Positions 1 through 64,000 of a DNA stretch of 64,000 nt are shown piece by piece. The translations under genes and the position numbers were made by a program. The first letter of the stretch is position 1. Every line of letters begins with the position of its first letter. Below the pieces are notes generated by a model. The model was not told the origin of the DNA. It worked only from the letters and a program-made list of their open reading frames with translations, and ran no database searches. Source of the DNA: Antedon mediterranea (Eukaryota; Echinodermata; Crinoidea; Comatulida; Antedonidae); contig NC_092670.1 of assembly GCF_964355755.1 (NCBI RefSeq), positions 22,567,201 to 22,631,200 of the forward strand, written 5' to 3'.

Positions 1-1092
1 TGATGTTATAGACTGCCGTCAAGTCTGTGCCGAGAATAACTATGCGTAAGTACATACAATGTTTGTACTCTATACAAGTTTTATGCACTGCTGGAGATGT
101 ATCATCCCTTAAAACCTAAAAATAGGTGAATAAAATCTAACTTTAAATGCCATTTTGTAGTTTTAATAAAAAATAAAGTTATTCATTAATTTTGCCCAAA
201 AAATAATGTATTTTATTATTCATTTGTCTACCTCTTATTGACCCTCTGTTTAAATAACACAACAGTCCAGTACACCCCAGCAGAGGGGTTGTTATTTGTC
301 AAAAGTAGGTAAACGGTCATAATCTTTGATTTAAATACCATGTTCAACCATAAATTGATTAAAAAGCTTAACTTTATACACAGACCTCACTTGGAACTTT
401 TCAAACAGTCTTTAGCTTCAATGCTCCAACTTTTTTTTAATTCTCTTCCTTTAGATATCTGACTTGCCTTATCTTACCCTTCTTTAAATTTCTGCTCAAG
501 AACCATCTTCTTGTTTAGTTACTTCCTTTTTCCTATCTTTTCTTCTGAGAGGGCCAATTTAATTTAATTTATTTTTTATTCTAAATTGTTTGTGCTTTAT
601 TTTAATCTTTATAAATTATATTTATTTTAATTTAATTATTATTGTCTCGTCATGATGTATTTCTGTGAGAGTCACTAATGATCAGCTGGATGGACCACCC
701 TCGTAAAATATTGTTGAAATAAATAATTGAGTACACATAACAAAAACTGTTCAATTATTAAGTTAGTTAGGCTTTAGGTCGTGTTGGAAATCACAACTTC
801 TGGTATTTTGTATTCACTTTTCAGTGCATAATTTTGGTTAATATTAGCCAGTAGATATTTATATTCTAAATAATGTCATATTACAGATTTACGGCATTTC
901 GTGCAGAAATGTGTTTATGTGCCAACGACTCAATTACCAACAATTATGCCGAAATGCATTCTTGCACTGAATGTCCTGCAATGTTGCACGATGAATGTCA
1001 AACGACAATCCATAATGTAGTGTTCAATAATGACGATGTTCTAACTGCTTTTAACACAATGTGGTATAAGGATGACGATAATAGGTCTACAG
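1..1092 (+). other. WSC domain exons of the polycystin-1-like gene
   Basis: Exons 1-45 and 887-1092 join in phase (GC|A codon). The translation has the WSC cysteine pattern: CRQVC, an aromatic-rich turn, MCLCA, then a CTECPAML...DEC segment. A WSC domain near the N-terminus followed by PKD repeats is the order known in vertebrate polycystin-1, so this is the natural left end of the visible gene. The frame is already open at base 1. Confidence 0.75.
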
Positions 1093-4000
1093 GTAAAGAT
1101 ACATATATTTATTTACAAATCTTCTATTTTACAAAGAGTGAGATTTCTCTTCCCTCTTTACGAACAGTCTTCAAATGGAGTCTTTTCTGAATTTTTTATT
1201 TCTATTTTTTTACCTTTGTGAAAAAAAACCCATTTTAAAGTTAACAATAACATACTATTTTTTACATACATTGTTTAACCCAAATTAACCTCCCCCCCCC
1301 CCCCCCCCACTTTCTTCTTCTTCCTCCTCCTCTTACTCCTCCTCTTATTCCTACTCCTCCCCCCCCCCCCCCAGCATACTGGCATGATCAATTCAAAGGT
1401 TTTATTGTCATTTTCTCTTTTAAAGTCAAACATTAACAGCGCATATTAAATTTAATTAATACTTAGAGGCATAGTATAAAACTAGAGAAGAAATTCATGA
1501 CAATGAACAATACATACCCAGATAAACTACAGCTAATAATTGATCATGCATATTTTATGAATTAATTAATTTTTTTTTAGCTGACGGTATAAAAGATGAA
1601 ATTCAGGGAAATGCATGGTATAACATATCTGTATACCCTACTAATTCAGCTAAAATTACCAGTTTTAGTTATGATTTCGGAGACAAACAAACACACAAAG
1701 GAACAATGAGATCTGTGAAGCATGTGTTTCTGTAAGATGTTAATAACAATAATACTATTTCATTTTTTTTTTAAACAAACATTTTTCTTAAAAAATTAAT
1801 ATTTGTTAACAAAATAATGTGCTAGTATACTAAAACATGAATAGAAATGTTTATATTATTGTATTTCTTTAATAAAGGTAGATTGATTATTAAAATGAAT
1901 AAAACAAATCAAAAATCTACTTCATTACTGTAGGTCACCTGGGCAACGGTCAATTAGATTTGAAGTGACAGATGAACTTGGTAAAACTTTGAAGACTACT
2001 GATACAATAACGGTTGTGTATGATTTACAAGAATACAATGTAACCTGTAATTCATTCATCGATCATTACAACTGTATGTTTTCCTACATAATAGGTAGTC
2101 AAAGACTTATCAATGTTGCATTTTCAGATGGAATAACAACAGATATTTATACTAGTAAGTCTATTATTGATGATAATTTAATTACTTTAAAGTATTTTTT
2201 TCAAAGTTAATTGACAAGATATGTTCCCTACTCTGATGTAATTGTACATTTTGAATTATATTTTTCTTGTTACATGAAGATAAAGTGAAAAACTGTTGGA
2301 ACTCATCCAAAATATCATAAAAAATATATCTTTAAAGGAGAGGAATTCTTTCAATTGTATTTGTACATATTTATAATAACTGGTTTAAACTGGTTCATTT
2401 CCAGTTGATTCCAAGAAACAACAGGTTATAGTGACTACAGTGGTGTACAGTTTTTAAACATTTTAATGTAAATATCTTGTAATATAGCTTCGAAGACTAT
2501 ATGTAATAAAAAACTTGAAACTTGTACTAATTTATCTGGAATTTGGTAACCGATATATACAAGTGAATTTTCTTTAGGGATTTTACTTTATGATAATCTA
2601 TTTTTGTTTCCTTATCAGGTAATGACATTGTTATGTTTGGTAGCAAGACCTTGTTAACTGACAGTCAAAGTTACACACAAACTGCACGTTACATTAAACT
2701 TAATGACCCGATTAAAGTTGATGGTAAACTGATGGGTTTTGAAGTGTACATCCAGAAAACTGGAACTATAAAATTAGAGGTAAAAATGGATGCTATATAA
2801 TAATAAGGAGATATTTTTAAAATAATGGGCAAACAATTATGTTGATGGCCGTCGGTGACACATTTTTAAACTTCAGGTAAACAAAAGAGGCCTAGTAGAG
2901 CCTAATCTATGTCACAAGAGGATCAATTTCAGAAGGAATTCAGCTTCTTTTTTAAGATAACGAGAGCTACAATTTGTGTGTTCACCCTAATTTCCTATGC
3001 ACTTATGTTTATTTCAAACTAATCAACAGTTAAGCATTCAGCCAATCACAGGACAGTATCATATCTAGTTTGTGGTGATACTTTTATTCTATGTGTTCTG
3101 ATCACAACTTATAATGATTTCTCCACACAGATTCTAAGGCCATATGTTACTGATTTCTACAAGTTTTGTGTATCATCATATTCATACGTTTCAATTGACG
3201 CCTCGTGCGATGATCAGCCGAGGATCTGGAAGAAAACTTGTTCAGAGTCTTCGCCGTTCAACTTCAGAACTGGTTTTTGCACAAACTCTACTGAAAACAT
3301 AATTTTTACATCTCCACCGGATGTTAATCTTGAGGCGGTAAAAACATTCATCTTTGAGCAGTCTTCAATCGGCCGAGCATACCTGCAAGTCAATGGCACC
3401 AAAGTTCAAAAAGGAGATTTAATTAGTTATAATTATGTAAATGATGGACAGTTAGGTGAAGAGATGTCATTAACATCGACAGAATTTATAAATACAGATA
3501 CAGAATCAAATATTGTTGAAGGGAGAAGTTTTTATCCAAGTAACAAGACGAATCATATATTCAGAGCTGTTGTAGCTAGGCAACGACAAATGCTTATATC
3601 ACACGCATGCAATCATAATAGCTCCTGTTCGTTTGATTTGTCGGTAGCAGGGTTGAACAAGGTTGTATCCGTTGTACGCATCATCGACCCTTATATTTAT
3701 GATGTCAGTCTAAGTACTGGTAAGCTTACGTAAAAGGGAACACATTCCAGTAAAAAGGAACCAAGGAGGAATATATGTTTTAACACTCTATTCCCTATTA
3801 AAACCCTATTAAGAGGACACTTTTGTGTGTCCTCCTGAAGGTGTCCCCTTGATAGATGTTATACTGTATTTCAAGCCTACGTACAGTTATTGAGTAATTA
3901 TAGGCATCTTGTAAATTCTTCATGATAATATTAAGATATGATATTTTAATGCCTTTCAGTGTCATTTGGAGATTTTGTAAACTTCACAATAGAGGATCAT

Positions 4001-7000
4001 CCAGGTATGCTTGGTTGTAATTATGAATGGAATTTTGGTAATGGTGATATAATGCAGAGCACGTCAACCAAAATAATGTATTTGTGGCACTACAGTGGAT
4101 CTTACAATGTCAGCCTACGTGCTTATAATAGAGACAGTCAGTGGACAGAATATGTAAGTTTCTTTTTTAGAGTCTGAACATGATAGAGGCCTAGTACCTT
4201 AGGCCTAAAACCAAAGTTGGTATCAATCAAGGGCTGCAGATGTAGCCTACAAAAGATTGTGTTAAAACTCATTTCATAATAGTATTCTTCATAAGTTTTT
4301 GAGAGTTATTTTTTTGATAGTATCCCAGATATTAGTACACCATGTCTCACATGGTATTAACTAATATTTAAAATGTTATTTGTAGACTTTGATAGAAATT
4401 GTACACAAAATAGCTAACTTAAGTTTTGTTGAAGAAGACCCCTCGTATTGGAACATTGTTGAAGACGAAGAATATATTGTGGATATCAACCATGCTGCGC
4501 GAGTCCAATGGTTCTCTACAGGTGACTTTAACAATTATTTTACCATAAAAAAATATATAATTCTACCCTGTTATGTTATTGGACTGTTTATTTATTTTAT
4601 TTGAACAATATTTTATGAGGGTGATCCATCCAGCATAGCTGATCATTAAGGACCCTCAAACAATACAAACAGTAAATACAAAATAAACTATAAAAATACA
4701 AAATTAGCATAGATATTAAAAATATATATATATATATAAATATACAGTAGGCCTACCAGGTAAGAAGGATAATTAAGAAATAAGATCAGAGAGAGAGAAA
4801 GAGATGTTTTTCAAAAGAGATTTAAAGGAGAAGAAATTGTAAGAGTTACGAATATTTAAAGGTAAAGAATTATAGAAAGAAGGAGCATTGAACTAAAAGA
4901 AAGATTTCAAGGTAAAGACGAGGTATAAACCTAATTAAATTCCCCACATTCCTGTATCTTGTAGATTCTGGATTTTTCACTGATAACTACACATTTTATT
5001 TCAGGCTCACATATTACTACAAATGTAACGATTGGAGAAAATGAGCCGATAACGTTAATCGTTGAACCAGGTTTAACTTTGTATAAAGACTTGTTAAACG
5101 TTGATGGAGTTTTGTTACAAAATGTACAGGTATCACACAAAGGTGAGGAAAACTATCAAAGTTAAGGAAACTGTAATATTATGAAGTGTTTGATTTGCGA
5201 AAACTACTAACCAATGACTTACTCATTTATGCGTCATTGATCATCATCGTCTGGACTTGGAAACAACCAAAACTGTTTTAAGATCTATAGCAAGGAAGTA
5301 CGCCCTAAAATCCCTGCATGCGCACATTGAATTGACATGGCCTACAATAGCTTATCGATCGTCGCAGTTTGAAAGCTCTCTATTTCCTTGTTTACCAGCC
5401 ATCATTCCAGTTGCTAGAAGTGCAGTACTTGCTAATACACATATAATAAATTAGCAGATGAATACAACAAACGTAGATGCAAAATAAAATATAAAAAAAA
5501 CGTATTATATATAAAACTGTAATGTTATATGATACATATTTTATTTTGCTATTTAGATAATTGTCGGAATATGTTGGGACTAGAATTTGAGGACAAGTTT
5601 GCAGACTCACAGTTTGTGGCATCTACATCAGTGTTGAATTCGTTTCCTCACCTTGCACGACTGAACAACATAGAGGGTGTGTGGTCTCCAGAAAATGGAG
5701 ATAATGAATGGATTCAGGTACTGTATTGTAATGTTTTAAATATATATGGATTTTTTTCTCTTTTTGAAAATCATTGTATATAGTTTTAAAAAGTGCAAAT
5801 AATTTTCTCTTTAATTTTTTCTTTTTTCATAGACCTTTTTATCTCAGAAAACAGTACATTATTTTCTTATTAATTTAATTTGATGATTTTATATATTTTT
5901 TGTTAGATAAATTTACTGAGAATGTATATTATTACTGGTATTGCCACGCAAGGTAGTTCCAATGAGTCTTGGGTTGAAAATTTCTTTGTAACATACAGCC
6001 AAAGTGGTAATGTTTGGATCAATGTAGATATGGAAAATGACACAACAAAGGTAGACATATGTACATATATCCTTGTTTTACGGTATGATTGTTTTTAACT
6101 TGTACACCTGGCGTTTATCAATGGTTTGCTTTAAGTCAAGATGGTTAAGAAATAAAATAATAAATAATATAAAATCAAATTTGTCATCTTTAAATATAAG
6201 AATATATATGTAAAATGTTGGCTTAAGTTATTTTCAAAACTGACTTAAGCAAAATCATTGACTTCATTTTGGTAAACTTAACAAGTTAAATTTTACCCCA
6301 GATAATCAAAATCATATTAAATCATTTTTTCTTTCAATGAATTCAATTACTATAACTTTTTAAAATGTTTTCTCTCTTCTTGTTGACAGAATTTGACTGG
6401 AAATTTTGATGAGGGCACTATAGTGACAAACTTTTTCAATGAGCCAGTTTATGCAATTCATGTTCGTGTAAATATTTTACCTCAAATAAGAACGCCTGCT
6501 TTGAGGTTTGATCTTCTGGGTTGTGTGTGTAAGTATTAGTATGAATTATTTACACATGTACAGTACAAGTCACTATGTAATCATCATATTACTCTAGGAA
6601 GCAGAGATTTCAAATAGTTAATTGTACAATATTTCCGGTTTTCTGACATCCATCGGATGGAGCAGGGGCCAAATGGTAAAATAAACTGATCTTAACATAA
6701 TGTCCTATCTTTTGGCATTGAAATCAAAATTTTGGATCCACCTATTTTGATGTTATATACAAATGTATACAAAATTAAAATGCTGGTGTGTATAACTTAG
6801 AATTTCCATTTGGTAAGGGTGCACAAGATGTAATTTTGTGCAGAATACTTGTCTCGTTAAATCTGTATAAAATTTGTCTTTATTAATATCCAGCGAACAA
6901 TGTATGTCTTGACGAAATGGGATTAAGAAATGGAGGTGTGACTAATAGCCAAGTGACGTCTGACATACCAAACTTCGACGTTGATTTAGTCCGTATTGGT

Positions 7001-10000
7001 CATGGTGGATCCGGGATGTGTTTTTCCATGAATGACGCCAACCCGATCAACATTGAATATGAATACCTTCACATATTCACTGGCTTCATCTTTGAGGTTG
7101 AGACTAGTAGAGGCGTTTCTTCATTGTTTAAAGTTTCTTACAGTGAAAACAAAATGCTATGGAAGGATGTTTATATTGCTGGCTCTAATACTGTAAGTAC
7201 ATAGTGGCTACAGTTTTATTGTCACACTGTATATCCGTTTTAACCTATATTTAAATACAGTGTTATGGACGGTTTGAATAAACTCTTCCTTTTCTAGTGT
7301 TATATTATTGTTACTATAGGCATGGCTTAATGTGACTGCTAATGATGCTTCTGAAAAATGGATTGTGTTTGATAAAGAGGTACATACACGGTTTATTCGC
7401 GTGGAATTCTTGAATCATGATACACTCTGCTTGCGGTTTGAACTTCTTGGTTGTAAAGGTATATCTTTTTTATTTGCTTACATACACTATAAAACTCTAT
7501 CTCTTTTTTATTCATTTATTTTAAACAATTTTAAACTTTACCTTTTAGGTTCAAGACTGTGTCGTCGAGACATTGGTGCATCAGGCATGATACCATCGGG
7601 TCAGTTCACAGCCTCTAATGAAGGTAAAAAGAGGTATGTCATGGTAGAGCTACTGAAGCATTACACAGTCACAGGAATACAGAAAATGGATGAAAGTGAC
7701 AGAAACATATTCCATGTGGAATACTCAATGGATAACAACAATTTCAAGCCCGTTCAGGACAATAATGGAGATATTGAGGTTTGTTCTTGTGGATTTTTTT
7801 AGATGTTATATGGTGGAGGCTAACTGATAGTATATTGTCAAATTATATGATTAAAGCTACTTTCACATCACGCCTGGATTCGGTCCAGTGCCCTGAGAAA
7901 GATATTGTTGAAAATGGGTTCAGGATCATTCACACCAAACTCTGCTTGTTATATTTTCCTCAGGGCGTCGGACCTAATCCAATGTGAAAACAGCTTAAGG
8001 GGAAAAAAAGACCATGTTTATTCTATTTACTTGTTAACTGCAACCATCATGCTCTCACACAGCAAAATATAACTGGTCGTTCACACAAAATCCTGGCAGC
8101 GGGTTGTGGCGAATAATGTTATTTTATTAGGTTGCTATTTTGTGCGCACGACCTTTTCAGATAAAAAGGGGCATGTTGAGAAAAGTTTGGTAATGTTTAT
8201 GATTGATACCACACTGTATTATTTTTCCCCTTAGGTATTTAAAGAGAAAGTTTTGAACAGTTTTCGTTACCCAGTAATCTGTCGTTTTTTGAGGTTGGTT
8301 TACACATATGACGGTGCTTCGCCTGTTGTCAATGAACCACAAACTTTTAAGCTAATAGGCTGCGAGAGTAAGTATGATTATGGAGATTAGATGGATAAGT
8401 TTATTAATTTTAATTGGTTTGGTGAATTTTATTGGTTCTATTTTTTATTTGTGAGTAGTTTGGTTGTTTTGTAATTGGATTAGTTAATTTGTAGAGGATT
8501 AAAAATCTATTACATATCATTTTCTGTGTTAACTACAGGGCCACAGACATGTCATGAAATGATCGAAATTGACACTACAAGAACAGCATTTTCAAGTGGT
8601 AAAAATTGGATTTCAATAAAGGACCGCTATGAACCATGGGTGATAATCGTACTGCTTGGGAGACAGGAATTATCAGGCCTTTTATTGAGTAACATGGATT
8701 CAAGTGATCAACGACAGTTTTGTGTACAACACAGTGTAGACAAAATTTCTTGGAAATTCCTTTATGAAAAAGGGGAAATCAAGGTAAACGTACTAATGAA
8801 TGTTTTTGAGTTGATGGGGAGAATATTACTCTAACCATGATTGAAATAGTTAAACTGCTCGATAAGTTGAAATTATAGATCTAAGCTTGGGTATAACAGT
8901 TCTACCTTCCACTATATATTTCAATAAGATATTTAAACAAGTTGTTGTATTTTTCAGAAATTTACATATCATAAAACACATGATGGCCTTATGTACCAAA
9001 TGTTTGATGGCATAATCATAGCCGAGTATATCAAAATAAATTTTATGGACTTTGAAGGTGCTGTGCTCTTGAAAATTGGATTACTTGTTTGCAAAGGTAC
9101 ATTTTTGTTAATATACAAAATAATTAACGTTTACTGTAAGTGGTCATAATATGTCATGAGTTAAAAGATTGACTGCTTTGGAACGGCTTTCTAGGTTGGG
9201 TCTATCGTTACTCGAAGATAGACGTAGTAGAAGTGACATGATTGAAACTTATAAGATTGTTCATGGTCTCGAAAATGTTTGTTTTTCCAACTTTTTTACC
9301 TTCCAAAATTCTGCTGGCCATTTTACACGAGGTCATCCTTTTAAGTTGTGTAAACCTCGGTTTAATACCTTTAGTAGAGCCTCTTTGATTTACGTATCAT
9401 TAACACATGGAACTCATTACCCTTCCATATTGTTTCATAACACTTAACACTTTCAAGCAAAAATATGACACACACATAAACACTATGAGAGGAGGCAGCC
9501 TCTACGAGTAAATACTCTTTGCCTCCTTATAAGGTAAGCATCTATTTTTAGGGACTGAGTTGAAAATAGAGCACTTAATCTTCTGTGCCAACAATTTGGG
9601 CACTTCATACCAAGTGGTATGAATGCTGGATATCTACAGTCTACAAATAAAAACATTTTATTTATTTTTTTGTTAGGCATCAACTTTGTTAGTTTCGAAT
9701 GTGCCCATTCAGCTAACCTTCCGCTTACAATACAGTCAGAGAATGTCGTCAGCGAATCCAACATCTCAACAAATATACAGTACGATGAGCGTATTACTGG
9801 GTTTAGAATTATGAACCAAAATCCTATTGCATGGGGAAGCAGTAAGATTCTTATTGCAACAGAAGTATTTTCAGGTGTCAATTCTAGTATTGAATTGTTT
9901 ATAGATGGAGTCAATTATACCCAAATCACAGAGACACATTATCAAGTTGAACAAACCGTTGTTTATTCCCTCACCATGGCGACTGAAATGTTTAATGAGT

Positions 10001-13000
10001 TAGATTTATTAAATGTTACTATGATACGAAGCAATGTGTTAAGTTTAGCCAAGGATTATATTCTCCTCTCAGTTGAATATAAAATTGATGACTTGAAGTT
10101 ATACGTGCCGGAATTTGCATATAGAGGTCATCCCTTTCAAATTGAATTTGATATGTCGAGAGGGTCACATGTCGTTTGTAATGTACAGCTAAATGATACC
10201 ACCAAAAAAGAATTTTCAATATATTTAATGCTTCGTAGTGATGGGGATAAAATATCTTTTACTCATCAGATCAACAGCCTAGGCGAGTATGATATTTTCC
10301 TTCATTGCTGGAATAATATCAGCGTCATGAATGTTTCTGAAACGATTTCTGTCCAGAATAATATTACGGATGAGCTACAGTTGAATTGTGATGATGTCGT
10401 TGCAATTGACTTTCAGGAACCATGGAATATCACTGTAGAATATTCATTCACTGGGATTCCTATAAACCTTCCGAATGCCGTGTTTGCTAATTACACTGTG
10501 ATTGGTCGGCTGAGCGCAAGTGAAACTATAATGAACATGGTTGGTATTGAGTATGATGAAAACCTATCTGCAAGTCATACAATTAACCTTTCAACTTATG
10601 GTACATATGATATCTCTGTTTATCTTTATAATAAAATAAGCAATGTCTTACGTACATGCACAGTTGATTTAGAAGCGGTGATTACTAGCCTTAATGTGAA
10701 CGCTGAATATTATGCTCCAGTTAAAGAATCTGTCACGTTTGACATCTCGGTGACCTGGGGCTCACGAATTCAGTATACTATTGATTTTGGTGATGATGAA
10801 AAAGTAACGAAAGAACAAACATCTGAATATAGAATTTCTGTTCCGCATTCATTTGGTGATAAAGGTGTGTTTAATGTAACAGTAAATGCGACAAATTCGA
10901 TCGGTGAAACATCAACCTTTGCCAATGTTACTGTTCAGTACCCTGTAAAAGCTTATGAATTGAAATGTCAGTATTTAAATAAATTGGGAATTAACGAAGA
11001 AGGTGAACCATCACATGTAGTTATACCAATTGATGTGTATCGTAATGACATTTTTAAAGAGCCCACAGATGCATACTTTACAATTGATTTTGACGACGGA
11101 TCTGCTCTTTGCCCTATGGAGGAAATGTGCCTGCTGGCAGATGTGTCTGAACATGGAGTGGTAGAAACATCGAAAAACACAAACAATATGTTACATGTTG
11201 TGAAAGTGAACAATGAATATTCTACTTCCAACAGTTACACTATTAATCTTACCATTTGGAATCATGTTAGCAATGTAGTGTTTCAGTGTGATATGCTGGT
11301 GTTGGAAGGTATTGAGCAGTTAAAACAAACAGTACAATATTCAGATGTATACATTGACAGTCAGAATGCCACAAACACAACTGATGAATTACTGGAGGAA
11401 GAGTATGTGGCATTAGGAAACTGGGTTGTTGTGACTACTACAATTGGTGCTGGATCGCATGTTCAATATACCTGGGATTTTGGTGATTCAACTGCTGTAA
11501 AGACAACAAATGAACATACAGAAATTCATCAGTACTCAGAGCCGGGTTCATATATAATATCAGTGAATGCATCGAACCCAGTGAGTAGTGAAGTAGCAAG
11601 CAAACAAATATATGTTCAAGAGGTTGTAACTGATTTGAGATTAACAGGATCTGATGCAGTGCTTGTGAACTCAACCGTAGATTTCATACTTGAACTGGGA
11701 AGAGTGGCTACAGATGCTTGCTATCGGATTGACTTCATAAGTGAGCTATCAGAACCAGAACGTGTACGTTTCCATGGATCACACGCAATGTGTGAAGAAA
11801 AATATGCAGATTTTCAAGATGTAGAGCCTATTGACTCTTTGCAACTTTGGTTTGATGTGAATAACGATAATGCTGATTCAACAATCAAGATTTCAAATAC
11901 ATTTTATGAGTACGGGAGATTTGAAATACAGTATGAAGGTGTAAATACAGTATCTTACGTTAACAAAACAGTGGCGCAGCTGATAACTAAATATCCATGT
12001 TATTTACCAATTGTGGATGTATCAGGCGTAAACGAATGTGGAGATACTTACACAAAATGTAATCAAGATCTTAATATTCGTCAATATGAAGCATCAAAGA
12101 GGATTAAAGTTGAGTCTGCTGTTACTGTCAACTGTTCATCTACCGATTTAACTCTTTACGAATGGAAGGGCTTTATTAAAGAGGGCAATGATGAAAATCA
12201 AATACCGGTAGATTTGTCGTCTCATACAGTCACTACTGGAAGCGGATTAGGAACACTGATTATTGAACCAAAAAAACTTACGTATGGTATTTACAGATTT
12301 GAACTGAGAGTGACAATGTTAGGTGGAGAGATCGGTGTTTATAGTGAAGATTCTGTGAATATAGAAGTAATTCCAACTAATTTATCAGTTGAGGTGGTAG
12401 GAGGGGAGTACCACACTATTTCCTGGACTAAGGGCACTTTTGATTTAGATGGTTTGACATTAACACACGATCCTGATATTGATGAACATGATAAAACTGG
12501 TATGAATTTTACGTGGTTGTGTCGAAGAGCAAGAAAGAAATTTTTGAATGAAAGCATTCATGTTGACGAACTTGAAACTTTTGAAGAATGGGATGATGAT
12601 TTTGAAGTTTTATTGAGAAATTCAACAGTAAAAGACAGAGATTTATACTATCAAGAAAATATTGAAGATGTTGGAGGATGCTTTGGCAAATTAGGAGGCT
12701 TGGATGTCCCAAAACCAGGAGGTAACATTTATTGACTAATTGTTTCGATTTCAATTTATTTAAAGATGTATTGTCCCTTTGACCAATTCCAAAAAATAAA
12801 GATTTCGAAAAAAAGAGGGTCATTTTGAAGTATCATAATAGTTATAACAAAGTTTTTGATCAAAACATATCAATTCAAGACGCTTGTTTGGCTACTCTGA
12901 ATGCATAAAACTTTCTCACGATCTGTATTAGAACACCTTCTCAACCGTATTGAGTTGTAAACAATCCTAATTAGCACCATGCATAATTAAATGCATAATT

Positions 13001-16000
13001 GTGGTTTGAAATCCTTGTTTACTTTCGCTCGCGACGATTTTCCAGATGAAATGTAATCAAATTAATTTACCTGTTAATTACGTTAACTTGTTGTTTTCGC
13101 CTCGAATTTTCGATTTAAAGTGAATAAATTGAATATTACTTTGATATGGCCATTTAAATTTAGAATATTTTGACCTTCATTTTTTGTGTTTCAAAGGACA
13201 ATACATCTTTAAAATAAATTTTAATTTAATCATGTACTTCTTTAGTCCACAGTGCCATAAGCAATGATTCAATCAATTTATTTGGAAATTGCACCTTTAC
13301 ATCGGTGGCACACACAGGAAGTGGTGCATCCATATTGAACACAATTAACATAAAATGACGGATACGGATACTTAAGCTAATTTAAATTAAAATTAGTACT
13401 ATATACTGTGGCAATATTTGTCTGACATGAGTTGATACATTTTAGTTAAATATATTTATATATATATACATAAAGAGGAAGTAGTTGCAAAAATAATTGT
13501 TGACGAGGATATTAAAATTATCATGATAGTTAATATTGAAATGGTTTCCTATACAGTATAGTAATAACAATTATACTTAGTGATACAAAATAATATATAA
13601 AAATACATTCACATAAGATCATAAGTTAATACGGAAAAATATTAACTATACTATACTTATAACGTTATAAAGTAAATATATTTAATGTAAGGTATAGCCT
13701 GTTAATCATTACTGTATTTATAGTTACTAGATGGTACGCTCGCTTCGCTCGCATACCATCTAGGTCGTGCCCACAGATGGTTCTCGAATACACAGTAATT
13801 TCAGGGTAAAAAATCTGGCGATTTTAAATGCACGTACCGCAGGACTATAATACATTGCCGTTTACAGAAACGAATAAGTAGACACAATGATTTATGTAGT
13901 CAACCAAAATTAGCACCCTGGGAATTCCGAAAGAGAAACTTACCACAAAATGAGTCCAAATTGTTTATTCATTTAAAGAAACCCAATTAGGGCTGAGGGA
14001 TGGGAAAGAGGATAGGTACAAAGAGGAACAATTTTTAAATATATTCTTTATCCACGTCAGTAACGAAATATTGTTTTCATTTTTTATAGGCCTATAAATA
14101 ATATACCACTAACGGTGACTAAATATAGTAAAACATTTGCGATTTAATACTTTGTTAAAACTGTCACTGTCATAGTCGATTGAAATAGTAAAGTACATGT
14201 AACGATACACCACTACGACGTTTATATTTTTTGTAATTATTAATTAATGCAAACGTTGAGAAGCAACTGTCAGTAATAAAGTTTATTTGTATATTACGTG
14301 TTTATATATCTAACAGTAGAGCCTACCCATAATCACAGTAATAAAGTTTATTTGTATATATTTTTTTACATCTAACAGTATTCACAGTAAGAAATGTTTG
14401 TACAGTATATATTTTTTTACATCTAACAGTATTCACAGTAAGAAATTTTCGATTCAAATGACGACCAAAAATGGTTAATAGGTATTTGCAGTACTGTATT
14501 GTCAAAGTATTGCAAGTTTATTCTCCAAGGGCTCATAAATTTACCTACTTGTGTTAAACCAAACTGGCAGACTGAGAGATTGGAATGTTCCATTCATCGC
14601 AAATCAATACATTTGTAAAAACGTAAATTAAATCTATCAAAATAGTATTTTTTAAAGAAAATCGGCCTGTCTCCAACATTATGATGCTGTACTCGGGCAG
14701 TTCAACCGGTTTTCAGCTATTAAAAACAATTATCGTAGGAGGAGATAGGAAAATGCGAAGCGTCCTAGTATTATTGTGTGCGGGTATTTTTCAAGTTGGA
14801 CATCCATTAGACAGTGTATACCACGATCGGAAAACACCCCTATTTGGGGCAAATCGTTGAACCTAAATTCGTTTTAATCGTCAATAACTAATTATCTAAC
14901 TCAATTTAATTAGTAAACAGGGTTACATCAGGTGGTTAAAATCAGTACCGAAAGTATGAACCAACTTTATATACCATCGAGTAAAAATTTTAGAAATAAA
15001 CCGCGATTTATCGAATTTTGCCCTTACGTAAATTTATATATAGATATCATAATGGATTTGATGCAGCAACGGTCGCTGTACAGGTAGTTCAAAATACGGA
15101 AGTGGAACGACATTGCCACGTCAGCCAATCACAACAGTTACCGAAGATTCAGCCAATCAAATCTAAGTCAAAGCTTGTTAATTTTTTAGTGAAATATGTT
15201 ACGATAATTATCAAAGCCATTATGGCATATGCATAATTGATAACAACTCGCTTCGCTCGCGTACCATCTAGGTCATGCCCACAGATGGTTCTCGAATACA
15301 TAATAATTTCAGCGTTAAAAACTGGCGATTTCAAATGTACGTACCGCAGGACAATAATACATGTCGTTTACAGGAACAAATAAATAGACACTGTGATTTA
15401 TGTACTCAACTAAAATTAGCACCCTGGGAATTACTTCCGAAAGAGAAACTTGAGAAAATGAGACCAATTGTTTAAGTCAAATTTAAACAAACTTAATTTG
15501 TGTTTTGTATGTAACATTCGGGCTGAGGGATGGGGAAGGGGATGGGGAAGAGGATGGGTGCAAAGAGGAACAATTTTTAAATATATTCTTTGTCCATTTA
15601 GTAACGAAATATTAATTGTTTTCATGTTTTACAAATAATATACCACTAAACACAGTAAAACATTACGATATAATACTTTGTTGAAACTATCACCGTCCTA
15701 CTCGATTGAAATAGTACAGTACATGTAACGATACATCACTACGACGTGTATGTTTATATAATGTAAAACAATTTGTGAAAACCACCTCTATTCGGGGAAA
15801 ATCATAAATTCGATTTAATCGTCAATAAATATTAAATTATCTAACTCAACTTAAATAGTAGGCCTAATGGTTTTCAATTGTTTCTTAGAGCCAATCCATA
15901 CTTAAGTTGGTTCCTACCCTACCCACCAAAGTTGTTCTGCGTTTAGGGCATGTGATGCACCGTAGGCCTATCCTCTACTGGCTTAACAACGCTACTCATG

Positions 16001-19000
16001 CCAGTTAGGCAAGGGTGATGATGATGTGGGTTGTTGAACTGCAATAATAAAGATTTGTACATAATTTACGGCGATTGAAAACGCTAGCTCATTATCCGTT
16101 TAAAACAAAATTATATCCAACCTCTACAGCACAGATTGAAAAAAAAAATGGATCGAATTTCTGTTATGAGTATACAGTACTTGCCTTTACGACGCCTGAG
16201 GGAATAGACACTTGTGGAACAGAGATTGGAATATTCCATTCATCGCAAATCAATACATTTGTATAAACGTATATTAAATCTATCAAAATATTATTTTTTA
16301 AAGAAAATCGGCCTGTCTTCAACATTATGATGCTGTACTCGAGCTGTTCAACCGGTTTTCAGCCATTAAAAACAATTATCGTAGGAGGAGATAGGAAAAT
16401 GCGAAGCATCCTCGTATTATTGTCTGCGGGTATTTTTCAAGACGGACATCCATTAGACAGTGTATACCACGATCGAAAAACACCCCTATTTGGGGCAAAT
16501 CGTTGAACCTAAATTCGTTTTAATTGTCAATAACTAATTATCTAACTCAATTTAATTAGTAAACAGGGTTACATCAGGTGGTTAAAATCAGTACCTAGAT
16601 TCTAACCAACTTTATATACCATCGAGTAAACATTCTAGAAATAACGCGCGATTTACCGAATTTTGCCCTTACGTAAATTTATATATAGATACATTAGTAG
16701 TACCAGACTACTACAGTTTAGTAATAACAATAATACATGATACAAAATAATATATATAAAAATACATTCACATAGCGTAAAAAAAAAACAAAAAAAAAAA
16801 ACTATACTACAGTATACTTAACTAAAAAAAAAATTCTTTATTTCGTTATAAAGTAGATATATTTAATGTAAGGTATATCATGTTAATCATTACTCTATTT
16901 ACAGTTATACAATAGTAGTACCAGACTGGTATTTAAATCTTTAACATTTTGGTACGTGAAGCCCATGCTTGTTTTATATAGTTCGATTGGCACTATATAA
17001 ATGGTGAATGAATAAATTATTATTCATCAATTAATCATTTTAATCTTCAATTCAGTCTGTTATTTCGTATAAATTAACAAAAATTAAAAAATAAGAATAC
17101 TGTATTTTACTGGGTACAATATGATTGCTCTCATCTCAGAATACATTCTATCTGGAGAGCATCTTTAAGTTATATTGACATTCTGCTAAGGTTGAGTCTA
17201 ATGCATTTACACTAAGTTCATTAAAGTCTACACAACAAGGATTCAAACAATATTGATTTTCTATAAAATTCTTAAAAACATGGACATGACACTACATTCT
17301 TCAGCAAGGTGCCCTGATTAAGTCAATGTTTAAATGTTTTTTCAACAGGTAAATTATCCTATCAAGCTGCTAATCTAACATTGAATACCAGTGCTATGTA
17401 CTGGCTTATGGAGTACGAGGTAAAGTTTGTGGTGCGTAAAGGTGATCGAAGAAAAGAGTACATTCAGATACTTAATGTTGTGGAAGGTGAACCACCTGAG
17501 ATACAAATGGCGTATGTATTAATATACTATTACACTATTCAGGAACTATACCTAGAAACTAAGTGGCAATTTTATGATAAAAAAAGATATAAGGGTCAAG
17601 AAAACTTTATCCTTAATTTCCTAATAAACTTTTGTTTATAATATATACATATATAAATTCCAAGGCAAATTATTGAAAAATGACAATACTGTGGGTATCA
17701 GTGGCTGAATCTCAATGGAGATACAAATAAAATAAGCAAAATCTAAATCAAAAGTAAAACAGCCAGAAAAATTTGCAGAGCTTTCGAACAACAGATTTTA
17801 AAAAAATGAATTTTAATGTGCAATTTAATTAATTTAAGGTGCAAATTGAATTGCAAAAAGAAGAAGACGTCAACAAATCGGTCTTCTCTAGAAACAAAGG
17901 AATTGAACAAACGTCGTGGAACTACGCTTTACTACAAGTATAAATTATATACATTTTTTTTTCATTTTTGTTGTATTGTTTTGTATATTCTGAGGTTCTT
18001 GTAATCAGTAAAATTATTTAAAGAAATTCATTTGCTTGAATATTAAAAATATAATATCATTAACATAATTATTATATTTACAAGATATTAAATAGCAAAA
18101 ATTGTAATATATATTAAAATCGATATTACCTTATTAAATGATGTTTTTTTCACAAAAGTGTTTTTTGTTTTAATTACCTGTAGGTGGGAAGTATCCTATT
18201 TAGCGAGTGGAAGCTACCAACCAATACTTGAAAGGAAAGTAAACCTCTATTCTGGAACTGGAACAAATGTTTCAAACCTCTCAATTGAACCAGGTTTATT
18301 TGAGGAGAATCAACAGATCCGTATACAATTAAGAGTATCAAGAAATGCCAATTTCGGCAATTCAGGTTTGTATTCTTTTATAAGAAAGAATGATGTAACA
18401 TTGTCATCTCTCAGCCATTTTGTTTTTTATTACATAGAATTATTCTGATTTTTTTCAGGAATATCATATATTAGTTTTGAAGTCAACGATGTACCAGTAA
18501 AAGGAACGTGTAGTGCGACTCCTACAAATGGTACAGCTACAATAACTGAATTTATTGTTAATTGTGTTAATTTTACTGATGTTGATACACCTTTGACCTA
18601 CATATATCAATATAGTACCGATGATCAAAACTGGTTTACATTTTTCAATGGTAAGTACATTCACAATGCTTGGCTTAGGCTTTTAAACAACACTGTTATT
18701 GATGTATTTTTATATACTGTTTTATTTCAATACATAAACCTATACAGAAGCTCTCATTAAACATTTATTCACTGACCCTCCTAAAACATTTGCATTTTAA
18801 GCATAATATTACACTTATAATACTTTTTTCAGAGGAGTACAGTAGCATGGACAAAACTATACATCTTCCAGCAGGTTCAGTGGCGAATAATTACATAGTT
18901 ACTATTCGCGCTAGAGTGGCTGACACTTACGGATCATTTAAGGACACATTCTTAAACATAACTGTAAGTAAAGGTGTAGTAATAGTCCATTTTCATCCCA

Positions 19001-22000
19001 ATTGGGACATTAAGAGTGAGTGATTCAACTGGTACGGTTGTTAGCCAGAAAAAAAAATCATTTTACCATTTGCAGAGTTGCAGAATTAGATATGAATAAT
19101 ACTTTCTCATTTTTTATAACATGATTAGAAAGTTGATTTTTTCTATTACTTTGGGGTTTTTAAAAAACCATATATAGTATCCGTAAAGAAATTGTAAGGA
19201 TTGTATAAAACAGGTTTTCTTTTTACAAAACCAATTATTTTTTTAAGGTTGTTCCTCTGAACTGTACTGAAGAAAATGCATTGAAAATAACTTATGGACT
19301 AGCGGATGAATTGAAGGTGTTGGCAGGAGCAGGGAAAGCAAAAGAAGTTTCAAATATTGTCTCTTCAACTGCTGAGTTCTTAAACTATTGTAGCAAACTT
19401 GGAACAAGTATGTACACTACTACAGTATTTAGTAGTTTTAACTTGGAACAGTGTTAAATTAAACCAAGTATAGTGTGTACCTTTTAGTGTTAAACGTGGA
19501 ACTTGGAGCATGTATGCACTGTGCTATTTAGTGTTCAGTTTGGAAGTATGTACTCTTTAATATTAAATGCGCATGGGCTGCGGGTCATATTTGAGTTTTG
19601 TTGTTTTCTTTCATTTTGAAAATGAAAAAAATTGAATGATTTATAGTTGCTTGTCTGTCTTGCTTCAGCTGAGTTTTTTTTTCTTTCTTATTTGTAGTAC
19701 CTGAGTCATCTAATACTTCTATTATAATAAGTCTCACTCGGGAAGATATGCTAACTACGATGGCTTCCTTGCAACCAGCGTATGATATGGGAATATTTAG
19801 ACTAATGGCATCTGCTGTTAAACATGTAACGACCTTTCCCAATGAATTAACAGACATGGCACGGGTATGTTTATCATATAATAAATACAACCTAATTTTT
19901 TACTTTATTTAAGCTTTTATAAATATATGCTATTGCAATTGCTGTATGTATTAATTTAAAGATTTTGTTGTAGAATACAAGTATACATTTGGCATCAACC
20001 TTTGCAACCACAATACAAAAAGCTGAGAGTCCATTGGCGGAAGACCTTGAAGAATCTGCAAAACTGGTATTTAGTTCTCTTGGTAAGCACACTTATCAGA
20101 CTTTTATTTTACTTAATAAAAGCTGTTACTGAAGAAAAGGTTGTTTTAGATATAACCCAGCAGATGAAATTCTAATAATAGCATTTTCATTGATAGGCCT
20201 CTGGATTGAAAAGACCCTATTGACAAGCTAAATAATTATGTGTGAATGAAAGCTGCTAGGATGCAGCACAATGCTCAACGTAATACTTGCATTATTTGGA
20301 AATGCTTCTAACACAGCATATACACATTCACTTTATGATTTGAAAATATTATTATTATTATAGGAGTACCAACTAATGCAGAAAGTGAAATTGTGGCAAG
20401 TATACCAAACTCATTTCATAGTATTAGTCTCTAGGTGTCAAAACCAAAATTCAAAACAATAAATTCCTCTCATGAGGAGTGGCTTCATTATTTTTCCTGT
20501 CTGGATGTTGGTGCAACCTGCAAGAGAGATGTTAATGGGTCACAGTGCATTTCGGCCGGCAATCATTTCGGCCGCCGGTTATGGAACGCCCAAATTCATG
20601 AAACTCCAAAAGGGACAAAATATGGCATGATCATTTCGGCCGCCAGGTATGGCGCGCCAAATTGAAATAGCCAGAAATAACTCATTAACTGTACAGTATT
20701 ACAGTGAAAAAAAATAACTTTATCAAGTCTATGGAACGCCACAGAGAATTATGGTCATTTAAACTAGAGATCAGTTGTGCAATGGGCTAAATACATTTTG
20801 TTTTTGCCGTAGGCATAGATTTAAAGTTATATTAGTTACAGTATTTTACCTCCTGAATATTTTGGTCAAAATGAATATTGATTTAATGTTTATTTTTTTA
20901 TCTATTTTACAAGTCCCGAAGATGCGTGTGCTTTGTAAAAATGTGTTTCTTTTAATATGAATCAAGTCAAGTGTTTTTGACTGACACATAAAAAAAACTT
21001 CAGCATCACCTCCTTCTTATTAAAAAAATATCATTAATATTCACTGTAGTGATGGCAATTTGCACGCTATATCGCTGCTGTTTCTGGAATTGAAGACCGC
21101 CGATTCGGCTTAATAATACAGTATTTAGGCCTAGTAAAATATTAACATTTTAACACGCATGGCGTGTCATACATATTCAAGAATAATTACAATTCTGGTG
21201 GCCAAAATTAACAATACATATTTTGTCCTTTTTGGCGTTTCATGAATTTGGCAATTCCATAACCGGCGGCTGAAATGACTGGCGGCCGAAATGATCAGAC
21301 ACCTGTTAATGTACCTATTCTGTTTTATTTTAGTCGGCAACAGCTGGAATTGAGGTTGTAACATCTATTATTGATACCATGATAGGCGTAATGGTAACTG
21401 GACAAAAAAATGTTAAAATCAACACAGACGTGATGGCAGTCACTGTTGCCAAATCTTTTACTCGAGATGAAAATGGTAAGTAAATAATTTGTTTATGAAT
21501 TTACTTAATATGTTTATTTCTTATTTTTTATTTCTTTTTTTCTTATTTATTTGCAAAGCCTAATGCATTTATATATATTGATAATTATTAACATTTTTAT
21601 GTATTTTTCAATAATTAGTAAATTATGATTTTACGGATCAGAATGACAATCAAATCACAAAATTCCCTGAAGTAGAAGAAATTATCGGAAGCGGAAATGA
21701 CAGTACAACAGAATTAGAGACCAGGGTATGTTGCCTTTTACCTTCTGTACAGATCATAAAGCCCTGTCTACATCAAATATGATGTGCCCATATATGGACA
21801 TGATGATGTCATATTACTACCATATTTGAGCATATCACTATCATATTTGGGCACATCACACTTTTTTTGTCAAACTAGCTTGGTAGTGTAGACACAGCTT
21901 TATATCACATGTTTGTGTGATCATCTTTTGTATGCTTATTTGTATTGTATTCCATGTTTATAATTGACAAAATAAATGAAATGAAACTCCTATTTCAGCA

Positions 22001-25000
22001 GAGTAGTGGAAGTGATGGTTAGACAGAAATATTATAGAGGGTTTTTTCCTACAGAAGGGCAAAATCATCATAACTAGACTATGCACTTTAGGGGCGTGTG
22101 CGTCTGGCTCTGGCTATGGGCTTGTTACACAGTGTTGTGGATGATTGTAAATAAAATGATTGTATAGTTAACAAAGAAACTACACAAATGTAGACTTGAC
22201 CATATTCCAGTCGACATTTCCATGTTTGTCTGAAACTACAAGATCAAGTATTATACATATGAAACGCCATGTGTGCCAAAATGTTTATATGTTTTTACCA
22301 GTATTAAGTCGAAATGCAGTCTGGAATCTATAGTAGACTAATATGAATGCAACTTTTGTTATTATTATATAGATTATAGTTCAAAGTAATGATCCTTTTA
22401 GCCAAGGAAATAGCACCAGCCTCCGAGGATCAGTGGTTTCAATCAACATGAAAAATGATACAGGACAACAAGTTTATGCCACATCCATGACTGAGCCGAT
22501 GGAGTTTAATATTTATAGGGGAGAAGAGCAGTTTGCAGTGACAAGTGAGAATGCCTCAAACTATCAATTTTTTGAAACTGTATCAAGTAGTTTCACGCCA
22601 GATGATTTAATGTTGAGAGGTATGTAGGATTTGCTCTATATTATTTTATTTATTCCTTTCAATGAAACATAAAAAGAAGAGAGAGGAGAGAGGATCTGTC
22701 AAAGATAACTATTGTCAAATGGCGTGTCTCTCTAACAAGTATCTATAGCTCTTTTACCCATAGGTGTACTTACTTCCAGTATACTCCTTTCTTTATGTAA
22801 TACAGTTGACTATCCACTATCAAACTCTGAAAAATGGAACTATCCCTTGAGGTTCAAATTCTTTTTGACATTTGGTATAACATTTTTTTGGAAAACTAGA
22901 CATATACACTCTAGGGTATACTGTCTTTTTCGTAAGATCCCTACATGTATAGACTCTACATATTCCATTTTCCCAATATGGACACCTCTCGAAAGGAAAA
23001 TGGAATAGTCCAGGCGCCGTAGCGGGATGTACAAACGTCTCTCACGCATGACATCGTCCTCATGTTCCTTTCAGACGTGTGATCTTGAAAGCCTTGAAAG
23101 AAACTAATTTTTTTTAAACAAAGGACACCTGGCTAGCATCAATAATTGAGAGACTTTGATGTATTTATAACCTGTAAATAATTTTAAAAAGTAAAAAAGC
23201 AAAGCAAAATATGTATATTCGACATTACACTATAAGTTTGTCTGCTAATTTTCTAATAAGCCACTTCATGTTACTATTTAATCTAATCTAATCTAATCTA
23301 ATTCACAGTCAAATTGAGAAGCATTAAATATACAGTTATATGATAATGATATCCTAATTTATTTACACTGAATGTTTAATTGTTGTATAAATTTCAGATA
23401 CAGCAAAACACACGGCTCTCTCTATCACTGTGATAAGCAGAGGGGAGAAAGATATGAAACCTGAGTATTCGTATACTTATACAATTGTAGTTTATATTAA
23501 AATTAATGCCTCACCCACTCAAGGTAAGTTGAAGACCTTCTAATCTTCTCTCACCTCGAGTAGCAATTAACTTGCTTTGTTTCAAACATTTTATAAATCT
23601 TAGCAGATAAAACTAGATTTGAATTTTAGAGTTAAAATTGAAAATGTGTGCAGAAAGAGTATGTTGTTTGGAATTTGTCTTCATTTGTGACCTTGTGGTC
23701 TATTACGTTGGTTAAAATTTGTCTAAAAAACATTTTTTCACCAAAAATTGCCTTTCTAACATAACCAAATGGCTAAGTGGAAATAAAAGTTGTCCCGCTC
23801 AATTGGCACATGTATCGGTCGTGCATTTTAGTAGGCAATTGAGTAACCCAGTTAACTTAAAATTAATTTTGGTATATATATTTGGGATATATATTCAAAT
23901 ATACTATATATTTAAGCGTAAGTAATAACTTGTACTACTGTATATTTTTAACACAATTATTCTTTTGTTTAATGTAACAGACAATCATGACTTAAACTGT
24001 ACTTTGATACAAAGTGTGACTGCAATTCTTAATGATTCTGATGTATTCAAATTTAATGAGACAGAGATGAGACACACAGGCGACACAGTCTGTTTCTTTT
24101 CAAACACTGTCATGAACAGGTACTGAATGAGCATGTTAAGGCTTAATAATTGACCCACGTATGTTGATCATTAACTAAGCCTGAAAAGGCCCTATGTTTT
24201 ATCTGTATGTTTTCAATTGTACATTGTTGCATGCAATAAATTAAAATTTTCAAAGAGATTATATAACTATACCGGTAACTCCAATGCCAGTTTGCCAAGT
24301 TCAATCTCTAGCAGTTATAGCATCTCTATGAATAATTAAAGGAAATTAATCATGAATTAATTTTTTTAGTTTAAATTATTAAATAAATAAAATCAAAATG
24401 AAAATATAGTGGTATTAAATAATAATCAATCCGATTGTTAAAATTAAATTAAATAGCTTTTATAATATAATTTAATTTGAAATATCAAACCTTAAAAGTG
24501 TACAAAAAAGGCGAAAAACTCCTGTAAAATCATGGAATCTGTAACTTGCTTCAACTCAACGTTGATTGGAAAACAGGCTTTAAGGCGGCTTAATAATTTA
24601 CTAAGGTATGTTGCCTACACACCAAACTCAGAGATCTTTGGTCATGAAGCTTAACGGGTAAATTTACTAAGCCTGAAAAGGCCCTATGTTTCATCTGTAT
24701 GTTTTAAATTTTTAAATTTTCCAAAGAGATTATATAACTATAGAGGAAACTCCAATGCTAGACAGTTCGACAAGTTCACTTTCTAGCAGGTATAGCATCT
24801 CAATGAATAATTAAAAGAAATCTAATCATGCATTATTTTTAAATTATTGAATAAATACAATAAAATTAACCATATTGTCAATTTTATATTGAAACTGTTA
24901 TTTTTTAAATTTTAATTGTAGTTTTTTGTCCAACGCATCTTCGGATATATACATAAATGTCCGACATGAACGGTTACGCAGCAAAGGAAATGACACCGTT

Positions 25001-28000
25001 CCCGATGAAGAAAATGAAGAATTTATACCAATGTACTATAATATCTCGTCGTTTACCTCTCAATGTTACTACAGAAGCTCATCAGATACAGAATGGCATT
25101 ATATAGAGTGTGAGGTATGTTACACTAAACTAATATGGTAGTGATATGAAATCATCATGTCCATATATGGGCACATCACATTTTTTCACACAAAGTTTGA
25201 TAGTGTAGACAGAGCTTTAAATATCTTTCAGAAATTGTGGATATGTTTTAATTTTTATGATAATTTCAATGATATGATAGAAGTTATTTTGCTACAAGAG
25301 TCTTGCAACAGTTATCAAAATGTGCGAAATGTTAATGGAAAATGGAGAAATTTAAAGGAAACCAAGAAACACAAAAAAAGCTAATAATTTTATTTTTTTA
25401 TACTACATACTGTTGCAGTCAAATCAAACTAAAACCATACATTATTGCAATAAAAATGTAGTTACTGCAGCAACTGCAGTAGACTAATTTTGCAATGATC
25501 CCTTATTTTAAATTTTGTACTTACAGGTTGGCAAAGATTCAACACGTGACACTACTCAATGTTTTTGTTACTATCTTGCACCGTCTGAAAGTGAAGGTCA
25601 TCAAAGGTCAAAACGAAGCATTGAAAATTATGGTCAAGAGTCGGAACAAGAAGAAAACCTTGTTACCGTCGGAGGATCGTTTTCAGTACCAATGAACTCG
25701 ATTAATTTACGCAACTCGGCATTTACAAAACTGAGTGAAAATCCAGTTGTCTTCACCTTCATGACCTGCTGTCTGTGTGCGTATATTGTTATCATTATTT
25801 GGGCGCGCAAAGAAGATAAACGAGATGTCGCAAGGGTAAGATATGAGACAAAATTGATAATGCATTTACTTTTTAGTATAATAATATCATGAGCTTTCAT
25901 GGGATATTTTAACATTGGATGATTTAATTTTTTTTTTTTAATCTGGGTCTTATACTTTGGCTGTCTTAGATCAGGTATTTTGACAGAGTTAACATTGTTG
26001 TTATTACAGGCTGGCATTACTCCAATGTCTGATAACGACCCAAGACATACGTACAAGTACGAGATCACAATATTCACCGGGGTGAGAAGACAGTCTTCTA
26101 CCACTGCCAATGTTTCCTTCATCCTTCAAGGTGAGAAAGGTGAAACAGGCATCCGTATCATCAAAGATAAGAAACGACCAATCCTTCAACGAAGCGGGAT
26201 TGATTCATTTCTGATGACTGTACAGCAGACATTAGGTACGCTGGTGCACCTTCGAATCTGGCATGATAACACTGGTCATAGTCCGCAATGGTTCTTGAGC
26301 CGTGTGTCTGTTAAGGACATTCAAACCAATAGAACGTATTACTTTATGTTGGATCGATGGCTAGCCCTAGAGGAAGATGATGGCCAGGTTAGTACAGTCA
26401 ACATTCATGAAAAACTCTTGCAAATGTGTTATTTCTTCCTACCACAGAAGAACCCTAATACCTGGAAACATGATACTTGACCCATTCATTGAGGAATTGA
26501 CTTTATATAAAGTTTTATTTCTTCTGCTTATTACTTGCATTCTTTTACCTTTATTTCAAGATTGTAATCGAACACAATGCTTATTTTTTGTCTATATTTC
26601 AGATTGAGCGTATAGTACCGACTGCAGGGCAGAGTGAACTAACAAGTTTTGGGCATTTATTTCACAGTCGGACTAGGCGAAACATTACAGATAGTCACCT
26701 TTGGGTGTCGGTTTTTATGCGTCCTCCGAAAAGCAACTTCACCAGGTGTCAAAGAACCACATGCTGTTTGTCACTTCTCTTTTGTACTATGATGGCCAAC
26801 ATTCTTTTTTATGGCATCGATATCACAGCAAATGAATCTTCTTCGTTTTCGTTTGGACCAGTTAGTTTCTCAACAGGTCAACTCGTTATTGGTATTATCA
26901 GCACATTGATGGTGTTCCCGATAAATCTGATTATCGTTCAACTATTTCGTCTTTCGCGTCCGAGACTAAAAAAAAAACGTGGTTGTTGTAAACGAAATGA
27001 CGTAGAAAAAGCAAGATTCAAGCCGCAAAGTTTCAAAACATCCAGTATTTCTTCGAAAGAGGATCTCAGATTACAACGAGATCTGTTAGAATCAAGCATC
27101 AATGGTGAAAATGTCAAAGGTGAAAGTCCATCTAGATCTGAAGTCGGTACATCTCGTGTTGAATTATATGTACCATCTAAAATGAAAGAAAGACGCAAGT
27201 CATCGTTACCACTACCTTGGTGGTGTAAATATGTTGCATGGGCATTGGCTTGGATGACGATTGGATTGGCGTTTTGGCTCACCATAGAAGTTGCTGGAGA
27301 GTTTGGATCAAAGAAGGCTGGCGAATGGGTCGTAACAATGTCTATATCACTAACTCAAGATATCTTCATCAACCAACCAATAAAGGTAACTTTTACTTTA
27401 TTCTCATTATCTCAGCTTCAGATGGGACATACAAGGTCATTTAGGCATCATGCAAAAGTGTTTACAATTAAAAATAGAAATTGAAGGTAAAATAATTAAT
27501 TAATTAAGATTAACATTACTATTAGTCTTACAAATTAAAGCATATGTGAAACCACAACAAAATGAAACTTTATTTCTATAAATATGTACTATTTGTTAAT
27601 ATTTTTGACAGGTATTGCTGTTGGCCACATTCTACTCCCTCGTAATCAAAAGTCCAGACAAAGAAGACGATGAATTAACAAATGTGCAGCTAGAGAATGA
27701 CGAAGAGTTTTTGCATGATGAGCAATTGAAGGAGGAAGACCTTGACGACCCCAGTAAGCTGGAGGAGTTCGAAAAGAAGCGAATGGCAGAAGTAGCAAGT
27801 GCACTTCCCCCAGATCAAGATGAGATTAGAGATCAAAGAGATATTAGGTCAGATTTGTTTGTTTTTTTTCTAGTTCATACACAAATTCTATAAGACTGCT
27901 TGATAATTGAAATTGTGAATTGGAAGTTAGATTTTTGCCTACCACCCTTGATTCAGATTCTGTCTGATTCTAGGACTTTTTAAAAAAAAAATCCTCTTGT

Positions 28001-31000
28001 ATGATGATTAATATGATTATATTATTAATTATTATACTGTAGGATGAAAGAAATTAAGATGCATGAGATACTGAAAGAAATCACAGTTTATGCTGTGTTT
28101 TTATGTCTGTTGATGGGAGTTGCATTTGGAAACATTGGTAAAGATAATTACTCTCTTCGTGCTTCGATGGTGCAGACATTTGTAAAAGCCTCTTACAATG
28201 GAAAAATGCATTTTACCAAGGTTTCAACACGTGATTATTTCTGGAACTACACCAACAATGTGTTTCTGCCAAGCCTGTATGCTGGCGTCTCCTACAATGG
28301 TCAAGCAGACCCTAAGAGTGCTGTGGAGCACCTGGTAGCTGATCGTACCTCATCGTTGACTTCTGTAGCAAGGCTTAGACAGCTCAGGGTTAAAGATGGT
28401 ATATCATTTTTTTTAACATAGGCGAAAGAAAAGTTTAAGATTAACGGATAGCTCAGGGTATAAAATGTCTATTACTATAGAATATACATCTTTGCAACAA
28501 TCTCCTGTTCATACTAGAAAAAAGTCCTGAACACTTGTTCTGATTCACCTAATTCACCAAAAGTGGTATTATCAATACTGTTTGAAACAATAAACATGTT
28601 AAACCCGGACCTACTCACTTATATTGCTAATATGCCATGTTGCATCCAATTGCAAACCAAGCACTAACAATTCTAGTACTTAAAACCCACTGCTTCACTT
28701 CTTTTTTTGGTTGGTTTTAAGTACTAGAATTTTTAGTGCTTGGTTTCCAATTGGATGCAACACAATGGTATAAATAGCAATATAAGTGAGTTGACCGATC
28801 ATAAATGAAAGTTCGGCTGATTAACTTGTGTAGAGCTACATACAGGTACTTGTCTTTCTGGGAACCAAACTTAAAGATATATCAGATTCATTTTCACTGT
28901 GTATGTAAAACACTGTGTAATATAAAATATTTAGATGTATACTCAGTGATTGTTTGAATATATAAGTGATAGAGAATCTTTATCACAGCAGGTTCATACT
29001 GTAAGGTGAAAAAGAAGAAATCTCAGGGTGCACTTTTATCAAGCTCATTTCAAGTTTTTATGTATTTCCTTTTCATCTCTTTCTGATTTTTTAAATATTT
29101 TACTGATGATAAATATAGGTATAATTAATTTGATTTATAGGTGTACCAGAATGAAAACAAAAACTATTCCCAATAATTTGCATTTGTATTATTTTACCAG
29201 ATGCCTGTGTTGTTTCTTCACCAATGCACATGCTTATTGATAATTGTCGACCTGAGTACAGCTCCGCATCTGAAGATACCAGACATTTTAATGAACATTG
29301 GATTCCACTGAAGAACCAAACACGTAAGTTTAAATGTTATATTTTCATAACTTGAGTAGCGAGAATTGCCCTTTAAAAATTCTCCCATCTTCTGAATACG
29401 AAGATACGGCTTTACCACGTTGAAACACCGGTTCTCGTCAGATCACCGAAGTTAAGCGATGTTGGGCCTGGTTAGAGCTTGGATGGGAGACCATCTGGGA
29501 ATAACGGGTGCTGTATATGGAGCTGGGGTCCCGTTAGGCATTTGAAATCAGCACTGCTGGCAGCCCCTGCATCTAGTATCTGCCTCAGACTTCTGGTCAA
29601 GGTGGGCACTGGACGAGAGAAGCCCTTGATCAATGTTAGGACCAATCAAGGTGCTTTAAACAGTCCTGGCTTTGTTTGCATCAAACCTGTTAGTGGCGGT
29701 AATTATCGCTGTTGGTTTCGATTGAATAAAATAAAAATAAAATAAAATACTACTTAAGCAAAATATGTGTGTAATTGGTGAATGGTCACTATAGTTAGTG
29801 ACGTCTGAATTTAGTATTGAATTTATGTGTGGGTGTTTAAGCAGTGTTCAAAATTTAAGTGATATTTTTTGTAATGCCAAATTATTCTCTATAAAATTCT
29901 AATTTGTGGGCTGTCAAATGAGATTCTGTTTTTTTATTGACTTACGCTTTTTATCAAAATTATTTTTAGATCCAACATCATCTGTTGGAAATGAAAACAT
30001 GTGGAGATACAAGTCTTGGTATGATCTGGGTTCACTTCCATACTGGGGTACGTATGCCCTGTATAATGGTGGTGGCTATGTTGCTGAACTTGGCTACACT
30101 CTTGATGATGCCTTGGAAATCGCAGAATATCTACGATCTACAAAATGGGTAGATCAACATACAAGAGCGGTGTTTTTCGAGTTTTCAATATTTAATCCTT
30201 CGACAAATCTGTACGGCGTTGCATATATGATTGCAGAGTTCTTGCCGACTGGAGGTATTACTGGCAGATTTATTTTCTTGATAAATTCTAAAGCTGCTCT
30301 GTCTACACTGTCAAACTTTATGTGACAAAACAAATGTGATGTGCCCATATGATGATGTTATATCACTATCATATTTGGGCATATCACATTTTTTTTGGTC
30401 ATTTTGTCAAACTAGTTTGATAGTGTAGACAGAGCAAATTAAATTAAATTTAAATGCTGAGTTCAATTTAAAAACCTGATGCATCTTTCAGAACAATAGG
30501 AGGCCCCCGGTGTGCTGGTACATCACTTTCCGGTCAAAATTAAGACCAAAAAATGGACAACCTCAGATTCTTACAGCCAATGACAAGTTGATTGTCAATG
30601 TGTTCGCTTCATCTGATCTGTTTTTTCGCATTTATAATTCTGCAATTCCTTTCTATATACTTTACTCTATAGAGATTAATTTTGCTTTACATAAAAAAAT
30701 TACTTATTGCAATTCATTTGCTGAGACTTTAAATAATGTTCTTTTATAGGTGCTATACCACATTACAATTTCCATCCTGTTTTATTGGATCGTTACTCAA
30801 GTGCTGCCAGTTTCTTGGTGATCTTGTGTGAAGTTTGTTTTGCTTTGTTTATTCTTTGGTACCTCTTCAGAGAAATCATGTTATTCAGAAAACAGAAGTT
30901 TAACTACTTCAAAAATGCAAGTAACCTGTTGGAGTTCATTGTTTTGTCGTTATCGTTGATGGCTTTCATTGTGTTCGTCTACCGATATTTCATTAATGAG

Positions 31001-32710
31001 AGTCTGTTGGCAAAACGAGAGGAAAACATCCGAGAATTCATGAACTTTCAATTCTTTGGACAGTTGGATCAGGTAAGGATAGCTTGTGTTCTCAAGCATA
31101 CCTGCAACTTATTCGGTTATTAGAGAAAGGGTATGTTCATTCGTATGGCGTATTAAGGTGTTGTGTATGCCTTTGCATCTAAACTAGGTAATGAAGTTGT
31201 TAACGCTACTACTGCACAACGTTGGCGTTGTGTATGACATCTGCTGTCCTTATCTTAAATAATGTTATGAAGCTAAATGCCATCATTAAAACTACTTTAT
31301 ACAGGAAGGTACCTAAATTAAAATGTATCTGGCTGCAATTTTAACATATTCTCTAACATTGTGGTTAAGGTCACATTAATTTGTCCACAAATTAAATGTG
31401 AATAAAAACAATATTATTATTACACATCGACTGAAATAATAAAAAAACAGTAAAATGAATTTTATATTTTCTAGATATACTACTACATACTGGGATTCAT
31501 TCTGTTCATTTCTACAATCAAGTTTTTAAAATTACTGCGCTTTAACCGTAAAATGCTGATGCTTGCCAATACAATTGGTTCCTGCTACAAAGAGTTACTC
31601 AACTTTTTTGTTATGTTTGTCATCATATTTGCATCTTATGCATCAGTAGGCTACATGATCTTCTTCACTGGTGTTCAAACATACCGGTCTATCATAGGGA
31701 CAGTTGAGTCTCTGTTCTCTACATTATTAGGTACGTGGTTTATTTTGTTTTTTCTTCAACCAATTCCTTTAATTGGAGTGTCCCCTGAACAAGATTTTGC
31801 CATAGTGCCCCTCGTTGTTTCACAGGAAAGTGTCCCTTGAAAAGAAGTGTCCCAAAGAAGATTTCTACTTTATCGTTAACAAATACCTTAATTATACAAT
31901 GTATTATAAATGGGTTTGGCAAACTGTATTAGACAGTCTGGGAGGTTATATTGGCAGATTTGAATAATAAATGCAATCACTGAATGGAATGAAAGTCCTA
32001 ATGTGTAAACAAATACATAAATGTAATATTTTTTTTTTATTTAAAGGGAAATTTGACTTTGAGGCTATGACACAGACAAACAGGGTCTTGGGACCAATAT
32101 TCTTCTTCAGTTTTATCTTGATGATTGTCTTCATTCTCATGAACATGTTCCTAACGATCATCAATGAGGCTTTTGCAAGGACCAGAGCTGAAACAAGTCG
32201 CAGACAGAACTCGCTTGAAATCGTTGAGTTTATGATACAACGATTTAAGGTTTGGACAGGTTTTGCGGAAAAAAGAGTTAGAAAAGTGCCTCGTAGAAAA
32301 CATACATACATAGAAGGTATGTGATTTGGAGTGTGTGACAACCATCATGAATTTCTGAAATGCAATTTTCATTTATTTTTATTTCGGACTTCATGATGTA
32401 AATATGGTAGTGATATGACATCATCATGTCCATATATGGGCACATCACATTTTTTTGTCACATAAAGTTTGATGGTGTAGACAGAGCTTTACATTTTATA
32501 ATAAACAGTAGAAATGTTAAACACAAAGCTATCCTTAATGTCTTTTATTATCTGTTATTTTTTTTAGGAGTGGATCCCATTCAGATTGAGTGCGATGCCA
32601 TGAGTCAAAAGTTGCTCCTAATGGTTGACAAACTAAATGACCTTATTCGAAAAGAAAAAGAAGTTCAAGGGTTTGAAAAGAGTACAAAACGTCCGATATT
32701 TGTTGCTTAA
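1..32710 (+). CDS. PKD1-like: Polycystin-1-like (PKD1/REJ family) receptor-channel, 5'-truncated by window edge, 44 exons
   Basis: Exons I can chain in phase: 1-45, 887-1092, 1581-1731, 1934-2154, 2619-2779, 3131-3719, 3960-4153, 4386-4521, 5005-5142, 5557-5717, 5907-6050, 6390-6528, 6894-7192, 7320-7458, 7549-7778, 8235-8367, 8539-8783, 8958-9096, 9677-12721, 17349-17511, 18184-18365, 18459-18650, 18833-18963, 19248-19407, 19698-19864, 19974-20082, 20364-20399, 21344-21475, 21619-21725, 22373-22619, 23398-23523, 23981-24119, 24922-25114, 25527-25835, 26010-26387, 26603-27385, 27612-27847, 28043-28398, 29201-29323, 29970-30254, 30750-31072, 31475-31730, 32047-32316, 32568-32710. They sum to 4,020 codons including the stop. 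Domain order (window residues): WSC 1-85, PKD about 90-150, PKD-like about 460-525, four discoidin 614-1157, PKD repeats 1160-1850, REJ 1850-2400, GAIN/GPS 2450-2905, TM1, PLAT 2970-3095, ten more TM helices, short C-terminal coiled coil. The family senses extracellular cues and pairs with polycystin-2 channels, in cilia or, for sea urchin REJ proteins, on sperm. The LRR end expected of PKD1 would lie left of the window. Exons 27 and 28 are the least certain. Confidence 0.9.
400..728 (+). repeat. Non-LTR retroelement 3'-end-like repeat (copy A)
   Basis: The segment containing CTAATGATCAGCTGGATGGA near 680 recurs as its reverse complement at about 4610-4650. Further matches pair the 420-460 region with 4850-4895. 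It ends in AATAAATAATTGAG, consistent with a retroelement 3' UTR. It lies in an intron. Confidence 0.45.
1291..1374 (+). repeat. Poly-C / polypyrimidine low-complexity tract
   Basis: Two C-runs of about 18 and 16 nt flank a CTT/CCT-rich stretch, all within an intron. Likely slippage-prone and possibly imprecise in length. Confidence 0.8.
1581..5142 (+). other. PKD and PKD-like extracellular exons between WSC and the discoidin block
   Basis: The exon at 1581-1731 carries the PKD hallmark YDFGDKQ and continues into 1934-2154 (RFEVTDELG). Exon 3960-4153 carries a second PKD-like core (YEWNFGNGD ... SGSYNVSLRAYNRD). The 589-nt exon 3131-3719 is cysteine-containing and N-glycosylation-rich, and I do not recognise it. 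In vertebrate PKD1 a C-type lectin and LDL-A lie around here, but I see no convincing signature of either. Confidence 0.6.
4610..4930 (-). repeat. Non-LTR retroelement 3'-end-like repeat (copy B, inverted)
   Basis: Inverted, diverged partner of the repeat at 400-728. Shared blocks include the GATCCATCCAGC...TGATCATTA segment and GAAGGAGCATTGAA. It lies in the intron between exons 4386-4521 and 5005-5142. Confidence 0.4.
5557..9096 (+). other. Four tandem F5/8 type C (discoidin) domains, nine exons
   Basis: Domain 1 is exons 5557-5717, 5907-6050 and 6390-6528. Domain 2 is 6894-7192 and 7320-7458. Domain 3 is 7549-7778 and 8235-8367. Domain 4 is 8539-8783 and 8958-9096. Each begins near a Cys (DNCRNMLG; NNVCLDEMG; SRLCRRDIG; PQTCHEMIE), contains the Y/V-x-V-x-Y/H-S core of discoidin folds (FFVTYSQSGNVW, FKVSYSENKMLW, FHVEYSMDNNNF, FCVQHSVDKISW) and ends in a 'LxFxLLGC'-type strand (RFDLLGCV, RFELLGCK, TFKLIGCE, LKIGLLVCK). 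Domains 2-4 each enter in phase 1, have an internal phase-0 intron and leave in phase 1. The final exons are 139, 139, 133 and 139 nt, which indicates exon-pair duplication. Discoidin domains usually bind carbohydrate, collagen or phospholipid. Confidence 0.8.
7851..7998. mobile_element. MITE with roughly 60-bp inverted termini
   Basis: The left arm TTAAAGCTACTTTCACATCA... is matched by the reverse complement of the right arm ending in ...ATGTGAAAACAGCTTAA. Inner blocks GGATTCGGTCC / GGACCTAATCC and CCCTGAGAAAGATAT / ATTTTCCTCAGGG also pair. It lies in the intron within discoidin domain 3 and has no coding capacity. Confidence 0.65.
9160..9450 (+). pseudogene. Non-LTR retrotransposon reverse transcriptase C-terminal fragment
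   Basis: The translation contains the family-typical string 'LERLSRLGLSLLEDRR.R.DMIETYKIVHGLENV..SNFF ... RGHPFKLCKPR'. The usual end 'RIINTWNSLP' is present at about 9391-9420 but in a different frame, so the copy is frameshifted and truncated. It sits in the intron before the giant exon. I cannot assign the clade beyond CR1/L2-like. Confidence 0.6.
9677..12721 (+). other. Giant 3,045-nt exon: PKD repeats and start of REJ domain
   Basis: This single phase 1-1 exon encodes 1,015 residues between introns rich in repeats. PKD cores are visible as YTIDFGDDE (about 10772), FTIDFDDGS (about 11080) and YTWDFGDST (about 11468), with more degenerate copies in between, and N-glycosylation sequons are dense. 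From about 11990 the sequence changes to the REJ module (CYLPIVDVSG..., then DLTLYEWKG and LSVEVVGG) and ends at the NFTWLCRR region typical of REJ. The acceptor is at 9676; an upstream in-frame ATG (9619) is intronic and not a start. REJ continues in exons 17349-19407. Confidence 0.85.
13545..16925. repeat. Duplicated intronic repeat module (two roughly 1.3-1.45-kb copies plus shared flanks)
   Basis: The block 13738-15050 recurs at 15247-16690, for example CGCTTCGCTCGC...ACCATCTAGGTC at 13741/15249, ATCGGCCTGTCT at about 14662/16308 and ACACCCCTATTTGGGGCAAA at about 14836/16481. A roughly 190-bp flank at 13545-13735 (GATACAAAATAATATATA...) recurs at 16705-16920. The first copy begins with a CTAGATGGTACGC / GC-TACCATCTAG hairpin. 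No credible ORF is present. This fills most of the intron 12722-17348. Confidence 0.7.
20536..21305. mobile_element. Non-autonomous DNA element with GGCCG-rich inverted ends
   Basis: The left end (ATTTCGGCCGCCGGTTATGG... AAATTCATGAAACTCC...) is the reverse complement of the right end (...GGCGTTTCATGAATTTGG...CCATAACCGGCGGC...GGCGGCCGAAATGATC). TTAA flanks both sides (20532-20535 and 21306-21309), possibly a target duplication. A third ATTTCGGCCGCC block is internal at about 20633. The element ends under 40 bp upstream of the next exon. Confidence 0.6.
21759..21900. mobile_element. MITE family A, near-complete copy
   Basis: Nearly palindromic. The inverted ends read approximately AAGCTCTGTCTACACTATCA, and the inner parts GATGTGCCCATATATGGACA and TTTGGGCACATCACACTTTT are mutually inverted. 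Other copies in this window are at 25134, 30290, 32403, 45978, 49707 and 55118. Confidence 0.75.
23279..23303 (+). repeat. Short (ATCTA)n microsatellite
   Basis: Five consecutive AATCT-type units lie in the intron between exons 22373-22619 and 23398-23523. Confidence 0.7.
24150..24835 (+). repeat. Intronic direct duplication, roughly 190 bp per copy
   Basis: Sequence at about 24170-24360 (TAAGCCTGAAAAGGCCCTAT ... AGAGATTATATAACTATA ... CTAGCAG-TATAGCATCTC) recurs at about 24660-24835 with moderate divergence. It is within the intron 24120-24921; nothing coding is seen. Confidence 0.7.
25134..25217. mobile_element. MITE family A, right-half copy
   Basis: Contains CATCATGTCCATATATGGGC and ends TTTGATAGTGTAGACAGAGC. 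The left half is missing. Intronic, just after exon 24922-25114. Confidence 0.65.
26010..27385 (+). other. PLAT domain and TM2-TM4 exons
   Basis: Exon 26010-26387 is almost exactly one PLAT/LH2 domain (YKYEITIFTG ... LVHLRIWHDNTG ... WFLSRVSVKD ... YYFMLDRWLALEEDDG), the cytosolic lipid/protein-binding module after TM1 in the PKD1 family. Exon 26603-27385 follows with HLWVSVFMRPPKSNFTRCQR, a TM helix, the conserved FGPVSFSTGQLVIGI segment and a second TM. Next come a basic, Ser-rich loop with probable phosphorylation sites and then another TM (VAWALAWMTIGLAFWLTIEV). Confidence 0.9.
28612..28791. mobile_element. Long imperfect palindrome, probable MITE
   Basis: The left arm from CTCACTTATATTGCTA through GTTGCATCCAATTG and CCAAGCACTAACAATTCTAG pairs with the right arm ending CAATATAAGTGAG. 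Stem length is about 80 bp with a T-rich loop. It lies in the intron 28399-29200. Confidence 0.65.
29403..29750 (+). mobile_element. 5S rRNA-derived SINE
   Basis: The first roughly 115 bp (29403-29517) is an almost intact 5S rRNA sequence, including TACCACGTTGAAACACCGGT, GATCACCGAAGTTAAGC and GGATGGGAGACCATCTGGGA, so it carries the internal RNA polymerase III promoter (A box, IE and C box region). It is fused to an unrelated roughly 200-bp body and an AATAAAATAAAAATAAAAT tail, the structure of SINE3/AmnSINE-type elements. It is intronic and lies in sense orientation to the polycystin gene. Confidence 0.85.
30290..30435. mobile_element. MITE family A, near-complete copy
   Basis: Starts AAGCTGCTCTGTCTACACTG and ends TTTGATAGTGTAGACAGAGC, with inner TGATGTGCCCATATGATGAT. 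It lies 36 bp after the donor of exon 29970-30254. Confidence 0.75.
32403..32489. mobile_element. MITE family A, right-half copy
   Basis: ATGTCCATATATGGGCACAT followed by TTTGATGGTGTAGACAGAGC. Almost the same half-element as at 25134, in the last intron of the polycystin gene. Confidence 0.65.
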
Positions 32711-32755
32711 CGGCTATTGAATATGCCTCTTTTTTGAGAGAGAAGCATATTGTCA

Positions 32756-32761
32756 AATAAA
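32756..32761 (+). terminator. Polyadenylation signal of the polycystin-1-like gene
   Basis: AATAAA lies 46 nt after the stop codon at 32710, in an AT-rich 3' UTR; it is the first such hexamer downstream. Confidence 0.6.
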
Positions 32762-34387
32762 GCTTTTCTAACAGAAAAGTTAGAAACAGTACAATAAAAT
32801 ATTAATTCATTGTAAATATATATATTAGATTCGTAAAGACAAAGATTGTAAGTTTTGTTTTGAAGGGTATTGTACAAGCACACACATGTAGGCATGCACA
32901 GATGGTTGAAAACTGTATATCTGTGTCTTGTTGTTTAGGTCACAATTCTTGTGAATTCTCCTAAAACTGAATACTCTCATTATGGCTAATGTTCGGAAAC
33001 GGATGTATGTTTCGGAACAGAATTTACCTATTTTTCAGATATTTCACAACACCTGACAATTTGGAATAATCTCACTAAAATGATATGCGATTCAACGTCA
33101 GTTACAAATTGTTTTAAACTCTTAAAAACACCTTTTTCCCTATAGTAAAGTAATTTTCACCAGAAGATCAGTTTTTGTAAAGATATTTGGTCACTGTAAT
33201 AAATGCCAATGTTATGTTAGTCTAGATACCAGAAGTATTTGGCTGTTCACTCCAGACTTTCAGAAGACTGCACATAGTTACCAACCTGAAAGATTTGAAA
33301 TGCATGATAGACTACACATTGAGGGAGGGGGAGTTCGAACACAAAATATTTGAGCCCACGTCACACTGAACAACCATGGAAAAACTATTTGCATTTTTTT
33401 TTTTTTTATTACACATTTTTGCTATGTATCTATTTTATACTTTTAAAATATACAAATTAATTTTAATGCATTTTCCTCTCAAATAGTAATTAAAAATTAT
33501 CACACATAGACAAATATGTGGTCACACATGTTGTTTAAAATGTGTATGCAGGACAATCCTGCACGATGCAAGATGGTTGGTAACTATGCTGCAGATTATT
33601 AGTTTGCTTTCTACCAAAACAAATGGATTTACAAGTCTGCATACTATTTAAATGTATTCTAAGAGTATAATTAATATTTTGGGCAAATTATTATTATTGA
33701 TGTAAGAAAGCAGTTTGACAAGAAAGTTCAATTGAGAACTTTTACTCCATTTCTTTCATATTTATTATTACATGATGATATAAGTAAACTGCACCTGTGA
33801 TGTAAAATACTTGATTTTGATCAATACTGTGCAATTTCATGATGAATATTATTAGAAGATAGTCAAAATGTTCATTTCCAATAGTAAAATATAACAGATT
33901 TAAATTAAAACTCTATTCAATACAAATTGCATTCTGATTTTATGAAGAAAAAAACACAGCATTTAATAATGTGGTAGGTTGTCAAGAGTTTGCATTTTAC
34001 ATATTATTATAATTCTCTTCTAGCACAAACTTTAAGAAGCCACTAATTTCTGTACTTTGCATTTGTTTTCATTAAAAGTAATTTTAGCAAGCTAAATAGT
34101 AAAAGTTTAATTTGTATCGTTTTACTAGTCAAAATAACCTTTAAAAAGTAATTTTCCATAAGAACTGGTTTGATTATAAAATCCTCAGTTGTTCACTTAA
34201 GTACTTAACTATCTAGACTAAAGCAAAAAGATTGATAAATGCAATCACACGGTTTTACTCTTCGCTTGGGATTTTGCTTATGCCAACACTATTTTTCCAT
34301 GTGCAACCCAAACAAAATTTACAATGTTTATAAATAAAATGTACAAGTAACAAAAGACCAGAATCGTAATACAGTATAATTCAATTA

Positions 34388-34393
34388 TTTATT
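34388..34393 (-). terminator. Candidate polyadenylation signal of COX6B
   Basis: AATAAA on the minus strand, about 210 nt after the COX6B stop codon. Confidence 0.4.
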
Positions 34394-34602
34394 TATATCA
34401 ATCCGTATCCAGCTTTGAAGTATGTATAACAGATGTTTAATTAACAACAAATGCCATGAAAGTAATAATTTCAGTTCATTCCTTTAAAACATTAATGTTT
34501 GTCATCTTAAAGGTGTAGTAGACCATTTCAAAACACTTCCAACACAAACAGTCCTAAGCATTCCAAATATTCCTAATTGCTGCATAATTTAGTTTTCCTA
34601 AG

Positions 34603-35159
34603 TTAGATTTTTGTTGGATATGTTCCATTTTCTCTTTGTTCGTCCCATGATTCCACCTGAAATAGAATAATAAATACATTTAAGGTTTGCATGTAAATTT
34701 CATGACGCTTTTTGTCTTTAACAGACAAAGAGTTCATTATGCGGTAACTATGTACTTCAAAGTACTTTACTGTGATTCAATTCAATTCTGGTTAAAGGCA
34801 AGCAGAAACTACCAGTGTTGTCTCCGAACTGAGGGGCTGATCATAGAAGAAAGGTTGCCAGTACTCAATCTGCCTACCCTGTGCTTAGGACATGCTAAGT
34901 TATTCACATCAAAGTTAACGATAATTGGTCCATTAATCCTTTAGACTTAAGGATGTGTGCTTACCCAGCTATTAGGACATAGAGATTGGTAGACTCTCTT
35001 AAACCATTCACATGGTGCATAATCCTCCCCTTTGATTTTTTGGCACCTGTGAAAATCTACATAATTCTGCCAGCAATTCTTTGTTTGATTTTGATTGGGA
35101 AATCGTGCATCAAAAGGTGCAGTCTTGTAGTTCTTTATAGCATCCATTACATCAGCCAT
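34603..35159 (-). CDS. COX6B1: Cytochrome c oxidase subunit 6B (COX6B)
   Basis: Two coding exons, 35159-34965 and 34656-34603, join in phase 0 to give 82 aa. The protein is an intermembrane-space subunit of respiratory complex IV that packs at the dimer interface. Family signatures are [20 protein letters not shown], then the twin Cys pair [11 protein letters not shown] (CX9C) and [12 protein letters not shown] (CX10C), which form the disulfide hairpin imported by the Mia40 route. The second exon encodes [17 protein letters not shown], the standard COX6B ending. The ATG at 35159 matches the usual N-terminus ([11 protein letters not shown]). A 3' splice acceptor just upstream (about 35171) implies a noncoding first exon farther right, possibly beyond the foldback element at 35420. 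Length is slightly shorter than human COX6B1 because of a gap before the second Cys pair. Confidence 0.95.
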
Positions 35160-35419
35160 GTTGGATATCTGAAAAAAGAATTACAGTATTTGATTAATAA
35201 TAATAATATCATAATGCATTTTTATTTCAAGAAATTATTTATTTATTAATAGTTTGTATTAATTAGTTATTATTAGATTAGCCTAGTACAGTACAGTAGG
35301 CATAATAATGTATTTTATTTTATTAACAGGCTTTGTAGAGCTTATTCTATTAAATATTACCCAACTTATTTAGCCTACATATGGCCGGCCTAACTTCTCT
35401 TGTTTAGGATGACTATGAC

Positions 35420-37432
35420 GGATGCTAGTCAAGTCGCCCCATCGCAAAGTCGCCCCATACAAAGTCGCCCCTTACACAGTCGCCCCATCGCAAAGTCGCC
35501 CCAAAACAAAGTCGCCCCGACACAGTCGCCCCATCGCAAAGTCGCCCCATCGCAAAGTCGCCCCAACGCAAAGTCGCCCCATCGCAAAGTCGCCCCATCA
35601 CAAAGTCGCCCTATCGCAAAGTCGCCCCAAAACGTTAAAAAATAGTTTACAAGTGCGTAAAATGTCGCAATGATACACAAAATAACACGGAACGTGTAGG
35701 CATAAAAAGGGGAAGCCCCGCCATGTAGTCTCAGGTCACACGATCGGCACGCACCCCCATCATCAGAGAGGAAGCACCCGACTAATCACTCCGCGGTCGC
35801 ACTAACGTGCTAGCTTACCAGAGGGAAACCCCCGTAATTACTCCGCCGTTGTCGTCGTACTACAACGCACCATCTGAAAATGGGGAAACCCCGCCGGAGT
35901 TTTACGATGATATCAGTCGCGTTCGAAATCGGTCGCGTTTAAATTTAGTCGCGATAAAATGATGTTATACGATCTAGATTATTTTTACTTTGGTCGATGA
36001 ATATGTATTATTATTACTAGACCTATATTAATAATTTGTAAACATAGTTTAAGATTATAATATTCCAGCATAATGTCATTTAGCAGTAGGCCTACATAAT
36101 TATTTAAATGTGAAATATTTTATAGGAAACGTAGGCTACGTCTGTGTCTTTTATTTTATATGCAATAAATTACGTAAAACAATTTATTTATAAACATTCA
36201 GTTTACTATTATATACATAGTATTACGTAATGAACATTGATTGTAAGCCTGGAAAGGCAATCCCATCATTATATCCGTTATAAAATTGCATCATATCACC
36301 ACTATATGTCGTAAATGATGACGTGCGTGTGTGTATTCGTCGTACGTCCGTGTACGTATTATTCCGTGCCTCTTCACTGTCTTGTTTAATTTAAAATTAA
36401 ATAAATACCCGATATGAGGATATTTATTAGGCATGATAATTAGAATGTTCTAGGCCTAACCTTGAAAAGAATTTCTTCAGTAAAATGATCATTGTGCTGT
36501 TGAATAAAAGGCGACTCGCCATCTGAAACATTCTCTGAAACCAATCGGAGCTGCGCCTTCTGGTATCTGTTTCCTCTCAGCTGCTACGTCTTTCTGCTGA
36601 CCGTCGGGGATTCCCCTTTTTAAAAAACACGCACACGATACTGTACGATGGTTTTTCCATGGTCAAAATGTAGCGTTTTAATTTTACTAAAATACCTGCA
36701 TGTAAAACAATCATATCGGCGATGAAATCCTTTTTTTTTATTTCTTTATTTTGAAAAGTCATTATAAAATTAAGACACATAACTTGTCAATAAATGTAAA
36801 ATGATCAATAAGTAGCCTATAACACTCATTGTCTTACAACACTGTTATTGTTTTAACTACTGTAAATCTATAGGAAGGCCTAGGCTACTACACATTTATA
36901 CATTTATTATATTATCCTAAAAAATTAGCTGGTATCCACGCGTAGGTTGAAGAAAGATTCGTAATTGTGGCTCTGGTAACTAATTTTAAAATCATATTAA
37001 ATTAACATTTTCGAAACTATAAATCAGGGATAATCTTTTTAGAACTTTCAAACAAGGGACTATTTTTTTAATGATTTTTAAAAAGCACATCACTCCATTA
37101 AAACCTGTAAAATAAAAATTAAAACACAAATTATGTATATAGGATAAACTACTGTATACGACATTAGCGCGACCAAAGTAACAACGCAATCGATATCAAA
37201 CGCAACCAATATGATTAAAACCGTGGGCGACTTTGCGATGGGGCGACTTTGCGTTGGGGCGACTTTGCGATGGGGCGAATTTGCGATGGGGCGACTTTGT
37301 AATGGGGCGACTTTGCGATGGGGCGACTGTGCCGGGGCGACTTTGTTTTGGGGCGACTTTGCGATGGGGCGACTTTGTATTGGGCGACTTTGTATGGGGC
37401 GACTTTGCGATGGGGCGACTTGACTGGATCCC
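35420..37432. mobile_element. TU-like foldback transposon with inverted minisatellite arms
   Basis: Left arm 35427-35633 is about 13 copies of a 16-bp unit (CATCGCAAAGTCGCCC). Right arm 37224-37425 is the same array in reverse complement. Outer ends match as inverted repeats (left GGATGCTAGTCAAGTCGCCC, right complement GGGATCCAGTCAAGTCGCCC). An 8-bp direct repeat, ACTATGAC, flanks the element at 35412-35419 and 37433-37440. Length is 2,013 bp. The roughly 1.6-kb middle has no transposase-like frame. Sea urchin TU elements and Drosophila FB elements have this architecture, TU with 8-bp target duplications as I recall. Repeat-encoded frames such as the KVAPSQSRP runs are not genes. Confidence 0.85.
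35707..35904 (+). repeat. Cluster of GGGGAA..CCCC half-palindromes inside the foldback element
   Basis: Four related motifs spaced about 50-70 bp apart: GGGGAAGCCCC (about 35709), GAGGAAGCACCC (about 35768), GGGAAACCCCC (about 35822) and GGGGAAACCCC (about 35881). Three are followed by C/T-rich ..CCGCC or CTCCGC blocks. A related GGGGATTCCCC is at about 36605. Function unknown. Confidence 0.5.
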
Positions 37433-38281
37433 ACTATGACTACTAGGCTAGGCTCAGATACAACATGCATCCATCCAATTCACCCACACCCGCCGCGCGA
37501 AGTGTCTGTCCCATCTAGCTAGGCCTATCTAGGTATGCTAGCTCTTTAGCTATGTATAGATAGGCCTGCCCTATCATAGCCTATAAATATAATATTATAG
37601 CCTACTAGGCCTATGCCTAGCCTGAATGACTCAAGTTTATTAAGGTATATAGAATGCCTAAAATACAATGTTTACACACTGCATTCAAGTTGAATAAGAA
37701 TTAATAATATCGGTTAAAACAAATGTTATAATAACGTGGAGACCTACATTATTTATCAAGATTTTGGAGTTGTATTAAACTGGAAAGAAATTATCGCTAA
37801 ATTAAAATGGCGACTTTCGTAAAAGGCTTGCAACTTATCCGGTAAATAAAGTGCACGTTCGGAACAACATCGTCAAAAAAACCACGTCGCATACTCTACC
37901 GCCCTCTTCAGTACGTCAGTATTATTTTTACGTACGGTATACTATTTTAACCTAATCTTAGTCCAAAGAGGAGGCTTAGGCCTAACTAGTACTACAGTAT
38001 TACTCAAATGAAAGAGAGGTATTTCTTTTGTAGAATAACAATAGGCGCAAAAAGTAAGAAGAAAGAGGGTAGAAAAAGATAGATGGCAGTTATAGTAAAA
38101 AAGAGAGACCGTCTGGCTAGCTAGAGACTAGGCCTAGCTAGGCTACTACAGTAGTTTAAGTTTGGACATAATCATTAGTTTACATAGGCCTAGCAGTAAG
38201 TTTAAGTAAGTAACTAAAGTTTAGGCTGTATATTATAGTGTGTGGTTCAGCAGAGTAGAGAATAGGATTACAAAGCAGACG

Positions 38282-38850
38282 TCATCCTGATAATTCGCTG
38301 TGATCAGGTTGCCAAAGGATGACGCTCAGAGGATAGTACACGAGAGGTAGCGATTGAAAGTTAACGAGCGATACCAACTTATCCTCTCGCACATCAATGT
38401 TCCAATCGCTCTGTGAATTATAGCACAGAACCTGATACCAGGTACGGAACGCTTCGCATCTGTCCACAGTGTGCCATAGGGCCTGGAACCGATTAAGCAC
38501 ACACAATACTTGGACTGTCCGTCGTACTCCATGAGCCTGTGTGCACCGCACAGGTCATCGCTGCAGTCATTTTTTCTTCCTGCAACAAACGTACACCAAC
38601 AACAAAACCAGCAAACAACGGCGCTGTCATTCGCCATTTAGAACACTACCGTTTGTAGTTTTGCTATTTGCCGCTGCGGAGAAGAAGTCTTCTGCCCTGC
38701 CTGTTATCGAAGCGCCCATCGTTTTGTTTCCAACATCGACCTTGATCATCTTTGTGTCCATTGAAAAAATTATTATGATGAAGGTGAACAAAACGACTGC
38801 CGTGGTCAAGATCTCAGAAGTCTTTTTGGATATGACAGGTTTGTGGTAGG
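38282..38850 (-). other. Unassigned open region, possible exon(s)
   Basis: The region is more GC-rich than its surroundings, with overlapping open frames on both strands. On the minus strand one frame has a hydrophobic stretch (TTAVVLFTFIIIIF) followed by a Ser/Asn-rich segment and a stop at about 38627. Another frame (38551-38282) is open for 89 codons. I recognise no domain. It could be an exon of a poorly conserved gene, a transposon remnant or a CpG-rich promoter region. Confidence 0.25.
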
Positions 38851-39165
38851 AATGACGCGTGTTGATCCACTTGATCTGTGCTGATCATCGACACATGCTA
38901 TAAAAGGAATACGGATATACTGTATTCTTGAAGTATGAAAAAAAGTTAATCAACAAACACATCCTCTTTGCACACGTACTGTATGTTTCATTTTCCTCCA
39001 TCTGTTGTCTTTAAAAACATTTTCATCTTTTGAACATTTTACTCTTTTGCTCCAACAGACTAATGATATTTTTTTGTTTCTTGATAATAGGACAAGAAGT
39101 TGTAGGGCCCTCTGAAAAATGTAATTAATTAAGTGTTTTTGTTGTTATTCTTTACTCAACTTAAA

Positions 39166-39255
39166 ATGTCTAGAAAACTAATATCTAAAAACCTAAGACC
39201 TAATAAGATATCTTATTAGGTCTTTGTTTTGTAGATATTAGTTTTCTCTAGACAT
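39166..39255. repeat. Near-perfect 90-bp palindrome
   Basis: ATGTCTAGAAAACTAATATC ... AGACCTAATAAGA meets TCTTATTAGGTCT ... GATATTAGTTTTCTCTAGAC at a central GATATC. Stem is about 43 bp with few mismatches. No coding content. Confidence 0.75.
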
Positions 39256-39480
39256 CCTCAGCTTGGATCAGATAAATTTAACGTTTTCCTGTTTTCTTGT
39301 TAATTTCCAATATTCTTTCATTTCTGTCATCGTTTGTTGTTGTCATCATCATCGTCATCATCATCACCATCATTCAGACAATTGAAATAAAAGGAAACAA
39401 TTTTTTTCTCTTCTATATACTATAAGTATTTAATTTCACCAAAATATAAAATTACAAAATATATATGTACAAAAATAGTA

Positions 39481-40060
39481 TCAAAAATTTAAATTACAGT
39501 TTTTACAGTAAAAAGTCAAACAAATCAGTGCTTTCTGAATTTCGCTTTTTTTAAAAAAAACTACTATGTTCTCGTTCTTTTCTGTCCGATTTGAGAGAAG
39601 ATAACATGTCTTCGTATTATTCTTTTGTCCAGTTGGCTGTCCTGTCCTCTTTTTCTTTCTTAATTGCATCTCTCTTTCTCTCCCATTCCTTTGTCTTTGA
39701 TTCAACATTTCCTTTACTTGAATTCCAGTTAAGTGAGGCCATTTGTTGATGTCATCTGGCATAGCGATTGTATCGGTGGAAATTGGCAGTGTTTGTACTG
39801 AATAGACATTTGCAAGCGACACTGAATGTTGATGATTTAGATCAAAAATGTCCAACTTTGTAAGCTCACATTGAACTGGTCTATTCACGTCCTTCATGGT
39901 TATAAAGTTTTGCATGAGCATTAATTCCAAATCATGCCTTTCTTTCTGTCTGGCGGCTTGTTTCCTTAATGCTTCAGCCTTAACCCGGAGTCTAGATCTG
40001 TTGCTCGATGATTAGTTTTCAGAGCTTGTGCAACTCGCTGAATCATTTGATTCAATGTCA
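39481..40060 (-). pseudogene. Decayed BEL/Pao-like LTR retrotransposon fragment
   Basis: On the minus strand, a Ser-rich start (MSDIESNDSASCTSSEN, then a stop) is followed by a charged gag-like helix (RLRVKAEALRKQAARQKERH). It runs into VQCELTKLDIFDLNHQHSVS and a DDINKWPHLTGI segment, the string typical of BEL/Pao pol just upstream of the DUF1758/RT region. Gag start and pol middle are directly adjacent, so a large internal deletion is inferred. The last roughly 40 codons are unrelated. CRE-like TGACGTCA lies at about 40112. Confidence 0.5.
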
Positions 40061-40179
40061 GACATCTTAGAGATTATTGCAATAGAAGAGATTTTAAACT
40101 TACGTAACCTTGACGTCACAGTGCGGTTCTGGGAGTCAAAACGAATTAAACACATTCACAAAGGATAAAATAATGTTTA

Positions 40180-40320
40180 TTCAACACAGCAGCAATGGAA
40201 CGAACGATGAACAAATGATTGAACGATTGATTGAACGGTCGAACGAATAGTTGGACGAACAAATGATGATTAGACTGATGTTGAACGAACGATAAGTTAG
40301 ATGATTGAATGTTTTAAACT
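40180..40320 (+). repeat. Degenerate short tandem repeat rich in GAACGA / GATTGAA
   Basis: Repeated GAACGAACGATGAACAAATG-like units with variants (ATGATTGAACGATTGATTGA) over about 140 bp. No coding sense. Confidence 0.6.
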
Positions 40321-41047
40321 GTAAATAATTGATAATTAAAACTGTCTTAGTGATTGAATAATGAATTGGTATAACAAATTTAAAACAACTAAACTAAATT
40401 CAAAAATCATATTAAACTACAGTAAATGTACGTAATACGCATAAACTAAATTAATGATCAAATCTGTATCATAATCATAAATTCGACTTAACCGTAAATC
40501 ACAGCTCAAAATATGCCTTACTTGGCCCATCGGAATAATCAAACAAATGAATTAGCATTAATGATAATTAATCTATAATAGTATAGCTGAGTATTACACT
40601 ACACCGAAATATACTGTATGAAGCTAAAATAGTAATACTCACTATTATCAGACTGTTTAAGACAGTACTTGGCAACAAAGAGTATTTAATTGTTGTCAAC
40701 CTTAATTGTTAATGCTGCAATCATCTGTAATTATCTAAGCTTCAGTTAATCATGTAAAAATGTGCCATGTCTAGCTAGGATCTGTGGTACTGTATAAACA
40801 CTGATTCAACCATGGAGGTTACCTCAAAGTTCCAACATAAAGTATTAGTCTAAGCCGAGACAATGCCCAACCAACTGAAGTGGATGTCGACTAACTTAAT
40901 GAATGAAAAGTCGTTTGATTCTAGGTTGATAGAAAAAAAGCAATCAGTAAATTATTTAGTGTCATATTAATTTCTTATGTTTATTAAAAATATTTATTTT
41001 TTTAATTCCTTATTAGACGCAACGACAACAACAGGAGGGCGTTCAAA

Positions 41048-43051
41048 ATGGTACAAGCTTCTAGTAACAGAAGAACATTGCATTTAAATGCGTTTGCTTA
41101 CTCTTTAACAACATTTGGTGCAAGTCTAATGACAGGCGTCTTTAGTTTTTACTATGTTAAATTATTCCTAAATAAGTACGAGATTTCTGAATCATGGTTT
41201 CAAATTTCGCAGGTAGTTTACCTTCTTTGGAATGCCATCAATGACCCTCTGTTTGCTTATTTCCAAGATAACTCAAACATTGCTGTCTTTCGACAGCGTA
41301 GATTATCAATACTGTACGGAGCACCAATCTTTGCTGTTTCTTTTCTTTTCCCTTGGTTTCCCTGGCGTGACTATGAAAAAAACGACTGGTTGTGTGGCGT
41401 ACATTTAATGGTAACATTGTCATTTTATGATGCTTTGTATACCTTTGTATTGCTCGCTCAGTGCGCCCTCTTTGCTGAGATATCTACCAAGTACGAAGAT
41501 CGTATACTTTTGACGAATTGGAGCCAAATTGCTAAAACCCTTGGAGCTACTAGCGTCTTCTTCACAGAGTTTATATCCAATAGCATGCAGAATTTTCAAG
41601 CATTTCAAATGTGCTGCGTGCTTATTGCATTCGTTGGCTGGTTATCGATGACCTACACAGGTCGCAATGTTCACACTCATCAGGACGCAATGTTCGAAAA
41701 ACAAAAGTCAGAGTCTCTGCTCGAACCGGAAAAAATACAACTGTCTTTGTATAACAGCTTTAAGCAGATATGCTTTGAGAAGAACTTTCTATGTTTCATA
41801 GGAACCAACTTTCTGATGGTTTTCCATATACAGTATTTAGTAAGCTTTCTGGCAATCCTTGGAGATCAACTTATACCAGATGATGATATTAGTAGTTTTT
41901 CACGGAAAGTAGTGTACGGATCCACTCAGATCCTGCCTCAGGTAATATATTATATTACACACTCGGTAACATACAAACAAATACACAAACTCGCAAATAA
42001 ACAGACAAATAATAATATTTATAATAATGTTCAAATTAATATAGCACAAAATGCAAGCACTGAACAATCAACAAAAAATGTAAAAAAAAGTTAATTTGAA
42101 ATTGCAACTTAAAAAGGTGAAACCAAAGTGATTGAACCTCCTTAGCAGAGGTAATAATATGAATAAATAATTCTCATTTACAGGTGTTGGTGTTGCTGTT
42201 AAGCTCGACAGTTTCAAAAATAGGATACTACAGTCTAATGGTTTGTTCCTTCTATCTCAAGCTTATCTTGGCATCATTAATGTTCCTGCTTGGGCCTACA
42301 CATACATGGTTTATTGCTTTCTTTTTACTTTTAGATTGGTATGTTTTAATTTTTATTTTATATAAATAATTTATTTGCCGAGTGAATAGATAGAGTAACC
42401 TCTATGATAGCGCCATATCCGTAATAGCTTTTCAACAACATTCTTCTCCCCTGAGGGTCATTGTCGGGTCACATCATGTCATTGTCTGCCAACTACGGTG
42501 CTATTACATCTATCCACAATATTCTTAGGCATGTTATAATATAATAGTATGGAATATGTTATTCATTATATTGATTCACTTTGTGGTTTTTACCTCTTTT
42601 TAGTGGTTTATCAAATGCCGTTTTTAATTTTGCAAATCTTCCACTGTCTGACATTATTGATGATGACCAACAACGGCACCAACGCAAGTAAGTTTTACCG
42701 TCATAGATTAACAATTTTTTTTTAATGAATTTAAATCCACAGACTGTTAATTTTTTCAATTTATTTTTCAGGAGTCCACTATCATCTTCCGTGTTTGGCT
42801 TCAATGCCCTTTTTACTAAACCAGCTCAGTCGTTTGCTCCAATGTTGGTTGTAAGTATTCTCAATAGCCATGGTTACACTGAGATGAAACACGGAACAGC
42901 CTCAGAAGATCAGAGTGAAGAACTGCATGCTGCGATGTTCAACATTCTGTGTTTGCTTCCAATAGCTATTGCTGTTCTGCAGCTGATTGTATGGAGACCT
43001 TACTCAATACGATCCAGTCATAAGATTGTTCCAGTTCATCTAGAAAATTGA
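41048..43051 (+). CDS. MFSD13A: MFSD13A (TMEM180)-like major facilitator protein
   Basis: Four coding exons, 41048-41941, 42184-42338, 42604-42687 and 42772-43051, join in phase to 470 aa (human protein about 517). The protein is a polytopic plasma-membrane protein of the GPH-type major facilitator fold; its substrate is not established. Signatures are the N-terminal FYYVKLFLNKYEI, VVYLLWNAINDPLFAYFQD (the conserved 'LLWN..NDPLFG...D' motif) and a C-terminal NALFTKPAQSFAPMLVV...Y segment. About 11-12 hydrophobic helices are visible. The acceptor at 41016 precedes the ATG by 31 nt, so the 5' UTR is spliced from an upstream exon not located. Frame 41942-42094 beyond the first donor is intronic read-through. 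The loop after helix 6 (MFEKQKSESLLEPEKIQ) is cytosolic-like. AATAAA lies at 43217. Confidence 0.9.
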
Positions 43052-43216
43052 AATAAGCATAAATTTCTTGCCATTTTTTTTACAAGCATATTATGCATGT
43101 AAATCTTAAAAAGTCTCTTGTTACAGTACTGTAATATTTATTTAGCAAATACAACTTTACCTGGAGAAGGTAATTATGAGCCCAAACAGAAAAACTGCTC
43201 TTATTTATTAATACAA

Positions 43217-43222
43217 ATAAAA
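43217..43222 (+). terminator. Candidate polyadenylation signal of MFSD13A-like gene
   Basis: AATAAA about 165 nt after the stop codon at 43051. Confidence 0.4.
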
Positions 43223-43782
43223 CATTAGTAGTAGCAGTAGAAAATTATTTTAAAACAGTTTTTCACCACACAAAAATATTAATACATGATCAATAAACCC
43301 AGAAAAGAACCTACTATACAAAATGCATTATAAACATATTCATATTTATTGTATTGTACGTTGACATTGTTGGTAGTTTGAGATCAGGTTTGGTGAGTGG
43401 TTGAGCTTCAAAGTCTGAAAGACGTAGAACTCCGTTTCAGATTTGGTTACAAAGTTTCTTTCATATTCTAGAAATGACTTTTCAATGTAATATTTAGAGT
43501 GTATATCTAAGATATGGTACTTGTTAAATACAGTGCAATACACAACTGTACGGTAATCAATTTTACCATTTCTTTTTCTCTTTTTACTCTTTTTGCAGCT
43601 GCATTTTGCCTAATAAAGAAATGTTTTATTAACTGAATAAAAATTGTAATATGAAATTTGTATTTTGTATATTGTTCTTGGGTATGCATTTTTAAATTGT
43701 GGGCTCTTGTAAATAGATATAATAGTTTCAAAAGTACGAAGAAATATTTATGAAAAAAAAATCTAATCGAAAAAAAAAATTT

Positions 43783-43863
43783 GGCAGCGGTGGGATTCGA
43801 ACCCACGCCATCGAAATGACTGGTGCCTAAAACCAGCGCCTTAGACCACTCGGCCACGCTACC
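43783..43863 (-). tRNA. trnL-UAG: tRNA-Leu (anticodon UAG)
   Basis: On the minus strand, GGTAGCGTGGCCGAGTGGTC begins the acceptor and D arms (A box GTGGCCGAGTGG). The anticodon arm is CTGGT-TTTAGGC-ACCAG with anticodon TAG (reads CUA). A long variable arm follows, then GGTTCGAATCC (B box), and CCGCTGCC closes the acceptor stem (GGTAGCG with CGCTGCC, one G-U). Class II length of 81 nt, no intron. A T-run follows on the minus strand, suitable as a Pol III stop. Confidence 0.95.
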
Positions 43864-44912
43864 TTGAACAGATTGAAAGTATTTTTATTGGACATCACCA
43901 CTTAATACATAAATGTTAATATTTGTTGAATATTGCTTTACTTTTCTTGATATTTTTTACTAGCTATAATAACTCTTACTAATAATTACATTTTTTTAAA
44001 TTTATAAAATTGTTAATTTCAACATTTCGTTTATTTTTTAACTTCAAATGAATATTCATGCCTGGTAACGGTTCAATGATTTTAATGAATATGCAAAAGA
44101 TGTACAAAATACAACAACATCTCATGTGTGTACTGTCACGTCGTCATAGGCGGTGAAGCATGACAGTGGTGTTGATAAAATTAATAATAAATATCCAGTC
44201 AGAGCAGCAGCCTACACTGTAGGCCTTCTCATTTTCTTTCACAAAAGCATCTCTGAGTTTAATGCCTTCAATACTATTAAATATAATATGGTAACATACA
44301 ATATATCATTGTAGAGAGACGGATATCTTTGCAGTTTTTATCTCGAATGTAAAGTAAGTGCAAAAGTTTTTTTCCCAGGCCAGGCCATCTTCTCACGTGG
44401 TGTCGTACGTATGTGGGATGTATGTCTACTCAGACCAGGCATCCTTCTTGCAGGAGTGTGACCTACATTCAGTTGAGAATAAATATAGGCTAGGCTAGCA
44501 TATTGAAAAATGCACTCTCCCTTGAATTTAGTAAACTATGCTAATCTATCAATTTAAATGAATGAAATATTAATTTTTTTCCTTTTTTTAACTTTTTTAT
44601 TTAATGTTTTACTTTTTTTAGTAATTTATTTTTAGATTATATACAGTATTATAAAATAATTATAGTAAATGATAAGTAAAGGCCAATTGAACTTCTAATT
44701 AGTTTAGGTCAAATTATTGCTTTTTGGTGCTATTCTTAGTGTAGGCCTAGAGCAACCAATGGAAAGGAAATTTTTGTATAAAAACAGGTGTCATCAGATT
44801 AATTTTCAAGCCATTTTTAACTTTCAATATTTCTTTTACTGTAGGCCATTCTAGAGGAATTATTAAAAGAAAAATTTACTAAATATATTTATTGGTCTAA
44901 GCGCACTACAGC
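43864..44912. other. Intergenic region upstream of EEF2K
   Basis: AT-rich and no open frame of note. It probably contains the EEF2K promoter and 5' UTR. A short inverted pair TGAATATTCATG / TGAATATGCA occurs at about 44049-44094. I do not see a TATA box at a convincing position. Confidence 0.5.
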
Positions 44913-47900
44913 ATGTCAGTCAACATCAATTTGGTACCGGTTGCTATGGATACAGAGGAAGATGATGACTTGAACATAAAAACATTGACAGAGATCGAAG
45001 TAGTTGATCATGTCTCTGCCGTCCACAAACCAATTCCAAGGCCCATTAATATGGCTGTGCGACGGCGGTGGCAGAGGGTTATGAGAAAAGCAATCCAGTG
45101 TACCGATCCATGGGAGGATTTTCACTTGGAGGTGTTTAAGGAAGAGAAAGCCAAGAGATTCAGGTATAATGCCATTGACCAATCATGGGTCGTGGATATG
45201 GTCTTCGTCAAAATGGCTGATGTGGTAAGTGAAGAATAAAAAAAGGCCCTATGTTTTGCTTCATTTTAAATATTTTATTATTTAATCTCATGCAATTTGG
45301 AAAAAAAAGTTGAAAGTAAATTACCATATTTTTTATACCGTTTTGCTGTGAATGTGATAAAGAAGAATAATTGTCATGAAATAAGTCCCTTTTTCAAAAG
45401 TGATTCTACAGGAATAGTGTAAAAAGATTGAAAATCATTCATTCATCGAAAGAACAATCAATTTTACGTAGACAAATAGTTACCAAGTTGTTGATTATAC
45501 AGTCGTGGAAAAAGTCCTTATCTACTGTATTTTATTTTATAGAAAATACAAAAAAATTCCTATTACCCCCACTTTGAAAAAAGCTAAATATTTCATTTAA
45601 GTTTTTATTCAATAATTAAGTGAATTTATTTAATCTATAGCCATTTGCAAATGGAGCCATGAGGGAATGCTTTCGAATGTAAGTATCTCCATTAATTTAC
45701 TTATTTATTAATAAATTAAACACAGTAATAGAAATAGTATTAGTTAATATACAGTACGGGGATAGTCTTTTCTACTTGTCTTCGTAAAACAAAGGAAACG
45801 CCTAATATAATGTTGAAAAAGTGTCCTTGGGACAGGTTCAAATGTCCATGAGGTAGTACTGTGAAGGATTCATGACCAACACAAATGACCTTTGTCATAC
45901 ATGACCCTGTTCAGTATGGCTGATAAACTGTTAACTTATTAATTTCAGTTTTCTTTCAGTGAAATATTCCTTTATTAACACTATCAAACTGTGATATGTG
46001 ACAAAAAAATGTGATGTGCCCATATATGGACATGATGATGTCATCACTACCATATTTGTGCATATCCCTGTGTCATTTGCGTACATCACACTTTTTTTGT
46101 CAAACAAGTTTGATAATGTAAACAGATCCTTAGGAATATATTTTGATATTATTTGATTTCATATACCTATCACTATCATGAAACTGTATGATGGCTATTT
46201 TTACTGCTAGTATGATTTGTACAGTCTGTTCAGATGTAAATGGTTCCTAGTCTGATTTTATTCTTTTTTGGTTATTTATTAGGATATTTTATGGATAATT
46301 CTGTTCAGATGTAAATGGTTCCTCTGATTTTATTCTTTTTTGGTTATTTATTAGGATATTTTATGGATAATTTGTGTATATGTCCTTAGAAACATTGTAC
46401 CATGTATTGTTTACAGACTACCTGTACTATAGAGTACCTTAAAATAAGTTAGTAGTGTCTAAATTGTAATTTACAGACTACCTAAGTACTTTTTAAGGCA
46501 AGGTTAGCTAGTTGTTTGAGTAAGTATTTATTTAACACCAATCAATAATACTGTTTACTCCTTGACCTGAACTTGGTGTAGTCACAACACAGTGGTGTGA
46601 TGATAGCCCTTTGTTACCAAACAATGTTGGTCTGATGTTCATTGCTGAGATGTTCTTTTGTCTGTTGTATAAATAACCTCAGATTTTGCTTATTTCCTTT
46701 CTTGGTTCGTTTATTTGTCCATTTGCTTATTTATTAAGTTTTATCCTAGCTTCAAATTGTTTAACATAAGACTGATCACCTCGCACTTCCATACAACATA
46801 CTTATGCACCAGTCTATAGTCACTAACAATGAACCAAAAAAGTCATAAATGGTTTTAAAAAACAATTTATTAAAGTATACCTTTAATGTATTTATTTAGT
46901 TGGTCATTAATCTAACTGCTTATGATAACACCGTTTTGTAAACAAATAACAGCCATAGCATCACAACAAACTCAAAGGTCAATATGTCTGTTGGATCACT
47001 CCTACACAACAAATTCACTTTCGAGGACACACATCAGACTGTCAGTTAAAGTTCAATTATAAACTAATATGTTTAATCATTTTAATGTTTACAATGTATT
47101 TATTGGGTTTTTCCACTTTCAGAAGAGTCCCCTGATTGTATGCAATGCAATTTTTACTATTTATAATAATGTGCAACAATATGTTGATTCAGTATATCAA
47201 TAATAATAACATTGTAAACAGTAATTCTTGTGTAAATATTTATTCAAATAACTATTAAATCATTACACTGATAGATGTTGGTCTATATTAAGAGTACTGT
47301 AATAAATTTATACAGATATTGGTTTTTTCCATTTTTTGGAAAGTCCCCTGATTACAATGCAAACAACTATTTTGTGTAACTGGTTTTTTTATAGGTGGGA
47401 GAAAGGTGGGGTTTACAATGGAAGACTATTAAATAATAACATTGGATTGCAATGCACAAACAAATAGACGAGTTTCATTCATTCAATCTTAATTATGTAT
47501 AATTAACAAAAAAATAAACTGTACTTTACTGTTAATGTTATGTTTTTTTTACGTAAGAGTGGGTGGGGATGTTGGAAGAAACCACAACCTACCGTACATA
47601 TCAAGTCACAAGTTCCAGTATAACTATATGTTAGCCTGAGTGTACTTAAGCAACATACACTTTTATTACAGGACTATTTTTGTAAATAAGCATTTAAAGT
47701 TTTGACTATTAATATTGTAAACAGTCTGTTGACTTGATTATGATGACTCCTAACTGCTTTGTCATGCTTTGATAAGATCTGTCTATACTGCTGGTCAGTT
47801 TGTACCATCTGTTATTACCAATTCCTTCCCATTGCAGCATGCTTTATCGTTAAACCTCTACAAGCATAAGTTTTAGATACTAACAGTATTTGTTAATGTA

Positions 47901-50900
47901 CATGAATTTCAAAATATCTAAAAATAACATAAAACATAAATTTCTCTTCTTTCTGATCAAATAAAGAATTTGGTAAAATTCTATAAAAACCAGTTACAGT
48001 AGGCTTATTTCAGTACATTCATTACATAAATTATTTTTCTTTCCTAAATATTTCTTGTCAATTTAATGAATGTATGCAAATTGAGTATACAGTACTGCCA
48101 CTGCTGCTGTGTAGTGTAAGATTTGTCAGCATAGGTTTTTAGCAAATCATAATGTCCTGTTTTTCATCAACACTAATTCACTCCATAGATGACTGGTCAC
48201 AGACTGTGCTGTATGAAATATGACCGCAGGTGACCATCTACTTTTCTTTGTCCAATCAAATATTACATTTACTGAGGCATGTAACTAGAGAATAACAAAT
48301 TAAAGGTAACCTGCCTTGACCCTCTGAATAAAAAAAAATAGAAAAGAACAAAAATGAAGGCTAGGCTTTTGTATTCATTGACATCCAGGGTTCATTATTT
48401 AAACTACATCTGGTTCAGGAAGTCTATGGTTAGGTTACCTTGGGGTCAATCAGTTTCCTGGTGTTCATGTCAGTCAATGCCTTCATCCTGTTTTCAACTT
48501 CAATGATTTTTATTGAAATAAAATAGAACAATAAAATAATACATTCATGATATTATAGTATTGACTTTGCAATAACATAAATAAGTAACTTAAATAATAA
48601 TAATAATAATAATATGTTTTAGAACAGTAAACTATTGAAAACCATCAATCATGATTTCTATCTCTGCAATTGTTAATTTTGTATAATCAATTGATAAAAT
48701 TAATGTAATTTAATTTTTAAATTATTATTTTATTAACTATATGACAATAACAACATATAACAATGAAATATACTTTGAATTCTAGCTAGAATGATCTCGC
48801 CAAATTCATATGATTGCCTTGTGTATTTGTGGTATGAGTTAGTAAACAGATAATTTAATAAGAACTTAACCCATGTTTACCATTATTCATAATAAAATGA
48901 ATCTACAAATTCTATCTGACAGGAAAAAAATCTCAAACATGAGCAGAACAAAGAACTGGAAACATTCTGGTAATTTTGTTTCTAAGCGGTACATGGCATC
49001 TGTTGAACGAGACGTCTATTTTAATGATGTGCGATTGCAAATGGATGCTAAGCTCTGGGCCGAGGAATATAACAGACACCATCCACCTAAACCGGTATTA
49101 ACAACTTACTGTTTTGAAAATTAATAAGCTGATTTTGATTTGATTTTTTTTGATACCAGATACCAGATTTGTTATCTGTTTTTTATCATGTATGGTATGG
49201 TATCTACCTGAGGGGTCCCCTGATCATATGTCATCTGCTTTGAATTAATTTGTTATGGACTGACCGAGGAATTAAAATAAACAACATCCATCCAAACCCA
49301 TATAATTACAATATACACCTCTATTCAGGGGAAACCTCTATTCAGGGAATTAAGGTGACACTTCGTCCAGAAGGAGTCCCATAATAGAGGTTTACTGTGT
49401 TTATGAAAACAAATATATTTATAAGTGATAACATTATTGTACCATATCAGTAGTGATATTAATAATATATCATTTTTTTTTCTTTTGTTTCCAATAATTA
49501 TTCATTATTTAATCTTTTAGATTGACATTATGGCCATGTGCATTTTGGAGTTCAAAGATCGACCTGGTAGCCCACTTTACCACATCGAGAATTTCATTGA
49601 GGGTGACTACATGAAGTATAACTCAAATTCTGGCTTTGTCCGAGACGAAGCATTGAGACTCACTCCACAGGTAAAGTCACAATTACATAATATAGTTGCA
49701 CGTCTAAAGCTACAGGATGTATACACTATCAAACTAGTTTGACAAAAAACAGTGTGATGTGCCCAAATATGGTAGTCGTATGATGTTTTTAAAATGTAAA
49801 ACATGATTATTATTATTAAATAAATTATTTGGGATATAGTTGCTCTTACAAACACTTGCATGCAGTACATGCAAATTGTATATCTCAGTTTGCATGACAT
49901 GGAAATATTAACATTAACAAATACTTATATACAATACATTATCCGCTGTTGTATTATACTGCCTGATCATCAGATAATCCACTGTGACTCATAAAAATAT
50001 CATCACCAACAAGCACTCCTTGAGCATTATTGTAAACTAATCCTGTTGTGGAATCGCATGATTACTTAACTATAGCTTGAAGTAACACTATACAAATGTA
50101 ATATGCTAAATATTATAATTCAGGTTAGACTAATTGTGATCTTTACTTATAATATGTAAATCCTTTGATCCCAATAGGAATATGCTGATTTATAAATCTA
50201 TTTTTATTTCAGATCACGGTCATCTCATGTCAATGACCATTTGACCATTTACTTTTAATATTATTTTTATTAATCAGAATTTTGTATTATTTAATTGTTT
50301 TCTTTTTTAGGCCTTCAGTCATTTCACATTTGAAAGGTCAGGTCACAAGTTGATTGTTGTTGATATTCAAGGTAAATGTTAGTTGATAATATTAATTTGC
50401 ATAAAGTTAATTAAGTGTAACTTTACACTACCTGTTTTCAGCAAAAATAATTCAGTTTCAAGTTGAATCAAAATTACATAATTCTAAATATCAGAACAGA
50501 TATCTACACATAATATTTGTTGTGCTGATTTTTTGACTGACATTATGAACATATGTTGAAATCCTTTTTGTCACATGACACATTGCTTAAATGTAACTAA
50601 TTACAGCTTGGTAATCTACTAATCAACTTAGCTTTCACAATATTAGTTTACAACAAGGTCATACTTTCCAGGTCAGTGTTATGCTAATACTTTCCAGGTC
50701 AGTATTATCCTAATACTTCCCAGGTCAGTGTTATGCTAATACTTTCCAGGTCAGTATTATGCTAATACTTCCCAGGTCAGTGTTATGCTCATATTCTCAG
50801 GTCAGTGTAATGCTAATGCACTTTATATCAGTGTATGCTAATACTTTCCAAATATGTCATCTAATAATTTTAATAACATTTTCTAAATGTGTATCATTTT

Positions 50901-53687
50901 AGGTGTTGGTGACCTTTGGACTGATCCACAGATTCACACCTCCAATGGAACAGAGTACAACGATGGAAATCTTGGTACGAAGGGGATGGCGCTGTTCTTC
51001 TTCACACATACTTGTAACACTATCTGTGAAAAGATGGACATGACACCATTTGATATGCACTCATCAGAAATTGCTGATCATTCTAGATATCTTGATATGC
51101 ATGTAAGACAACTAATTAACAACTGATTATGAAATATATTTATCATGGTAATTTTATAGTACATTTGTTTCTAAGGATGATGTGTGGTGGAAGAGTAGAA
51201 GGATCTGTTAACCATATTAAACCAATGCTGAATCAAACATTTTTTTTTTTAGACATTCAATGAAAGAAAAACAAAATATATAATATTTGATTTTTATAAT
51301 AATCTTGTATTTTGTAGAAGAATTCATCAACAGTTTGTAGTGGTGAAGAGGAGCCAGTATTCCGCCCTCGTCCTCGCAAATCAATCACACCACTTGATAT
51401 GACCAAGTTCATAATACGCGAAGTTAGAGAACGCCACATATCAGAATGCTCCGAAGAAAGCATGGAAGAAATGGATTACAAGTTTGAAAGACGTACGTCT
51501 TCTGACAGTAACCGATCGTTATCGGAAAGTTCTGACACTATTGGTGATCTTCCACCGTCACGTTTTGCCAATTCCAGACCGGTCATTGATAAGAGACGGG
51601 CATTGAGATATGGCGCATCAATTTGTTTTACGTCACCTGCATCTCCAGAAGAGGTTTGCATGCCGTCATCTCCTTTGTCAGAGATTGCGGACGAGGATGA
51701 GAACGGAGAGGAGGAACATGGTACGACTACAAATCATGTGACTTTTGGAAGAAATAGAAGCCGTACAATTTCAGGTGGAGAAGGAGACTCTATGACGAGG
51801 GTATTTTGTACAATATTTTTATCGTTTCTTTTGATTGAGTGGTGCTGAATCAAGATATAGTACTAGGAATAAATAAATATATTTTGCAGCACATAGTGAC
51901 AATAGACCTGACTCATAAAGTTCACTTAAGATCTAAATCTAGACAATATCTACAGTTTAATAATAATAATAATAATAATGATATTCGTTGTTACAAGCAC
52001 AAAACTCTTTTTGGATCAAATATACTCGCATAATGGAGCTTTAATCAGCACAAAGTTTTGTCTTGATCTAACCAGGTACCTATTTATACACCTGGGTGGA
52101 GAAAGGCAAACATAAGTAAAGTGTCTTCCCTAAAGATACAAGCAGTGCAGCAAAAGTTGAATTCAAACTCACTATCTCACGATCAGTAATCCAACGTACA
52201 ACACACTGCACCACACACCCTCAGTTTATAATGTTACTTTTGGCTAGCAAATGTGTGTGCAGCCTAGTAATATCTTTTTTTTCTTGTTAACCAATTAGGA
52301 AGAAGAAGCCGCTGCATATTTTAAGTGCAACATGAAGGCTCGTGCATCCTGCGTTAATTTGGAAATGCAGTTAAGATTACGAGCAAATATGAGAAAATCG
52401 GATGATTCCATTCTTGGCAAGGTAATGGCTTTGTACAGTACAGAACAAGAGAATGAATGAGATTATTATTAAGACACTTACTAATAACAAATTCTCTTCC
52501 CTAGATTCACATGGACATGGCCCGTTACCACGAAATTGGACGGTTTGCTCAGACAGATGATGTACGTAATATGGAGGCCGCCCTCTATCATCTTGAACAG
52601 TCGGGCCTCTGTGGATCACTTGAAGCTATCATCAATCTTGCTAAGATATATCTGCAGCTACCGCATGATGTCCTCGAAGACCACTCAGTTGAGGTGTGTA
52701 TTATTATTCTCATGTTTAGTGAGTACCCATGTCCCAGTACTTAGCACAATATGTGTTGGTGTGCGTCACTTTTCCAATTCAATTAAATAAATGGGACACA
52801 CAGTAGACAAAACACTATACATGTTATACAATGCTAAATTCCTAGGCAATATACAGACCTGGACCGGCATTCACTGTTTTTCCAAGGAAATACCTTGATG
52901 TCTGGAAGTAGTGTTATATTTTTCTTGTTATCCTCCAGGACAATCCTCAAAATCAGGACAAAGGGTTAGACTACATGGAGCAGGCTGCAGATGCCAGAGA
53001 CAGGGCTTCACAGATATACATGGCTAAAGCATTTGACACTGGTAATGGCCTAGGCACACAGAGGTAATGAAAATGTATGCAAATTAGGCCTTAAACCTGG
53101 TCAGTAAATAATAATCAAAATTTAGCAAAAAGATAAAGGTTTAAATTTGTAAAACTCTTTTTTTTCCAGAGAGAAAGATTGGGATGAAGCTCTCCATTGG
53201 TACTCTTCCGTCACAGATGCTCCGCAAGACGATGATTCTGGTGGCTATGATGCTGTCGTTGATACGCCCATATATCAATTGATTGCTAGACAAGCAGAAA
53301 TATACAGGGAGGGCGGTTTTGGTGTCGATAAAGATCCATCACGTGCAGGTCAGTTATGTGCTATATATATAATTAATAATTAATACAGTATATTTAGGAC
53401 ACCTGGCCCAAACACCGTTTCCTCTTAATGTGGGTGTCCCCTGATTAAGGGTTGGCCATAGTGTTCAAATATATATATCATTTCATGGGAAAGTATCTTC
53501 TTAAAAGGGAGTAATTCTAGTGTAAAAAAGCTTTTTAAATGTTGTACTAAAAATTGATATTAATATTCTAGGTGACCTGTACAATGAAGCAGCAGAAAGT
53601 GCAATGGCAAGTATGAAAGGCCGATTAGCTAATAAATACTACATGTTGGCAGAAGAGGCATATGGAGAGGTCGAGGAAGAAGATTAG
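44913..53687 (+). CDS. EEF2K: Eukaryotic elongation factor 2 kinase (eEF2K, alpha-kinase)
   Basis: Twelve exons (44913-45224, 45641-45678, 48923-49094, 49521-49670, 50311-50371, 50903-51102, 51318-51800, 52299-52421, 52505-52693, 52939-53063, 53170-53348, 53572-53687) join to 715 aa; the human protein has 725. It is a calcium/calmodulin-dependent alpha-kinase that phosphorylates eEF2 and slows translation elongation. The calmodulin-binding helix is around residues 52-67 (RRRWQRVMRKAI), followed by DPWEDFHLE. Active-site Lys138 sits in FVSKRY, with RDVYFNDVRLQMDAKLWAEE after it. The glycine-rich loop is DIQGVGDLWTDPQIHT, and the zinc site is GHKLIVVD plus FTHTCNTIC. Exon 51318-51800 encodes the Ser/Thr-rich regulatory linker. 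Residues 475-715 are Sel1-like helical repeats (AAESAMASMKGRLANKYYM), ending EVEEED. Start chosen because MDTEEDDD and the calmodulin region follow. The 38-nt second exon and 3.2-kb second intron are notable. Confidence 0.96.
45978..46130. mobile_element. MITE family A, near-complete copy
   Basis: CACTATCAAACTGTGATATG ... TGATGTGCCCATATATGGAC ... TTTTTTTGTCAAACAAGTTT, ends diverged. In EEF2K intron 2. Confidence 0.7.
46225..46376 (+). repeat. Recent tandem duplication of about 75 bp
   Basis: CTGTTCAGATGTAAATGGTT ... TTTTGGTTATTTATTAGGAT ... GATAATT occurs twice back to back; the second copy lacks a few bases (CCTCTG versus CCTAGTCTG). In EEF2K intron 2. Confidence 0.85.
48595..48615 (+). repeat. 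(AAT)n microsatellite
   Basis: Seven consecutive AAT units in EEF2K intron 2. The remainder of that 3.2-kb intron shows only AT-rich unique sequence. Confidence 0.8.
49707..49785. mobile_element. MITE family A, left-half copy
   Basis: CACTATCAAACTAGTTTGAC then GTGATGTGCCCAAATATGGT. Located 36 nt after the donor of EEF2K exon 4. Confidence 0.6.
50667..50850 (+). repeat. Roughly 28-bp tandem repeat in EEF2K intron
   Basis: Units of the form CTTTCCAGGTCAGTGTTATG-CTAATA alternate with CTTCCCAGGTCAGTATTAT versions; about six copies, the last ones degenerate. Each copy contains an AG/GTCAGT-like string that resembles a splice junction. Confidence 0.8.
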
Positions 53688-53960
53688 TGAGGTCAAACAA
53701 CAAGATTAGTGAGGTCTAACAACTACAAGGTTGGCAAAAGATATACGTTCCTTTGATCTTAACGTATGTAGGTAAAATTATTTGCGAATGTGTAAATAAT
53801 CTTTAATTTTGTCTTATCTTTCTTTCATCATAATTTAAAAACAAAAACATTGCTTTTGAAATCAATTTTACAATACATTTCAAATTTTAACATTTGCATA
53901 ATTTAAAGTTTTATTTTCTGTAATTGATTAAGAAATTTAAGTTAATTTGGTAAAATGTTG

Positions 53961-53966
53961 AATAAA
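53961..53966 (+). terminator. Polyadenylation signal of EEF2K
   Basis: AATAAA about 275 nt after the TAG stop (53685-53687). Confidence 0.5.
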
Positions 53967-56580
53967 CCTTTTAGAACATATTAGTTTGCACATCCTGGAG
54001 GTGTATGTGAAATGATAAACAACTGTTTTATCTTTTGATTACATTGATCTGTCTTAAGAAATTTTATGGATATTATTTGGGGATTGGAGGAGGAGAATCT
54101 CCATTATGTTTTCTCAGTCATGTTAGCCTAGGCTAATGTCTTAGCTACAGAGGGCGAAATTTCATTTTAGACGTCAATTTTTACAAAACAACAAAATAAT
54201 GCCTAAGCAGAACCTGACATCTTTATCAATACAATCGTATTACTACCATAAAATGTATAAAATGGCAAATATTAGCAATACGTTTTGCTACAAACTGTTA
54301 TTTTAATTTGTTTTGATTTAAATTAGAAAATGCAATCATGTAATATTTAGTACTGTAAAATTTACAAGTTATAGCCCATCTACTAACATACACATACTAT
54401 AAATTGTTTGCCTTTTCAGTAAAAAAGCAGCAACTAACAAAGCAACATTCCATAGAATCGATACTAATGGACATGGCATTATATATATGCAGTAGAACCA
54501 CTATATTTGGTGTGACACAAGGGTGTCCACTGAAGAATAGGAGATGGATAATACAGCATACATTTCACAATTTGATAGATAGATTAATAGATTTAATCCT
54601 TAACATTATATGAGAATGCATACTTTATGAGACAAAATATCGGTTTATAATATTTGCTTAATTTTGAATTAATCAAATGTAAAAATATTCATGTTCTTTT
54701 GTTTGAATGATTTTTGTTTCTATCTTAGATAGGATACAAGATATCATTTTGTTTAATTAATTTTTTAACGACATAGTTTACTTCCAATAATCTTTCGTAT
54801 TGGTGCTAGAGTTCTTAAATAACTAGAAAGCCACTATAATAGTAATGTCAGTTTCTTGTAAAGCTAAATTATTGTGATATTGCAAGAGGTTTTCTAAACT
54901 CAAATTTACTGTATTTTTTTCTTTTTTGGATGATGTTACAGTTCTTAACTTTCTACCACTCTTTTTGAAGCTTCATTCCTTCTATCCTTCTTTAAGGAAA
55001 TAATGTTAATTTATACAGTAGATTGGGATCCCAATTAACAAAGTGTCTGCTTAATTAGGGGTTGGCAACGTGTTAATATTTCCCCTTGTTTATTTCAGTG
55101 GAAAGTGTCCCTTGAATAAGTGTCTGTCTACACTATCAAACTTGATGTGACAACAAAATATGATGTGCCCATATATGGACACAATGATGTCATACATGAG
55201 CATATCACTATCATATTTGGGCCTATTACACTTTTTTTGAATAAGGGTGTCCCAACAAGATTCTACTGTTTAGTTGTATTTTGAAACACAATTTTTGATT
55301 TTGATTTTTTTTTCTACATTTCAACTACCTCACAAGTTATTTTTTATAAATTTAAAAAAAATTTGTATTTTATTCTGACATACACACACAAACAAATCGA
55401 CAAATTTTTATGTTTTTGTAGACATCTTTTTTTTCGAATTTTCAAGTTTAACAATTAAATGTAAAGAACCAATGTAGAAAATTAGGGGAACATTATTAAC
55501 ATGATGGTACCACACACTTTGTTATACTATTTCTACCTTTATCAAGTTCATATTGATTATTGACTATGATTTAATATTGATTATACATTTTAGAGGACAC
55601 AACATAACCTACATGTTTGTCCAGATTTCCAAGCATTTCACACTTTTATTCTTTATATATTTTAAACAATAATACCTTTCTGGAATTCTTTATTAGATTG
55701 TCGTTATGTTAATGTTTATTACATTATGTTAGTATGTTATAATAAAATTTAATATAAAAAAAAATCAGTATTAAAAAACAATTAGTTTAAGTCTCTGACT
55801 AGTAAAGTCACGCCAAAATTAACTGAATATAATATTAAATATGGAACTTTTATTACAGCTTTTACTTTTATTTAAATTCCTTTCAATTATTTTAAACCAC
55901 AATATTATGAAATAAAAGTGATGAGATACAACTTAATGGATTCTTATTAATAAAATGTTTTTAAAAACATGAAATTGTAGCAGACAATTTAGCTTTTTAT
56001 AGCAATCTTTTGTACTAAAGTTGTGAGTTTTATTACTAATGCTATGCTGTACAAGTTGTATTACTTCAGAACACGAGTTCCATCAATATTGATAGGATCT
56101 TGATACAAGATCTGTATATAATAATTGATATAGTTCAGTCAGTAATTGTGTTAGAGAAAAAACTATTATTATAATAATAATAGTCAAATGTTGAAATCTT
56201 GATAACTGCTTAAATGCAATACAATACAAGATCTATACCGATAGTAGTTGGTAAATGTCTTTAATGTGTTTTAATCTTGGTATTATCGATAGGAATTGAA
56301 TGCCTGAATAGAGTGAATCACTTGGCACAATCTACCGTATAGACATTTCTGCTGTGTGTAACACAATGGTCAGTATATTATAGTGTTAACACTGTATTAG
56401 GTCAAGTAGTTGGGAGTGCATGCCCCTCCCACTTTTGAAAGTTGAGTTTTCTAGATTTGTCAATACCAAATAAACATGAACGTGTATGAAATACACCATA
56501 CATTTGTCAAATTGCAACTGGTTCTGTATGCCTTCGATAAATAAACAACTAAAATACAGAATTTTTGTCTACATATGATT
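53967..56580. other. Intergenic stretch between convergent EEF2K and the TSSK-like kinase
   Basis: AT-rich, without supported genes. The only open frames are short and low-complexity. It contains one MITE family A copy (55118-55240). The right end holds the 3' UTR and poly(A) signals (minus strand AATAAA near 56582-56592) of the kinase gene. Confidence 0.6.
55118..55240. mobile_element. MITE family A copy
   Basis: AAGTGTCTGTCTACACTATC ... ATGATGTGCCCATATATGGA ... CATATTTGGGCCTATTACAC; the right terminus is missing. Confidence 0.65.
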
Positions 56581-56684
56581 TTTTATTTTATTCTACTCTT
56601 GTTTACTGTATAAAGATTGCCTTTTAAAATGCAAGTTACATAAAAAATTTATATTTTGTTTGTAAATTTCAGTTTTTATATTAT

Positions 56685-59600
56685 TTAATAAAGCATGAAT
56701 TGACATTTTCCTTTCCATCTATCAACTTCTTCACGTTCTTCTGCTGTCAAACCACCAGGGTACATTTTCCTGGTCTTCATTTCATCTGTAATGGAAGAGT
56801 TCCGTCTGGTACACTCTGCTGATGACCGCTTACCTGCTCCGGCTGCCATTGCAACACGTGAGCTGGTATTAAAGTGCATATGGCGTGAATCAGCATCAAA
56901 ACTCCTCTCGTTAAGACGAGTGACGGATGCCATCAGGTCGTCTGTAGCCATGTTTATTTGTGAACCACCTGGACGAAGAGCACCATGGTTAAGTGCGAGG
57001 GAGCCTCGGCGTAGATTAGCTTTGCGATTCGAGGCCGCCATCATCATAAGACTTGATTTACGGTCTGGTTCTGTTCCAGAGTAATCGTCCATTGTGTGGT
57101 ACATCATCATTGGTTGTTGTACTGCTTGAAAAACATTATTTCTCTTGTTTTATGTTTCAAATAAAGGCAAGTAATCGCAATCGCAAACATTCTTTAACTT
57201 TTAAGTCAACACATTTACAAACGTATGCACAAAATGCACAATTTTTACCAAGACAACTGGGATTGGGAGGTTGGAATACAATTTTTTAATTCCATGTTAC
57301 ATGTCAATACAATTATTAAATTTATCTAAACTTAAACTTGAACTTAATTGACTAAACAAACATGTAGCAATAGTCTTACAGTTATGGTCACTGAGTTGAA
57401 TGCTAATCTTCTGGGCGGCTGGTCCTCTAAGTCCAGTATGTTCAGCTCTTTCTAACATGCCCAGATGATGAGTCACATTGGAATCCGCTCTAATAAATTT
57501 AATATCATAGGTTAAGATTCTATGTATTATTTTATTTTGTATTAACAAATTGTAGCGTATCTTTGCAAGTCTGATAACATTCATACTTACGTATGTTTGA
57601 TAGCGACAGCTCGTAGTATGTTTGTGACCAGTGATGGTTCCTTCTGTTTCATAGCACGCTGACTCAATGCATAACCATGGGACGCATCAGCCTCCATGGG
57701 CTTCCAAGTGTCGCCACCTAAAAGAGAAGGGTTAAGGCATGTTAAAACTGATGAGAAAAGAGATACAGAGAGGAACACTGAAACACAGGAACTAGATTAC
57801 CATAACTAGCCTCAAAGAACACTCGCACCATCTGGTCTTTCTCAATTATCTACCAATACGGAGAACTGAGATACGGAGAGAAACACTGCAACCCAGGAAC
57901 TAGATTACCATAACTAGCCTCAAGGAACACTCGCACCATCTGGTCTTTCTCAATTATCTACCAATACCAATACGGAGAACTGAGATACGGAGAGAAACAC
58001 TGCAACCCAGGAACTAGATTACCATAGCTAGTCTCAAGGAACAATCACACCATCTGGTCTTTTTCAATTATCTACCAATACCAATACGGAGAACTGAGAT
58101 ACAGAGAGGAACACTGAGACCCAGGAACTAGAATACCATAGCTAGCCTCAAAGAACAATCACATCATCTGGCCATTGTCTACCAATACCAATATAGAGAA
58201 CTGAGATACAGAGAGGAACACTGAGACTGGGGAACTAAAATACCATAGCTAGCCTCAAAGAACAATCACATCATCTGGTCATTTTCTACCAATACCAATA
58301 TGGATAACTGAGGTACAGAGAGTGACCCAAGAACTATAGTTTGGTCTCATGTCTCATCTTATGTTTGGTTAATAACTGAGTGTCAATTTTTTGGGGTTTT
58401 CCCTTAAGCGTGGTTCCCACTAGCGACGCAACGCAAGGGACGTAACGCAACGCAAGTGAATTGACCAATCACAAGCGATGGCTAACTGTCTATAACTTCG
58501 CTTGTCATTGGTTAAAACGCTTGCGTTGCGTTTACGTCCTTGCGTTACGTTCTAGTGGGAACCACGCTTTACCAAGTGAAGCTAATGACGAACAAGGTGT
58601 TCCAAAGTCAGCAGTTGATGTGTCAATAGGTCGATTCAACCAATCAGAATGCTTTAAATGATCGACAGTGGCACGACATCTTGGCTCTAAACAAAGCATT
58701 GATCTTACAAAAGACCGACAATCTTCAAAAAAGAAAAAGAAAGTTTATCTTACATGTATAGTATTGTTTTACCAAGCCTTTTACACCATCTCAAAATGGG
58801 GCTTGATTTACACGGTAAAGTGGGCCTACTGTTGTGCATCAAAAGGATTCACAATTCCATAAGACACACAACTCTGCAAACTTGTGCTAACATCTTCTTA
58901 CCTTTTGACACTTTCTTCTCAAAATGAAGCTTTTCTCTTCGTCTAAAAGACGCCATTAAGATATTGAAGTCATCATCGCGAAATGGCAATCGCCCACACA
59001 ACATGGCGTAAATAACTATACCTGTAATAAGTATTGATTGATAATCAATGTTATAGTTTACTTATTTTGTTGCTGGGCTTAAAGAAAATGCTTATATGTT
59101 TCTTCCCACGTTCTCGAAGGGTAGGCCTATACATATAAAATGAATGATCTGTTTTCTGTGGCCGGATGAGGTTGATAACTTACCCATACTCCAAATATCT
59201 GCCATTTTCCCGTCGTAACAAATACCTTCATGGATTTCAGGTGCGGTGTACACGAATGAACCACACGCTGTGTCAAGCAGGGTGCTGCGGTCACAAAAAG
59301 TCGAAAAGCCTAGATCTTTAAAATAAAGGCAAGGTTTAAAGGTGAATTCCAAAGAGACAACCAAGCAATTCGCTGCAAACGAACAACTGAAGCGCCTGTA
59401 TGCAAATTGAGAGATATTTTAATTATTCGGTTACTTTTAACCAATGAGAGAATCGTTATTTATGCATCATACACGTAGCAGCCAATGAGAGAGGAAACGC
59501 TAACATCAATAACCTGAACGTGGAGGGAAGATAGCCAATGAGAGGCCTGGATGCTTTTAACTGTGGGCGTTTGCAACCCAAAACACGTATAGTAGTTAGA

Positions 59601-61639
59601 GTAGATATTGCTTTAGATATCGCCAAAAAGTTAAATTACCAGCTAATTTTATGTTATTTTGTCGATCCAACAAAACGTTTTCACACTTGATATCGCGATG
59701 TACAATATCTAAATTGTGTAAATACGTCACGACGTCCAATAGTTGATGAAAAATGCGACGTGACTCGCATTCCGAAAGATGTCCTGGAATAAAAATAAGA
59801 AGTAATCTAATGATTATAAATAATTGAATATAAATAATAATTGTACCGCACCAAACAATTTAGAAAATAAAATTGCGATTATCAATGCGACTTTTCAATG
59901 CTAAAGGGTATTGTGTGGTAAAAGTCATTAGAATATCAAACAATGAAATTATATTATATATAAATATACCCTTTCTGTTGATGTAGTCTAACAAGTCTCC
60001 GCCAGGAAGATATTCCATAATTATGTAAGTGTGTTTATTTGTCAAAAGTGCTCCTTCGAATCCAATCTGAAATTGTATAAAAAAGAAAGACCGCTAAATA
60101 TTATGCTGATTTTGAAGCCCGAGGGGAGGTAGATGGTTTTCTATGTGGAGGTTGGGTGAAGACAGAGAAGTACATCTTGGTATCTCACAACCTATCAGCA
60201 TCTCCAACACAATAATAATGTCATTGGTGGTGAGTACAACTAGGTTTGAACCAAAGCACTGGCGATGTAAAGCACACAAATAAACCACAAGCAACAGAGC
60301 CACTTACCAGCCGTTCGTGGCCAAGCGTTTTCATTATTGTAATTTCTCTTGGAATAATCTTCTTGGTATACTCTTCCGGCGCATTCTCTTTTGATATTAT
60401 TTTGATTGCTAGATCTTTGTTGAGCTTCTCACTATGGACCTTCACCACCTGTACAACAATGCAAATCAACAAGACAAATTGTCATTGTCATGATATTGTC
60501 CGACATCGTCACGATATTGTCCGACATTGTCACGATATTGTCCGACATTGTCACGATATTGTCCGACATTGTTACGATATTGTCCGACATTGTCACGATA
60601 TTGTCCGACATTGTCACGATATTGTCCGACATTTTCACAATATTGTCCGACATTGTTATGATATTGTCCGACATTGTCATGATATTGTCTGACATTGTCA
60701 CGATATTTTCTGACATTGTCACGATAGTGTCCGACATTGTTATGATATTGTCTGTCATTGTCACAATATTGTCCGACATTTTCACAATATTGTCCGACAT
60801 TGTTATGATATTGTCCGACATTTTCACAATATTGTCTGACATTGTCACGATATTGTCTGACATTGTCACGATAGTGTCCGACATTGTCACGATATTGTCT
60901 GTCATTGTCACGATATTGTCCGACATTTTCACAATATTGTCCGACATTGTTATGATATTGTCCGACATTAATTGTCATGATATTGTCCGACATTGTCATG
61001 ATATTGTCTGACATTGTCACGATATTGTCTGACATTGTCACGATATTGTCCGACATTGTCACGATATTGTCTGACATTGTCATGATATTGTCTGACATTG
61101 TTACGATATTGTCCGACATTGTCACGATATTGTCCGATATTGTCACGATATTGTCTGACATTGTCACGATATTGTCCGACATTGTCACGATATTGTCCGA
61201 CATTGTCACAATATTGTCCGACATTGTCACAATGTTGTCTGTCATTGTCAAGTATGATTTGTTGTTCATAATAAAGGTAAGTTAGCATTTAATTTGGAAT
61301 AGACAAAAATGCCTAATACTAAAACGATATATCTAATAGTAAATACATTATAGAAAGCCATAATTTTAATACATGAAAATTGTATTAGGCCTATTGTCAC
61401 ATTGATTACAGATCTATTTTCATATATTTGTTAGATCTACTACCCTACTCTACATTTGTATAAAAAATTTAACTTACCTTTGAAAACATTCCTTCGCCTA
61501 ATGTTCGACCTATCTGTATCCCAAGTCCCAGAGAATCTAAAGGGTTACTTTGTTTGCGAGGTGTCCAGCAGCTATTGCCTCTTCTTTTCTTCATTTCAAA
61601 CTCCTCACTTGAGTAAAATATTTGGTCGTCTGCTGGCAT
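56685..61639 (-). CDS. TSSK-like (testis-specific-type) serine/threonine kinase with long C-tail
   Basis: Ten exons (61639-61478, 60448-60308, 60066-59970, 59783-59640, 59315-59184, 59021-58902, 58722-58573, 57717-57591, 57489-57380, 57124-56685) join in phase to 540 aa. CAMK-group kinase fold, residues about 42-295: glycine loop GRTLGEGMFSKV, Lys70 in LAIKI, alpha-C Glu89 in IIPREITIM (the PRE motif typical of TSSKs), YIIMEYLPGGDLLDYI, catalytic HRDIKCEN (162-169), DLG instead of DFG (182-184), APE (206-208), DIWSMG, LPFRDDDF, and closing Arg282 with HSDWL. All catalytic residues are present, so activity is expected. The 225-residue C-tail is Arg/Ser/Met-rich without a domain I recognise; mammalian TSSKs are mostly 270-370 aa. 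Exon 58573-58722 is easily missed but restores the C-lobe. Closest family is TSSK; other CAMKL kinases are possible. Confidence 0.88.
57740..58340 (+). repeat. Roughly 110-120-bp tandem repeat, about five copies, in kinase intron 7
   Basis: Units contain CAGAGAGGAACACTGA-AC, CAGGAACTAGATTACCATAA, CTAGCCTCAAAGAACA and TATCTACCAATAC. They start near 57765, 57880, 57995, 58105 and 58205 with increasing divergence to the right. Not coding. Confidence 0.8.
58407..58568. mobile_element. Palindromic MITE with TTA target duplication, adjacent to a splice donor
   Basis: 162 bp. Left end AGCGTGGTTCCCACTAGCGA and right end TTCTAGTGGGAACCACGCT are inverted repeats. Inner blocks ACGCAACGCAAG / CTTGCGTTGCGT also pair, and the centre is TCACAAGCGA...TCGCTTGTCATTGG. 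TTA flanks both sides (58404-58406, 58569-58571). The right flank is the donor of the kinase exon ending at 58573 (minus strand). Confidence 0.85.
60481..61250. repeat. 21-bp minisatellite, about 36 copies, in kinase intron 1
   Basis: The unit GTCCGACATTGTCACGATATT recurs with point variants (TCTGACATT, TTTTCACAAT, TGTTATGAT) across about 770 bp. Because 21 is divisible by 3 and the unit lacks stops in several frames, long frames stay open on both strands (DIVTILS-, MSDNIVT-, VGQYRDN-type heptads). There is no codon bias or start context to suggest translation, and flanking exons splice across it. Confidence 0.95.
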
Positions 61640-62157
61640 TATGACGTGGTTATTGAATTTATTAATTTGTGAAGCAAAAATATGACATACAGTCCCACTG
61701 TGCCTTAACGTTTAAGTCTGTGCGTCCTTTTCTCTAAACTTTAAATTTTGGTGGTATAGTGTGTATACTTTTATATCGTAACCTAGTAACTTGCGTACGT
61801 ATTGATGCGTACTTAGCAACAGTGGGCATACGTACGCGTACACGTGTATCTAATGTGTAGAGTTTGGTTGCCGGTGTAAGATTGAAATGTGTCCATCATT
61901 CAAAAGTGTCCGGGTGGACACTTTTCAGCATTGGATAGTGTCCAATTGCATGTTTCAACGGGTTCGCGGGCGTTTTCCAACAATTTAATGCTGTCCGGCG
62001 CGTTTAATAATGTCTGACCCTTGGATTGAATACCGTCCGTGGTTGAGATTTGAGATTCAGGTTTTGATCGTGATTGCGCATGCACTTGTCTTTTTTTAAC
62101 GACCACTATTTGTTAATAATGCCAAACTAGTTTTTATTTTTCAAAGATAACTTGGCT
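61640..62157. other. Region upstream of the kinase start codon
   Basis: Contains the 5' UTR and probable promoter of the minus-strand kinase. Locally richer in CpG (TACGTACGCGTACACGTG near 61829) than the flanking DNA. A short minus-strand open frame at 61900-62106 has no recognisable features. Confidence 0.45.
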
Positions 62158-64000
62158 TAAAACACCTCCAATTAGCGACCATTATATTATTTGGTATGAA
62201 TAAAGACAAGAAGAATAAATAACAATATAATAATAATCATGTAATAAAAACAAGTAATTATACTGGTCCTCTTCCAATTAAAGAACACTTTAGTTTAGAC
62301 ACTTCCAATTAGCGACCATTTTTATTGTTTTGTATGAGTAAAGACAAGAGTAATAATAGTTTTTAATCATGTGACAAAAAACAAGTAATTGTACTGGTCC
62401 TCTTCCAATTAAAGATCACTTAAAATTAAACACTTCCAATTAGCGACCGTTTTATTATTTTGTATGAGTAAAGACAAGAATAATAAATAGTTTATAATCA
62501 TGTGATAAAAAACAAGTAATTGTACTGGTCCTCTTCCAATTAAAGATCACTTAAATTTAAACACTTCCAATTAGCGACCGTTATTATTGTTTTGTATGAA
62601 TAGAAACAAGAAGAATAAATAGATTTTAATCATGTGATAAAAAACAAGTAATTGTACTGGTCCTCTTCCAATTAAAGATCACTTTAATTTAAACACTTCC
62701 AATTAGCGACCGTTATATTATTTTGTATGAATAAAGGCAAGAATAATAAATAGATTTTAATCATATGACAAAAAAACAAGTAATTGTACTGGTCCTCTTT
62801 CAATTAAAGATCACTTTACTTTAAGACACTTCCAATTAGCGACCGTTATATTGTTTTGTATGAGTACAGACAAGAAGAATAAATAGATTTTAATCATGTG
62901 ATAAAAAACAAGTAATTGTACTGGTCCTCTTCCATATAAAGGTCACTTTACTGTAAGACACTTCCAATTAGCGACCGTTATATTATTTTGTATGAGTACA
63001 GACAAGAAGAATAAATAGATTTTAATCATGTGATAAAAAACAAGTAATTGTACTGGTCCTCTTCCAATGAAAGATCACTTTACTTTAAGACACTTCCAAT
63101 TAGCGACCGTTATATTATTTTTTATGAATAAAAACATGAAGCATAAATAGTTTATAATCATGTGATATAAAATAAGTAATTGTACTGGTCTTCTTCCAAT
63201 TAAAGATCACTTTACTTTAAGACACTTCCAATTAGCGACCGTTATATTATTTTGTATGAGTACAGACAATTAGAAGAATAAATAGATTTTAATCATGTAA
63301 TAAAAAACAAGTAATTGTACTGGTCCTCTTCCAATGAAAGATCACTTTACTTTAAGACACTTCCATTTAGCGACCGTTATATTATTTTGTATGAGTACAG
63401 ACAAGAAGAATAAATAGATTTTAATCATGTGATAAAAAAAAACAAGTAATTGTACTGGTCCTCTTCCAATTAAAGATCACTTTACTTTAAGACACTTCCA
63501 ATTAGCGACCGTTAAATTATTTTGTATGAGTACAGACAAGAATAATAAATAGATTTTAATCATGTGATAAAAAATAAGTAATTGTACTGGTCCTCTTCCA
63601 ATTAAAGGTCACTTTACTTCAAGAAACTTCCATTTAGCGACCGTTATATTATTTTGTATGAATAAAGACAAGAATAATAAATAGTTTATAATCATGTGAT
63701 ATAAAATAAGTAATTGTACGGGTACTCTTCCAATTAAAGGTCACTTTACTGTAAGACACTTCCAATTAGCGACCGTTATATTATTTTGTATGAGTACAGA
63801 CAAGAAGAATAAATAGATTTTATTCATGTGATAAAAAACAAGTAATTGTACTGGTCCTCTTCCAATGAAAGATCACTTTACTTTAAAACACTTCCAATTA
63901 GCGACCGTTATATTATTTTTTATGAATAAAAACAAGAAGCATAAATAGTTTATAATCATGTGATATAAAATAAGTAATTGTACTGGTCCTCTTCCAATTA
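62158..64000. repeat. Roughly 132-bp tandem satellite, at least 14 copies, continuing beyond the window
   Basis: Each unit has CACTTCCAATTAGCGACCGT, TATTATTTTGTATGAGTA, AATAAATAGATTTTAATCAT and AACAAGTAATTGTACTGGTC / CTCTTCCAATTAAAGATCAC. CTTCCAATTAGCGACC recurs about every 131-136 bp (about 62303, 62435, 62565, 62697, 62829, 62964 and on). Homogeneity rises to the right. No ORF. Confidence 0.95.

Follow-up and report, generated by a model that had tools for sequence, protein, structure and literature searches.

Gene structure and domain organization

In the present study, we analysed a window of 64,000 nucleotides from Antedon mediterranea and found a gene (gene A) that is almost certainly a polycystin-1-family receptor with four discoidin domains. 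Splice-model translation yielded 44 in-window exons and 4,020 codons in a single frame whose sole stop was the terminal one, in agreement with the original prediction that the 44 exons sum to a whole number of codons. The 5' end lies just upstream of the window, and the full model comprises 4,226 residues in the order signal-peptide-like start, WSC-like domain, PKD, PKD, four discoidin domains, PKD repeats, REJ, GPS/stalk, PLAT and polycystin channel. The features in the window are as follows (window positions, + strand throughout).

1-5142, +: exons 1-9, rest of the WSC-like domain, PKD, a further stretch, PKD (open frame, splice sites, Pfam PKD 3.4e-13)
5557-6528, +: discoidin D1, exons 10-12 at 5557-5717, 5907-6050 and 6390-6528 (PF00754 4.6e-19, above cut-off)
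6894-7458, +: discoidin D2, exons 13-14 at 6894-7192 and 7320-7458 (PF00754 4.5e-5, 24.0 bits, below cut-off)
7549-8367, +: discoidin D3, exons 15-16 at 7549-7778 and 8235-8367, loop segment mostly missing (PF00754 6e-8, above cut-off)
8539-9096, +: discoidin D4, exons 17-18 at 8539-8783 and 8958-9096, loop segment shortened (PF00754 4.2e-6, 27.3 bits, below cut-off)
9677-12721, +: exon 19, ~1,015 codons, PKD repeats and start of REJ (PKD 1.4e-27; REJ 5.8e-58 with exons 19-23 joined)
17349-24119, +: exons 20-32, REJ and the stretch after it (REJ profile, consistent phases)
24922-25835, +: exons 33-34, GPS-like cysteines, altered cleavage site, first transmembrane segment (exon 34 aligned with three paralogs; hydrophobic segment)
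25566-25649, +: 28-residue insert of gene A (exon 34 alignment)
26010-26387, +: exon 35, PLAT (PF01477 2.6e-16)
26603-32710, +: exons 36-44, transmembrane part, Polycystin_dom, PKD_channel and stop (PF20519 4.6e-42, PF08016 1.5e-50)

The exon 27/28 junction was one choice among several alternatives. An extra REJ exon at ~17839-17937 was rejected because its phase, worked by hand, was incompatible.

The Pfam results bore out the predicted PKD1/REJ-type receptor and its cassette of four discoidin domains. PKD repeats (PF00801) were detected on both sides of the cassette, in two stretches each, and were followed by REJ (PF02010), PLAT, Polycystin_dom and PKD_channel. The REJ profile match at C1:22579318-22579755 falls inside exon 19, and PLAT comes after the hydrophobic segment at model residues 2940-2958. 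A simple hydropathy scan placed 10 segments within the membrane half, and two more that it marked in the ectodomain are probably spurious; 11 transmembrane segments are a feature of the family. Once the upstream exons were joined, the WSC-like stretch gave a weak match (PF01822, E 0.014, 16 bits, cut-off 27.8). Pfam detected neither C-type lectin nor LDL-A, domains that in vertebrate-type PKD1 separate the first PKD repeat from the PKD array, in the 613 residues from the window start to the cassette (E ≤ 1) or in residues 1-372 of the full-length model, and no leucine-rich repeat in the scanned parts of gene A.

The discoidin cassette is repeated in four clustered genes

Gene A belongs to a cluster of four paralogs (A, B, C and D) lying within 0.42 Mb, and all four carry four discoidin domains in the same place, directly upstream of a homologous 3-kb exon. 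The cluster extends beyond the window and was not part of the original prediction. In gene A, the predicted nine exons encoding four diverged discoidin domains between PKD repeats at 5557-9096 were recovered with exact coordinates and in one frame. AG/GT splice sites flank each of the nine, and the phases agree from exon to exon (1-0, 0-0 and 0-1, followed by three rounds of 1-0/0-1); thus every discoidin domain is a phase 1-1 module, and the array spans 544 residues. The phases shared among the paralogs are not independent evidence, since they were imposed when the paralog splice sites were chosen.

The cassette was tested independently in two ways, by PF00754 at E ≤ 0.1 and by leave-one-gene-out profiles. 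All 16 cluster domains matched PF00754 at that threshold, with an individual E-value listed for the first member. In the profile check suggested with the original prediction, D1 and D3 of gene A matched above the curated cut-off of 28.2 bits and D2 and D4, taken singly, below it. The profile that left gene A out (12 domains from three paralogs) scored D1 at 110.9, D2 at 65.4, D3 at 45.8 and D4 at 54.3 bits, and the top score among 1000 shuffled sequences, 250 for each domain, was 8.5 bits. In each gene, the four domains scored within 45.8-110.9 bits with the profile from the other three, the shuffles staying at or below 8.5. A profile of all 16 domains matched 85 distinct PDB sequences at E ≤ 0.01 (best 4.7e-58), the matches listed including factor V-like proteins, factor VIII, neuropilins, lactadherin and retinoschisin. 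That profile draws on the cluster's own domains, so its matches in the stretches L001-L008 and the window arise partly by construction; with it, the first exon of C_D1 was weak (E 0.01). Domain ends had been edited by hand before the alignment, B_D3 being lengthened and B_D4, C_D1, C_D2 and others trimmed.

An alternative is that the model wrongly attached to a PKD1 gene discoidin exons that stem from a different gene or from an error in the assembly. This is very unlikely, because all four paralogs carry the cassette at the same place despite their divergence; moreover, the discoidin and PKD1 exons lie on the same strand in compatible phases. At eight other REJ loci, no discoidin domain was found in the 10 kb upstream, a stretch that may fall short of some N-termini, and the highest-scoring hits there with the 16-domain profile had 11.3 bits (E 0.021) and 10.7 bits (E 0.033).

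Divergence and history of the paralogs

Identity among the paralogs was 28-34% over six ectodomain exons, these being the 6 of the 29 exons 5-33 that were identified in every one of the four genes; in the membrane half (exons 35-43) it was 47-59%. For exons 35-43, likelihood analysis kept (A,B),(C,D) and rejected both alternatives (AU p 9.4e-6 and 2.6e-4, from 5,000 replicates where the program recommends at least 10,000). The six ectodomain exons gave (A,D),(B,C) as the best tree rather than (A,B),(C,D), the difference not being significant. By identity over exons 34-41, gene A was mostly nearest gene C. A mosaic history or gene conversion was considered for this A-C likeness and rejected, as likelihood kept (A,B),(C,D) in exons 35, 36-41 and 42-43 alike.

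In the tree of the discoidin domains, the labels D1-D4 clustered, requiring 6 changes where shuffled labels averaged 9.5 and none of 200 shuffles was as low. The tree is weak: none of its 13 inner branches was well supported, D1, at 4 changes, did not outperform shuffled labels, and the program issued a warning about the joining of two long branches, A_D4 and B_D4. We infer that the common ancestor of genes A-D already carried the cassette in its four-fold form.

The GPS triad is lost in two of the four genes

The alignment of exon 34 indicated that the HL^T triad of the GPS is retained in genes C and D, and that NL-V in gene A (codons at 25656-25664) and DV-A in gene B stand at its position. 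In gene A, the 28-residue insert sits between the conserved GPS cysteine and the HL^T position. It carries the basic motif RSKR-S (25605-25619) and is, by eye, acidic; in the insert of its neighbour, gene B, the motif is RRRR-S, and both motifs fall inside one 31-column gap. This observation is new, the altered GPS falling outside the coordinates of the original prediction: two cluster genes have HL^T, and two have lost the triad and carry a protease-type motif.

The GPS assignment for genes A-D rests on the exon 34 alignment, because the Pfam profile missed all four. No GPS match was obtained in exons 33-34 of gene A at E ≤ 0.5, and a genome search with PF01825 (at least 150 matches, 150 of 180 candidates being scored) placed none of the listed ones at genes A-D, the HL^T-bearing C and D included; listed matches lay near three other REJ loci (C1:1.63 Mb, C1:4.31 Mb and C10:5.01 Mb). 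An alternative placement of the triad as YYL-A, right after CFC, still gave no HL^T/S, and an unusually short intron within exon 34 would, by eye, not bring HL^T/S back.

The basic motif was spotted post hoc rather than predicted beforehand. The insert's RSKR is the sole R-x-(K/R)-R in the 3,146-residue ectodomain of gene A, and in shuffles of gene A such a motif fell within a 34-residue segment in 0.32% of 5,000 trials. Gene B has no other R-x-(K/R)-R in 2,345 further ectodomain residues, a sum of tblastn pieces with possible overlaps. The sites in A and B are not independent, since they are possibly shared by descent.

These features tentatively suggest a swap in one branch, in which the GPS would have been broken and an acidic loop with a furin-type site put in its stead, so that an outside protease may make this polycystin two-chain. 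About an even chance attaches to simple decay of the GPS in A and B, with the receptor remaining one chain and the motif being due to chance or serving another use. Neither the H nor the T of the triad remains in either gene, and the human PKD1-family proteins PKD1L1 and PKDREJ, which like gene A lack HL^T/S, are described as uncleaved in the available text of a previous study (PMC9672506); thus the triad may well have been lost with no protease taking over the cut, and an HL^T/S GPS is not defining for the polycystin-1 family. What speaks against decay is that the two basic motifs stand in the same columns of A and B, each the only one of its kind in the ectodomain residues scanned. The same text describes no basic-motif insert in PKDREJ or PKD1L1, in which they differ from gene A (PMC9672506). 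A resemblance to the proposed swap is offered by SEA domains (Mucin-1, Notch-2 and the adhesion GPCR GPR126), in which one loop is reported to be self-cut in some proteins and furin-cut in others (PMC6954182). Those domains are SEA, whereas the gene A site is GAIN/GPS, and GPR126 additionally has GAIN autoproteolysis.

Proposed function and alternative explanations

The best overall reading, at a probability of about 0.6, is that gene A encodes a polycystin-1-family adhesion receptor with an unusual ectodomain, in which furin-type cleavage possibly takes the place of self-cleavage. Within this reading, the adhesive, force-passing role is about as likely as not. The cassette would be an adhesive module gripping matrix, cell coat or another cell, with D1 (and D2) as the main contact and D3 and D4 mostly as spacer. 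On the model proposed for polycystin-1, pull or binding would then be relayed along the PKD string and the REJ/GAIN stalk into the membrane part of the polycystin. The carbohydrate or lipid recognition put forward in the original prediction is a putative property; D3 and D4 of gene A are short of much of the segment that makes up the ligand loops of known discoidins. The stalk of A and B may be cut by a furin-type protease in the loop at the same point, or stay uncut, in place of autoproteolysis.

The array might instead be mainly a structural spacer, a stack of beta-sandwiches making the ectodomain longer and stiffer while retaining little capacity to bind ligands, and this appears rather unlikely. 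The evidence bearing on it comes from a segment that forms the ligand loops in known discoidins. In gene A, this segment has 8 residues in D3 and 16 in D4, compared with 30 in D1 and 28 in D2, and it is also short in B_D4 (10), D_D2 (5) and D_D4 (13); the other 15 domains share 18-42% identity with the D1 of gene A. However, that D1 retains its 30 residues and also matches Pfam strongly, and 33-36 are retained in B_D1 to B_D3. Less probable still is a role in gametes or at fertilisation, as a receptor of the receptor-for-egg-jelly type whose ectodomain would have been driven apart by sperm-egg recognition. Membership of gene A in the REJ family and the greater divergence of the compared ectodomain exons relative to the membrane half fit this explanation, but divergence between paralogs does not test positive selection.

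Comparison with known receptors

Gene A resembles human polycystin-1 (PKD1) in its PKD repeats, REJ, PLAT and channel part, and possibly in an N-terminal WSC-like stretch, for which the match in gene A is weak. Unlike PKD1, it has four added discoidin domains, has lost HL^T in its GPS, and lacks the leucine-rich repeat, C-type lectin and LDL-A by Pfam in the parts scanned. PKDREJ and PKD1L1 are not known to carry discoidin domains. The coagulation factors V/VIII and neuropilins share the discoidin fold family and are the best PDB profile matches, but the host protein of gene A is different and its D3 and D4 are without much of the loop segment.

It had also been proposed that the cassette replaced the lectin/LDL-A segment. 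The absence of both domains by Pfam held, while the takeover of their role did not find support, because a lectin-less WSC-PKD form could have served as the starting point just as well. A survey of the sea urchin states C-type lectin domains for SpREJ1-3 only; SpREJ6, 7 and 10 are, like gene A, REJ-family proteins and have a WSC domain, to which gene A shows a weak match, SpREJ6 and 7 also having PKD repeats and SpREJ6 having 11 transmembrane segments (PMC1934368). Section 6 of that survey names C-type lectin, EGF, SUEL, PKD and WSC, and discoidin is mentioned neither there nor elsewhere in the main text (PMC1934368). One legend to an architecture figure abbreviates PLAT, PKD_channel and F5/8C/discoidin, which may or may not belong to the same protein (PMC3269628). 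For malaria crystalloid proteins, PLAT-like and discoidin-like domains appear in one legend, which names no polycystin channel (PMC3133641).

As a disease receptor, polycystin-1 continues to be studied for its ligands and for what its GPS cut means. The four clustered genes, with a shared ectodomain plan but two canonical triads and two broken ones accompanied by a protease-type motif, offer a comparison for asking whether the cut matters and how it is made. They also show a polycystin ectodomain that is more exchangeable than the vertebrate domain set implies.

A discoidin cassette recurs in four clustered genes

REJ matches were found 28 times across the 354-Mb genome (18 contigs), falling in 12 loci, and four of these 12 formed a cluster on contig NC_092670.1 (C1). 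The cluster comprised the polycystin-1-family receptor gene of the window and three paralogs:

Gene A, in the window, which spans C1:22567201-22631200, + strand
Gene B, just upstream of gene A, + strand
Genes C and D, about 0.3 Mb away, - strand

In all four genes, channel exons came after REJ, and the large PKD exon was closely preceded by discoidin (F5/8C) exons encoding four domains per gene; PF00754 matched each of the 16 domains at E<=0.1. For the remaining eight REJ loci, the 10 kb upstream gave no convincing match to the 16-domain profile of the cluster (11.3 bits, E 0.021, at best). Discoidin exons were common elsewhere in the genome, with at least 163 matches. These results indicated that the four-fold discoidin cassette in a PKD1/REJ-type receptor, as described by the original prediction, is real; because the arrangement recurs in four genes, it is better supported than the single-gene reading allowed.

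Structure of gene A

The exons of gene A were rebuilt by hand from the sequence, with the help of scripts. The in-window model consisted of 44 exons and 4,020 codons, and its only stop was the terminal one. Directly upstream (C1:22565854-22567200), three more exons and the initial part of window exon 1 supplied the start codon, a stretch resembling a signal peptide and the N-terminal half of a WSC-like domain, giving a protein of 4,226 residues. The interval originally assigned to the cassette, window 5557-9096, ran from the exact start of the first discoidin exon to the exact end of the last. By Pfam, the WSC match in the joined protein was weak (E 0.014, under the cut-off), PKD domains flanked the cassette on both sides, and REJ (5.8e-58), PLAT (2.6e-16), Polycystin_dom (4.6e-42) and PKD_channel (1.5e-50) followed downstream. 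In the scanned parts of the protein, Pfam gave no match to C-type lectin, LDL-A or leucine-rich repeats. The four discoidin domains of gene A matched PF00754 (Pfam) as follows:

D1, 4.6e-19
D2, 4.5e-5 (24.0 bits, under the 28.2-bit cut-off taken singly)
D3, 6e-8
D4, 4.2e-6 (27.3 bits, under the 28.2-bit cut-off taken singly)

An independent profile, built only from the 12 domains of paralogs B, C and D, scored D1, D2, D3 and D4 at 110.9, 65.4, 45.8 and 54.3 bits, and the best of 1000 shuffled copies reached 8.5 bits. Against the PDB, the 16-domain profile retrieved factor V-like proteins, factor VIII, neuropilins, lactadherin and retinoschisin. Every discoidin domain of gene A was a phase 1-1 unit, the expected form of a shuffled module, with inner introns in phase 0.

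In factors V and VIII, the ligand spikes are formed by the loop segment defined here as alignment columns 22-61, from the Q-x-T-A-S-like motif strand to the W-x-V strand. This segment held 30 residues in D1, 28 in D2, 8 in D3 and 16 in D4 of gene A. Since it is kept in the first two domains and short in the others, D1, and perhaps D2, would be the better candidates for binding.

Other features were observed in the introns of gene A and in the rest of the window:

~13700-16750, intron 19, stretch repeated in two copies, perhaps mobile-element remnants (by eye)
29402-29519, + strand, full-length 5S rRNA match (82.5 bits), intronic, between exons 39 and 40
34947-35180, - strand, reading frame with a match to cytochrome oxidase subunit VIb (PF02297, 2.1e-20)
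41006-42091, + strand, MFS_2 transporter-like reading frame (PF13347, 1.4e-16)
43782-43863, - strand, tRNA match (60.5 bits)
59092-61711, - strand, serine/threonine kinase-like exons (by eye)
60483-61250, 21-base tandem array, between the kinase-like exons
62143-64000, 132-base tandem repeat, 14 copies, running to the window end

History of the paralogs and novelty

The position labels D1-D4 clustered on the 16-domain tree (6 changes versus a shuffled mean of 9.5; 0 of 200 shuffles as low). The topology was weak, with no well-supported inner branch and with long branches meeting; the D1 label by itself did not cluster. Most likely, the four-fold array predates the split of the four genes. Paralog identity was 47-59% in the membrane half (exons 35-43) and 28-34% in the ectodomain (six exons found in all four genes). 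The membrane half retained the tree (A,B),(C,D) and rejected both alternatives; the ectodomain exons favoured (A,D),(B,C), not significantly.

A literature search on polycystin/PKD1 or REJ with discoidin/FA58C, which did not cover the printed form 'F5/8', found no such combination described. PLAT, PKD_channel and a discoidin domain are named together in one figure legend of PMC3269628, so a protein bearing all three may already be in print. In the survey of ten sea urchin SpREJ proteins (PMC1934368), the word discoidin is absent from the main text, and the protein-features section names no such domain, unlike gene A. The discoidin-bearing polycystin-1 receptor is likely, but unproven, to be novel.

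The GPS is altered in genes A and B

The GPS, the autoproteolysis site of the polycystin-1 stalk, reads ...YHL^TSFGGGFSV in gene C and ...NHL^TSFGGGISV in gene D. Alignment of exon 34 among the paralogs revealed 31 extra columns in genes A and B, holding 28 residues each, between the conserved cysteine and the HL^T position:

Gene A insert, window 25566-25649
Gene B insert, in the homolog of exon 34, around C1 22554.2 kb

The cleavage triad, kept in C and D, was lost in genes A and B: gene A has NL-V there and gene B has DV-A. Each insert carried a basic motif in the same alignment columns, RSKR-S for gene A and RRRR-S for gene B. The 3,146-residue ectodomain of gene A contained no further R-x-(K/R)-R, nor did one turn up in 2,345 other ectodomain residues of gene B (summed over tblastn pieces). 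For gene A, shuffling placed this motif, which was spotted after the fact, in a 34-residue segment in 0.32% of 5,000 trials.

Plain loss of cleavage is somewhat favoured as the explanation, and a passage of PMC9672506 reports that PKD1L1 and PKDREJ, which lack HL^T/S, do not undergo GPS cleavage. The basic motifs leave open a second reading, in which the self-cleavage site may have been replaced by a candidate protease site. SEA domains offer a parallel, as the loop that undergoes autoproteolysis in some of these proteins is cut by furin in others, according to a passage of PMC6954182; a literature search on polycystin-1, furin and GPS cleavage found no report. Whether cleavage was lost or exchanged is testable, and the altered GPS is the most interesting part of the finding.
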